Positions 1 through 64,000 of a stretch of DNA of 64,000 nt are shown here, in pieces. The notes under the pieces were generated by a model, which was not told the DNA's origin, ran no database searches, and worked only from the letters and a program-made list of their open reading frames with translations. Source of the stretch: Marchantia polymorpha subsp. ruderalis (lineage: Eukaryota; Streptophyta; Marchantiopsida; Marchantiales; Marchantiaceae); assembly GCA_037833965.1 (NCBI GenBank), contig AP031352.1, positions 19,572,501-19,636,500 of the forward strand. The letters are read 5' to 3'. A program made the translations under genes and the position numbers. Position 1 is the first letter of the stretch. Every line of letters begins with the position of its first letter.

Positions 1-2400
1 TCAGAAGCCTGCCTAAATAGAGATCGACCACGAGTGGATGATACAAGAGTCTTATCAAGGATTCTTAACTTTGCATGTCCGCGATATTCATGGTAGATGC
101 GTTGGATTAGTTTCAAGCTGGCCCTGGTTAGTCGGTCATGATCATTTGAAGCGTCTGTAGTTGCAGATTTTGAACTCTAATTTCATCGTAGTTCACAATA
201 TGATAATGTCTTGGTGTTATAATCTGTTGATCTATGACATAGAGCACACGTTGGGATAAATAACGGAGAGAAAATCCACGCAACTTGCATAATTTGGTTT
301 CTTTCTACGGGAAGTGGCCTTCATCGGCTATACTTCATGACTTGTCTTTTATAGTGCGGAGTTGAGCTCACTGTGCTAAGCTTTCTATTGTGATCCATGC
401 TGTAATATAGAAGTTATGAAGATGCTTAGAAATGATACCATTGTTCCCAGCCGAGACTCGGACATGTTGTTTGTCAACCCTACATATTTACCAAGATCCA
501 CATATTGTGTTCATATCCACATATTGTTCTTGTAGTCAGGATCTTGAATATTGTAGTTCCATACAAGATTACACATGGTTCTTATTACGTTGTCATAGTG
601 AGTGGCAGGCTTTGGCTCTATTTGTATGTGGACATGCTATTATCAATGTTTGACATCTCACAATTACCCGATAGGTCAAGGTTATCGAACAGTAAAAATA
701 CCCCTGACGCAGTGAGGTCTTTCGGCTGTGGGATGAGATTGGAGCATTGTTTCTTGATATTAGTGAGAAGCTGAGAACTTCTCAAGACATGGTTTCTTTT
801 CCTAATCATATGTGACAGCTGAGACTGGAGAGTTGCGCACTGATGTTAGAGAAAGATTCAAGCACAGGACAAGTCTTCTTCTCGTGTCATATTGTTTTCA
901 TTCTTCAGAAGATATGGTGCAATGCTTCGAACGAGTGAGAAGATGTGGTGAAGTTCAAAGAATACGCCGAACACAAACCGGTCAAATGTTCTTCTGTAGT
1001 CAATCGAGGCACAAGAGCGTGGAGTCACTATCTCTGGACAATCCAACTGCTAGAAATTCTCGGCTATGAACCTTAGATGCCTCTTTGTCTCGGAAACTCA
1101 GGCAACCTATCAATTTATTTCGCTATGTCATGCAGTAAGTGTTCAGTAGGGCTCTTCCATGAATTGGTCGGCACATTCAAATACTCTCAACCAGAAATTA
1201 CCATCGTGATGGCTGCACCACGACCTGTGATCTCATAAGGAAGTTGATTCGTTAGTAAATGTAAGACTGTCGTTTCAGCAGGATCGTCATTTCGGTTCAA
1301 ATGTTAAGGAGCAATTTTTATAAAATTACATCTAAACAACGAGATGAAAGCAATAAATTCGAAACGAAGAAGAGTTGGGACATCAGCTCTCATTGAAGTT
1401 TCAAGCTTCATTAACTTTACATTTACAGGTTTGAATGGAAGAGGATCAATTATAAGAAGACGAGGGGGACATGCCCTTCATTTTCATTTTCACTGTATTA
1501 TTTCCAGCCACTAATGAGAACCCTCACATGAAGTCTAGAGTTAATAGCCCCCTCACATGAAGATCTTATTGAAAAATTGTTGAGAATTCGTCTTTTATCG
1601 TTGAAATTTCAAAATAAATTTCCGAAGATATTTAAGAGTTTTGAATTGGATAAGTCTGAATATATTCTTCACTGACTCTAACCAAGATTTCCTATAACAG
1701 ATCTTTAAAGCTGTATTTCAATTCTTCAGGTACCATTCATTTTGAATAACATCTTTTGGTGTGGATATCACATATCAATTCAAATTAAAATGACTTTGGG
1801 AAAATTTTCATGAATCGTTTTTGTTTTATCTCTCTAGTAAACTATGAATGAAGATAAAAACAAAAACGATTCATGAAAATTATCCAATAGATTAGAATGA
1901 ATTGAAACTACAGTAAACTACAAGACAGTCAAAGGTAACTAAAAATGAGTTCTTGGATAACTACTCTTTGAAATAACCTAGTTCTTAATATTCTTAAATG
2001 AATTATATTCTTAATGCTTGTAAAAAGATAATATAATCAGAGACTACTCTCAAATATTTATGTTCAGACATGGAAACAAAGATGTTTCAGATTTCTCTAT
2101 CAGATTCATTTTCTTTCACTAAGACATTATTCGTGACTTTGAAATTTTCAAATTGATTTTTTTACATTGTTTATGATTTTGAAATCGAACTGATACTAGA
2201 AACAAAATCCAATCCAACAATATGAAAGATTGAAACGTCATATTACCTCGTTTTACGTATTATAGCGTATTAGTTTGGGTTAAGCTAAAAGTCTTTTGAT
2301 TGATGTAACATTATTGAATGTCGTCATATATAAATAGCAGAGCATATGAAAGAGCGCGGTGAGTATGCAGAATAGACAACACGATCGAAGATTTGTTACT
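1..2400. other. AT-rich intergenic DNA without a supported gene
   Basis: Low-GC sequence with frequent stops in all frames. Open stretches are under 100 codons and show no recognisable domain, signal peptide or splice pattern. The only structured item I see is the fold-back at 1801-1883. Confidence 0.6.
1801..1883. repeat. Fold-back (inverted repeat), long hairpin
   Basis: The arm at 1801-1830 is the near-perfect reverse complement of 1853-1883, with one unpaired base in the A/T run and a 22-nt loop. Weaker pairing continues outward to about 1770 and 1912 (AATTCA-like blocks on the left against TGAATT-like blocks on the right). It could be a small fold-back transposon or MITE, or a young hairpin-RNA locus. 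No target duplication is obvious. Confidence 0.6.
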
Positions 2401-2419
2401 GGGAGGTAGCATATCTGCA

Positions 2420-2770
2420 GCTTTCAAGGAACAGTGCTGGTGTGGTAACAATGAACGACTGCGCAACATAGAGCCATAAGAAGGACATGACTGGAAGGCA
2501 CTTTGCAAGTACTTCGAACTTGGACAAAGAGATAGAAGCATACTTACCTGGGCGGGATCGATCGGTGAACATGAAGGCCGATGGTCTAGAGCTGCTCCCC
2601 TCATTGCACCACCGACGGGAGCGGCTTTAGCATTTCCTCAAGGGGAACATGCACGTCATAATTTGTGATCGATGGGGCTCGCGTTCGCGCGGCCCCTACC
2701 CTTAAAAGGAAATAGGATTAAATTTTGCGCACTCCAGTAGCTACAACAGGGCATGGATCCCACGACACCT
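2420..2770 (-). repeat. Dispersed GC-richer repeat, copy a
   Basis: The reverse complement of this segment matches 7270-7625 and part of 10640-11005. Shared blocks include GGGTAGGGGCCGCGC, CGAGCCCCATCGA, TTGAGGAAATGCTAAAGCCG and GGTTCTATGTTGCAAAGTCG-like sequence. It stands out from the AT-rich surroundings. No continuous reading frame runs through all three copies, so I treat it as a non-autonomous repeat of unknown class. Upstream in its own orientation (about 2790-2850) it is flanked by sequence also found near 6670. Confidence 0.7.
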
Positions 2771-5700
2771 GAGTTCATTGTTTGTGAGAGATCTTCACGC
2801 TGCCATAGATCCGTATCCGAGAAAGGATCCACGCTGCCATAGATCCGTGTCTGAATAAGGAGGAATACATTCTTGACATGTTATCAAAAATATATGGAAA
2901 TCCGAAGGGGAAGATGGGCCACCAAATCAAATCCAAAGGAACAAGAACTTGACGTGCAAAGCCCTGCACTCTACTGTTGTTCACTATTTTCTCTGCCTCG
3001 TTTGTTTCCGCATTTATATTTGGCATGGATCCTTTTTGTCAAACCCTGCATTGCTGTACAGTAACTTTATGGGAGCTAGGTATCGAGATCTACGCGCAGA
3101 AGGAATCCAGGTCCTCACCCAAATGTGTCCAGTCTGGGATTCACAGTGCAATATCTGCATTCAACTCGCATACAGATTCGAGTGGACACTAGAAAGGTTC
3201 CGTGAGATACCGTAAAACTTCCAGTGACATTATCCTACGACGACCCCACGGGATCTTACGACGTCTTTTCTTTTCCTACAAGCACAACTGAGAGAATATA
3301 ATTCCCTCCATCCAAACGTTTACAACCCTTCCCATTCGATAGTTCACTTGATTTGCAGTAGCTCCTAGCATATGCATATGTAATCGAAGGAAGACAGTCT
3401 GTTTCATCGCTCGACCAAAATGCTATTTCTTTGTTGATGAAGCACATTTGTACTCTTCATCTCATAAAAGTCCACCATCTGCCACGGATATCGTTACTTA
3501 TAGAGATTTCTTTTGAAAGAGTGCCCCGACGTCAAGCTTTAATCCCGCTGAATCGATTGTGACTTTCATTCCTTGTGGCTAGTGGGAGTGAACCAGAGAA
3601 TTATTTCAGCTGGATGATCTATACTGAATAGAATTGCCACCAAAACTAAAATGCGTTTCATGTATCTACCAGTGTCGCTCTTAATTAGTGGTCCTGTATG
3701 TACAATGACAGAAAGTTTATTTTCCACACCTCTGAATCTCATATGATGTTCTGTGATTCTATTACCACCATTTGGTTCACATCTGCAATCCAGCACACAT
3801 AAAACTGAAGAGACCATCTGATCAGCAGAAATATTGATTGACTCGGTTATTGATATCTCGTTGTCTATATGTTTTAATAAAGATCTATCAAGACAGGAAC
3901 TGAATATATGAAACTGACTGCTGGAGTTGAAATTCACGTTTGAGAGGCATCAATTTAAAAGCCATTAAATTAAATTGGTGCACACTTACGAAAACAGACA
4001 GAAGATACACTGCATTTTGAAGGCAATATATCATACCTATAATCCTGTAATACCTTAGATTCTTAAAGCTTTAAATTAAATTCTGCCAAATTTATTTTCC
4101 ATGAAAATACTCAGATTCCACTGTAGCTTGATCATCTTCGTAATCTTGGTAACAATTAAGAAATAAAACCCAAATATCTGAAGATTAATAATTGTTTACT
4201 TCTTCATACAACCAGTCCTTGCACGAGTAAATACTGTATTAGCCCTTTCTTCTCTATTCATTGATACGAGCCCATCTTGGTATCATTAGATTATAATTGG
4301 TCCATTACATGGTTTCTGGAATCTATGTCGTTCCCTCTTTCTGATTATTCTCTTTCTAAGTATACGCATTGAACGCATATCATTCAACAAACCACTCCGA
4401 TTGAACAGATTAATAATCTTGATATGTTTTAACTGCAATTTTGTTCAGATAAAATTCAAAGGTTAAATATTTTGGAAAAAAACTTCAATATCTACATTCC
4501 GCATGTATAACATCTATTTGACATATGAAATAAAAAAGAACTAATACAAATAATTCATTTGAGATAAGTATTATTTTCACAACTCTTTGAAAACACTGAA
4601 ATAGCATTTTTCATATTTTTATTTTATGCTTAATATTAGAACATAGACGGTTAATGGTAAATAAAATTCAAATAGGATGCATGGAAAGGTGAATAAATAT
4701 TTCATAAAACGAATCACATTTTCTATTGATCAAAATTGATTTTTCTTTTAAATTTTTATATATATTAGTATCTGTTTCTTTAGTTTCAAGCAAATTCAAG
4801 GACAATTTTATTTTTTAAGTGATTGGTACATATAAAATACAATGTAACAATACAACTTTGAAATTTACATTAATCAATAAAAAAATCAGGTTCATATATG
4901 ATGCAACTTGATATCATAAACAAAATTATTAAAATATGATTAAAAAATTATCTCTAGATGATAAACCAACCATATAAAACATACATTTGAGATTATGTAG
5001 AAATTATTAAATTTGAATAACATATTTAGAAATATAAGTAATACAAAAAAATGTTCATAATGCAATAAATTTCATCAAAAATATTGTTAAAATTTCCTAA
5101 TAATGAAAAAATCAGATTATTATATTTTATAAATCAAAAAATACATATCTTAATCAAATCTATCATTTTATAATTTTGGATATTTGGAAAATGTTACAAA
5201 TTTAAAAACATTAGTAAACACACAGAACCATTTTTTGCATCTAAATGATTTACTTTTCAAAAAAAATGTTTTGAAAATTTGATTACTTAAGTTTTCATAT
5301 CTTCATATTAGATAAAAAAAAAACCGTTTCAAAGGATTCATGACATAATCTAATGTACTCATATAAATGAAACAGATGTTAGACTCACTATGATTTAGAA
5401 CATAAACTCGGATGCAAGCTCTAGATTTGAAACTTGGAATTTCATAACAACATAAAAATTAATTGGAATTTTTTTGGTTAAATTTGAATTTAAAATATTT
5501 TTAAAACATAGATAAAAAGTTTGATGCATGAGTTTTAGCCCGATTTAATGTTAAAATAGGATTTCTGGAAATAGATAAAATAAAATATTAATTTAATTTT
5601 AAATTGATATTATTCAAAGTGCTTTGATAATCTGATAAGTCATAATATATTCTGATTTATAGGTTAATAAGTATTAATGCATAGAAAGTTTCAAGTTATG

Positions 5701-6650
5701 GTTCAAGTTTGATATTATCAATGTTTCGTATGTGGTGCAGTTAGCAGGTACCTTGACGGACGACATCTTCTTGTAGTAGAGAGAATTGGCGCATGATTAG
5801 CTAGAGCGAGGACGTGGATTAGATGAATGCAGGAATGAAAGATGGGTTCTTTACCCTCGAAAATTATTGGATCATCACAATCGCTTCTTCTAAAGATATG
5901 AGAATATGGATGTGCAACCACAACATGAAGGGCTATCCAGTTCATAGAATTAACCACTCTCATCCTTATCTATGGACCTTTTGGCTCTTCCTTCCGTGAC
6001 GACGTGTCTATCCATTAGAAAAATAATAATATTTGTATGAATTACTGAAACCTAAATTTTCAGAGATTTCAATTACATAAATTTTCGTATGTAAAAAAAT
6101 ATTTCATTAACTGTGAACAAATTGTTTCTTCTCTAATAATGAGCGTAAACGAGAAAGATATTCACCAATTTAAGAATATCCGATTCATTGGAACGCAAAA
6201 TCTTTGCAAAACAAACTAAGTTTGTTCTGCAGTTATATAAGCTGATACTCATGTGTGAGTTTTATTTTTAAAAACTATCTGACATTAACACAAGGGACTT
6301 AAATCTAATCGCAATGTAGATGCATTGCAAGAATGTGGGAAATCTGAAATACAAAATATTTAGAAATAATTCTATTTATGCAAAAAATTAGAAATGTTCT
6401 ATTTTATTCTCTCAAAAGCTGATTTACACTAACACGAATGAAATCTAAGTGTTTAGTTTTAACATTAATTGACTTTGGGAGATAGAATATAACATTAAGA
6501 ATATATCAAGAAAAAACGAAAAGTTAAAAGTTAATTTTTAGAAGCAATTAGTGTAAGATACGTTTTTACAATGAGATAATTCTGGTGATTTTTCTAACTA
6601 ATCACACAATCCTTCTTAATAAATAAAATGTTCAATAACAATCATCCTTT
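2771..6650. other. AT-rich DNA without a supported gene
   Basis: Mostly very AT-rich and of low complexity between 4000 and 5700. A short direct duplication containing CACGCTGCCATAGATCCGT occurs at about 2797-2850. A 123-codon minus-strand open frame at 3566-3937 has no recognisable domain and no homologous copy in the window, so I do not call it a gene. Confidence 0.5.
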
Positions 6651-7625
6651 CAGGAATCGATCCCCTCCTCTTTCATACATGGATCTATGGTAGCTTGGAG
6701 AAAGTATACAGATCTGATGAGCGATCGACCCGTTTGAAGTAGATCTCTTAAAGTGGACCGAGTCCCTGTTCTCCTCATGTCTTCAAGTCGGACTGTGTGT
6801 TTGTGGATATATCATCTGCTAGCTGGCTGGCTACTGGGATCAATGTCAAGTTGGTCACTGTAAGGTTCAGAAAGGTAGCAGATAGAACACCTAGCACTTC
6901 CTTGGATGTTCGGTCGACTGCAGTCCTCATAGCTTGTCGTTATCACATCACTTACAGTGCACCAATGACTCTCCAATGGACCCAGCATGCTTCTTCTTCG
7001 TTACGGTTAGCACTCAGCCTCAGTAATCTGTATCCACCTTTCGGTTCACACCATAAACATTCTGGACCAGAGTAGACTAGAACAGATCCTCGATCTCTTG
7101 GTCTCTCGCTCATTGTAGTCTTGGATTTATTGCTGAAGCTTTCCGCCCAGCTTGAGGCCGCGGATACAAACTTGGATTGTCAGGCAGGTGCATGAAAAAG
7201 GTGTCACATACTGGGTGTCATACCCTGAGAAAATCGTGCTTGCAACTGGTTACGTAAGGAGCATCTGGAATTCATATTTCCATGTCCTGTGGAAAACACC
7301 GGGTTCATTGATTTTTTTCCTCTTTCATTTTGAGGGTAGGGGCCGCGCAAACGCGAGCCCCATCGACCACACATTCTGACGTGCATGACCCTTGAGGAAA
7401 TGCTAAAGCCGCTCCCGTCTGTGGTGCAATGACGGGAACAGCTCCAGACCATCGGCCTTCGTGTTCACCGATTGATCTCGTCCAGATAATTTTGATTCTT
7501 TCTCATTGACCAAGTCTCAAGTACTTGCAAAGTGCCTTCGACTCATGTACTTCTTATGGTTCTATGTTGCAAAGTCGTTCATTGTGAACACACCAGCACT
7601 GTTCCTTGAAAGATGTAGATGTACT
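6651..7625 (+). repeat. Dispersed repeat, copy b, with upstream extension
   Basis: 7270-7625 is the plus-strand counterpart of copy a. The upstream part near 6670-6700 (CATGGATCTATGGTAGC) resembles the reverse complement of about 2830-2850, so copies a and b share more than the core and the whole element may approach 1 kb. A 92-codon open frame at 6797-7075 has no recognisable domain. Confidence 0.55.
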
Positions 7626-10100
7626 TCCCCATATGTTCATATGCCTTCAAATTTCTAATTTTTTTTCTCTGACGTGAATTTCAGTTAATATTTCAACCAA
7701 AATTTTGATTTTCTAAATTCACGTATGATGTGTCAGATTTATTTTTCTAAAGTACAAATCTAATCTATAATAATAATCCGTCTATAATTAAATGTCTGAA
7801 TGTTGTAGATATCAGATTTAACTTTTTTTGATAGAATACATTGAAAGAAAATAAGTAACGCATTTGACTAAGAAAATTTTCACAAAATCTTTCAGAATAT
7901 ATGATTTTTATTAAAGTACAATTTAAGTTATAATTAGTATATGATTCAAATATTGAGAGTAAAATCTTGAATTTTAAATTTTTTATTCAAAGTATAACTT
8001 TGATGTAAAAATATAAAAATTTTGAAAGATTAAATTGATTAAAAAATATTTCTTCAACCAACAAAAGTAGTTTTTGGAAATGTTAAAGTCTATGATAATA
8101 TGTATCATATTATAGTTCAAATTTGGTCATGATATGAAGTATAAGTTTATATGTATCAAAAAAATATATGCAAGGGAAAAAAATCATCATTAAAGGAAGA
8201 ACTTATATTTATGAAAGACTATTCACTGATTAAAAAATAAGGAGTCATTTTAAAAAGGATTATTTATTATAAGTTTATTATTCATAATATTTACAGTGTT
8301 GTGGCAACAATAAAATATAGATCCTTTTGATTTGGTGTATCATATTTACGTACTTTGATATTCTATAAATCATCATTTTTATTTATTTTTATATATTTAT
8401 CCCAAAATAATTTTTAGACTTTGATTGAAACAAATGACATCAGCAGTAATTCTTTTAACTCATAGGATTTAAGAAAGTAAAACTATGCAAATATGGAGAT
8501 ATTATAGTTTTTCCAGTTTTTTTTTATTCTCAGATAACTAATGCCTTAATCCTATGTCTATGATAATAATATAAAATTTTCTTCTCATTTTTTTTCTAAT
8601 AAGTAAGTTTTATGTCGAATCATACAGATAATTATCTTGTTAACATGCACAATACATGTATTCTTATTTTTATTCAAAAAATAAATATTTAACATTATCA
8701 AAAGAGTTTTATTTTAGAGTTTGATTCAAATTTTACTTTCTGATTAGAGTAAAATAAAAATTTTATGAAAAATCATAATATTATTAAAATACTACAGTCA
8801 TGTTCACACTTTGATTTGTATGAGTTCTTACATCTAAGTATTAAATCAATTAGAATTTGTTGAAATGTTTTAAAAATTATATTGATTTAAAATCTCTGAC
8901 GAATTTATCATATAAAAAATAGATTGTATTGCTTCAGGGAGATATATTGAACATAATGAGAGTACATAGTAGATGTCTAGTAAGTTTTTACATTTCTTTA
9001 CTCTATATTCTATTGAAAATGTGAAATGAATGAAGTTGAAATTGCAATGATAGTCATTTTTAAACTAGTTTCAATATAGAAATTTTATTTAAATTAAAAC
9101 ACACACATTATTTGTTAAAAAACACCATGTTATTATTGATGACATGAAAATTATTAAGATTACATATTAACAATATCAAAAGAGAAGACCATACATGACT
9201 TGAAGCTTACAAAGTACAATGAATACAGAAGTAGCCTTTATCGTGAAAATAGTAATGTCACATCTATAATACTATGAAATAAAACGATATATATGGATTA
9301 AGAGATCTGCATGTTCACCAAGAATCGTCACACAACAAGTTGACGTTCACCTCGGCTAAAGTTATGTCCAAGGAAACATGTTATCTTATGTAGCATGCTA
9401 GTTATCTTGTATAGTAACATGCTATACTCCGACAAACTAACTAGCATTACACCATCTGACTTAATTCTTAATATGTATAATAACATGCTAATCATAATCA
9501 GACTAATTCAAGTTGTACTACCTTGAGTTAAAAGACATCACTTAGCTTATAATGTATAGAGTAACATGTTAGTTTATACATCAGAAGTTTCTTTCAATGT
9601 ACTATTCAAACTAACTACACTTAAAGTAACTTGAGTTAATTTCTATCATATGAAATAACAGGTTTATCCTAGTGAAACTAACTACACTTAAACTAACTTG
9701 AGCTAAAAATACCTGAGTTAACTTCTATCACATGAAATAACAGGTTTATCCCAGATAAACTAACTAGACGTAAACTAACTTGAGTTAAGAAGACCTGAAT
9801 CAAGTTCTAACATATAAAATACATTGTAGTACCAGTGAAACTAACTATAATTAAACTAACTTGAGTTGAAAAAGTCCTGAATTAACTTCTAACCTAGAAA
9901 AGAACGTTTTTTTCCTAGTCAAACTAATTACATTCAAACTAACTCGAGTTAAAAAGACCTGAGGTAACTTCGACCGGGACTCAGTCGAACTCATGCTACT
10001 CTCGGGGTACGCGAAGAGCGAGTCGTGGGTGCGAGTCTTCAAGTCACAGGATGATGCTTTCTGATCATCTGCAGTCAAGAGTTGATCACGCGGATGAGCT
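7626..10100. repeat. Unit 1 of a diverged tandem segmental duplication
   Basis: AT-rich sequence that aligns in order with 11010-13420 at an offset of about 3.1 kb. Anchors include CTTTTGATTTGGT...TACTTTGATATTCT (about 8325 and 11343) and GCATGTTCA...CAAGTTGA (about 9310 and 12390). Many indels and substitutions indicate an old duplication. Its 3' part is the first minisatellite array. Confidence 0.65.
9440..9975. repeat. Minisatellite array 1 (unit about 85-95 bp)
   Basis: About five or six degenerate head-to-tail units, each with AAACTAACT, TAACTTGAGTTAA, AAGACCTGA, GTTAACTTCTA, CATATGAAATAACA and TCCTAGTGAAAC blocks in that order. The core TAACTTGAGTTA is nearly self-complementary. There is no coding potential. 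Confidence 0.75.
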
Positions 10101-10211
10101 TTGAATCGATTGAGGCTGGGTAAGGTTCAAATGAACCATCTTCGAAATTGACCTGAGTGCATGCATCCCTGGCAGCAGAACTGAGAGCAGTGGCTTCCAC
10201 GGTCAGTTCAT

Positions 10212-10620
10212 GTGGGTCCGCCACTGGGTTCGTTAGCTCGATTAGACTCGTCGAGCTCTCGGGACCGAGCGCCGGCGACGAGCGCCCTGATTCTCGAGGG
10301 CGCCTCGAAGACAGTCGGGAACGGACTGAACGTGAAGTTCATGCCGCTGATTCGCAACCCGGTAGCTGACACAATCTACTACGTAAAGCTCAACGGCGTC
10401 AAAGTCAACAACCAGGTCGTGAGCGGGATCCCCGCGGGGTTCGTGCCGCTGATTCGCAACCCGGTAGCTGACACAATCTATTACGTCAAGCTCAACGGCG
10501 TCAAAGTCAACAACCAGGTCGTGAGCGGGATCCCCGCGGGCGCGTTCACCCTCAAGCGCTCGGGGTCCGGAGGCGTGATTCTGGATTCGGGCACCACGCT
10601 CACTTGTCTCATTCGTGCTT
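10212..10620 (+). pseudogene. Pepsin-like (A1) aspartyl protease fragment
   Basis: An isolated GC-rich piece of a plant A1 aspartyl protease. It reads through a YYVKLNGVKVNNQVV strand and IPAGAF into GGVILDSGTTLT, whose DSGTT motif holds the second catalytic aspartate of the family. The first catalytic aspartate, the flap and the C-terminal part are absent. A perfectly in-frame 102-bp tandem duplication doubles the strand before the DSGTT motif. The fragment ends at a stop after CLIRAC and runs directly into repeat copy c. Base composition differs sharply from the AT-rich flanks. I infer a captured or transposed gene fragment rather than a working gene. Confidence 0.75.
10337..10540 (+). repeat. 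102-bp in-frame tandem duplication
   Basis: Units 10337-10438 and 10439-10540 are nearly identical, with only a few substitutions. The period is 34 codons, so the protease frame is kept through both units. Confidence 0.9.
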
Positions 10621-10639
10621 GTTAACTATTACGTCAGAA

Positions 10640-11005
10640 ACTTTCAAGGGACGTGCGAACGCGAGCCCCATCGACCACAGATTGTGACGTGCATGATCCT
10701 TGAGGAAATGCTAAAGCCGGTGTTGGGCGCAATGGCGGGAGGGAGTGGGAAACACTCCCGTCTTCGAATAGCGCGATGGCGGGAGGGAGTGGGAAACACT
10801 CCCGTCTTCGAATAGCGGTCAAGTAATTCATTCCTGATTCAAGCCGATCCCCATCGGCTTGAATCAGGAATGGATTCCTTGCTGCAACAAAGTATAATAG
10901 TGGCCAGTTTTTGCAAGTGTGAAGTACTAGCAAAGTGCCTTCCAAACATGTCCTTCTTATGGTTCTATGTTGCAAAGTCGTTCATTGGTACCACATCAGC
11001 ACATA
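10640..11005 (+). repeat. Dispersed repeat, copy c, interrupted by hairpin-rich insertion
   Basis: 10648-10720 and about 10915-11000 match copies a and b. The middle is replaced by a 44-bp tandem pair (10732-10775, 10776-10818), each unit containing GGGAGTG-GGAAA-CACTCCC, followed by the perfect palindrome at 10829-10872. Confidence 0.7.
10829..10872. repeat. Perfect 20-bp inverted repeat with CCCC loop
   Basis: The left arm 10829-10848 (CATTCCTGATTCAAGCCGAT) and right arm 10853-10872 are exact reverse complements around a 4-nt loop. No poly-T run follows that would suggest a terminator. Confidence 0.9.
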
Positions 11006-13498
11006 CTATTCATTAGAATCTTCAGTATATATAATATTACTTTTGAAAATATTGAAATTCGGATAAATTAAATTAAAGGAAAAAATATATATTCATTCAA
11101 AAATACATTTTTTTGGAAAAATTAAAGTTTCTAAAAACATGCATTGTTCTACATTTCAAATTTAGGCATAATAAGTAAAATTATTTAATGAAACTTTTAT
11201 GTACATAATGTAAATTTCATTTTTTCAAATGAAAAAATTATACTCATGAAAAGATTTTTATCTGTTTAAAAATATTGATAATGTAATTCTTATCTTGTAT
11301 TGATGATTTTCAAAGTATTCTGGATTTATTAAATATAGATTCTTTTGATTTGGTATTGTATTTACATACTTTGATATTCTTCGAAAATAATTCTTTTCAA
11401 TTTAAATATATTTCTTTAAAGAATTCTATTATCTCTTGTAATTTTATCAATACATAAGTCTTTGAAAGTCTGATTAAAAAAAATGACATCAGTAGTAATT
11501 TTGGAGACCTCATGAATTTATGAAAATTGAATTAAAAAAAATGGAAAGAAAAATTTATTTAAAAGTTATCCTCAATTTTCAGATGACTAATGACTTGATC
11601 CTACGTATTAAATAATAAAATAAATGTGTATTTTATAATTTTTATTCCTGATTAAATACTTTCAATTCATACATATAATTATATTGTTAACAAGCACAAT
11701 ACACATATTAGAAGTAGAGGATTTGAATTTCATAACAGAAATATTTATCATTATCAAAAGAAATTTTTGTTTTGAAGTTTGAAGTAGATTTTTATTTTCT
11801 GATTATAATATGATAGAAATGTAATGTTGAATTTTTATTAATATTGAAATTTATTAACACCATGTTCACAATTTGAACTATATGAGTTCATACATCTAAG
11901 AAATAAAAAAAAACTAAAAAAGTTAAAAGATTTACAATCTAAACTGATTTAAAATTTTGATGGAGTTAAGTTTCTATAAATTAGATTTCAATTGCTAGAT
12001 GAAGATATATTGAATATAATGAGAGTAGAACTGTCTTGTAATTGTTGTATCTACATTCTAATCTTTTTTTACATTTTTTATTCCAAATTCTATTGAAAAT
12101 GTAAAATAAATGAATTTTGAAATTGTAATTTTAGTTATTCTTAAACTACTTTTAACGTAGAAATTTTCTTATTGCAAGTACATACATATTTTTCTTTAAA
12201 AATATCATCTTCTTGCTGAAGACATGAAAATATCAAGATTACATTTCACATAATATTTAAAAGGGAAGACCATATATGACTTGAAGTTTACAAAGTACGT
12301 TGAATAAAGAAGTAGCCATCATTGCGAGAATAATAATACCACATCTATATTACTGTAAAATAAATGTAACCCATGAATGAAGAGAGATGCATGTTCATCA
12401 AGAATCCATACACACCAAGTTGATGTTCACCTCTGCTAAAGTTATGTCAAAAGAACATGTTATCTAATATAGTTGTATGCTAGTTATCTTATACAGTAAC
12501 ATGCTATCCTCCGTCAAACCAACTAGAATTACAACATCTGTCTTAAATTATATTACACATAATAACATTGCAAATCATAGTCAAACTAATTAGAGTTATA
12601 CTAACTTGAGTTAAATTATAACATATAAAGTAGCATGTTAATGTTACTAATCCTAGTCAAACTAACTTGAGTTATAAAGACCTGAGTTAACTTCTAACGT
12701 ATAAAGTAACATGTTAATCCTAGTGAAACTTACTAACTTGTACTAACTTGAGTTAAAAAGACCTGAGTTAACTTCTATCATATAAAATAACAGGTATATC
12801 CTAGTGAACCTAACTAGACTTAAACTAGCTTGAGTTAAGAAAAGTCTGATTCAAATTCTATCATATAAAATAACAGGATTATCCTAGTGAATCTAACTAT
12901 ACCTTAACTAACTCGAGTTAAAAAAACCTGATTTAATTTCTATAAAAGTTTAACATAGTGAAACTAACTAGAATTTAACTAGCTTAAGCTAAAAAGACCT
13001 GAGTTAACTTCTGTCATGTAAAAGTAACAAGTTTATCATAGTCAAACTAACTAGAATTAAACTAAGTCGAGTTAGAAAGACTTGAGTTAAGTTCTGTCAT
13101 ATAAAATAAGAAGTTAATCTGAGTGAAACCAACTTGAGTGAAAAAGACCTGAATTAAATTTTTACATATAAAAAACATTTCAATCCTAGTCAAACTAACT
13201 AGTCTTCAACTAACTTGAGTGAGAAAGACCTGAATTAACTTCTAACATGTAAAATAACATTTTAATCCCAGTCAAACTAACGAGATTTGAACTAACTTGA
13301 GATATAAAGACCTGAATATACTTCTTATATATACAATAACACATAAATCCTAGTCAAACTAATTAAAGTTACACAAACTGAATTAAGGAGATCTGAGTCA
13401 ATTTTTTATATAAAGATAACAAGTATGTATTTAGTAAAATTGACATATTAGTTAAATATCCCAAGTGTTTCTTTTTTTTAGTTTATAGCTTTATGAAT
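11006..13498. repeat. Unit 2 of the tandem segmental duplication
   Basis: AT-rich counterpart of 7626-10100 in the same order and orientation. It ends in the longer minisatellite array. No gene is supported. Confidence 0.65.
12490..13420. repeat. Minisatellite array 2 (unit about 85-95 bp)
   Basis: About nine or ten degenerate units with the same ordered blocks as array 1, so the array has changed copy number since the segmental duplication. Variants of the core include TAACTTGAGTTA and AACTCGAGTT. Confidence 0.75.
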
Positions 13499-15173
13499 TG
13501 TGGTAATCCACTTTTTGTTTTTGTGCGGAATTTAAAACATTTTTGGAAAACAGTATTGTAGCAGCAGTGTAAATAGTAATCGGTACATTTAAATAGAGTG
13601 AAAATGGATAATCGCGGGTCTCGTATGATCTCGTAGAATCCAGAGTTGGGCGCAATGTCCGGAACAGGCGCCCCGGCCCAAACGACCGATTCTGAAGGTA
13701 ATCTCCTTCGGCGCAAGGCGCAGAATACGCCTTCTGCGCTAGGAAAATCACTCAGAACTTATTCAATTCATAACTTCTTGACTTGGTTAGGGTCCCGCTG
13801 GAAAGAGCTCAACGCGCTCGTTCGAACGAGCACAAGAACGCTTGAAACAGATAAGAAATCAAGGAGTTACGATTGTCGGAAGATACTGAGAGGGAGCGCC
13901 TTCGGCGGAAGGGCTAGGTCAACGGACGAGCCGCCTTCGGGCCTAGGTCAACGCCTTCGGGGGGAGACTCCTTCGTACGAGCGCCTTCGGCGCTAGCACA
14001 TCAAGATTAGGTCAACGCCTTCGGGGCAAGCAACTCTGTACGGTCCGCCTTCGGCGATTCGGACATTTGCGCCTTCGGCGGAACGGAACTCCTGCGGGTC
14101 AACGCCTTCGGCGGGAGGAGTTCGCCTTCGGCGGAACGCGTACAGCGGAGCGCCTTCGGCGGTGCGAGATAGATTAAAGATGTGAGTCGGCCAGAGGCAA
14201 AAGCCTCCGTCGCCGCGCCTTCGGCGCTGCGCGAACACGGCCACGGCGAAGTGCGATGACAAAAATCAAATTCAATTTTCGAGCGTGTGAGTCCGCGCAA
14301 CGGCGGAGCGTGAAGTCGAGCGTGCGAGAGGAGGGCCGTTACGCCTCCAAGCCGGAGCAGCCATCAAGTGAGTCGAGCTCCACGATCAAGTGTCAAAGAT
14401 GAAATCTTGTGAGCCGAAGACGGGCGACTCATTCTTGAATTTGCGATTTCGATTTCTCGTGAGAGCTGCGCGCGCACGCATTCTGGCAGAGAGAAATCAA
14501 AGGAGAAGGCGACGCGCAGAAACTTGCAAGTTGGCAGAGGGAGAATTGAGTGCGCGACCGCGGGAATTGAGTGAGTGCGGAGCTCGCAGAGGGATCGCAT
14601 CCGCGGGCAAGAAGCTTGGGCATAGCAGAGGAGAGTGTGCGCAGTGCAATTTCAAGAATGCGATGTCGAAAGCAACGCAGCTGCGGATGATTCTGCTGAA
14701 GCTTCCGCAGATTGGATAGCGCGCTTTCCTGCACCAGCTGATTGCGATGAAGCTCAATTTCCTCCTGTGGGGGTGGAATTACGTGTGCCAGGACATGGTG
14801 CGCGAGTGGCAGAAGGAGAGAGACCAACCTACGCGCGGGTTTCGACCGCACGTAGAGCGATGGGCCATCGAAGTCTGGGAACAGGTGTTGGGGAGATGTG
14901 CAGGAGAGGACGGACATCTCCTATTCGATAGCGAGAGCATCAAGGTCACGAAGGAGGAGGAGATTTCCTTCGTGGCTGTAATAACCCACTAAAGGCTAAA
15001 ACTGCAATATAGTGGTAGAAAGGTCGAACCCACAGGGACAGAGGAACACACAGGGTACAAAGTGTCACGTTTAACAGACTATTGAGGAGTTTGAATTCTC
15101 AGGCGACTGTCACTCCCAGAAATACTGCAAGTGTCCACTCGGAGCGCACTCGGAGGTCGCACAGTGCAGCGTA

Positions 15174-15198
15174 ACACACACACACACACACACACACC
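15174..15198. repeat. (AC)n microsatellite in LTR U5
   Basis: An AC run whose length differs between LTR copies (compare 37160-37181, 44207-44232 and the short GT run near 51262). It is a within-family length polymorphism. Confidence 0.9.
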
Positions 15199-15944
15199 TG
15201 AAACTACAGAAACACAACCCAGAGATCCGTTAGGACCTCTACTCAAGATTTCAGGGGGAAGTCTCGCAAGGGTACACTCAGCGAAGCTGCGGGCAGTGAC
15301 TCCCAACTCCGGCTTTTACAACACTTTCACTAGCTTGCTGCTAGCGTAGGAAACCCGGTTTGGACTGCCTACTTCGGATCGAAGTCACTCATACGCGGTG
15401 AACAACACTCTCAACTCACAAAACGCGCAAAGAACACAGGTCCGCACTGAAGGACTCGCTGAGAAACATTCCAGTAACACAATGACAGTCTATTGAAGAG
15501 TTTGAATTCTCAGGCACTTGTCATTCCCAGAAATACTACAGGGGTTACCCTCGAGGCACCTGCTGCAACGTAACCTGAATTTACAACGAAGGCTTACACG
15601 AAGTAGCAAAACTTCACTTCGGCATTCAGGGGAAAAATCCCAAAGGAGTACAATCAGAAAGAAACACTCAAAGGTGTAGGGGCAAAACTGTTCAAGTATC
15701 TAACTAGTCACTGGCTCTGAGCATCGGCAGTCACCCGCAGGTGCAGATCCGAACTACTCAAGTCTCTAACCAATGTGCTAGCTCTGAACATTCGGCCGAA
15801 GGCCTTCAGCTACAAAATGCGGAACGCTAAGTTGTAACTCCTCGTGCGTGGTGACAGAACTCAAGGACACAAACACGCAGAGGAAATGGGTTCCTGATCT
15901 GCACTTCTGAGTTTGGGAAAGAACCCCAAGCAAAACGCCTGGAA

Positions 15945-15954
15945 CTATTTTATA
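15945..15954 (-). promoter_or_regulatory. TATA box of LTR C
   Basis: TATAAAATAG on the minus strand, just downstream of the LTR-ORF stop and about 970 bp before the LTR end. It is found at the same place in copies D, E, F and G. An inverted repeat (15926-15942) follows immediately. It sets the inferred U3/R boundary and puts the ORF in U3. Confidence 0.65.
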
Positions 15955-15990
15955 CCTTCTAAGTCCTAAATAGCACTACACTGTACTACG

Positions 15991-18900
15991 CTACACGCCT
16001 GCACGGAACCACGCTACACTACACTCCGCGGAACCTGTGCTACGTCTCCTGCGCGACGGACTGCCGCGCACTAACTCCCTACCCTGCCATTCTTCCGCTC
16101 GACTGCGCAGTCCCAATCGCTGCAACGCGGCGGACACCTCCACTTCGAGGGTGGACATGGTGTCCCGCGCCTTCGACAGAAAAGCTTCGAGCTTCTTCGC
16201 TACCTTCCGCCGACTCCTGCTGTCGCCTGTCAACAACCCTGCCTCGCGAAGCTCTAACTCACGTAGTGTGAGTTTCTCCTGCGCCGCCACTTCCCAGTGG
16301 GCGTAGCCCTTGAGACAGTGGGCGACACGCCTCGCCGTCTCCTCCTTCGTGCGATCTGCCTCTCGCCTGCGATCCTCTTCAATTACCACTAATTGCGATT
16401 CGGCCTCAGCACGCTGCGCTCTCAATTCGCCACACTCTGACTGTAGCCTGCGGATTAAATCCTCATCCGCCTGCCGTGCGAGCTGACAGTGCTCTAACAA
16501 CCGCGTCTGTCGCACGAGCTCCTCTGACAAAATCCGATTCTGGGTCTGCTCAGAAATCAGTGCTTCCGTGACCTTCACCTGCTCCTTGGTGAGCTCTTCC
16601 AATTTCCCATCCCTCACCTTTTCGGAGTACTTGTAGAATTTCTGATTGAGGTTATACTGACCCCACAAGCATTCATGCTTCTCCTTCAATTCCCTCAACT
16701 CCTGGTCCACCCTAGCTAGTAGCTTGCTGGTGTGGACTTTAGTGCGAGTCCGCCTGCGCACTAATTCGATGTAAGATCCCGGCTGGAGTGGATCGGCGTA
16801 TTTATCGATTTTGCGATCCAAGTACCTCAGCAACGGAATCACCTGCTCAGAGAGCGCCGCCGCCGGCGCTCCAACAATTTCCTCCTCCTCCTCCTCGGTA
16901 TCCCCCGCTCCCGACATTTCTTCGGTGGAGCCTCCGTTGTCATCATCCGAGTGGAGAATTTCAGTCGCCATTGATTGCGTCGGCGACTGACCCGAGTGGG
17001 GCTGCACGTCGTGGACGTGTGCTGCCTGCGAAGGCACCGCTGCCGCCTCGCTGCTCTTTGCCAAAATGTCTAAGGCGGTAGGCGAATGTGCCCGTGCTAC
17101 ATCCCCGCCGCCCGCTTGTTGATCTTCTACCGTATCCTCTCTGCCGCGGACGTCCGCCGCCGAAGGCGATCGAGCGGAGGGTGGCTGCGCGGGGTTTGAT
17201 TGCGCATCGCGCACCGAAATTTCATCCCGCGGACAGTCACTCCGCTCCTCCGTAAGTTGCTTCTCCCTCGATCGGTCCGCGGGGGCTGTGCTTGGCCTGT
17301 GCGCAGGCGCAAATACCGGCGCCTTGTCCGCCACAGGTGCTGCGCCGCGGACGTCCATCGCCAAAGGCGACATGGCCGGGGGCCGCTCGCCCGATGTCCC
17401 TTGGCCCTGAGGCCCTACCGCCGAAGGCGCATCTACCGGCGGATTACCCGCCGATGGTGCGGCCTCCGCACGCTCTCTGCTCGCATCTCCTCGGCTCGAA
17501 GGCCCTGGCGCCGAAGGCGCAAATCGCGGCGCGTTGTGCGCCGGAGGGTCTGGCCCCGAAGGCCGGTGTCTCGTAGGCGGATCTTCCGCCGGCTCCTTCC
17601 CCTTCCTACGTTGGAACGGGGGTGATTCCTGCCTGTGCACAGGCGGCACGTGCGGAGGTGACCTGCGCACAGGCGGACTGCTTCTTCCCACGCGTAGGCG
17701 CAGGTCCACGTCCGCTTGTGGTCGTCTGTCCGCGGAGGCTCGTCCGTCCGCGGAGTCTCGTCTGTCCGCGGAGTCTCGCCTGTGCGCAAACGGAACACCT
17801 GTCCGCAACGCACGTGGTAACTCCGGAGGCCCTCGGCCCGTAGGCGGCCTCTCGTCCGTCGAGGGTGCAGTGCGGTCTGTTGCTCATGCGGACGTCCGCG
17901 CTCCCTCGTTCCTCTCTGGCGACGCACTTCCTTTCTCCGTCGCAATCGTCGCCGTGTCCGCGCTGTTGGCTGGTAACACCAGCCTGCGCGCCTTCTGCTT
18001 CGGCCGGCTGTATGACTCGTACAACGGCCGCGGTCGAATGGGAGCAGAGGGTTCTTGATGCTACTCTTCTTCAGACTCCTCTCTCCATCGTCGCTTCCGC
18101 GGTGCCCGTGCTGCAGGAGTATTCCTCCCTTCGTCCCTCCTCCTTGACGGAGTAGAAGTTGGTGACTCCTCTGCATCAGTGTCGACCTCATTCTCCCGCA
18201 CATACTTCCCGGGGTGGTCGACGGACAACGGCGGGAAACGCGCAAGCTCCGCCGCTGTCAAACAATTCCGCTGTCGATAAAAATTGATGAGGAAAGGAGA
18301 GAGATGGTTTAGAGTTTCCCCCTTCTCCTCAAAAGCGTGCTGTCGCATCACCCTGTGCAGGATGCTCGCCCAGTGAATTGGAGTTCCCTCGATGATGCAC
18401 TCCACAAAAGAGACCTAACACAATGTGATGTAGCAGGCGCGATGTGGCTGCAGTAATTGCAGCAGTGCCGCGGACAAAGTCCGGCGGAATCGATCCTTGT
18501 AATCGCGGGTCATGTACCCATTCTTGGTAGACCTCCCGTTCTTGAACAGCTCCACAAATTGCGCCTCTTCCTGCTTGGTCACCTTGACGCTCTCACTATC
18601 GAAGAGGAGGTGCCCTGGCATGCCGGCACATCTCCCCAATGCCTGCGCCCAATCTTGGACTGTCCACCGATCAACATGCGGACGCAATCCGCGCGAAGGT
18701 GGTCCCTGTGGCTCTAGCCACTCGCGCACCATATCCGCACAGATGTAGTTCCATCCCCATAGCAAGAAATCGAGCTTTCTTGCTATCAGGCGCTCCTCGA
18801 AAGCGCGCAGCCCGTTCTGTGGTAGACGGAGCGGCAGCATCCGCAATCGGCCCGGTCTCGTCATTGCGTTCTTGGAGTTCGCCCGCTTGCTCATTCTACT

Positions 18901-19116
18901 TCCGCTCCGCTCAAGCTCCTTTCTTCCTCGGCAAACTCTAATCGCCCTCAATTCCAAATCACGCGCACTCACTTCTCTCTCAATCACCAAGAAATCCTCT
19001 GCGCGGCGATGTCAAGAATGCTTAGCAGCCAGCAGATGGATGCGCGCAGTTCGCACTAGAGAATGGAATCGCGAATTCAAGAATGGGACGCTCTCCGCCG
19101 CCCGGTCGAAGGTCAT
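15991..19116 (-). pseudogene. LTR-ORF copy C, full length with three nonsense codons
   Basis: 1,042 codons in one frame from ATG at 19116 to the natural stop at 15991, with no frameshift. Three in-frame stops interrupt it: 19012-19014 (TGA where other copies have CGA), 18415-18417 and 18061-18063 (TAG where others have CAG). Domains in order: basic N-terminal region, conserved domain up to about residue 310 (LLWGWNYIC, HLLFDSESVKVTKQ, KNGY, IHWASILHRVMRQHAF, FLINFYRQRNCLTAAEL), Pro/Ala-rich palindrome-encoded region, acidic EEEEEEIVGAP, then a long coiled coil and an Arg-rich SPSRRRRSTGS tail. The best-preserved full-length architecture in the window. Confidence 0.85.
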
Positions 19117-20903
19117 GGTCGGCTCTTGCTCGTGGAGGACGACTCAATTGATGGCCGCGCCGGCTCTACGCTGAAACGGTCTCCGCTCTCACGCGCGGCT
19201 TCACGCTCCGCCGTCGCCGATTAAACTCTCACGCTCGAATTGGCGAATTTGAACTCCGCGAACGTACTACGCCGCGGACATGGGTGCGCAGCGCCGAAGG
19301 CGGATTTTCCGCCTTGCGCGGTACACTCGTTCGTACCGCTTCTCAGCCAATCCTCTTCTGCCTCGGCGCGTGTGTCCGCACGTCGGACAAAAGTTCAACT
19401 CCCGCCTGCGCGCAGGCGGACTCCTCGGCGGATTCTCCGCCGGCGCGGAACTTCACCCTCCTGTGCACAGGCGAATTCCGTCCGCGTCGATGCGCTGGCG
19501 CGGAAGGCGTTGACCGCGGTCAACCTCCTCCATCCAGACTGTCCGTTCCTTGCCTCTCCGTCGGCGCTCTCGTCGCCGCAACTCCGTCCGTCCAAGAGCG
19601 CATCCATCCGTACAGTCCGTACGGTCCGTACGGATTTTACTATTCTGGCGGCTCCTAGCTCGTCCGCGGCGCTGCGCTGGCGCAGAAGGCGCCGTACAAT
19701 TTCTACCTCACAAGGCGCATTTCTAGGGCCCAAGGCGGATTTTCCGCCGACGTCGAAGCGCCCGTGCACAGGCGCACGCCTGTGCGTAGGCGAACTTCGC
19801 GCCTACCTCAAACCCTATTTCGCCTGTGCGCATGCGAACTTCCTTCGTCCGCGCATAGGACAAAACTTCTCCGCCTATGCGCAGGCGAAGAGGTGAGTAT
19901 CTTACAACCTTCATAACTCCCGGAGTCCTTATCCGTTGTTGGCGTTCTTGGGCTCGTTGGAATCACTGCGTCGAGCTCTTTCCAACGAAACCCTAACTAA
20001 GTCAAGGCGTCTGGGGGTTGACCTAATATGAAGGATTTCCCTACCGCCGCGGACGCAGCTCCGAAGGCGGGTTTTGCGCCTTGCGCCGTAGGGATCCTAG
20101 CTGCAGAGCTCGCAGGGAGGGTGGTGCCCTTCCTTACCGCTGCACCCAACTCCTAGATTCTACGAGATTCCTCGAGAATCTCTACGATCTTCCGAATTCA
20201 CTCTGTTTTGATGCACCGAAGGCTATTTACATTGCTGCCAGGGTACAGTTTTCCAAAAATGTTTTAATTTCCTCAAAATGACCAAAAGTGGGGTACCAGA
20301 GTGGCCCTTTTCAAGAGTGCCAAGTCCAGCAAGAACGGGTACAAGACCCGTGACTACAAGGATCGCTACCGCAGAAATGTCGCGGTAGCACTTCTCCAAC
20401 TTTTGCAGCCGCACAGACCACCTACATCACTTCTTGGCAGGTGTCATTCGTGGAGCTGGCGTTGATCGGAGCACCAATTCACTAGGCTCGCATCTTATGG
20501 AATATAACGCGGCAGCATGCGTTTGAGGAGAAGGGGGGATCGATCAATCACCTCTCCCCCTTCTTGATCAATTTCTATCGATCGATGGGTTGCCTAACCG
20601 CGACCGAGCGAGTTCAGTTTCCATTGTTGTCACAAAGCAATCCCGGGCGAAGGACGTCGAGGTTGACACCGACAAGGAAGAGCCTCCTGCCTCCACGCCA
20701 CCAGCCCAACCGAGAGCGGAAGGAGAATCACTCGCAACGCGAGTGCCGCGGAAGCGGAGATGGAAAGGAGAAGCAGAGAAGAGCCAACATCGCGATTCGG
20801 CTACTCTCAAACGGAAGCGGCCACTGCACAAGGTCTGCAGTCGGTAGAAGCAGAAAGCGCGTAAACTTGTGTTGCCTGCAAGTAGCGCGGAGACAGGGCG
20901 TGC

Positions 20904-23220
20904 TGTGGTAACCCACTTTTGGTATTTGTGCGGAATTTAAAACATTTTTGGAAAACTGTACCGCAGCAGCAGTGTAAATAGCGATCGGTACACTCAAATA
21001 GAGTGAAACTGGATGATCTCGGAGAATCTCGTAGAATCCAAGAGTTGGGCGCAATGTCCGGAACAGGCGCCGCCCTGACTGATCGACTCTGAAGGAGATC
21101 CCCTTCGGCGCAAGGCGCATAATCCGCCTTCGGCGCTAGAGGAATCCCTCAGAATCTATGCAATTCCCAAACGCCTTGACTTGGTTAGGGTCTCGTTGGA
21201 AAGAGCTTGACGCGTTGGTTCTAACGAGCCCAAGAACGTCCGAAACGGATCAGGACTCAGGGAGTTGTGACGGTCGAAAGATACGAAGACTTTCGCCTAT
21301 GCACAGGCGAGGGAAGTTCGCCTACGCATAGGCGAAATGAGTTGGACGTCGGCGGGAAGTCCGCCGAGAATGCCGCCTACGCATAGGCGGGAGGACTTGT
21401 ACCTACACATAGGCGGACGGAAATCCCCTACGCATAGGCACTTCGTCGTCGGCGGGAAATCCGCCTTCGGCCCTAGAAATCCGCCTTCGGGGTTGGAACT
21501 TGTACAACGCCTTCGGCGCCAGCGCATCACGGTTAGGTGAGGACCCAATGGGGTAGCGAAATCCGTACGGACCGTACAGACGAAACGGACGAGTGCGCCT
21601 TCGGCCGGTCGGGATTTCGGAGACAAGAGCGCCGACGGAGAGGCGAGAGAGATTGAACGGAGTCCGTTGACCGCGGTCAACGCCTTCGGCACAGCCGCCT
21701 TTGGCGCTGCGCCTATGGCGAGGGATCTACGCGGACGAGCGTCTTGTGTGCGGACGGATTTTGCCTACGCATAGGCGAGCGCCTACGCACAGGCGGATGG
21801 AGTTCGAAGCCGGCGGAAACTCCGCCAGGGATTCCGCCTACGGAGAAGGGAGTTCGGCTTTTGTCCTATGCGCGGACGAACGCCTTTGGCGGAGCGGGAC
21901 CAGCCGAGTCGAAGTACGGATGAGTGTAGCGCGTCGGCGAGAAATCCGCCTTCGGCGCTGCGCGACCATGGCCGCGGCGTAGTACGCTGGCGGAGTTCAA
22001 ATTTCCAATTCGAGCGTGTGAGTGAAGGCGCGTCGGCGGAGCGTGAAGCCACGCGTGAGAGAGAAGGCCGTTATACCCCGAGTCGGCACAACCATCAAGT
22101 GATTCGGCTTTCACGACCAAGAGCCGACCATGACACCCTGCGAGCGGGCAGAGGACACCCCATTCTTGAATTTGCGATTTCAATTCCTTGTGCGAGCTGC
22201 GCGCGTCCACCTTCTAGCTGAGAGACGTTCTAGACACCACCGCGCAGAGATTTACCCGGTGGCAGAGAGAGAATTGAGTGCGCGACATTTGGAATTGAGA
22301 GAGATTTTCTCTACGTGTTTTTGTCCTTAGTTCTGTCACCACGCACGAGGAGCTACACCTTGGCGGTCCGCATTGCGTAGCTGAAGGCCTTCGGCCGAAT
22401 GCTCAGAGCTAGTACATTGGTTAGAGACTTGAGTAGTTCGGATCTACACCTGCAGGTGATTGCCGATGCTAAGAGCCAGTGACTAGTTAGATACTTGAAT
22501 AGTTTCGCCCCTACACCTTCGAGTGTTTGTTCCTGATTGTACTCCTTCGGGATTTTTCCCTTGAATGCCAAAGTGAAGTTTTGCTACTTCGTGTAAGCCT
22601 TGGTTGTAAATTCAGGTTACGCTGCAGCAGGTGCCCTTGGGGTAACCCCTGTAGTATTTTTGGGAATAACAAGTGCCTAAGAATTCAAACTCTTCAATAG
22701 ACTGTTATGGTGTGTTACTGGAACGTTTCTCAGTGAGTCCCTCCGTGCGGACCTGTGTTCTCTGCTCGTTTTGTGAGTTGAGAGTGTTGTTCACCGTGTG
22801 TGAGTGACTTCGATCCGAAGTAGGAAGTCTAACCCGGGTTTCCCACGCTAGCAGAAGGCTAGTGGAAGGGTTGTAAAAGCCGGAGTTGGGAGTCACTACC
22901 CGCAGATTCGCTGAGTGTATTCGCAAGAGACTTCCCCCCCCCCTGAAATCTTAAGTAGAGGTCATAACCGATCTCTGGGTTGTGTTTTTGTAGTTTCAGG
23001 TGTGTGTCTGTGTGTGTTGAGTGAACTACGCTGCAATGTGCGACCTCCGAGTGAGCTCCGAGTGAACACTTGCAGTATTTCTGGGAGTGACAGTCGCCTG
23101 AGAATTCAAACTCCTCAATAGTCTGTTAAATGTGACACGTTGTACCCTGTGTGTTCCTCTGTCCCTGTGGGTTCGACCTTTCTACCACTATATTGCAGTT
23201 TTAGCCTTTAGTGGGTTATT
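20904..23220 (+). mobile_element. Gypsy LTR copy B, internally deleted
   Basis: Starts TGTGGTAACCCACTTTT at 20904 and runs through the palindrome-rich leader to an LTR-ORF start at 22130. At about 22305 it jumps from codon ~59 of the ORF straight into R/U5, which removes most of the ORF and the TATA box. It ends GTGGGTTATT at 23220, lacking the final ACA, against host sequence. No 5-bp duplication is found, so the right boundary was probably altered by a deletion that also removed the rest of copy A. Confidence 0.8.
22130..22330 (+). pseudogene. LTR-ORF copy B, N-terminal remnant
   Basis: The first ~59 codons align with the LTR-ORF N-terminus (FLNLRFQFLVRAARVHLLA, ERELSARHLELREI). The frame then enters R/U5 sequence and stops at 22330. 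The conserved domain, Pro-rich part and coiled coil are deleted. Confidence 0.8.
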
Positions 23221-23445
23221 TTATTCAGCCCACTTTCTTGTTGAAATTTATCCACATGGTCAAGTTCATCATGATTCTAGTTAGAAATATTTTCGGTAAT
23301 GAAAGTTCCATGCAAAAAGAATGTAAAGATGAAAGTGGTGAAGATACTCAGATTAACGTGCCTGTGAATATCAATATAATCAGTGGTTTTATCATCTTGC
23401 ATCTTCAATGCACAAGCTTACTGATGTTAGTGAATCTTCAATCAG

Positions 23446-23895
23446 GACGTCATTATTGGTGGAACTGATACCAACTCTGAAACGGTTGTGTGGGCTATGA
23501 CTGAGCTTCTGAGGCATCCCAACATTATGGAAAGACTACAGAGTGAGCTCGACGATGTGATCGGTAAAGAGAGGCTGGTTGAAGAAGCTGATCTCCAGAA
23601 ACTCGAATATGTGCAGGCAGTAGTGAAGGAGACACTACGGCTGCACCCAGTCGCTGTATTGGGAGTTCCTCACTTCCCTAAGGAAGCAACAAAACTAGCA
23701 GGATACGATATCCCCGCCAACACCCGAGTGATTTTGAACCTATATGCCATTGGTAGAGATCCTAAGGTTTGGGAAAATCCTCTGAAGTTTAATCCTTCAA
23801 GATTCTTAAACAGCCCTATAGATGTGAAAGGGCAGCATTATGAGGTTCTGCCCTTCGGTTCTGGGCGTAGGAGGTGTCCGGGCCGTACCAACTAA
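23446..23895 (+). pseudogene. Cytochrome P450 C-terminal exon, truncated
   Basis: An exon opening after a splice acceptor (CAATCAG at 23445) that encodes the C-terminal half of a plant microsomal P450. It has the I-helix GGTDTNSETVVWAM, the K-helix ExxR (KETLR), NPSRF in the PERF position, and heme-binding PFGSGRRRCPG with the Cys ligand. It ends three codons after CPG (RTN, stop), so the L-helix end and about 40 C-terminal residues are missing. The upstream exon is absent: LTR B ends only 225 bp upstream, in the intron. It would act in ER-bound oxidative metabolism if intact, but as found it is a fragment. The P450 family cannot be named safely. Confidence 0.85.
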
Positions 23896-24776
23896 GGGCA
23901 CCACAACGTTAACAGTGTAGTGTGCAAGACCCCAAGCGTAGATCTTGCAAGTCAGGCCAAGCAGACCGGAAACTAGGCCTGTTATAATGTAAAGCACGGA
24001 TTTGACGGTGTGGCAACCACGGTAATGACTGTATTTTTTTAATGTATCTCCAGGATATGCTTCTTCTAATCTACAACTAAAGGGTATACCAAAGCTCACT
24101 TGAGTTAGATGGGATTGATTTATGCAGTATTCTCTCATGCATTTGCAAGCATGATCCAATGGACGACGAACCGTACATAGGCATAGGTGAAATTAGAATA
24201 CCAAATTACCAGAATTTTCATGTAAAATAATCATGGCAAAGTTTCTAAGATGTGTCAATCATAAGCTCATGATATTGAGCTTCTTTGCCTTGCTTGTTCT
24301 GCACATAATTACACACTGCAAGATTCCGTTTGCATTTGAGATTCGAAGAATAACGTCACCTATCTTATCTCTTACTATGACGTGCTAGTAATTCTCTCGT
24401 GTTCATTACGATTCTTTCTGTGTAGCGGGTGCAGCATGTCGTCACTTTTTCGCACTGCTAACTTTTTTTACGGACTTGTGCAGGATTTGAGACAAGATGT
24501 GCTCTTGAAATGATATGGATAGCGTTTGAGGAGGTCATGCAAATCGTTATATCAATTTTATCGATATAATGCACGAACTGTTTATGTCCACAACGACCGC
24601 AAAGTTGTCTCGAAGGGGTGCAGGTGCTCATAATCAGGACTTTATTCAAATAATGATCGAAGTAACGAGTTCATAATGGTTCTTTATAGAAGATGTCTTC
24701 CCTTTTTTGAAGACGCTAGATCTGAGGTCACAAATTAAAAGGCTGAAAATGGCAGGCGAAAAATGATCCCACATTA
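23896..24776. other. No supported gene
   Basis: A 117-codon minus-strand open frame (23806-24159) overlaps the P450 exon and has no recognisable domain. Nothing else is seen. Confidence 0.5.
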
Positions 24777-25262
24777 TGGATTGAGAACCGCCTGAAGGAA
24801 ATATCCAACTCGAAGTCGTATACTGAGGAGGACATCTTGGACGTGCTGTTGGCTATCAGCGACTTTACAAGTGTTCAAGTCAAATTACTTCTTCTGGTTT
24901 GTAATAGATTCTGATCTGCTCCGCTCGGAGATTCTCATTGAGTGAGGATCGTCTGTCGTTCTGAGTTGTAGAAGTTCACGTTATGTTTGAAGGTTATGTT
25001 CAGCCCACTTTGTACATGAAATTCATTCCAGTGGTCAAGTTCATCCTGAGTCTAGTAAAATCTGTTTTCGATTTTGTGAGAAGAAATACTTACAGTACGT
25101 ACAATGCAAGTTCAATGCAAAAAATCGTTTAAAGATGAAGTGGTAAAAATGATCACATTTACGTGGCTGTGAATATCAATATTGTCACTCGTTTTATAAT
25201 CTTGCATCTTGAATGCACAAGATCACTGATGTTGGTGATTCAATCTTCCAGACGTGACGTAA
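24777..25262 (+). pseudogene. Second P450 remnant: end of exon 1 plus intron
   Basis: 24777-24862 encodes WIENRLKEIS...YTEEDILDVLLAIS, the typical sequence just before the I-helix exon of plant P450s. The following 25005-25262 is a clear copy of the intron before the first P450 exon (23222-23445), sharing TTCAGCCCACTT, GTGGCTGTGAATATCAATAT-like and ATCTTGCATCTT blocks. The I-helix exon itself is absent. Exon order (C-terminal exon first, then exon 1) implies two tandem P450 copies, each now broken. Confidence 0.65.
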
Positions 25263-25269
25263 TCTTCCA

Positions 25270-26515
25270 GAAATCAGATTTGGAGGTTCCTGTAAATAGT
25301 ACAACCGAGATTGTGTTAGCTTCAAAACTATCGGCTGATTAGATTCGCTACTGCTATATATCGAATGTGTATCGAGGGAGATCGCTCAGCTGACTGGTTG
25401 ACACAATAGGAGATTTGACAACGATGACAACGAAATACTGATAAATATGGCTTCACTTACATTGATTTTCGAGTAATCAGCAGTCCCCAGTCAGTTGGCA
25501 TTGTTGTCAAACGATTGTTACGAAAATTCCCGTCACCACAACACAATTGCAAGAAAGGAACTTCAAGACAGGTGGATAGCAAAATAGAAATATCTGATAA
25601 ATCTTGAAATCATTGAAGAAATATCTTGATAAAAGTCTGTGTTTCATGACTTAGATCCATCCCTTTTTCAAGCTTTCTAGTTTTGCAAGCTAGCAGTTTA
25701 TCATGAATCACAAAGAAAATGAACTCATGGCAAGTCTGTCGGCAGGAAGCAAACGTTTTGAAATCACCATGGGATACGATATCATGCATCACGGGAAATC
25801 AAAGTGGAATACTGGAATGGAATGATAGTCTATCGACAGTGAGCACCACTACGCTGAACTTCGAAGTCGTCAATCTGCAAATGTCTCAAAAAGGAGTCAT
25901 TGGAATGATTGCGAGATTAGTAATGAGAATTTTGAGAACATACATCCGTCCTGAAATACTTCCTTTTGTCCGTACAAAGTTTACTTCAACGTGAGACGTT
26001 TTAGGAAGGCTTTCTACACTTACTGACTACACGAAATTCAAGAGTGATGTACAATTCGAAACACTTATCAAAACAAAGATGAACTGTCAGTTTGTCACGT
26101 CCATGGTATTTGAGGCGCTTCAGAAGGATGCCTCTGTTGTCTGCTGTATAGACCAAAAACCGTCATCGATACTTACACACGTCAAATCCAGCCTACGTCT
26201 CCAGATCCGGAATTTGGCCACTTCTTCACAAAAGTTTACATTACTGCACACGGCATTTTCAGTCAAAGGAAATCCATGAGCAATCCACACCTATCGGTAG
26301 TGAGTTTCTGCTAGTCATCCATGGGTGTTTGATTAAGGCAAAAAGGCATGAATGTGGCTGCGGAGAGTGCTGACAAGGTCACAATTATAGTAGATTCTGT
26401 TAGCTTTACTACTGGTCCACTTAACTTAATTAGTGGTTGTTTGACGATTCTCTGCATGAGCCAGATAAGCACGAGGATATGAATCTCGAGTCAGCACTTG
26501 GAATCAGATGTGAAT
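25270..26515 (-). pseudogene. Inverted decayed copy of the receptor-kinase LRR region
   Basis: The reverse complement of this block aligns in order with 29400-30800 of the kinase gene. Matching points include 26488-26510 with 29406-29430, about 26080-26280 with 29640-29840, about 25640-25750 with 30310-30440, and 25300-25345 with 30712-30752. It covers several LRR exons and introns but no kinase exon. Exons are mutated and the frame is lost. With the live gene it forms a long inverted repeat with arms of about 1.25-1.4 kb and a 2.9-kb spacer. Confidence 0.75.
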
Positions 26516-26565
26516 ACCTAGAGGAAAATTAGAATGAATAATCGTTTACCATCTAACCATGCAAG

Positions 26566-26941
26566 TAGAGTTGGAGGCACAACCTCCAAGTGCATGCCCC
26601 GGGGCGAGGGCACGGGGGCATGCCCACGGGCATGCCTCATTCGCATTTTCCATACGAGGCATGCCTGTATGTATAAAAAAATTTATACATACCGGCATTA
26701 CGTATTAAATTTATTATACATATACTCTAGAGTTACAGATGTATATTGTAGAAAAATAGACTGTGGGATAAGTGAGAAAATAAAACTGTTTTCATTTGGA
26801 GATTCTGCTCTAGTACTTTATTTACATAGAAGTATATTTTATGAAACGGTAAAATGTACATATTGTTATACGGGCATGCCTTTTAATCTTAAAAGGGGGC
26901 ATGGGCATGCCCCGAGATATTTTGTTGTGCCTCTAACTCTA
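26566..26941. mobile_element. hAT-type MITE
   Basis: A 376-bp element with 18-bp terminal inverted repeats (TAGAGTTGGAGGCACAAC at the left; the right end has one mismatch) and an 8-bp target duplication CATGCAAG at 26558-26565 and 26942-26949. The TAGAG start and 8-bp duplication fit the hAT superfamily. Subterminal regions carry many GCATGCC/GGCATGC motifs in both orientations, as expected for transposase-binding sites. It has no transposase and so is non-autonomous. Confidence 0.9.
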
Positions 26942-26949
26942 CATGCAAG

Positions 26950-28516
26950 TAGCTGACTCCACGGTTAGATGAGACGAAATGGTTAAATATGCACGTTTGT
27001 CAGCCATAATGGATTTCAAGTTTGAAATTTTGCAGCTATTGCGTGTCGAAATTGCGAAAGAGTGTTGAATAAAATGATAAGTTGATGTTATAATTAGCTC
27101 AACATGTGGTTTAACATGCATTAGCTGTTCTCAAGAAGTTGGAATTCTCTCAACATGTTTGAAACTCTTAAAATTCATGGTTTTCATCCCAGAATTCCAC
27201 ATTGAGTTCTGAATCTATCTTGTCTAATCTTCAAACATACACAAAGGTTTTCTACTCATAACCAGAATATGAAAGAGAGATCAGGTTCAACCCAAATACA
27301 CATTAAGAGTTTCAAAGACTATAGGTTCTCGAATTTTAACCTTCCGTTCCAAATATTGTTCATTATATTTTCAAAAAAGATCAATGCGAAAAAATGTCAA
27401 TTTAACGGATTTATCTAAGCGTGTTATTTGCTGGTGCACATCAAAATTAACAAGTGTTGACACATCATGTAAGAGGGTATAAGTCTTCATGCCATGGATC
27501 TGCATCCGCCGTTTGTGAAGCCAAGGTTAAAACCACGCCAAATGAAAAAGGAACCAAGTAAAACAGTAAAATGGATTGAAGAAGATGGATGATATATCAT
27601 GAGGAACGAGGAGAGCACGCCGACTGCAACACCTACGACTCGTTGAGCAGATATGGCTCGGAGAAAACAGGAAATGTCGCCTGTCCTCTCAGGGAGGACC
27701 TGGTTATCAGAAGGCTGGCTCCACAAGAGCCACTTCTCGATAGTGAGAACAGCCCGCCGCAGAACAGTGTCAGCACAGTCCCTCGCTGACCGTTGACCCT
27801 CTCAGACTCCTGATGCCGTACAGGTCGTTCGTTCTCAAGTCGAGCCCACTGGACAAGCGCCCTTCTGACGGCTTTACAGATGTCAGAATATCTAAGGAGG
27901 TTCAAGACTTCGTGGACGATGTGATCGTTGACAATCATGTTCGGGACTATTGCCCCACTCGTCTTGATGGCTGTCCACTTGGAGCCCTTTATCCTAATTT
28001 TGCCCCACCGAGATCCCCAACTTACTTCCAAATGCTAAAACGCTGCTGCTGGTGTGATCTCGACAGTTGAAGGGCACAAGGAACAAGTCATCATTGCACA
28101 ACTTCAAATTACAGTTGTTCTGTACAAGGCGGGCAAGCCGCCATCGCAAGCGACTGGGCCCGGCCCTCCAGTGCGCAGAGTCCAGAGAGATCGATTTGAG
28201 CGGTTTGATTTATTCAATATTTGGAATCGTAGGTCTTATTGAGCTGGCGCCTCAGCAGTTGCTTGTTTCGAATTTTGCTTCATCGCTAAAGCTCAGGCTA
28301 GCGCATCTTTTAGCAGCGACGATATCTCAGTAGTAGCACCTCGGGGACATCTGAGAATTGAATATGGCACGTGTAATTTCGAATTACGCCTAAGGCGTAT
28401 GCAGTCATCTCGAGCCTTGCAGATTATGTACAGATTTGGAGGCTTCTCATCAGAGAGAAGTTCTGATGTCCACCTCAAGGACACAGACACTGAGGCCGCG
28501 GCAGCACCAGCCAAAT
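26950..28516. other. No supported gene; upstream region of the kinase gene
   Basis: Contains a 132-codon minus-strand open frame (27633-28031) with no recognisable domain and no splice or signal evidence. It must contain the kinase promoter and 5' leader, but I cannot identify a convincing TATA box. Confidence 0.45.
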
Positions 28517-31500
28517 ATGAGATTCATGGATCGTCTGGTTGTGTATTTCATATTGTTCTGCTCGGTGGACCTCAGGCTGATACGAAAAGCTAACGCCGCA
28601 TTACCTCCTGACGAGAGTACAAAACCATCTCCTTCCTTAGAATCCTTCATATACTCCGTGATCTCATCAACACAATTTCAGTGTCTTTCCTTTCATACCA
28701 TCACATGTGTCTTATGCAAATTCAGTTCGCAGCCCCTCCAAGCTTCTTCCGTATAGACATACAATTGTTCAATTCACTGAATGTGCCAATGTGATTGTTC
28801 TGAGAAAAAAAGGAAGCGAGAGCTCTATGCAATCTAATACTGCGCTTCAATTTTCAGTAACCGCCATTGAGGCTCTGCGCGATAAATTCAACCTGGCAAA
28901 CTGGACAGCGGGAGATCCATGCTCTGATGTCAATTGGATTGAGTGTTCCGGAGCCTATAACAACGTGGAGTCGTTGTAAGCAGGCCTCTGAATGTACCCC
29001 TTTACTTTTCTTTTCATTGGCCAACTTTGAGCATCCATCGCTGGCTCGCTCGATCCGTGACTCGATTCGTGAGGTCACACTTTCTGAGATGACAGTACTG
29101 TTCATTGTTACTGACATCTTGAGATCTATTCTGATGGCAGGTTATTGACAAATACAAACTTGACAGGTACCATTCCGAGTGAGTTCACGAATCTGAAGTC
29201 CATTATCACCATGTACGTCAACAATCCTTGATGTGATGCATCTTTAACCAGGCATCAGGATATGTTTCGAAAGAATTTTCTTCAATCTGCCACTTGGAAG
29301 GGTCTCTACCGAGAAAAACCTCTATAAAATAAACTTCCAGAATTCAATCTCGAACTTAGATGAATTGGATGGTAAGCGACTTTCGTTCTAATTTTCTACT
29401 CGGTTTTCACACTGGAATCCAAGTGCTGACTCAAGATTCGTAATCTCGTGCTTGGCCGCCTCATGCAGAGAAATGTCAAACAACCCCAAATTAATTGGAC
29501 CTCTACCAGACCTAACGGAAGCCTCCAGCATTGTGACCTTGTAAGTACTCTACTCAACCACATTCACGCAGTGTTACATTAGTCAATCGCACCGTGGATG
29601 ACTAGCAGTAAGCTCACTGCCGGTGGGTCTCGATAACTCATGGATTTCCTCTGGCTGAAATTGTTTTGTGCAGTAATGTAAGCTTTTGTGCTTTAGGTGG
29701 CCAAATTCCGGATCTGAAGAGGTCGGGTGGACTTGACGTGTTGTAAGTATCGATGACGGTTTGTAGTTTATTACAGCAGATAAAACACCCATGCATCTGA
29801 AGAGCCTCAAATGCCATGAGCTTGAAGAAGTGAGAACTCAACGATGTATTGATAACAGTTTGGAATTGTGAATCACTCTAGTCAAATTTCATGCATTGTC
29901 GGTAAACCGAGAAGAATTGCCTACAATGTAATAAAGTAAGTGCTATACACCCAACAAATAGATCTATTGTACGCCGGATGGGTGTCCTTAGTTCCTCATT
30001 ACTAATATCGTGACCATTTGAATGACTCCATCTTCAGGCATTTGCAGAATAACAACTTCGCTGGACCCATTCCTCCGGCTTTGTTTCAACACGGATTTCT
30101 TCGGAATGTGTAAATGTTCATATCTCACCTATGAGTGTGTTATTGGATGAGTCTCTCCTCTGAGTGTCTAAAGTGGAAATAGTGCATACTAGGAAGTAAG
30201 TTCAACACAGTAATGCTTACTGTCCACATACTTAAACTGCATGGTCTATGTTCAATATTGAAGGATGCGATGATATGCGATGGTGAGTTAAAAATATTTT
30301 TTTCCTGCCGCCAGCCCTGCCTAGAGTTCCTTCCATTCTTGGTTATTCACAATAAGCTGCTAGTGTACAAATATAGCAAGACAGAATTCGTATTCGAGCC
30401 ATTCAAGCCTGAAAAATGGATGGATGTACGTCATGAAACACACACATCTATCTAGAACTATATGATTGATTTTTCATGTTGTCGTCCACCAGTCCTCAAG
30501 TTCCTTTCTTGTGGTGACAGGAATGTTCGAAACAACCAGTTGACAACTGTGCCAGTTAAATTGACCCTATTAGAACGTCTTAAAACAATGTAAGTGGAAA
30601 CTCGAATTTATCAGGTTTCCGTAGTTATTATTCTCAAATTTCCTGCTGTGTCTACCAGTCAGCTGAGCGATCTCAGTCAGCATTTCAAATTCGATATATT
30701 GCACTTTCGAATCGAATCAGCCGACAGTGAAGCTCACACAATCTCGGTTGCTTCATAACAGGAATTTGGCAAATAATCTTATCTCTGGAATATTGCCTGA
30801 CCTTCCTGCTGGTAATAGTCAACCCGATAGCGAAAATCGTCTCGAATTATTGTAAGTTCTTATCTAAGGAAACTCAAGTTTGTGATAGACTAGATTTGCA
30901 GAAACACATTCTATGTGAGGCTCATGCATGTTCTCCGCCATTTATGTTACTAATATGTTTTCTTTCACGTCATCAGAACCTTCAGCAACAATTTCTTCTC
31001 AGGAGGAATTCCAGAGTCCTGGGAACAGCTTATCTACTTGAAAGAGATGTAAGCACTTATGCTTTAAAAAGTTCGGCTTTATATACTGAGTCAGTTACAA
31101 AAGAAAAAGCGTTTCTTTCTAATCAACTGAAGCTTATATTCAGCACCATGAGTACTGCTTCAAAAACTTATTGCTTCGCGATTCTGAGAAAAAAACGGGA
31201 TCTTACTTCTTAATCTTCTTCTTAATCTTACGGGACCAATTCCATCTTACTTCAAATGTATAGTCACTAATTCGTGTCACCGTTATGATCCGATGCTGTT
31301 ATATTTGAGTGTTTGTGACAATCATTGTTTCTCTGAATTGCAGATCCTTTAATATTAATCTTACGGGACCAATTCCATCTTACTTCAAATGTATATTCAC
31401 TAATTAGTGTCACCGTTATGATACGATGCCGTTATATTTGAGTTTTTGTGACAATCATTGTTTCTCTGAATTGCAGATACTTGAATAATAATAATCTTAC

Positions 31501-34500
31501 GGGACCAATTCCATCTTACTTCGGAAAGTTGAAGGCTTTGCTGATTCTGTAAGTGGACGAGTCTGGGTTCATATCTAAAGTCAAGAAGGCTGAATGTTGC
31601 TGCAGCTCATCTAGTTAACTGAGGATTGGATACTCTCGGAGGAGTTGAATTTATCATTGATAGCAGATCGCGACTGTGATAAGCGATCTGACATGTTTGA
31701 ATTAAATTTTTGCCAGGGATCTCAGAAATAATCAGTTCAATGGCACAGTACCTCAGTCGCTTGCTGAACTACCAAATCTCAAGACTCTGTAAGTTGCTAT
31801 GCAATAGATAGACTAGAATCTGCAGCACTTTGATGAATCCGTGAACTTCCAAACAGATTTATCCACGAAGTTGCTTCCATACATCTATTGTATGTCAAAC
31901 AATATCCATCATTTCTAATGGAAACCATTAATGTTAGACTGAATTTTCCAAATTACTTTAAGTTCGTCCAAGTCCGCCACCTGCCCGGTTGGAATATGTG
32001 ATTACGTGACAATTGAGTGACTTTACTTTTCTAGGTTGCTGGACAACAACAAGTTTACAGAAATACCTCAATCTCTGTTAGACAGAAAAACGCGAGGCTT
32101 GAACATCTCGTAAGTCTGTCTCTTACAGCTCATGGCCTCTCTTTAACTCCAATGCTTTGTGCATGACTTGCAAATCTTCTTGTCAAAGAGAGTTGGGACA
32201 TATTCTGAGTCTCTTTTTCAGATTTAGCAACAACCCAAACATCAGTATCACGGTGGACGAGCAGCAGGAACCGCTGAAATCAAAATCTGGTGCCCCTATT
32301 GGAATAATCGCTGGAGTTGCAGCAGTTGTCATCATCGGAATCGGTCTTGGACTCGCAGCGTTTTTTTATGTTAGGAGGAGAAAGAGCAAGCCAAATCTTG
32401 AACAACAGGTTAAACCTGGTATGTACTCATAGCTAACAACTGCATCGATGAATCTTCTTGTAAATAGCTTTTGGATCTCAACAAGCTGAAAGGGCAGGTG
32501 TTCTGTCGTGAAGTATATTCTTTTGTCCTGATCATACATTATTACATCTGAAAACAGAGGACATGCCTAAGTCAGCTCAAAGTTTCACATATAAGGAGGT
32601 CAAAACAATCACTTCCAATTTTAAGACCTCGATAGGCAAGGGAGGGTTCGGAGATGTTTATTATGGGAAGCTACCTGATGGCAAGGAGGTAGCAGTGAAA
32701 GTCAGGGCTTCTAATTCAACCCAAGGAGCGGATGAATTTCTAAACGAGGTATGTCCTCAACCTTTCACAAATCTTGGACAGTATCGACGATTTTCTAGGA
32801 GCGTTGCATTAGACGCGGCTAAACGAGATTATGAGCAGACGCTAAGAATCACAGAGCCATCCATTTCCTTGGTGAGAAGGGGTTCATATATACACCAGGG
32901 AAATAATCTCTTTGTTCATGATTCCACAGGTCCGACTGCTGTCAAGATTGCACCACCGCAATCTCGTATGTCTCGTTGGTTACTGCTTAGAAGCACAACA
33001 ACAGATACTGATCTACGTCTACATGCCAAAAGGCACATTGCACGACCATCTGTATCCCAAAGGTTTGTTGCATCAAGCACAGTCTGTCTTCAGTTGTTGA
33101 TGAACTTCAGTCGCAAGAGTCTTTTTTTCTTTTATTTTTCCTAACAGTATCCGCTTTAGCTCTATCCCCGACACATAAATGGAAAAGCCATGACAAAAAA
33201 CACAAACAAGACAAGACGAACATCGGGAAGAGGATCTGTTATTAATTATAAAAAAACACATCTGGCACTGAATTCAAATTCCAGAGCTCAAGAATCTTGA
33301 TAAGTTCGACTAATGTGTTTCAGGTGCCAGCTCTACAAAGAAAAGCGCTTTATCAAAGAAGCTCGGTGGTGCAAAACATGAGCTGTTGAGCTGGAAAAAG
33401 CGTGTAGATATTGTGATGAATGCTGCAAGAGGTGAGTTAGCAGAAAAGAAAATCATCCATCTAGCATTATGTTTCTTGATTGAGTAAACCCAGAGCTGCA
33501 ATCAGGTGACAAAGAAGTGGATTTCAGTGGAGTTTAGCCCCGTCTCTTACGACGAAATTATTGTTGTGCAGGCCTTGAGTATCTGCACAAAGACTGCAAG
33601 CCTCCAGTCATACATAGGGATGTGAAAAGTGAGAACATTTTGCTGACTGATGAACTCCAAGCAAAGCTTGCAGACCTGGGAATCTCCAGACAAGCCCCCG
33701 AGCTGGATGTAGATAAACAACATGTAAATACAGGAATAATTACAATGATCAAGGGGACCTTCGGCTATCTGGATCCTGAGTACGAAATGCACCCTGGTTG
33801 CTTTGTGTTTTATTACATCACATCGACATATGCAGTTGCTGTAATCCTCAATGTTTTTCAAGTGTCACCTCACATTATATTTATTCGTGGCAATGACCGA
33901 ATGCAGGTATTATGTTCGAAGAAAATTGACCACAAAGAGTGATGTCTTCAGTTTTGGAATGGTTCTTTTGGAGATTATCACCGGCAGAAAACCTCAAAGC
34001 TACAAATTTCCGGACAGTGAAGCAACAACCTTGGTAGAGTGGGTAAGAAATGGAACGAGACCCTACGAGATTTTTATCCGATCTTGCTCTTGAAACTGTT
34101 TGTAGTTGTAACCGTATTTTCTTACTGAGTGGAGCTGAAGTTCACTGAATTTTCAAGCACAATGCTTATGGTTCTTATACACCAACGCATCAATTTCAAA
34201 TGCACTGTATATTTTACTTTGATTTCACTTTTCAATTCGAACCAGCTCACACATGTACAGGATGTGTATGAACAGGCATAAAAACTTGTATCAAGCAAAT
34301 GTCTTTTACAAATGTTTAGATTTTAATTATTTCTGACTGCATTAAATACACTGAGATCATCACCTTTGAGAGTCTAAGCTGGGCGTTTATATGACAGGTG
34401 CGAAATGCAGTGAAAGCCCATGAGATTGAAACCGTTGTCGATCCTACTCTAGGAAATCATTACCATAAGGAGGGTATGATCAAAGTTGCTGAATTGGCTG

Positions 34501-34748
34501 TGTCATGTCAGCTTCCAACTAGCGGGCAAAGGCCAGATATGGGGGAGATTGTGCGCGTTCTAAAACAAGTTCTGCAACTCGAACAAGTCACAGAGACTGA
34601 ATACAGCGATGACGAAGACAAGATCACAATTCTGGAAGACATTGGCGTGTCATACGACAAAGAGAGTGAATCCATCAACTCCATTGCCTCGACGAGTGTG
34701 TCTATGTATCCTTACGGCCATTCATCCTGGAACACTTTGCCCAGGTAG
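28517..34748 (+). CDS. LRR receptor-like kinase, multi-exon gene
   Basis: A plasma-membrane receptor kinase. The first exon is tentative: ATG 28517, hydrophobic signal peptide (LVVYFILFC). Later exons are supported by splice sites and phase: 28858-28975, 29141-29212, 29469-29540, 29674-29742, 30038-30109, 30521-30589, 30762-30851, 30977-31048, 31477-31548, 31717-31788, 32035-32109, 32222-32418, 32558-32748, 32930-33062, 33324-33431, 33572-33779, 33907-34042, 34398-34748. They encode an N-terminal NWTAGDPC...W cap, about ten LRRs (one per exon), one transmembrane helix ([20 protein letters not shown]) and a Ser/Thr kinase. Kinase motifs present: [16 protein letters not shown] lysine, [12 protein letters not shown] in the DFG position, [10 protein letters not shown]. 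The gene appears intact. Exon layout and YLDPEY suggest an LRR-VIII-1 or LRR-I-like subfamily, not settled here. The ligand is unknown. Confidence 0.85.
31215..31530 (+). repeat. Tandem triplication of an LRR exon start with its intron
   Basis: CTTACGGGACCAATTCCATC recurs near 31227, 31359 and 31496, each time (for the last two) after the same intron end (GTTTCTCTGAATTGCAG). The period is about 132-137 bp. Only the third unit continues into a full 72-bp LRR exon (31477-31548). The first two end at CAAATGTA and lack the rest of the repeat, so they act as partial or decoy exons. Confidence 0.85.
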
Positions 34749-35274
34749 TAGGGAAGCCAGCCTTCAGAGTGCATGAAACCTGCATGAGTCAACCTCATAT
34801 TTACACGATGTGGTGGGAGGAGGGAAGTGGTTGCGGGTACGAGCCGGGTGGCCGAAAATGGCCCATGATCCATAAGAAATGTCAATCTGATTTGCTCTTG
34901 CACTTGTAACCCAATCCCGTAATAGACAAGGGTTATAACTTTGGTGTCGAGTCATTTAACAATGCTCTCACTTATCACAAATCATGTTAAGTGATACTAG
35001 CGGGTGTTTCTGGGGATGCATACCACCTCACCAATATTGACCAAGGAGTAAGCTCTATGTAGGTTTCACTCCAAAATGTCCCAACTCTTCATGAGCATGT
35101 TACACTATCAGTATCTCTTCGTCCACTAGAGAAGATGGTCTTGCTCCTCGGCTCTCACTGTGTATGGCACCATATTGGTCTGAAAAACTCCAATATTATT
35201 GTATCATCGTGAATATCACGCTGATCTATAGCGCCATCTTTATTCTCAAGATCTAAACATTGTTCATCCACTCT
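34749..35274. other. Downstream of the kinase gene; no supported gene
   Basis: Nothing recognisable beyond the likely 3' UTR of the kinase. Confidence 0.5.
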
Positions 35275-36971
35275 TTAAATAGAGTAAGATGTCAAGTGGT
35301 CCTCCCTACGAGAGTCTCCACGTAACAAACACAGGAAGTCCAATGCATGCCAAGAAATCACCATCTCCTCATCCACTTCACCATGCCATCTAGCTCCAGT
35401 GTTGACCTTATGGCTAGTGCATGGATTTTGACTCAAACCATCGGCACCCAGATTCGCAACTCCACTCAAAAATTATACTCCTGTAAGATTAGAGTACACT
35501 GTGCAAGCTTCCCAGTGAGCTTGTCGGACTCCATCAACCTCTTGAGTGGCTAGTGATCAGTGACAAGGGTAAAATGTGTGCCAAACAAATAATACTTGAA
35601 GTGTGCCATAATCCACAATGCTGCTAGACACTTTTCCTCGTTTGAACTATACATCTACTTCATTGCATTGTTCGAACTACTAGTATACGCAATCACAAAC
35701 TCTTTGGCCTCATCATCACGCTGCGTCAACACCGCTCCAAGTTTGAACGTACTCCAATCAATGTGCAACTGATATGCACGAACTCTAATGGATCTCTTCA
35801 AGATGGGAGAGGTCACCAACCTAGCCTTGAGCTCAACAAAAGCTTTCTCATGTTTGTCTCCCCGTTGCCACTCTTGATCCAACTTCAACAACTAGTTCAA
35901 GGGTTTGGCTATAGCAATAAATACATTCACATACTTCCGGTAGTAGTGCGTCAAATCCATGAATACACGAACTCTACTCACATCCGTCTGACAAGAGATG
36001 CATGCAATAGCCTTCACATTTGCTTGCTAAACTCTCCATGTATCATGACCCAAGTATTCAAGGTTCTCCTAGAAGAACTTACACTTTCTCGGATGTAACG
36101 GCACATCATGAGACTTCAACAGTTCAATATCAATCTGCAAATGTATTTGGTGTTCCTACATGGTGTCGCTAAACATCAAGATATCATCACTGTAACACTT
36201 GAAAAAATACAATCCCGTTAGGATCATATAATACTCTGAAACTCGGCAAGTGCATTCTTCAATCCAAAGGGTAAAAATTGTCATTGATACAAACAATCAA
36301 TGCTATAAGAGTTGACGTCCCAAAATGCTGTCTTGGCCTAGTCCACCTCTCGAATCAACAACTGTCTGAAGATCCAAAGTACTGAAAATCTTCGCATGTC
36401 CCACCTCATCAAAATTCTCCTCAAATGTAGGCATGGCATACTTCTCGGACTTTGTCTGCCGATTGATAAGACGGTAGTCTCCACACATTCGTCTATCCGT
36501 GAAGTTGTCATGTACATCCTTCTTAACCAGCATGACAATGGCTAATGCATACTCATCATGCAACAACTAACCCTGCCTCCAGTAGGTCCAACTGCCTACT
36601 CTGAATCAAGTCCATTTTCATATCACTATATCAATGGGGACTTCAAAAAATTGGCGTATCACTAGCCAATTCTATCCGTATACCTGGTTAAATCAAAGCA
36701 CCTAATTCATTCATGTTAAAGTCAAAACAATTCATACAAACAAGTACAAATTCTGTCAACCGTCGTCTTTGCCCTCTTATGATCTTGGGATCAATCAATG
36801 GCTCACAATCTTTCTCTATAGTCACACTAGAAGGAGACAACTCTCTCATTGGTTGCTATGCCACCTTGTACAAAAAATTGGTACGGCACTCCGTAACCTG
36901 TTTGGATCAATCTTCACGTGATTAACTCCTACAACTGCCTAGGCTACAACTCTAGCAGGTACTCTTGTCAC
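35275..36971 (-). pseudogene. Old Ty3/Gypsy pol fragment (RT and RNase H), second family
   Basis: Minus-strand pol of a Gypsy family distinct from the long-LTR one. From 36970 downward: RT N-terminus (RMCGDYRLINRQT, KYAMPTFEE, FSTLDL), a degraded YSDD active site near 36190, then RNase H (LHIDWSTFKLGAVLTQRDDE, LVTDH) to a GVANLGADGLS-type end near 35430. Many frameshifts and stops, including TAG at 35540-35542 in the LVTDH segment. No LTR is identified. LTR D interrupts its 5' side at 36972, so this is the oldest layer of the nest. Confidence 0.85.
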
Positions 36972-38017
36972 TGTAATAACCCACTAAAGGCTAAAACTGT
37001 AATATAGTGGTAGAAAGGTCGAACCCATAGAGACAGAGGAACACACAGGGTACAAAGTGTCACGTTTTAACAGACTATTGAGGAGTTTGAATTCTCAGGC
37101 GACTGTCACTCCCAGAAATACTGCAAGTGTCCACTCGGAGCGCACTCGGAGGTCGCACAGTGCAGCGTAACACACACACACACACACACACCTGAAACTA
37201 CAGAAACACAACCCAGAGATCCGTTAGGACCTCTACTCAAGATTTCAGGGGGAAAAGTCTCTCGCGAGTACTCAGCGAAGCTGCGGGTAGTGACTCCCAA
37301 CTCCGGCTTTTACAACCCTTTCCACTAGCTTGCTGCTAGCGTAGGAAACCCGGTTTGGACTGCCTACTTCGGATCGAAGTCACTCATACGCGGTGAACAA
37401 CACTCTCAACTCACAAAACGCGCAGAGAACACAGGTCCGCACTGAAGGACTCACTGAGAAACATTCCAGTAACACAATGACACTCTATTGAAGAGTTTGA
37501 ATTCTTAGGCACTTGTCATTCCCAGAAATACTACAGGGGTTACCCCAAAGGCACCTGCTGCAGCGTAACCTGAATTTACAACCAAGGCTTGCACGAAGTA
37601 GCAAAACTTCATTTTGGCATTGAGGGGAAAGATCCCGAAGGAGTACAATCAGGAACAAACACTCGAAGGTGTAGGGGCGAAACTATTCAAGTATCTAACT
37701 CGTCACTGGCTCTGAGCATCGGCAATCACCCGCAGGTGTAGATCCGAACTACTCAAGTCTCTAACCAATGTACTAGCTCTGAACATTCGGCCGAAGGCCT
37801 TCAGCTACAAAATGCGGAACGCCAAGTTGTAGCTCCTCTTGCGTGGTGACAGAATTAAAGACACAATCACGCAGAGAAAATGAGTTCCTGATCTGCACTT
37901 CCGAAACTGGGAAAAATCCCAAGGCAAGACGCCTTGAACTACTTTATAACTTCTAAGTCCTAACTAGCACAACACTGCACTACGCTACACGCCGGCACGG
38001 AACCACGCTACACTACA

Positions 38018-41000
38018 CTACGCGGAACCTGTGCTTCGCCTCCTGCGCGACGGACTGCCGCGCACAAACTCCCTACCCTGCCAGTCTTCCGCTCGACTGC
38101 GCAGTCCCAATCGTTGCAACGCCGCGGACACCTCCGACTCAAGGGTGGACATGGTATCCCGCGCCTTCGACAGAAAAGAGTCTAGCTTCTTCGCTACCCG
38201 CCGCCGACTCCGACTGTCACTTGCCAACAACCCGGCTGCGCGAAGCTCTAACTCACGCAGTGTGAGTTTCTCCTGCGCCGCCACTTCCCAGTGGGCGTAG
38301 CCCTTGAGACAATGGGCGACTCGCCTCGCCATCTCCGCCTTCATGCGATCTGCTTCTCGCCTGCGATCGTCTTCAATTACTACCAACTGCGATTCGGCCT
38401 CTGCACGCTGAACTCTCAATTCTCCACACTCCGACTGCAGCCTGCGGATCAAATCCTCATCCGCCTGTCGCGCGAGCTGACACTCCGCCAACAACCGCGT
38501 CTGTCGCACGAGCTCCTCTTACAGAACCTGATTCTAAGTCTTCTCAGAAATCAGTTCTTCTGTGGTCCTCACCACATCTTTGATGAGCTCCTCCAGTCTC
38601 TCCTTCTTCAACTCGTTGTAGGCGTGCGACTTCCGCACGAGATTGTACTGTCCCCACAAGCAGTCATACTGCTCTCGCAACTCCTTAAGTTCCCGGTCCA
38701 CCCGAGCTAGCAGCTTGCTGGTGTGGACTTTAGTGCGAGTTCGTCTGCGCACTAACTCGACGTAGGACCAAGGCTGGCAAGGATCCGCGTTTTTATCAAT
38801 TTTGCGGTCCAAGTACCTCAGCAGAGGTACTACCTGCTCACAGAGCGCCGCCGTCGGCGCTCCAACGATTTCTTCCTCCTCCTCCTCGGTGTCTCCCGAT
38901 CCCGACATTGCTTCCGTGGATCCTCCTTCGTCATCATCAGAAGGAAGGATCTCGGTCGCCATTGATTGCGTTGGCGACTGGCCCGAGTGGGACTGCGAGT
39001 GGTCTGCGGGTGCTGCCGCCGATGGCACTCCTGCAGCTTTGCTGCTCCCCGCTAAAATGTCCAAGGCGGTGGGTGAATCGTCCGCCTGCCTTGCGTCGAT
39101 CGTCAATCCTTCTCCGCCGACGTCCGCCGCCGAAGGCGATCGAGCGGAATGCGTCTGCGCGGGGTGTAATTGTGCATCGCGCACTTGAATTTCGTCCCGC
39201 GGACGTACAATCTGCTCCTCTGTTAGGTCCTGCTCCCTCGATCGGTCCTGCGCGAGGGCTGCGTCTGGCCTGCGCGTAGGCGCAATTCCCGGCGCCTTAT
39301 CCGCCGCAGGCGCAGCGCCGAAGGCGTCTATCGCCGAAGGCCGCTCGCCCGATGTACCTTGGCCCGAAGGCCCTACCGCCGAAGGCGCATCTTCCGGCGG
39401 ATTACCCGCCGAAGGTGCGGTCTCCGCACGCTCCCTGCTGATGACTCGATGGCCCGAAGGCCCCAGCGCCGAAGGCGCAAATCGCGGCGCGTTACACGCC
39501 GGTGGGCCTTGCCCCGAAGGCCCTTGACCCGAAGGCGGATCTTCCGCCGGCTCCTTCCCCTTCCTACGTTGTACCGGGGGTGAATCCTGCCTACTCGTAG
39601 GCGGCCGCCTGTGCGTAGGCGAACTTTCTCTGCCTACGCGTAGGCAGAGGTCCACGTCTGCAAGAGGTCGCCTATCCGCTGGGAGTCGCCTATGCGTAGG
39701 CGGAACACTCGTCCGCATCGCACGTGGTAACTCCGGAGGGCCTTGTCCCGCTGGCCCCTGGCTCGAAGGCCGCCTCTCGTCCGCCAGAGGTGTAGCGTGG
39801 TCCACCGCTCCTGCGGACGTCCGCGCACTCCCGTCCTTCTCCGGTGACGCACTTCCCTTCTCCGTGGCGATCGTCGCCGTGTCCGCGCTGCTGGCTGGTA
39901 ACACAAGCCTGCGCGGCCGGAAGCTGCTCCCTTCTGCTTCGGCCGGCTGCACACTTCGTGCAGTGGCCGCTGCCGTATGGGAGCAGTTGGTTCTCGATGT
40001 TGCTCCTCCTCTGGTTCTTCTCTCCATCTCCGCTTCCGCGGCACTCTTGCTGCGGGTGGGCTTCTTCCCTCGTACCGCTGAGTCGGTGGAGTAGAAGCTG
40101 GTGAATCCTCTGCGTCAGTGTCGACCTCGTTATCCCGCACATACCTCCCGGGATGGTCGACGGACAATGGCGGAAAGCGAGCGAGCTCCGCCGCAGTCAG
40201 ACAGTTCCTTTGTCGATAGAAGTTTATCAAGAAAGGGAAGAGGTGATTGAGAGTTCCCCCCTTCTCCTCGTATGGGTGCTGTCGCATCACCCTATGTAGG
40301 ATGCGCGCCCAGTGAACTGGAGCTCCGGCCAAGATGAGCTCCACAAAAGACACCTGCGACAAGGTGATGTACGAGGTGCGGTGCGGCTGCAGCAATTGCA
40401 GCAGCGCCGCCGCTACAGTTCGGCGGAAACGATCTTTGTAGTCGCGGGTCTTGTACCCGTTCTTGGTAGATCTCTCCCGCTTGAACAATTCCACGAATTG
40501 CGCTTCGTCTTGCTTCGTCACCTTGACGCTCTCACTATCAAATAGGAGGTACCCGTCGTTGCCGGCACACCTCCCCAATGCCTGCGCCCAATCGTGGACG
40601 GTCCACCGATCTACGTGCGGACGCAATCCGCGCGTAGGTTGTCGCTCCGCGTCCAGCCATTCGCGCACCATGTCTACACATATGTAATTCCACCCCCACA
40701 ACAAGAAATAAAGTTTCCTTGCAATCAGCCGCTCCTCGAAAGCACGCAACCCGTTCTGTGGAAGCCGGAGCGGCAGCATCCGCAGCCTGTTCACTCTTGA
40801 CATTGCGTTCTTGAAATTTGCTTGCGCAACAACTCTCTCTTTGCTCTTTTCGAGCTTCTTGCTTCCTCTGCAAACTCTAATCTCCCTCAATTCCAAATCG
40901 CGCGCACTCAATTCTCTCTCAGTTAGCAAGTAATTCTCCGCACGGCGATGTCTAGAACGTCTAACAGCTAGCAGGTGGACGCGCACAGCTCGCACTAGAA

Positions 41001-41055
41001 AGTGAAATCGCGAATTCAAGAATGGGGCGTCCTCCGTCTCCTGGTCGAAGGTCAT
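38018..41055 (-). pseudogene. LTR-ORF copy D, frameshifted
   Basis: Starts at 41055 and reads openly through the conserved domain (LLWGWNYICVDMVREW, HWARILHRVMRQHPYEEK). A small insertion (about 39911-39933, near KQK) shifts the frame. The Pro-rich and coiled-coil parts continue in the new frame from about 39990. Stops: 38534-38536 (TAG for CAG), TAA near 38519 (for TCA) and a premature TAG at 38018 (for GAG). It shares the YNELKKERLEEL subfamily marker with copy G. Confidence 0.85.
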
Positions 41056-41979
41056 AGTCGGTTCTCGGTTGTGAAGGTCGAATCACTTGATGACCGTGCC
41101 GGCTCCGCGCTATAACGGCCTCCTCTCTCACGCGCGGCTTCACGCTCCGCCGACGCTGACTTAACTCACACGCTCGAATTGGCAATTTGAACTCCGCTAG
41201 CGTACTACACCTCGGACATGGGTGCGCAGCGCCGAAGGCGGATTTCTCGCCTTGCACGCTACACTCGTTCGTACTTATCTTTGGCCAGTCCCGCTCAGCC
41301 GAAGGCGATCGTCCGCGCATCGGACAAAAATCGAACACCCTTCTGCGTAGGCGGAATCCCCGGCAGAATCTCTGCCGGCGCGGAACTTCATCTGCTTGTG
41401 CGTAGGCGCTCGCCTACGCGTAAGCGAATTCCGTCCGCGTATCAACGTCCGTCCGCGCCGGTCCCTCGCCGTAGGCGCAGCGCCGAAGGCGGCTGTGCCG
41501 AAGGCGTTGACCGCGGTCAACGGGCTCCGTCCAGTCTGTCCATTTCTCTCGCCTCTCCGTCGGCGCTCTTGTCTCCGTAACCCCGACCGGCTGTGGTACC
41601 CCACTTTTGGTAATTTTGAGGAAATTAAAACATTTTTGGAAAACTGTACCACGGCAGCAGTGTAAATAGCCTTCAGTGCATCAAAACAGAGTGAATTCGG
41701 AAGATCGCAGAAATTTTCGAGGGAACTCGTAGAATCTAGGAGTCGGGTGCAACGTCAAGGACGGACACCACCCTCCCTGCGAGCTCGGAAGGTATGACCC
41801 TTTCGGCGCAAGGCGCAAAATCCGCCTTTGGCGCTAGAAGAATCCTTCAGAATTGGGTCAATCCCCAAACGCCTTGACTTGGTTAGAGTCTTGTTGGAAA
41901 GAGCTCGACTCGCTGATTCCAACGAGCCCAAGAACGCCACGAACGGATGAAGATTCCGGGAGTTATGAAGGTCGCAAGA

Positions 41980-42320
41980 TACTCAGCTTTCCGCCTACGC
42001 ACAGGCGAAGAAAGTTTTGTCCTATGCGCGGACGAAGTCAGTTCGCCTACGCATAGGCGAAATAGGGTTTTGACGTAGGCGCGAATGTTGCCTACGCACA
42101 GGCGAGGAAACCTCTGCCCATGCGGACGAGCGAAGTTCGCCTACGCACAGGCGGTCGCCTGCGCACAGGCGCTAGGACGTCGGCGGAAAATCCGCCTTCG
42201 GCCCTAGAAATGCGCCTTCGGAGGTAGAAATTGTACGGCGCCTTCCGCGCCAGCGCGGACGGGCGAGGAGCCGCCGGAGTAGTAAAATCCGTACGGACCG
42301 TACGGACGGGACGGATGGAT
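41980..42320. repeat. Palindrome cluster in the LTR E leader
   Basis: Representative of the leaders of all copies. Examples: CGCCTACGCACAGGCG (41992-42007, 42138-42153), CGCCTACGCATAGGCG (42044-42059), CGCCTGCGCACAGGCG (42156-42171), GCCTTCGGC-type units at 42190-42225, and CCGTACGGACCGTACGG near 42289-42306. Spacing is irregular and the units are 9-16 bp. Confidence 0.85.
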
Positions 42321-44106
42321 GCGCTCTTGGTCGGACGGAGTTGCGGCGGAGAGAGCGCCGACGGAGAGACAAGAGACGGACAGTATGGACGGAGTCGGTT
42401 GACCGCAGTCAACGCCTTCTGCGCCAGCGCAGCAGCGCGGACGGAGTTTGCCTACGCGCAGGCGAGCGCCTACGCACAGGCGGGTGAAGTTCCGCGTCGG
42501 CGGAGATTCCGCCGGGGATTCCGCCTGCGCACATTTGGGAGTTTAACTTTTGTCCGATGCGCGGACGATCGCCTTAGGCGGAGGAGGATTGGCCGAGGAG
42601 CGGTACGAACGAGTGTACCGCGCAAGGCGTAAAAGACGTCTTCGGCGCTGCGCACCTATGTTTGCGGCGTAGTACGCTCGCGGAGTTCAAATTCGCCAAT
42701 TCGAGCGTGTGAGTTAAATCGGCGTCGGCGGAGCGTGAAGCCGCGCGTGAGAGCGAAGACCGTTTTAGCATAGAGCCGGCGCGGCCATCAAGTGATTCGA
42801 CCCTCACAATCAAGAGCCGACCATGACCTTCGACCGGGAGACGGAGAGCGCCCCATTCTTGAATTCGCGATTTCATCTCCTAGTGCGAGCTGCGCAAGTC
42901 CACTTGCTAGCTGCTAAGCATTCCAAACATCGCCGCGTAGAGGATTACTTGTTGATTGAGAGAGAATTGAGTGCGCGCGATTTGGAATTGAGTGAGATTA
43001 GAGTTTGCCGAGGGAGTAAGGAGCTCGAGCGGAGCAGAGAGAGAATTAGCGAGCAAGCGAATTCCAAGAACGCAATGTCGAAGCTGAACCGATTGCGGAT
43101 GCTGCCGCTCCGGCTTCCACAAAACGGGTTGCGCGCCTACGAGGAACGGCTGATTGCAAGAAAGCTCGATTTCTTGCTATGGGGATGGAACTACATTTGT
43201 GTGGATATGGTGCGCGAGTGGCTGGAGCCACAGCGACCACCTTCGCGCGGATTGCGTCCGCATGTTGATCGGTGGACCGTCCAAGATTGGGCGCAGGCCT
43301 TGGGAAGGTGTGCCGGCATCCCAGGGCACCTCCTCTTTGATAGTGAGAGCGTCAAGCTGTCAAAGCAAGACGAGGCGCAATTTGTGGAGTTGTTCAAGCG
43401 GGAGAGGTCTACCAAGAATGGGTACAAGACCCGCGACTACAAAGATCGCTTCCGCCGAACTGTGGCGACGGCGCTGCTGCAATTACTGCAGCCACACCGC
43501 GCCTGCTACATCACCTTGTGGCAGGTTTCTTTTGTGGAGTGCATCATCAAGGGAGCTCCAATTCACTGGGCGAGCATCCTGCACAGAGTGATGCGGCAGC
43601 ACGCGTTTGAGGAGAAGGGGGGAACTCTCAATCACCTCTCCCCTTTCCTGATCAATTTTTATCGACAGCGAAATTGTTTGACTGCGGCGGAACTTGCTCG
43701 CTTTCCGCCATTGTCCGTCGACCATCCCGGGAAGTATGTGCGGGATAACGAGGTCGACACTGACGCAGAGGAGTCACCAGCTTCTACTCCACCGAGGTGG
43801 AGGGACGAGGGAAGAAACACACCCGCAGCAAGAGTGCCGCGGAAGCGTCGATGGAGAGAGGAGTCTGAAGAGGAGCAGCATCGAGAACCCACTGCTCCCA
43901 TTCGACAGCGGCCATTGCACGAAGTGTGCAGTCGACCGAAGCAGAAGGCGCGCAGGCTTGTGTTACCAGCCAGCAGCGCGGACACGGCGACGATCGCCAC
44001 GGAGAAAGTGTAATAACCCACTAAAGGCTAAAACTGCAATATAGTGGTAGAAAGGTCGAACCCACAGGGACAGAGGAACACACAGGGTACAAAGTGTCAC
44101 GTTTTA

Positions 44107-44574
44107 ACAGACTATTGAGAAGTTTGAATTCTCACGCGACTGTCACTCCCAGAAATACTGCAAGTGTCCACTCGGAGCGCACTCGGAGGTCGCACAGTGC
44201 AGCGTAACACACACACACACACACACACACACCTGAAACTACAGAAACACAACCCAGAGATCCGTTAGGACCTCTACTCAAGATTTCAGGGGGAACATCT
44301 CTCAAGAGTACACTCAGCGAAGCTGCGGGTAGTGACTCCCAACTCCGGCTTTTACAACGCTTCCACTAGCTTGCTGCTAGCGTAGGAAACCCGGTTTGGA
44401 CTACTTACTTCGGATCGAAGTCACTCATACGCGGTGAACAACACTCTCAACTCACTAAACACGCAGAGAACACATGTCCGCACAGAAGGACTCACTGAGA
44501 AGCATTCCAGTAACACAATAATAGTCTATTGAAGAGTTTGAATTCTCAAGCACTTGTCATTCCCAGAAATACTA
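44107..44574 (-). repeat. Pair of ~54-bp direct repeats in LTR R/U5
   Basis: 44107-44160 and 44521-44574 are similar direct repeats sharing CTATTGA.GAGTTTGAATTCTCA and TCCCAGAAATACT. The same pair occurs in copy C (15074-15127, 15485-15538) and the other copies, so it is ancestral to the family. Confidence 0.8.
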
Positions 44575-44980
44575 CAGGGGTTACTCTCAAGGCACCTGCT
44601 GCAACGTAACCTGAATTTACAACCAAGGCTTACACGAAGTAGCAAAACTTCACTTTGGCATTTAGGGGAAAAATCCCAAAGGAGTACAATCAGGAACAAA
44701 CACTCGAAGGTGTAGGGGCGAAACTATTCAAGTATCTAACTAGTCACTGGCTCTGAGCATCGGCAATCACCCGCAGGTGTAGATCCGAACTACTCAAGTC
44801 TCTAACCAATGTACTAGCTCTGAACATTCGGCCGAAGGCCTTCAGCTACAAAATGCGGAACGCTAAGTTGTAACTCCTCATGCGTGGTGACAGAACTCAA
44901 GGACACAAACACGCAGAGGAAATGGATTCCTGATCTGCACTTCTGAGTTTGGGAAAGAACCCCAGGCAAAACGCCTGGAA

Positions 44981-44990
44981 CTATTTTATA
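44981..44990 (-). promoter_or_regulatory. TATA box of LTR F
   Basis: TATAAAATAG on the minus strand between the LTR-ORF stop and R/U5. The inverted repeat CCAGGC-GTTTT-GCCTGG (44978-44962) follows at once. Equivalent boxes: 50507-50516 (E), 37948-37939 (D), 56148-56139 (G), 15954-15945 (C). Confidence 0.65.
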
Positions 44991-45026
44991 CCTTCTAAGT
45001 CCTAACTAGCACTACACTGCACTACG

Positions 45027-47360
45027 CTACACGCCTGCACGGAACCACGCTACACTACACTCCGCGGAACCTGTGCTACGTCTCCTGCGCGACGGACTGC
45101 CGCGCACTAACTCCCTACCCTGCCAGTCTTCTGCTCGACTGCGCAGTCCCAACCGCTGCAACGCCGCGGACACCTCCACTTCGAGGGCGGACATGGTATC
45201 CCGCGCCTTCGACAAAAAAGCGTCGAGCTTCTTTGCTACCTTCCGCCGACTCCTGCTGTCGCCTATCAACAACTCGGCTGCGCGAAGTTCAAACTCACGT
45301 AGTGTGAGTTTCTCCTGTGCCGCCACTTCCCAGTGGGCGTAGCCCTTGAGACAGTGGGCGACACGCCTCGCCGTCTCCTCCTTCGTGCGATCTGCCTCTC
45401 GCCTGCGATCCTCTTCAATTACCACTAATTGCGATTCGGCCTCAGCACGCTGCGCTCTCAATTCGCCACACTCTGACTGCAGCCTGCGGATTAAATCCTC
45501 ATCTGCCTGCCGTGCAAGCTGACACTGCTCTAACAACCGCGTCTGTCGCACGAGCTCCTCTGACAAAATCCGATTCTGGGTCTGCTCAGAAATCAGTGCT
45601 TCCGTGACCTTCACCTGCTCCTTGGTGAGCTCTTCCAGTTTCCCATACCTCACCTTTTCGGAGTACTTGTAGAATTTCTGATTGAGGTTATACTGACCCC
45701 ACAAGCATTCATGCTTCTCCTTCAATTCCCTCAACTCCTGGTCCACCCTAGCTAGTAGCTTGCTGGTGTGGACTTTAGTGCGAGTCCGCCTGCGCACTAA
45801 TTCAATGTAAGATCCCGGCTGAAGTGGGTCGGCGTATTTATCGATTTTGCGATCCAAGTACCTCAGCAACGGAATCACCTGCTCAGAGAGCGCCGCCGCC
45901 GACGCTCCAACAATTTCCTCCTCCTCCTCCTTGGTATCCCCCGCTCCCGACATTCTTCGTCGTCCTCGTCTGTCCGCGGAGGCTCGTCCGTCCGCGGAGT
46001 CTCGTCTGTCCGCAGAGGCTCGCCTGTGCGCAAACGGAACACCTGTCCGTAACGCACGTGGTAACTCCGGAGGCCCTTGGCCCGTAGGCGGCCTCCCGTC
46101 CGTCGAGGCTGCAGCGTGGTCCGTTGTTCCTGCGGACGTCCGCGCTCCCTCGTTCTTTTCTGGCGACGCACTTCCTTTCTCCGTCGCAATCGTCGCCGTG
46201 TTCGCGCTGTTGGCTGGTAACACCTGCCTGCGCACCTTCTGCTTCGGCCGGCTGTATGACTCGTACAACGGCCGCGGTCGAATGGGAGCAGAGGGTTCTT
46301 GATGCTGCTCTTCTTCGGACTCCTCTCTCCATCGCCGCTTCCGCAGCGCTCGTGTTGCAGGAGTATTCCTCCCTTCGTCCCTCCTCCTTGACGGAGTAGA
46401 AGTCGGTGACTCCTCTGCATCAGTGTCGACCTCATTCTCCCGCACATACTTCCCGGGATGGTCGACGGACAACGGCGGAAAACGCGCAAGCTCCGCCGCT
46501 GTCAAACAATTCCGCTGTCGATAAAAATTGATGAGGAAAGGAGAGAGATGGTTTAGAGTTCCCCCCTTCTCCTCAAAAGCGTGCTGTCGCATCACCCAGT
46601 GCAGGATGCTCGCCCAGTGAATGGGAGTTCCCTCGATGATGCACTCCACAAAAGAGACCTGCCACAATGTGATGTAGCTGGCGCGGTGTGGCTGTAGTAA
46701 TTGCAGCAGCGCCGTGGACAAAGTCCGGCGGAATCGATCCTTGTAATCGCGGGTCTTGTACCCATTCTTGGTAGACCTCCCGTTCTTGAACAGCTCCACG
46801 AATTGTGCCTCTTCCTGCTTGGTCATCTTGACGCTCTCACTATCGAAGAGGAGGTGCCCTGGCATGCCGGCACATCTCCCCAATGCATGCGCCCAATCTT
46901 GGACCGTCCACCGATCAACATGCGGACGCAATCCGCGCGAAGGTGGTCCCTGTGGCTCTAGCCTCTCGCGCACCATATCCGCACAGATGTAGTTCCACCC
47001 CCATAGTAAGAAATCGAGCTTTCTTGCTAGCAGGCGCTCCTCGAAAGCGCGCAGCCCGTTCTGTGGTAGACGGAGCGGCAGCATCCGCAATCGGCCCGGT
47101 CTCGTCATTGCGTTCTTGGAGTTCGCCCGCCCGCTCATTCCACTTCCGCTCCGCTCGAGCTCCTTTCTTCCTCGGCAAACTCTAATCGCCCTCAATTCCA
47201 AATCACGCGCACTCACTTCTCCCTCAATCACCAAGAAATCCTCCGCGCGGCGATGTCGAGAATGCTTAGCAGCCAGCAGATGGACGCGCGCAGCTCGCAC
47301 TAGAGAATGGAATCGCGAATTCAAGAATGGGACGCTCTCCGCCTCCCGGTCGAAGGTCAT
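45027..47360 (-). CDS. LTR-ORF copy F, the only uninterrupted copy (777 aa)
   Basis: ATG at 47360 in the context shared by all copies (MTFDRE...). The conserved domain fills roughly residues 50-310: LLWGWNYICADMVRE, HLLFDSESVKMTKQEE, NGYKTRDYKDRFRR, LLQLLQPHRASYITLWQVSF, IHWASILHWVMRQHAF, FLINFYRQRNCLTAAEL. The Pro/Ala-rich middle is cut to about 150 residues by an in-frame deletion near 45955 (RGRRRMSGAG). Then come an acidic EEEEE run, a coiled coil of about 250 residues rich in E/R/L heptads, and an Arg/Ser tail. No enzymatic motif is seen. The layout recalls plant-transposon accessory proteins that pair a conserved domain with a coiled coil, but that is only an inference. Function unknown. 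Confidence 0.8.
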   Translation of the reverse strand: MTFDREAESVPFLNSRFHSLVRAARVHLLAAKHSRHRRAEDFLVIEGEVSARDLELRAIRVCRGRKELERSGSGMSGRANSKNAMTRPGRLRMLPLRLPQNGLRAFEERLLARKLDFLLWGWNYICADMVRERLEPQGPPSRGLRPHVDRWTVQDWAHALGRCAGMPGHLLFDSESVKMTKQEEAQFVELFKNGRSTKNGYKTRDYKDRFRRTLSTALLQLLQPHRASYITLWQVSFVECIIEGTPIHWASILHWVMRQHAFEEKGGTLNHLSPFLINFYRQRNCLTAAELARFPPLSVDHPGKYVRENEVDTDAEESPTSTPSRRRDEGRNTPATRALRKRRWREESEEEQHQEPSAPIRPRPLYESYSRPKQKVRRQVLPANSANTATIATEKGSASPEKNEGARTSAGTTDHAAASTDGRPPTGQGPPELPRALRTGVPFAHRRASADRRDSADGRASADRRGRRRMSGAGDTKEEEEEIVGASAAALSEQVIPLLRYLDRKIDKYADPLQPGSYIELVRRRTRTKVHTSKLLARVDQELRELKEKHECLWGQYNLNQKFYKYSEKVRYGKLEELTKEQVKVTEALISEQTQNRILSEELVRQTRLLEQCQLARQADEDLIRRLQSECGELRAQRAEAESQLVVIEEDRRREADRTKEETARRVAHCLKGYAHWEVAAQEKLTLREFELRAAELLIGDSRSRRKVAKKLDAFLSKARDTMSALEVEVSAALQRLGLRSRAEDWQGRELVRGSPSRRRRSTGSAECSVAWFRAGV

Positions 47361-50300
47361 GGTCGGCTCTTGCTCGTGGAGGACGACTCAATTGATGGCC
47401 GCGCCGGCTCTAAGCTGAAACGGTCTCCGCTCTCACGCGCGGCTTCACGCTCCGCCGTCGCCGATTAAACTCTCACACTCGAATTGGCGAATTTGAACTC
47501 CGCGAGCGTACTACGCCGCGGACATGGGTGTGCAGCGCCGAAGGCGGATTTTCCGCCTTGCGCGGTACACTCGTTCGTACCGCTCCTTAGCCAATCCTCT
47601 CCTGCCTCGGCACGTGTGTCCGCATGTCGGACGAAAGTTCATATCCCGCCTGCGCGCAGGCGGACTCCTTGGCGGATTCTCCGCCGGCGCGGAACTTCAC
47701 CCTCCTGTGCACAGGCGCTCGCCTGTGCGCAGGCGAAGTCCGTCCGCGTCGATGCGCTGGCGCGGAAGGCGTTGACCGCGGTCAACCACCTCCGTCCAGA
47801 CTGTCCGTTCCTTGTCTCTCCGTCGGCGCTCTCGCCGCCGCAACTCCGTCCGTCCAAGAGCGCATCCATCCGTCCCGTCCGTGCAGTCCGCACGGTCCGT
47901 ACGGATTTTACTATTCTGGCGGCTCCTTGCTCGTCCGCGGCGCTGCGCTGGCGCGGAAGGCGCCGTACAATTTCTACCTCACAAGGCGCATTTCTAGGGC
48001 CCAAGGCGGATTTCTCGCCGACGCCCACGCGCCTGTGCACAGGCGCTCGCCTGTGAGTAGGCGAACTTCGCGCCTACCTCAAAACCCTATTTCGCCTGTG
48101 CGCAGGCGAACTTCCTTCGTCCGCGCATAGGACAAAACTTCTCCGCCTGTGCGCAGGCGAAGAGCTGAGTATCTTACAACCTTCATAACTCCCAGAGTCC
48201 TCATCCGTTGTTGGCGTTCTTGGGCTCGTTGGAATCAGCGCATCGAGCTCTTTCCAACAAGACCCTAACTAAGTCAAGGCGTCCGGGGGTTGACCTAAAT
48301 ATGAAGGATTTCCCTACCGCCGCGGACGCAGCTCCGAAGGCGGGTTTTGCGCCTTGCGCCGTAGGGATCCTAACTGCAGAGCTCGCAGGGAGAGTGGTGC
48401 CCGCCCTTACCGCTACACCCCACTCCTAGATTCTACGAGGTCCCTCGAGAATCTCTGCGATCTTCCGAATTCACTCTGTTTTGATGCACCGAAGGCTATT
48501 TACATTGCTGCTAGGGTACAGTTTTCCAAAAATGTTTTAATTTCCTCAAAATTACCAAAAGTGGGGTACCACAGAAAGGAAGTGCGTCGCCGGGGAGAAA
48601 CGAGGGAGCGCGGACGTCTGCAGGAGCGACGGACCACGCTGCACCTCCGATGGATGAGAGGCGGCCTTTGGGCCAAGGGCCTCCGGAGTTACCACATGCG
48701 ATGCGGACGAGTGTTCCGCCTGCGCACAGGCGAGCTTCAACGGAAAGGCGACCCCAAGCGGACGGGGACCTACGCCTACGCGTAGGCAGAGAAAGTCCGC
48801 CTACGCACAGGCGTTTGCCTGCGCACAGGCAGGATTCACCCCCGGTCCAACGTAGGAAGGGGAAAGAACCGGCGGAAGATCCGCCTACGGGTCAAGGGCC
48901 TTCGGGACCAGACCCTCCGGCGTACAACGCGCCGCGATTTGCGCCTTCAGCGCCAGGGCCTGCGGGTCAACGAGATGTGAGCAGGGAGCATGCGGAGACC
49001 GCACCTTTGGCGGGTAATCCGCCGGTAGATGCGCCTTCGGCGGTAGGGCCTTCGGGGCCAGGGACATCGGGCGAGCGGCCTCCGGTTATGTCGCCTTCGG
49101 CGATAGACGCCTTCAGCGCTGCGCCTGCGGCAGACAAGGCGCCGGTATTTGCGCCTGCGCACAAGCCAGACATAGCCCTCGCGCAGGACCGATCGAAGGA
49201 GCAGGATCTAACGGAGGAGCGGACTGTCTGTCCGCGGGACGAAATTCAGGTGCGCGATGCGCAATTACACCCCGCGCAGACACACTCCGCTCGATCGCCT
49301 TCGGCAGCGGACGTCGGCGGCGAAGAGGATATAGTCGAGGCTCAACAGGCGGATGAGGGGGATGTAGCACTGCCACATTCACCCACCGCCTTAGACATTT
49401 TGGCGGGGAGCAGCGAAGCTGCAGGAGTGCCTTTGGAGGCAGCACCCGTCGACGACGTGCAGCCCCACTCGGGGCAGTCGCCAACGCAATCAATGGCGAC
49501 TGAAATCCTTCCCTCGGATGATGACGACGGGGGCTCCACAGAAGCAATGTCGGGGTCAGGAGATACCGAGGAGGAGGAGGAGGAAATTGTTGGAGCGCCT
49601 GCGGCGGCGCTCTCTTAGCAGGTCATACCGTTGCTGAAGTACTTGGATCGCAAATTTGATAAATACACCGATCCACTCTAGCCGGGATCCTACATCGAAT
49701 TAGTGCGCAGGCGGACTCGCACTAAAGTCCACACCAGCAAGCTACTAGCTAGGGTGGACCAGGAGCTGAAGGAATTGAGGGAGAAGCATGCCTGTTTGTG
49801 GGGTCAGTACAACCTTGTGAGGAAATTGCACGCCCTCGACAAGATGAAGAAGGAGAGACTGGAAGAGCTCACCAGGGATGTGGTGAAGACCACGACGGAA
49901 TTGATTTCTGAGAAAACTCAGAATCAGATTCTGTCAGAGGATCTCGTGCGACAGACGCGGTTGTTGGCGGAGTGTCAGCTCGCACGACAGGCGGATGAGG
50001 ATTTAATCCGCAGGCTACAGTCGGAGTGCGGGGAATTGAGAGCGTAGCGTGCGGAGGCCGAATCGCAGTTGGTGGTAATTGAAGATGATCGCAAGCGAGA
50101 GGCAGATCGCACGAAGGAGGAGATGGCGAGGCGTGTCGCCCACTGTCTCAAGGGCTACGCCCACAGGGAAGTGGCGGCGCAGGAGAAACTCACACTGCGT
50201 GAGTTAGAGCTTCGCGCAGCTGGGTTGTTGACAGGTGACAGTAGGAGTCGGCGGAAGGTGGCGAAGAAGTTAGACTCTTTTCTGTCGAAGGCGCGGGATA

Positions 50301-52253
50301 CCATCTTTACCCTCGAGGTGGAGGTGTCCGCGGCGTTGTAGCGTTTAGGACTGCGCAGTCGAGCGGAAGACTGGCAGGGTAGGGAGTTAGTGCGCGGCAG
50401 TCCGTCGCGCAGGAGACGAAGCACAGGTTCCGCGGAGTGTAGGGTAGCGTGGTTCCGTGCAGGCGTGTAGCGTAGTGCAGTGTAGTGCTAGTTAGGACTT
50501 AGAAGGTATAAAGTAGTTCAAGGCGTTTTGCCTTGGGTTCTTTCCCAATTTCAGAAGTGCAGATCAGGAACTCATTTTCTCTGCGTGTTTGTGTCCTTAG
50601 ACTGTCACCACGCAAGAGGAGCTACAACTTGGCGTTCCGCATTTTGTAGCTGGAGGCCTCCGGCCGAATGTTCAGAGCTAGTACATTGGTTAGAGACTTG
50701 AGTAGTTCGGATCTACACTTGCGGGTGACTGCCGATGCTCAGAGCCAGTGACTAGTTAGATACTTGAATAGTTTCGCCCCTACACCTTCGAGTGTTTGTT
50801 TCTAGTTGTACTCCTTCGGGATTTTTCCCCTGAATGCCAAAGTGAAGTTTTGTTACTTCGTGTAAGCCTTGGTTGTAAATTCAGGTTACGCTGCAGTTGG
50901 TGCCTTCAGGGTAACCCTTGTAGTATTTCTGGGAATGACGAGTGCCTGAGAATTCAAACTCTTTAATAGACTGTTATTGTGTTACTGGAATGTTTCTTAG
51001 TGAGTCCTTCAGTGCGGACCTGTGTTCTCTGCGCGTTTTGTGAGTTGAGAGTGTTGTTCACCGCGTATGAGTGACTTCGATCCGAAGTAGGCAGTCCAAA
51101 CCGGATTTCCTACGCTAGCAGCAAGCTAGTGGAAGTGTTGTAATAGCCGGAGTTGGGAGTCACTATCCGCAGCTTCGCTGAGTGTACTCTTGAGAGACCT
51201 TCCCCCTGAAATCTTGAGTAGAGGTCCTAACGGATCTCTGGGTTGTGTTTCTGTAGTTTCAGGTGTGTGAGTGTGTGTGTTACGCTGCACTGTGCGACCT
51301 CCGAGTGCGCTCCGAGTGGACACTTGCAGTATTTCTGGGAGTGACAGTCGCCTGAGAATTCAAACTCCTCAATAGTCTGTTAAAACGTGACACTTTGTAC
51401 CCTGTGTGTTCCTCTGTCCCTGTGGATTCGACCTTTCTACCACTATATTGCAGTTTTAGCCTTTAGTGGGTTATTACACCGGCCGAAGGCGCACTCGTCC
51501 GTTCCGTCCTTACAGTCGGTTCGGTCCGTACGGATTTTACTACTCCGTTGGGTCCTCGCCCGTCCCCGCTGCTGCGCTGGCGCCGAAGGCGCCGTACAAT
51601 TTCCAACCCCGAAGGCGCATTTCTAGGGCCGAAGGCGGATTTCCCGCCGACGCCGAAGCGCCTGTGCGTAGGCGGTCTTCGCTCGTCCGCCTGTGCAGAG
51701 GTGTTAGTCCTCCCCGCCTACGAGTAGGCGACATTCGCGGCAGACACCCTGCCGACGTCAAACCCTATTTCGCCTACGCGTAGGCAGACTTCCCTCGTCC
51801 GCGCATAGGACAAACTTTGCTCGCCTACTCGTAGGCGAGAAGCTGAGTGTCTTGCGACCTTCATAACTCCCAGAGTCCTCCTCTGTTCGTGGCGTTCTTG
51901 GGCTCGTTAGAATCAGCGCGTTGAGCTCTTTCCAACGAGACCCTAACCAAGTCAAGGCGTTTGGGTATTGACCAGGTTCTGAAGGATTCCTCTAGCGCCG
52001 AAGGCGCAGCGCCGAAGGCGGATTTCGCGCCTTGCGCCGAAGGGGTTACTTCCTCAGAGCCCGAATCTAGGGCGGTGCCTGTCCCAGATGTTGCGCCCAA
52101 CTCCTGGATTCTACGAGTTCTCTTGAGATTCACCGAGATCGTCCAGTTTCACTCTATTTTGATGTACCGATGGCTATTAACACTGCTGCCGCGGTACAGT
52201 TTTCCAAAAATGTTTTAATTTCCTCAAAAATACCAAAAGTGGGGTACCACATG

Positions 52254-52264
52254 CTCCCCTCCTC
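52254..52264 (-). promoter_or_regulatory. Polypurine tract before the 3' LTR
   Basis: GAGGAGGGGAG on the minus strand, three bases before the TGTGG start of LTR D. This is the expected plus-strand priming site and fixes the 5' edge of the LTR. Confidence 0.85.
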
Positions 52265-52288
52265 AATTGTGAGCACCCACACGAACAC

Positions 52289-55200
52289 TCATACGTGATA
52301 TTTCTTCAACCGCCACCCGTTCACTCGGGTGCCTAGTAATTCTCCTGTCAAGTCCGCAAGTTGGATGGATCCATTCGGAAAGACTTCGACGACCTTGTAT
52401 GGTCCCATCCATCTTAGGTGCAGTTTGCTTGGGAATCTGGCATGCCTACTGTCGTAGAGCAGCGCCAAATCGCCCTTCTGAAGGAGTACAGGTTTAATCC
52501 TCTTATCGTATCTCTCCTTTTCTACGGAGCTGAATTCGCCTGGTGCGTTCCTCGGCTTTGCGTCTCCTTTCCTCCAGTACCATGACTTCCTGCAATCTGT
52601 AGAGTTGACTCTCCTCCGCACTCACCCTATTTAGGTCCAACGTTCGTTGGGTGGGTACTTCGAATTCGATCGGCAGGATCGGATGTTGACCATACACCAA
52701 AAAGTATGGTGTCTATTTTGTCGTAATCTTCTCAGCTGTCCGGTACGCCCACAACGCGGCTGCTAACTTTGTATCCCAGTCGTAAGCGTGGTTTACCGTG
52801 ACCTTGAGCAGTATTTTACACAACAGACCATTGGACTCCTCCGTCAATCCATTCGCCTTGGGATTGTATGGGGTAGTCTTCCGGTGCTTGATGTGAAAAT
52901 GCCGTGTCAGATCTTCGATTATCTGGTTCAAAAAGTGTGTGCCTCGGTCGCTGACTAGTTCTAAAGGACATCCGTAGCGCGTGATGATCGATTCGAACAA
53001 GAAGGCTGCTACTGTGGCTACATTATCCCTTCGAGTGGCCTTGGCCTCCACCATCTTGGTGGCGTAGTCCGTAGCTACCAGGATATAGCGCCTTCGTGTG
53101 TTTCTAGTCACTGGTTGTATTGGCCCTACGAAGTCGATGCCCCACTTCTCAAAAGGTGCTAGAGGCATGATGGAAGTCAGGGGCCACCGTGTTGTAGGCG
53201 TTGGTCTCCCTGTCCTCTAGCAGCTGTCGCATTTTCGAATGTAATCGAGAACATCCTTAAACATGGTCGGCCACCAATACCCCGCATTTACAATCTTCGT
53301 GACTGTATTCCGGGTGGCATAGTGACCACCCGCATCTTCAGTGTGCATCGCGCTTACGACCCTTGGGACCTCTGATTCCTCCAGGCATCTGCACAAACGT
53401 TCGTCTGCCATCTTCTTGAACAAAACTCCTTGTTGGAGTTGGTACGGGCCAGCCTTATGTATAAAGACAATCCTTTGTTCCAAGTCCATGCCCTCCGGAC
53501 ACTGAAGCGTGAGCAGGTACCGGTACAACTCTGCATATCGGGATTCCTACCCCGCGGACAACTGAAACAGCTATTAGTCCGGAAAGTCGTCCACCAGTTC
53601 CTCCTCGGTAGGCTGGGTCCATAATCTAGATAAGTAATCCGCGTTTTCATGATGCACCCCCTTCCTGGTCTAGACCGTGTAAGTGAACTCCTGCAGCAAC
53701 AGCACCCATCTGGCTATCCGACCAGACAGATCTGCTTTCTTGACTAGGTGCTGCAAGGCGTAGTGATCCACATGGAACACAAACTCGTAGCAGATTAAGT
53801 AGTGTCTAAACTTCTTGCAGGAGTACACCATCCCCAACGCCTCTCTCTCCGTCGTGGTGTACTTCCTTTCTGCTAGAGACAGCTGACGGCTCGCAAAATA
53901 AATTGGGTAGTCCTTTTTGTTGTCATCCTTCTGGCTCAAGACGACACTGATGGCGAATGCCGATGTGTCGACGTAGACATGGAAAGGTCGATCCCAGTCT
54001 GGACTCCTTAGTACTGGAGCGGTCGTGAGTTTCGCTTTAAGAGCCTCGAATGCTGACTGCTGCTTCTCACCCCATTCATAAGGCTCGTCCTTCTTTAACA
54101 ACTTGGTCAGGTCGGCCGCCAAGATTGCATACATGTGTATGAATCTTCGGTAGTAGCCCACATGACCCAGAAATGCTCGCAGCTCCCTCACATTCGTCGG
54201 TGGCTCTAGCTCGAGGATGACCTTAACCTTCTCGATGTCCACTGCAATGCCGTCCGACGAACACGATGGCCCAACAAGATTCCACTAGTCATAAAGAAAA
54301 AACACTTCTCGGGGTGCAGCGATAAACTGCTCTCCCTGTATTTATCAAAGGTCTGTTTCAGGTGACTCACGTGTTCTGACCGTTTTCCAAAGACACAGAA
54401 GTCGTCTATGAATATTTCTAGGAACTTCCTCAGCTGCTCTTGAAAAATATTGTTCATCATCCGCTGAAAGGTGGCAGGTGCATTGCACAGACCGAAGGGC
54501 ATCTTGTGATACGCATAGGTTCCCCAATCGGTTGTGAATGTCGTCTTATCCTTGTCCTTTTCCCGGATAGACACCTGATTGTAGCTTGAAAACCCGTCTA
54601 GGAAGCTATAGCACTCATGTCCCGTGACATGGTCTAAAATGGCATCCGTGAACGGCAGAGGGTGGTGATCCTTCCGCGTTGCTGCGTTCAACTTTCTCAA
54701 ATCCTAACACACCCGTATCTTACCCGTTCAACTCTTTGGGTACGATGACAATGGGTGATACCCATTCACTGTTGAGCACTGGGTAAATAATACCGGCGCT
54801 TAGATACTTATCTATCTCCTCCTTAACTAGCAAGAAGTATTTTGGGTTTAGGCGATACAGGCGTTGACATATGGAACTGCTTCATCCAATAAATCAATGC
54901 GGTGTTCTCCATACCGCGCAGGTATCCCCTTCATGTCTTCTATCCTCCAGGCGAAGACGTAGTGGAGGAAGGTCTGTACCTCCCTTAGCTCTTCTCCTTT
55001 CACTGTGCTTGATACCTTCAAGCACTTGCCAAGACTAAATTGTACTTTGTGACAGTCACTAGTATCGACAATGCCTTCCGTGTGACTCGTCTCACTTCTT
55101 CCCAATCCCACCGTTAATTGCTATTCGTCCTCCGGCTGAATAGCGTCTGGTTCCTCTTCTATAGAACAGCAGGCAACGAATCCCACAAAATAATCGGATT

Positions 55201-55354
55201 CGGTGGCACTGGAGTCTGATCGGACGGACGAATCACTGTCCACCCCCGATGTGTAACCCGCACTAGTCGATGGTGTCTCCCCTTCATGGTGGATCTTGGT
55301 CCAGGGAACAGTGATAGTCCTGGTCGGCTCTTTGGGATGGGGAAACACATTGGA
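52289..55354 (-). pseudogene. Ty3/Gypsy pol (RT, RNase H, integrase) of the long-LTR element
   Basis: From 55330 downward: a pol linker with FAWRIEDMKGIP (a plant Tat/Athila-like marker), RT (KMPFGLCNAPATFQRMM, active site IFIDDF), RNase H (YVDTSAF, TEREAL), integrase zinc-binding H-H-C-C (HTEDAGGH ... CDSC), integrase core with D, D and E (GIDFVGP, SDRGTH, E 35 residues later), and a C-terminal RWMGPYKVV...VNGWRLKKYH module ending at 52289. There is no chromodomain. Frameshifts lie near 54860, 54715 and 54250, with stops at 53670, near 53575, 53217 and 52713 among others. At 55354 it is joined abruptly to LTR G; gag, protease and primer-binding site are deleted. Not functional as found. Confidence 0.9.
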
Positions 55355-58046
55355 TCGCACAGTGCAGCGTAAGACACACACACAAACACACCTGAAACTA
55401 CAGAAACACAACCCAGAGATCCGTTAGGACATCTACTCAAGATTTCAGGGGGAAGATCTCTCAACAGTACACTCAGCAAAGCTGCGGGTAGTGACTTCCA
55501 ACTCCGGCTTTTACAACACTCCCACTAGCTTGCTGCTAGCGTAGGAAATCCGGTTTGGACTGCCTACTTCGGATCGAAGTACTCATACGCGGTGAACAAC
55601 ACTCTCAACTCACAAAACGCGCAGAGAACACAGGTCCGCACAGAAGGACTCACTTAGAAACATTCCAGTACCACACCATAACAGTCTATTGAAGAGTTTG
55701 AATTCTTAGGCACTTGTCATTCCTAGAAATACTACAGGGGTTACCCCAAAGGCACCTGCTGCAGCGTAACCTGAATTTACAACCAAGGCTTACACGAAGT
55801 AGCAAAACTTCACTTTGGCATTCAGGGGAAAAATCCCAAAGGAGTACAATCAGGAACAAACACTCGAAGGTGTAGGGGCGAAACTATTCAAGTATCTAAC
55901 TAGTCACTTGCTCTAAGCATCGGCAATCACCCGCAGGTGTAGATCCGAACTACTCAAGTCTCTAACCAATGTACTAGCTCTGAACATTCCGCCGAAGGCC
56001 TTCAGCTACAAAATGCGGAACGCCAAGTTGTAGCCCCTCTTGCGTGGTGACAGAACTAAGGACACAAACACGAAGAGAAAATGAGTTCATGATCTGCACT
56101 TCCGAAACTGGAAAAATCCCAAGGCAAGACGCCTTGAACTACTTTATACCTTCGAAGTCCTAACTAGCACTACACAACACTACGCTACACGCCTGCACGG
56201 AACCACGCTACACTACACTGCGCGGAACCTGTGCTTTGCCTCCTGCGCGACGGACTGCCACGCACTAACTCCCTACCCTGCCAGTCTTCCGCTCGATTGC
56301 GGAGTCCCAATCGCTGCAACGCCGCGGACACCTCCGCCTCGAGGGTGGACATGGTATCCCGCGCCTTTGACAGAAAGGAGTCTAACTTCTTCGCTACCCG
56401 CCGCCGACTCCGACTGTCACCCGTCAACAACCCAGCCGCACGAAGCTCTAACTCACGCAGTGTGAGTTTCTCCTGCGCCGCCACTTCCCAGTGGGCGTAA
56501 CCCTTGAGACAGTGGGCGACTCGCCTCACCATCTCCTCCTTCGTGCGATCTGCCTCTCGCCTGCGATCATCTTCAATCACCATCAACTGTTATTCGGTCT
56601 CCGCACGCTGAGCTCTCAATTCTCCGCACTCCGACAGCAGCCTGCGGATCAAATCCTCATCCGCCTGTCGTGCGAGCTGACATTGCTCTAACAACCGCGT
56701 CTGTTGCACGAGCTCCTCTGACAGAACCTGATTCAAAGTCTTCTCAGAAATCAGTTCTTCTGTGGTCCTCACCACATCTTTGGTGAGCTCCTCCAGTCTC
56801 TCCTTCTTCAACTCGTTGTAGGTGTGCGACTTCCGCACGAGATTATACTGTCCCCGTAAGCAGTCATACTACTCTCGCAACTCCTTAAGTTCCCGGTCCA
56901 CCCGAGCTAGCAGCTTGCTGGTGTGGACTTTAGTGCGAGTTCGCCTGCGCACTAACTCGACGTAGGACCAAGGCTGGCGAGGATCCGCGTATTTATCAAT
57001 TTTGCGGTCCAAGTACCTCAGCAGAGGTACTACCTGCTCACAGAGCGCCGCCGTCGGCGCTCCAACAATTTCTTCCTCCTCCTCGGAGTCTCCCAATCCC
57101 GACATTGCTTCCATGGATCCTCCTTCGTCATTATCAGAAGGAAGGATCTCGGTCGCCATTGATTGCGTTGGCGACTGGCCCGAGTGGGGCTGCGAGTGGT
57201 CTGCGGGTGCTGCCGCCGATGGCACTCCTGCAGCTTTGCTGCTCCCCGCTAAAATGTCCAAGGCAGTGGGTGAATGTGGCCGTGCTACATCCCCATCATC
57301 CGCCTGTCGAGCATCGATCGTCGCTCCTTCACCGCCGAAGGCGATCGAGCGGGATGTGTCTGCGCGGGGTGTAATTGCGCATAGCGCACTCGAATTTCGT
57401 CCCGCGGACGTACAATCTGCTCCTCCGTTAGGTCCTGCTCGAGGGCTGCGTCTGGCCTGCGCGTAGGCGCAATTTCCGGCGCCTGGTCCGCCGCAGGCGC
57501 AGCGCCGAAGGCGTCTATCGCCGAAGGCGACAGAGCCGAAGGCCGCCCGCCCTATGTACCTTGGCCCGAAGGCCCTACCGCCGAAGGCGCATCTACCGGC
57601 GGGTTCCCCGCCGAAGGTGCGGTCTTCGCACGCTCCCTGCTAATGTCTCGATGGTCCGAAGGCCCCAGCGCCGAAGGCGCAAATCGCGGCGCGTTACACG
57701 CCGGAGGGCCTTGCCCCGAAGGCCCTTGACCCGAAGGGGGATCTTCCGCCGGCTCCTTTCCCTTCCTACGTTGTACAAGGGGTGAATCCTGCCTACTCGT
57801 AGGCGGCCGCTTGTGCGTAGGCGAACTTTCTCTGCCTACGCGTAGGCAGAGGTCCACGTCTGCAAGAGGTCGCCTATCTGCTTGGAGTCGCCTGTGCGTA
57901 GGCGAAACACTCGTCCGCATCGCACGTGGTAACTCCGGAGGACCTTGTCCCGCAGTCCCTTGGCCCAAAGACCGCCTCTCGTCCGCCGGAGATGTAGCGT
58001 GGTCCACCGCTCCTGCGGACGTCCGCGCTCTCCCCATCGTCTCCGG
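55355..58046 (-). mobile_element. LTR copy G, truncated at both ends; probable 5' LTR of the D element
   Basis: Minus-strand R/U5, TATA box (56148-56139) and the C-terminal two-thirds of the LTR-ORF. The LTR end and the leader with the N-terminal ORF part are missing. Joins are at about 55355 (to pol) and 58046 (to a plus-strand protease fragment). Subfamily residues match copy D, and orientation and order (G, pol, D) fit a single element. Confidence 0.75.
56185..58046 (-). pseudogene. LTR-ORF copy G, C-terminal part
   Basis: The Pro-rich region (58037-57552, ending at a TAG), a frame change between 57552 and 57261, then the acidic stretch and coiled coil. Stops at 56869-56871 (TAG; CAG in copy D) and near 56588. 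It ends at the natural AWFRAGV stop (56185). Confidence 0.8.
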
Positions 58047-58267
58047 TCAGATCAGACGCAGAGGCTGCCTTTAGGCATGCTGCGCAATATCCGAACCAAC
58101 ATCGGAGGTGCAGAGTTTCCATTAAACTATATCATCCTGCAACCTCTGCTGAAGCAAGGCTATGACATCCTGCTCGGGCGACCGTGGCTTTATGACGCGC
58201 AAGTACGATGTGACTGGTGTAGGCATCGCCTTAAATTTCCCCACTCCAAACATCCGTCCAGGACTAT
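58047..58267 (+). pseudogene. Gypsy aspartic protease fragment
   Basis: Plus strand. Encodes the C-terminal half of a retrotransposon protease, GYDILLGRPWLYDAQVRCDW, with the ILLGRPW signature of plant Tat/Athila-type Gypsy elements. The catalytic D-(S/T)-G is not present. It is flanked by truncated LTR G on the left and cut by the start of LTR H at 58268, so it was the target of the H element. Confidence 0.75.
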
Positions 58268-61200
58268 TGTGGTACCCCACTTTTGGTAATTTGGAAGAAA
58301 TTAAAACATTTTTGGAAAACTGTACCACGGCAGTAGTGTAAATAGCCTTCGGTGCATCAAAATAGAGTGAATTCGGAAGATCGCAGAGATTCTTAAGGGA
58401 CCTCGTAGAATCTAGGAGTTGGGTGCAGCGTCAAGGAAGGGCACCACCCTCCCTGCAAGCTCTGAAGGTATCATCCCTTCGGCGCAAGGCGCAAAATCCG
58501 CCTTCGGCGCTGCGCCCTCGGCGGTAGGGAAATCCTTCATATTTAGGTCAACCTCCAAACGCCTTGACCTGGTTAGGGTCTCGTTGGAAAGAGCTTGACG
58601 CGCTGATTCCAACGAGCCCAAGAACGCCAACAACAAATGAGGACTCCGGGAGTTATGAAGGTTGTAAGATACTCAGCTTTCCCCCTTCGCACAAGCGAAG
58701 AAAGTTTTGTCCTATGCGCGGACGAAGGAAGTTCGCCTGCGCACAGGCGAAATAGGGTTTTGATGTAGGCGCGAAGTTTGCCTACGCACAGGCGTCCGCA
58801 TGTGCACAGGCACTTCGGCGTCGGCGGGAAATCCGCCTTCGGCCCTAGAAATGCGCCTTCGGAGGTAGAAATTGTACGGCGCCTTCTGCGCAGGCGGGTG
58901 AAGTTCCGCGCCGGCGGAGAATCCGCCGAGGAGTCCGCCTGCGCACAGGCGGGAGTTGAACTATTGTCCGACGTGCGGACAAGCGCCGGGGCGGAGGAGG
59001 ATTGGCTGAGGAGCGGTACGAACGAGTGTACCGCGCAAGGCGGAAAAGCCGCCTTCGGCGCTGCGCACCCATGTCCGCGGCGTAGTACGCTCGGGGAGTT
59101 CAAATTCGCCAATTCGAGCGTGTGAGTTAAATCGGCGTCGGCGGAGCGTGAAGCCGCGCGTGAGAGCGGAGACCGTTTTAGCGTAGAGCCGGCGCGGCCA
59201 TCAATTGAGTCGATCCTCACGGGCAAGAGCCGACCATGACCTTCGACCGGGAGACGGAGAGCGTCCCATTCTTGAATTCGCGATTCCATTTTCTAGTGCG
59301 AGCTGCGCGCGTCCATCTGCTAGCTGCTAAGCATTCCCGATATCGCCGCGCAGAGGATTACTTGGTGATTGAGAGAGAAGTGAGTGCGCGTGATTTGGAA
59401 TTGAGTGAGATTAGAGTTTGCCGAGGAAGCAAGGAGCTCGAGCGGAGCAGAGGGAGAATTAGCGAACAGGCGAATTCCAAGAACGCAATGTCGAGACTGA
59501 ACCGATTGCGGATGCTGCCGCTCCGACTTCCACAGAACGGGCTGCGCGCTTACGAGGAACGGCTGATTGCAAGAAAGCTCAATTTCTTGCTATGGGGATG
59601 GAACTACATTTGTGTGGATATGGTGCGCGAGTGGCTAGAGCCACAGAGACCACCTTCGCGCGGATTGCGTCCGCATGTCGATCGGTGGACGGTCCAAGAT
59701 TGGGCGCAGGCATTGGGGAGGTGTGCCGGCATCCCAGGGCACCTCCTCTTTGATAGTGAGAGCGTCAAGGTGTCTAAGCAGGACAAGGCGCAATTTGTGA
59801 AGTTGTTCAAGCGGGAGAAGTCTACCAAGAATGGGTACAAGACCCGCGATTACAAGGATCGTTTCCGCCGAACTGTGGTTACGGCGATGCTGCAATTACT
59901 GCAGCCACACCGCGCCTGCTACATCACATTGTGGCAGGTCTCTTTTGTGGAGTGCATCATCGAGGGAGCTCCAATTCACTGGGCGAGCATCCTACACAGA
60001 GTGATGCGACAGCACGCTTTTGAGGAGAAGGGGGGAACTCTAAATCACCTCTCTCCTTTCCTGATCAATTTTTATCGGAAGCGAAATTGTTTGACCGCGG
60101 CGGAGCTTGCTCATTTTCCGCCGTTGTCCGTCGACCTTCCCGGGAAGTATGTGCGGGATAACGAGGTCGACACTGACGCAGAGGAGTCGCCAACTTCTAC
60201 TCCGCCAAGGCGGAGGGACGAAGGAAGAAACACTCCTGCAGCAAGAGTGCCGCGGAAGCGGCGATGGAGAGAGGAGTCCGAAGAGGAGCAGCATCAAGAA
60301 CCCACTGCTTTCATTCGGCAGCGGCCGTTGCACGAAGTGTGCAGCCGGCCGAAGCAAAAGGCGCGCAGGCTTGTGTTACCGGCCAGCAGCGCGGACACGG
60401 CGACGATCGCCACGGAGAAAGGAAGTGCGTCGCCGGAGAAGAACGAGGGAGCGCGGACGTCTGCAGGAGCAACGGACCACGCTGCACCTTCGACGGACGA
60501 GAGGCAGCCTACGGGCCAAGGGCCTCCAAAGTTACCACGTGCGATGCGGACGGGTGTTCCGCCTGCGCACAGGCGTGCCTCGACGGAAAGGCGATCCCAA
60601 GCGGACGTGGACCTACGCCTACGCGTAGGCAGATGCAGTCCGCCTGTGCACATGCCGCCTGCGCAAAGGCAGGATTCACCCCCGTTCCAACGTAGGAAGG
60701 GGAAGGAGCCGGCGGAAGATCCGCCTACGGGTCAAGGGCCTTCGGGACCAGACCCTCCGGCGCCCAACGCGCCGCGATTTGCGCCTTCGGCGCCAGGGCC
60801 TTCGGGCCAACGAGATGCGAGCAGGGAGCGTGCGGAGGCCGCACCTTCGGCGGGTAATCCGCCGGTAGATGCGCCTTTGGCGGTAGGGCCTTCGGGCCAA
60901 GGGACATCGGGCGAGCGGCCTCCGGCTATGTCGCCTTCGGCGATAGATGCCTTCGGCGCGGCACCTGCGGCGGACAAGGCGCCGGCATTTGCGCCTGCGC
61001 ACAGGCCAGGCACAGCCCTCGCGCAGGACCGATCGAGGGAGCAGGACCTGACGGAGGAGCGGATTGTCTGTTTGCGGGACGAAATTTCGGTGCGCGATGC
61101 GCAATCAAACCCCGCACAGACACACTCCGCTCGATCGCCTTCGGCGGCGGACGTCGGCGGCAAAGAGGATACGGTCGAAGATCGACAAGCGGGCGACGGG

Positions 61201-62385
61201 GATGTAGCACGGCCACATTCGCCCACCGCCTTGGACATTTTAGCGAAGAGCACCGAAGCTGCAGCTGTGCCTTCGCAGGCAGCACCTGTAGACGACGTGC
61301 AGCCCCACTCGGGTCAGTCGCCAACGCAATCAATGGCGACTGAAATCCTTAACTCGGATGATGACGACGGAGGCTGCACAGAAGCAATGTCGGGAGCAGG
61401 GGATACCGAGGAGGAGGAGGAGGAAATTGTTGGAGCGCCGGCGGCGGCGCTCTCTGAGCAGGTGATACCGTTGCTAAAGTACTTGGATCGCAAATTTGAT
61501 AAATACGCCGATCCACTCCAGCCGGGATCCTACATCGAATTAGTGCGCAGGCGGACTCGCACTAAAGTCCACACTAGCAAGCTACTAGCTAGGACGGACC
61601 GGGAGTTGAAGGACTTGAGGGAGAAGCATGCCTGTTTGTGGGGTCAGTACAACCTTGTGAGGAAATCGCACGCCCTCGACAGGATGAAGAAGGAGAGACT
61701 GGAAGAGCTCACCGGGGATGTGGTGAAGACCACGACAGATTTGATGTCTGAGAGAACTCAGAATTAGATTCTGTCAGAGGAGCTCGTGCGACAGACGCGT
61801 TTGTTGGCGGAGTGTCAGCTCGCACGACAGGCGGATGAGGATTTAATCCGCAGGCTACAGTCGGAGTGTGGGGAATTGAGAGCGCAGCGTGCGGAGGCCG
61901 AATCGCAGTTGGTGGTAATTGAAGATGATCGCAGGCGAGAGGCAGATCGCACGAAGGAGGAGATGGCGAGGCGTGTCGCCCACTGTCTCAAGGGCTACGC
62001 CCACAGGGAAGTGGCGGCGCAGGAGAAACTCACACTGCGTGAGTTAGAGCTTCGCGCAGTAGGGTTGTTGGCAGGTGACAGCAGGAGTCGGCGGAAGGTG
62101 GCGAAGAGTTAGACGCTTTTCTGTCGAAGGCGCGGGATACCATGTCCACCCTCGAGGGTTGTGTTTCTGTAGTTTCAGGTGTGTGTGTTACGCTGGACTG
62201 TGCGACCTCCGAGTGCGCTCCGAGTGGACACTTGCAGTATTTCTGGGAGTGACAGTCGCCTGAGAATTCAAACTCCTCAATAGTCTGTTAAACGTGACAC
62301 TTTGTACCCTGTGTGTTCCTCTGTCCTTGTGGGTTCCACCTTTCTACCACTATATTGCAGTTTTAGCCTTTAGTGGGTTATTACA
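58268..62385 (+). mobile_element. 5' LTR of the plus-strand Gypsy element, copy H
   Basis: Starts TGTGGTACCCC at 58268 and ends GTGGGTTATTACA at 62385, followed by a primer-binding site and gag. It carries a leader of about 970 bp, the LTR-ORF, and a deletion of about 0.92 kb joining ORF codon ~965 (near 62157) to the middle of R/U5. The deletion removes the ORF end and the TATA box. The left flank is ACTAT; the matching duplication would be outside the window. Confidence 0.92.
59236..62157 (+). pseudogene. LTR-ORF copy H, nearly intact
   Basis: Open from ATG 59236 for 843 codons through the conserved domain, the full Pro/Ala-rich region, the acidic stretch and the start of the coiled coil. 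A TAG at 61765-61767 replaces CAG of other copies. The same frame then continues (LAECQLARQADED...) to a one-base deletion at about 62105, and the copy ends at the deletion junction near 62157. The Pro-rich region is dense in GCCTTCGGC and CGCCTGCGCACAGGCG-type palindromes read as APSA, PSGQ and PAHRR. Confidence 0.85.
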
Positions 62386-62386
62386 T

Positions 62387-62405
62387 AAGAAGCCGACAAC
62401 TTCTT
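62387..62405 (+). promoter_or_regulatory. Hairpin between LTR end and primer-binding site
   Basis: AAGAAG (62387-62392) and CTTCTT (62400-62405) pair around a 7-nt loop. They fill the unusually long 22-nt gap between LTR end and primer-binding site. Confidence 0.55.
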
Positions 62406-62407
62406 TT

Positions 62408-62425
62408 TGGCGCCGCTGCCGGGGA
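62408..62425 (+). promoter_or_regulatory. Primer-binding site, tRNA-Asp type
   Basis: TGGCGCCGCTGCCGGGGA matches the complement of the plant tRNA-Asp 3' end with one mismatch. It lies 22 nt after the LTR end and marks the start of the internal region of the element. Confidence 0.85.
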
Positions 62426-62471
62426 TAGTTGCGTCAACACCGGGGTTTTTACGAGCAGCCATGCTCGGTGA

Positions 62472-64000
62472 ATGTCGACTGGAGCTAGTGGGAGCAACCT
62501 AAGTGCGAGAGCTGCCTGCAAGTTCCGATGAGATTCAGAGAAGGCCGTGGAAGAGACACGGCGTCAAAACAAGAAAACACCAAAAAGAGTACCTAAGCCT
62601 AGTTCGGCCGACATCCTTGGGGAAACTAACCCCAGTGACTCGGAACCAAACCTGGTGCTTACAGTTCTACTAGATATTCCTTGCACGGACCCCCCTCGTG
62701 ATTTAGAACCGACCGCCCGAGAAACATCGACAGACACACCGATGGCGGACGGACCAGCCAATGCGCGGCCACCTCAGCCGATTACTAAGCATTCCTATCC
62801 AAAGTATAAAGGAAGTGGGGATGACGACGATGCAGATTCCTACATCAAGTTGTTTGAATCAGTGTCCATCGCCAATCGCGAGATCCACGACGAGGACCGA
62901 CTACGGATCTTTCCAAGTCTTCTACGGAAGAAGGCACGAAGTTGGTACAACCACGAGAGCATCGATCCGAATGGGTTGACAACATGGGCTCAGCTGAAGG
63001 AGAAGTTCCTTCGACGCTTCCGTGAGCTCGGCTACGACAGTCGGGTATTGACAAAGTTACGTAACCTGCAGCGGGAGAAGGAGAGTCTGCGTGACTACAC
63101 CGAGAGATTTCTGGACCTCCTTGACAGAATACCGAAAACGGGACCAGGGTCCCCTTTCTCGGTACAGCAAGCTGTGGATTGGTATGTGACCGGCTTAACT
63201 CGGGAGATGGAGACTTTTTGCCGACGCAGAAAGTGCGATACTATCGAGGACGTGATTGCATCGGCCGAAGCCTTCGAAACTTCCACTCTCAACCGAAGAG
63301 GGAGAGAGAGACGGGAGTCGAAGGAGCGAAAACCGAAGGGAGGGCGAAGACGACGCAGAGGCGCAACTCCGTCATCGGAAGAACAGTCCTCGGACGAGAA
63401 TCGTTCCTCATCCGAAGAAGAGGAAACCTCCTCGTCGGAGGAAGAGAAGAAGAGAAAGAAGCATGGGGCAGCAAAGAAGAAGGGCCCCCAACGAGCGACT
63501 ATGGACAGAGCACCGGGAGACATGGCATCGAAGATGGAGACCCTTGTGAAGGACTTCGCCGACCTCAAAGTTCAAGTGGTAGGCGGCCAGGATCGACGAA
63601 AATCTCCCGGAAGAGTGCGGGCGAACTTGTGGTGCACTACGTGCGGAGCGGTGGGACATGCGAACACCGAGTGTCTTACCAACCGTCCGTCATATCCAGT
63701 CAACGCAGTGGAGTGGGCACAACCGTACTATGGGAAAAACCCCCAGTACTATGGAGAGGCGAGCGAAGAGACAGCCTACGCCGTTCAGTTGGTCCCCGCC
63801 CCTACTGCAGTTACGCAAGTGCATATCCCCCGGTATCATCCGGTAGATAGGGCCACTACGGTACCCGTGAGGCGCAGGGCACCTCCAGGGTTGTTTGACC
63901 CACCGCCACCGCGAGCTTGTTTTAATTGTGGGGAAGTTGGACACTACTCCCCTCAGTGTCCCCATCCCAAAAGGCAAACCGGGTATGTCCCGACCTGTAG
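62472..64000 (+). CDS. gag: Gag polyprotein, partial (runs off the window)
   Basis: Structural capsid/nucleocapsid protein of the plus-strand Gypsy element. One frame is open from ATG 62472 to the window end except for a TGA at 62529-62531. The next ATG in frame is 62742 (MADGPANARPP). Domains: a retrotransposon gag core (about 62790-63250: YKGSGDDDDADSYIKLF, RKKARSWYN, WAQLKEKFLRRF, YTERFLDLLD), a basic/acidic Arg-Ser-Glu linker, then two CX2CX4HX4C zinc knuckles at 63633-63674 (CTTCGAVGHANTEC) and 63918-63959 (CFNCGEVGHYSPQC). The knuckles are typical nucleocapsid RNA-binding motifs. Protease and pol would lie beyond the window. If translation starts at 62742 the TGA is outside the gene; otherwise it is a single nonsense change. 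Confidence 0.88.

What the first reader, a model, noticed from the sequence alone, without database searches (positions are those of the whole stretch)
58268..62385. A ~1,030-codon accessory ORF lies entirely inside a ~5.3-kb Gypsy LTR
Seen: the same ORF sits between TGTGGTACC and TTATTACA ends in solo LTRs with 5-bp duplications (C, E, F), in a 3' LTR after pol and a polypurine tract (D), and in a 5' LTR before a primer-binding site and gag (H). Net LTR lengths agree (5,324, 5,317, 5,388 bp). Inference: because the TATA box is downstream of the ORF, the ORF lies in U3 and would be at the 3' end of genomic RNA, like nef or sag. Reverse transcription gives every element two copies, and even solo LTRs keep the gene. 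I know of no described plant family with this arrangement, though I cannot search.
Basis: partly seen in the sequence, partly recalled or inferred. Interest (0 to 1): 0.88.

Follow-up and report, generated by a model that had tools for sequence, protein, structure and literature searches.

The report
Jumping gene carrying gene in LTR
A liverwort retrotransposon carries a large, selectively maintained protein gene inside its long terminal repeats, so every new copy bears the gene twice and leftover single repeats can keep it, an arrangement known from a mouse retrovirus and not found by us in any described plant element.

Summary
The window lies in a 241-Mb, nine-contig genome; the ORF's named protein relatives are all Marchantia polymorpha. 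The LTR is about 5.4 kb and carries an ORF of 1,045-1,050 codons. Six candidate full-length elements were fetched. In four, both LTRs are complete (5,387-5,414 bp, 0-9 mismatches between partners), the 5-bp target duplications match, and the ORF is intact in both LTRs. In the other two at least one LTR is disrupted. The only TATA-type motif in each of nine young LTRs follows the ORF, so the ORF sits in U3. Between young elements dN/dS is 0.10-0.26 (mean 0.158, 10 pairs). Within one element, changes since insertion look neutral. In one older pair the ORF (0.29) is nearly as constrained as reverse transcriptase (0.23). Of the 44 best ORF matches, 41 are uninterrupted. The protein matches no Pfam family above cut-off and no solved structure, lacks a predicted membrane span, and has basic motifs and a coiled coil. 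I read it as a Ty3/Gypsy element, tentatively Athila/Tat-type, whose U3 holds an accessory gene, placed like MMTV sag but not shown to be homologous. Expression and function are untested.

The parts
58268..62385 (+). 5' LTR named in the finding, 4,118 bp with two internal deletions relative to full copies
59236..61767 (+). accessory ORF of that copy, 843 codons to a TAG; the same frame is open again to 62112
62408..62425 (+). primer-binding site TGGCGCCGCTGCCGGGGA, 22 bp after the LTR end
62742..64000 (+). start of gag, running past the window end
   Evidence: the stretch 62386-64000 is 97.9% identical to L016, where a zinc knuckle and a protease match are found
14977..20300 (-). solo LTR, 5,324 bp, target duplication GTGGC, ORF with 4 in-frame stops
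41592..51478 (+). solo LTR with target duplication CCGGC, interrupted by the nested LTR 44009-48573
44009..48573 (-). solo LTR nested in the previous one, target duplication GAAAG, lacking about 0.8 kb
45027..47360 (-). accessory ORF of that nested solo LTR, 777 codons, middle part missing
36972..52251 (-). 3' LTR of an older element (36972-41591 and 51479-52251), split by the solo LTR 41592-51478
52252..52266 (-). polypurine tract TTGAGGAGGGGAGCA directly before that 3' LTR
52289..55345 (-). decayed pol of that element: RT, RNase H, integrase zinc finger and core
   Evidence: RT identified by Pfam in L016 and by alignment here
55355..58047 (-). truncated LTR fragment of the same family
20904..23220 (+). 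diverged, internally deleted LTR of a related subfamily

Best explanation
This is a Ty3/Gypsy LTR retrotransposon family of Marchantia, tentatively of Athila/Tat type, whose U3 contains a complete accessory gene. Shown by sequence: the LTR reads about 1.2 kb of noncoding U3, then a 1,045-1,050-codon ORF, a TATA box 36 bp after its stop, and about 0.97 kb to the LTR end. The internal region is about 5.8 kb of gag-pol ending in a polypurine tract at the LTR edge. The ORF is under purifying selection between elements and appears to drift after insertion. Inferred: the genomic RNA starts after the TATA box of the 5' LTR, runs through gag-pol and carries the ORF once, near its 3' end. Reverse transcription copies U3 to both ends, so each insertion has two identical genes, and LTR-LTR recombination deletes gag-pol but leaves the gene. 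The protein is probably a nuclear accessory factor acting in retrotransposition or against host silencing, made from a promoter inside U3 or from a spliced RNA. Function and mode of expression are the weak steps (about 0.4). The anatomy and the selection are strong (about 0.9).
For: Two-LTR elements: 4 of 6 pairs examined, LTR mismatches 0/5391, 8/5412, 0/5387, 9/5388, target duplications CTGCT, GCGCC, ATTCC, CCTGT, ORF intact in all eight of these LTRs. U3 placement: a single TATAWAW motif in each of nine young LTRs, after the ORF; 36 bp after the stop in the five measured. Selection: dN/dS 0.098-0.260 over 10 pairs of five young elements, mean 0.158; variable columns by codon position 28/23/99 among six aligned young ORFs. 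Frame control: four of the five other frames give 1.37-2.59, and the fifth (0.225) is the antisense frame that shares third positions. Partner LTRs L035/L036: 1 synonymous, 6 nonsynonymous. Same-pair control on one older pair: RT 0.231, ORF 0.286. Copy state: 41 of 44 scored matches uninterrupted. A diverged subfamily has pol, PPT, LTR start and then sequence homologous to the ORF's N-terminal part.
Against: No RNA or protein evidence was available. R is placed only by a TATA box. No second TATAWAW motif precedes the ORF in the young LTRs, and five to eight upstream ATGs lie in the 1.15-1.25 kb before it, so simple scanning from the LTR start is unlikely and the route of expression is unexplained. 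Many copies are decayed: 9 of 32 copies scored are free of in-frame stops and frameshifts, all of them in young elements, and most diverged relatives have stops. Structure models are poor (mean pLDDT 44.5 and 45.3). No RT phylogeny was made, so the Athila/Tat placement is tentative. The pol control is one older pair only.
Confidence: 0.8

Rival explanations
1. The ORF lies in R: transcription starts upstream of it, so the genomic RNA carries it ahead of gag as well, like the extra ORFs that some Tat elements carry upstream of gag.
For: About 1.2 kb of noncoding LTR precedes the ORF and could hold a promoter; TATA-less promoters exist (general knowledge). [quoted passage not shown]
Against: The only TATAWAW motif follows the ORF in nine of nine young LTRs; a 3-kb ORF would precede gag; there are upstream ATGs.
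Confidence: 0.08
2. It is an env-like gene, acting in cell-to-cell movement or membrane fusion.
For: Sense ORF after pol, the position of env-like aORFs (PMC7264820, parts 1 and 2 of 3 read).
Against: Highest 19-residue hydropathy is 1.14, so no membrane span is expected; long charged and proline-rich stretches; no Pfam match above cut-off.
Confidence: 0.06
3. A captured host gene that simply hitchhikes, with no role for the element.
For: Plant elements do capture genes (PMC7264820).
Against: Homologous sequence is found in diverged subfamilies, though mostly with stops; constraint close to that of RT in the one pair compared; no relative outside Marchantia among the named hits of two capped searches. 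A single-copy host parent in Marchantia was not specifically sought.
Confidence: 0.08
4. The unit is not an LTR but a separate 5.4-kb transposon with TG/CA ends that often lies next to Gypsy elements.
For: Three TSD-flanked units without gag-pol lie in the window.
Against: Paired copies flank one internal region with one shared target duplication and 0-9 mismatches; of the first 100 listed PBS junctions, 30 have a PPT junction at 5.70-5.85 kb on the same strand.
Confidence: 0.01

Closest known systems
Mouse mammary tumour virus sag (and naf) in U3
   Same: A complete accessory ORF inside the U3 part of the LTR; sag can use a promoter within U3 (passages of PMC9412291)
   Different: Homology was not tested directly; no viral protein is among the 42 hits. 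A mouse virus with env; the plant ORF is 1,045-1,050 codons in a 5.4-kb LTR; expression untested
Retand/Grande/RIRE2 antisense aORFs (Transposase_28)
   Same: Plant Gypsy accessory gene 3' of pol; a nuclear or DNA-binding role is suggested (PMC7264820; abstract and passages of PMC11963269)
   Different: Those are antisense and between pol and the 3' LTR; Retand LTRs are 315-1,194 bp. Here the ORF is sense, inside the LTR, and has no Transposase_28 match
Athila/Tat (OTA) elements with extra ORFs and large LTRs
   Same: Non-chromovirus Gypsy; extra ORFs common; LTRs up to about 5 kb in non-chromoviruses; duplications of 4 or 5 bp (passages of PMC6317226)
   Different: [quoted passage not shown] none is said to lie inside an LTR
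[not shown]
   Same: Gypsy elements without the additional RNase H, reported in both Marchantia genomes studied (PMC10508981, section 5 and passages)
   Different: No LTR ORF mentioned in the parts read; identity with this family not tested

Membership tests
LTR retrotransposon | TG...CA direct repeats with matching target duplications | tested here: met
   4 of 6 fetched pairs have two complete LTRs and matching 5-bp duplications; in 2 of 6 at least one LTR is disrupted
LTR retrotransposon | PBS after the 5' LTR and PPT before the 3' LTR | tested here: met
   1,159 and 681 exact junctions, controls 0
Ty3/Gypsy | protease, RT, RNase H, integrase in that order | tested here: met
   Pfam on six pieces of two copies, five with matches, the protease one below its cut-off; order from L016 and window positions
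Tat with additional RNase H | second RNase H domain between RNase H and integrase | tested here: not met
   on the minus strand the RNase H piece ends at 53670 and the integrase zinc-finger piece begins at 53546, about 120 bp apart; no second domain in the six pieces
[not shown]
   no reference RT set was on hand; PBS type and integrase tail resemble this group from recall only
Retand-type accessory protein | Transposase_28 domain (PF04195) | tested here: not met
   0 of 38 aligned members match it at E up to 1
MMTV-sag-type U3 gene (works like) | whole ORF upstream of the LTR transcription start | tested here: met
   TATA box after the ORF in nine of nine young LTRs; by sequence only, no start site mapped
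MMTV-sag-type U3 gene (works like) | expressed RNA from U3 or a spliced RNA | not testable with these tools
   no transcript data
env-like protein | transmembrane segment | tested here: not met
   highest 19-residue Kyte-Doolittle mean 1.14 in one intact copy

The most novel reading that the evidence does not exclude
Placing the gene in U3 makes every LTR, including solo LTRs, a self-contained gene with its own 5' region and the LTR's terminator. Many dispersed gene copies would then outlive gag-pol and act in trans as a helper or anti-silencing pool for the active elements. Such genes could enter U3 simply when an upstream purine tract takes over plus-strand priming.
Probability: 0.25. Interest if true: 0.88.

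Novelty: new variant of a known kind. Interest (0 to 1): 0.74.

Why it matters
The plant accessory ORFs described in the papers I read lie in the internal region of elements. A large, selected gene wholly inside U3 means reverse transcription duplicates the gene at every insertion, and solo-LTR formation, a common route of element loss, keeps the gene. That changes how host genomes can be left with long-lived coding remnants, and suggests a simple route, a shift of the plus-strand priming site, for moving a gene into an LTR. Marchantia is a tractable model, so expression and function can be tested. It also warns that annotated hypothetical proteins in Marchantia (AXG93_ models) include this transposon gene.

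Tried and rejected
Rejected: ORF internal with a short true LTR (contradicted); chance ORF (constraint); env-like; Transposase_28 or another Pfam domain above cut-off. Weak coiled-coil or low-complexity Pfam matches in relatives (Extensin_1 0.00019 and CENP-K 0.0018, both below their cut-offs; SCNM1_acidic 0.0013) were set aside. The PDB search with the window copy gave one chance match, E 0.22. Two AlphaFold2 jobs gave poor models; only the C-terminal coiled coil of the first was confident, so no fold search was run. A second promoter before the ORF was sought only as TATAWAW and not found in the young LTRs. Two further papers were checked by passages and held nothing on LTR ORFs (PMC8547701; PMC11117352).

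Rows dropped: of 32 copies scored, 13 entered the older-copy table. Left out were near-duplicates (L014, L015, L023, L024), truncated or interrupted copies (L017, L020, L026, L028, L037, L040), and the nine young LTRs, treated separately. The rows that involve window copy C are not used in any figure quoted.

Full report
Where it is. The window is C3:19572501-19636500 of a 241-Mb, nine-contig genome. Two protein searches with the ORF, each scoring only the roughly 7,990 candidates that share most words, returned 4 hits and 42 hits. All 4 of the first and 34 of the 42 bear a name, every time Marchantia polymorpha subsp. ruderalis; 8 of the 42 are unnamed. The host is very probably Marchantia.

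LTR anatomy in the window. Three window LTRs have perfect 5-bp duplications. The copy named in the finding is a shortened one (4,118 bp) with an interrupted frame.

Full-length elements. Exact searches gave 1,159 LTR-PBS junctions and 681 PPT-LTR junctions, reversed-pattern controls 0 (about 100 places of each were listed). Of the first 100 listed PBS junctions, 30 have a PPT junction on the same strand at 5.70-5.85 kb. I fetched both LTRs of six pairs. Four are complete: LTRs of 5,391/5,391, 5,412/5,414, 5,387/5,387 and 5,388/5,403 bp, with 0, 8, 0 and 9 mismatches, and target duplications CTGCT, GCGCC, ATTCC and CCTGT. Each of these eight LTRs holds an intact ORF of 1,045 or 1,050 residues. 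Of the other two, one has an intact 5' LTR with its ORF but a 3' LTR that stops matching after about 2.6 kb, and one is older with both LTRs disrupted.

U3 placement. In each of nine young LTRs the only TATAWAW motif is in GTATAAAATAG after the ORF; in the five measured it begins 36 bp after the stop, and 970-980 bp remain to the LTR end. The ATG context ACCATGA is the same in all five young copies measured. No transcription start was mapped.

Selection. Nei-Gojobori dN/dS between five young elements is 0.098-0.260 over 10 pairs, mean 0.158. Variable columns by codon position are 28, 23 and 99 among six aligned young ORFs. Read in other frames, the same DNA gives 1.37, 2.08, 1.65 and 2.59; the one low frame (0.225) is the antisense frame that shares third positions. 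By region, in three young pairs the N-terminal (0.065-0.112) and C-terminal (0.070-0.134) parts are tighter than the middle (0.212-0.328); five older copies against a young one show the same order at higher values (0.22-0.29, 0.17-0.34 and 0.35-0.50). The two LTRs of element L035/L036 differ by 1 synonymous and 6 nonsynonymous changes, as expected of drift after insertion; the numbers are small. Not counting rows with window copy C, older copies compared with each other give 0.30-0.96 over 66 pairs, and older copies against one young copy 0.25-0.39 over 12 pairs. For one older pair, L016 and the window element D, RT gives 0.231 and the ORF 0.286. In the ORF the five young copies differ in length only by one 15-bp stretch, while the noncoding U3 before it has several gapped stretches.

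Abundance. A search with the 1,045-residue protein scored 44 of 13,728 first-look candidates; 41 of 44 have no internal stop, and all 44 are 99-100% identical; some are the two LTRs of one element. These are the best matches, not a sample: of 32 copies scored, nine are free of in-frame stops and frameshifts. Six of the 44 lie in the part of the genome covered by both junction lists: three are an LTR with a PBS or PPT junction (one of them with a stop) and three, all uninterrupted, have neither, so they look solo; exact patterns could miss mutated junctions. On contig C1, 16 of 72 exact LTR ends are followed by an exact PBS junction. Diverged relatives are widespread: a search with P0002 scored 63 of 12,878 candidates and gave 144 matched stretches at 51-98% identity, most of the long ones with stops. 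One diverged 3' LTR (L013, repeated in the segmental copies L014 and L015) also shows pol, PPT, LTR start and then sequence homologous to the ORF's N-terminal part; whether its frame is open was not established.

The protein. It matches no Pfam family above cut-off, and the window copy matches no solved structure beyond a chance hit. It has a conserved N-terminal region, basic motifs (PRKRRW, RPKQKARR), a proline- and serine-rich middle, an acidic run and a C-terminal coiled coil. The highest hydropathy window is 1.14, so no membrane span is expected. The nuclear role is inference, by analogy with the aORF proteins of Grande (nuclear) and Retand (probably DNA-binding) (PMC7264820 parts 1 and 2 of 3 read; PMC11963269 abstract and passages).

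How it probably works. Shown: gene in both LTRs, TATA after it, selection. Inferred: the genomic RNA carries the gene once near its 3' end, reverse transcription doubles it, and solo-LTR formation keeps it. Translation cannot easily be by scanning from the LTR start, since five to eight ATGs lie upstream; a U3-internal promoter or splicing is more likely. The gene may have entered U3 when an upstream purine tract took over plus-strand priming; this is untested.

Literature. Searches for an ORF inside an LTR and for Marchantia or liverwort elements gave no description of this arrangement in a plant in the listings and passages I saw. MMTV sag is the clear positional parallel (PMC9412291 passages). 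PMC6317226 (passages) records extra ORFs in most Athila/Tat elements and LTRs up to about 5 kb in non-chromoviruses; its tables might hold unnoticed LTR-borne ORFs, and I could not read them. PMC9985172 (passages) reports 222 full-length LTR elements in M. polymorpha and has no occurrence of the word ORF.

Noticed in passing
G000:C2:31345313-31384634 (-); also C3:10615793-10641359, C3:20852730-20874934, C3:22622615-22645030: Junctions or ORFs of the element recur head to tail at near-constant periods of 11,092-11,210 bp, the length of one LTR plus one internal region, as if made by unequal recombination with shared LTRs.
   Followed up: partly
G000:C1 near 2416453, 2822820 and 3165333: The same nested layout of elements recurs at spacings of about 406 kb and 343 kb on the 5.6-Mb contig C1 (perhaps the sex chromosome), suggesting large segmental duplications.
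   Followed up: no
window 58440-61020; L029 2789-2865: GC-rich motifs such as CGCCTGCGCACAGGCG and CCTTCGGCG recur both in noncoding U3 and in the ORF's linker.
   Followed up: no
L029 4952-5005 and 5360-5412: A stretch of about 52 bp is present twice in the part of the LTR after the TATA box (seen by eye).
   Followed up: no
P0002-P0005 and other AXG93_ proteins: Marchantia gene models name relatives of this transposon ORF as host hypothetical proteins; P0002 skips part of the frame, as an annotated intron would.
   Followed up: partly
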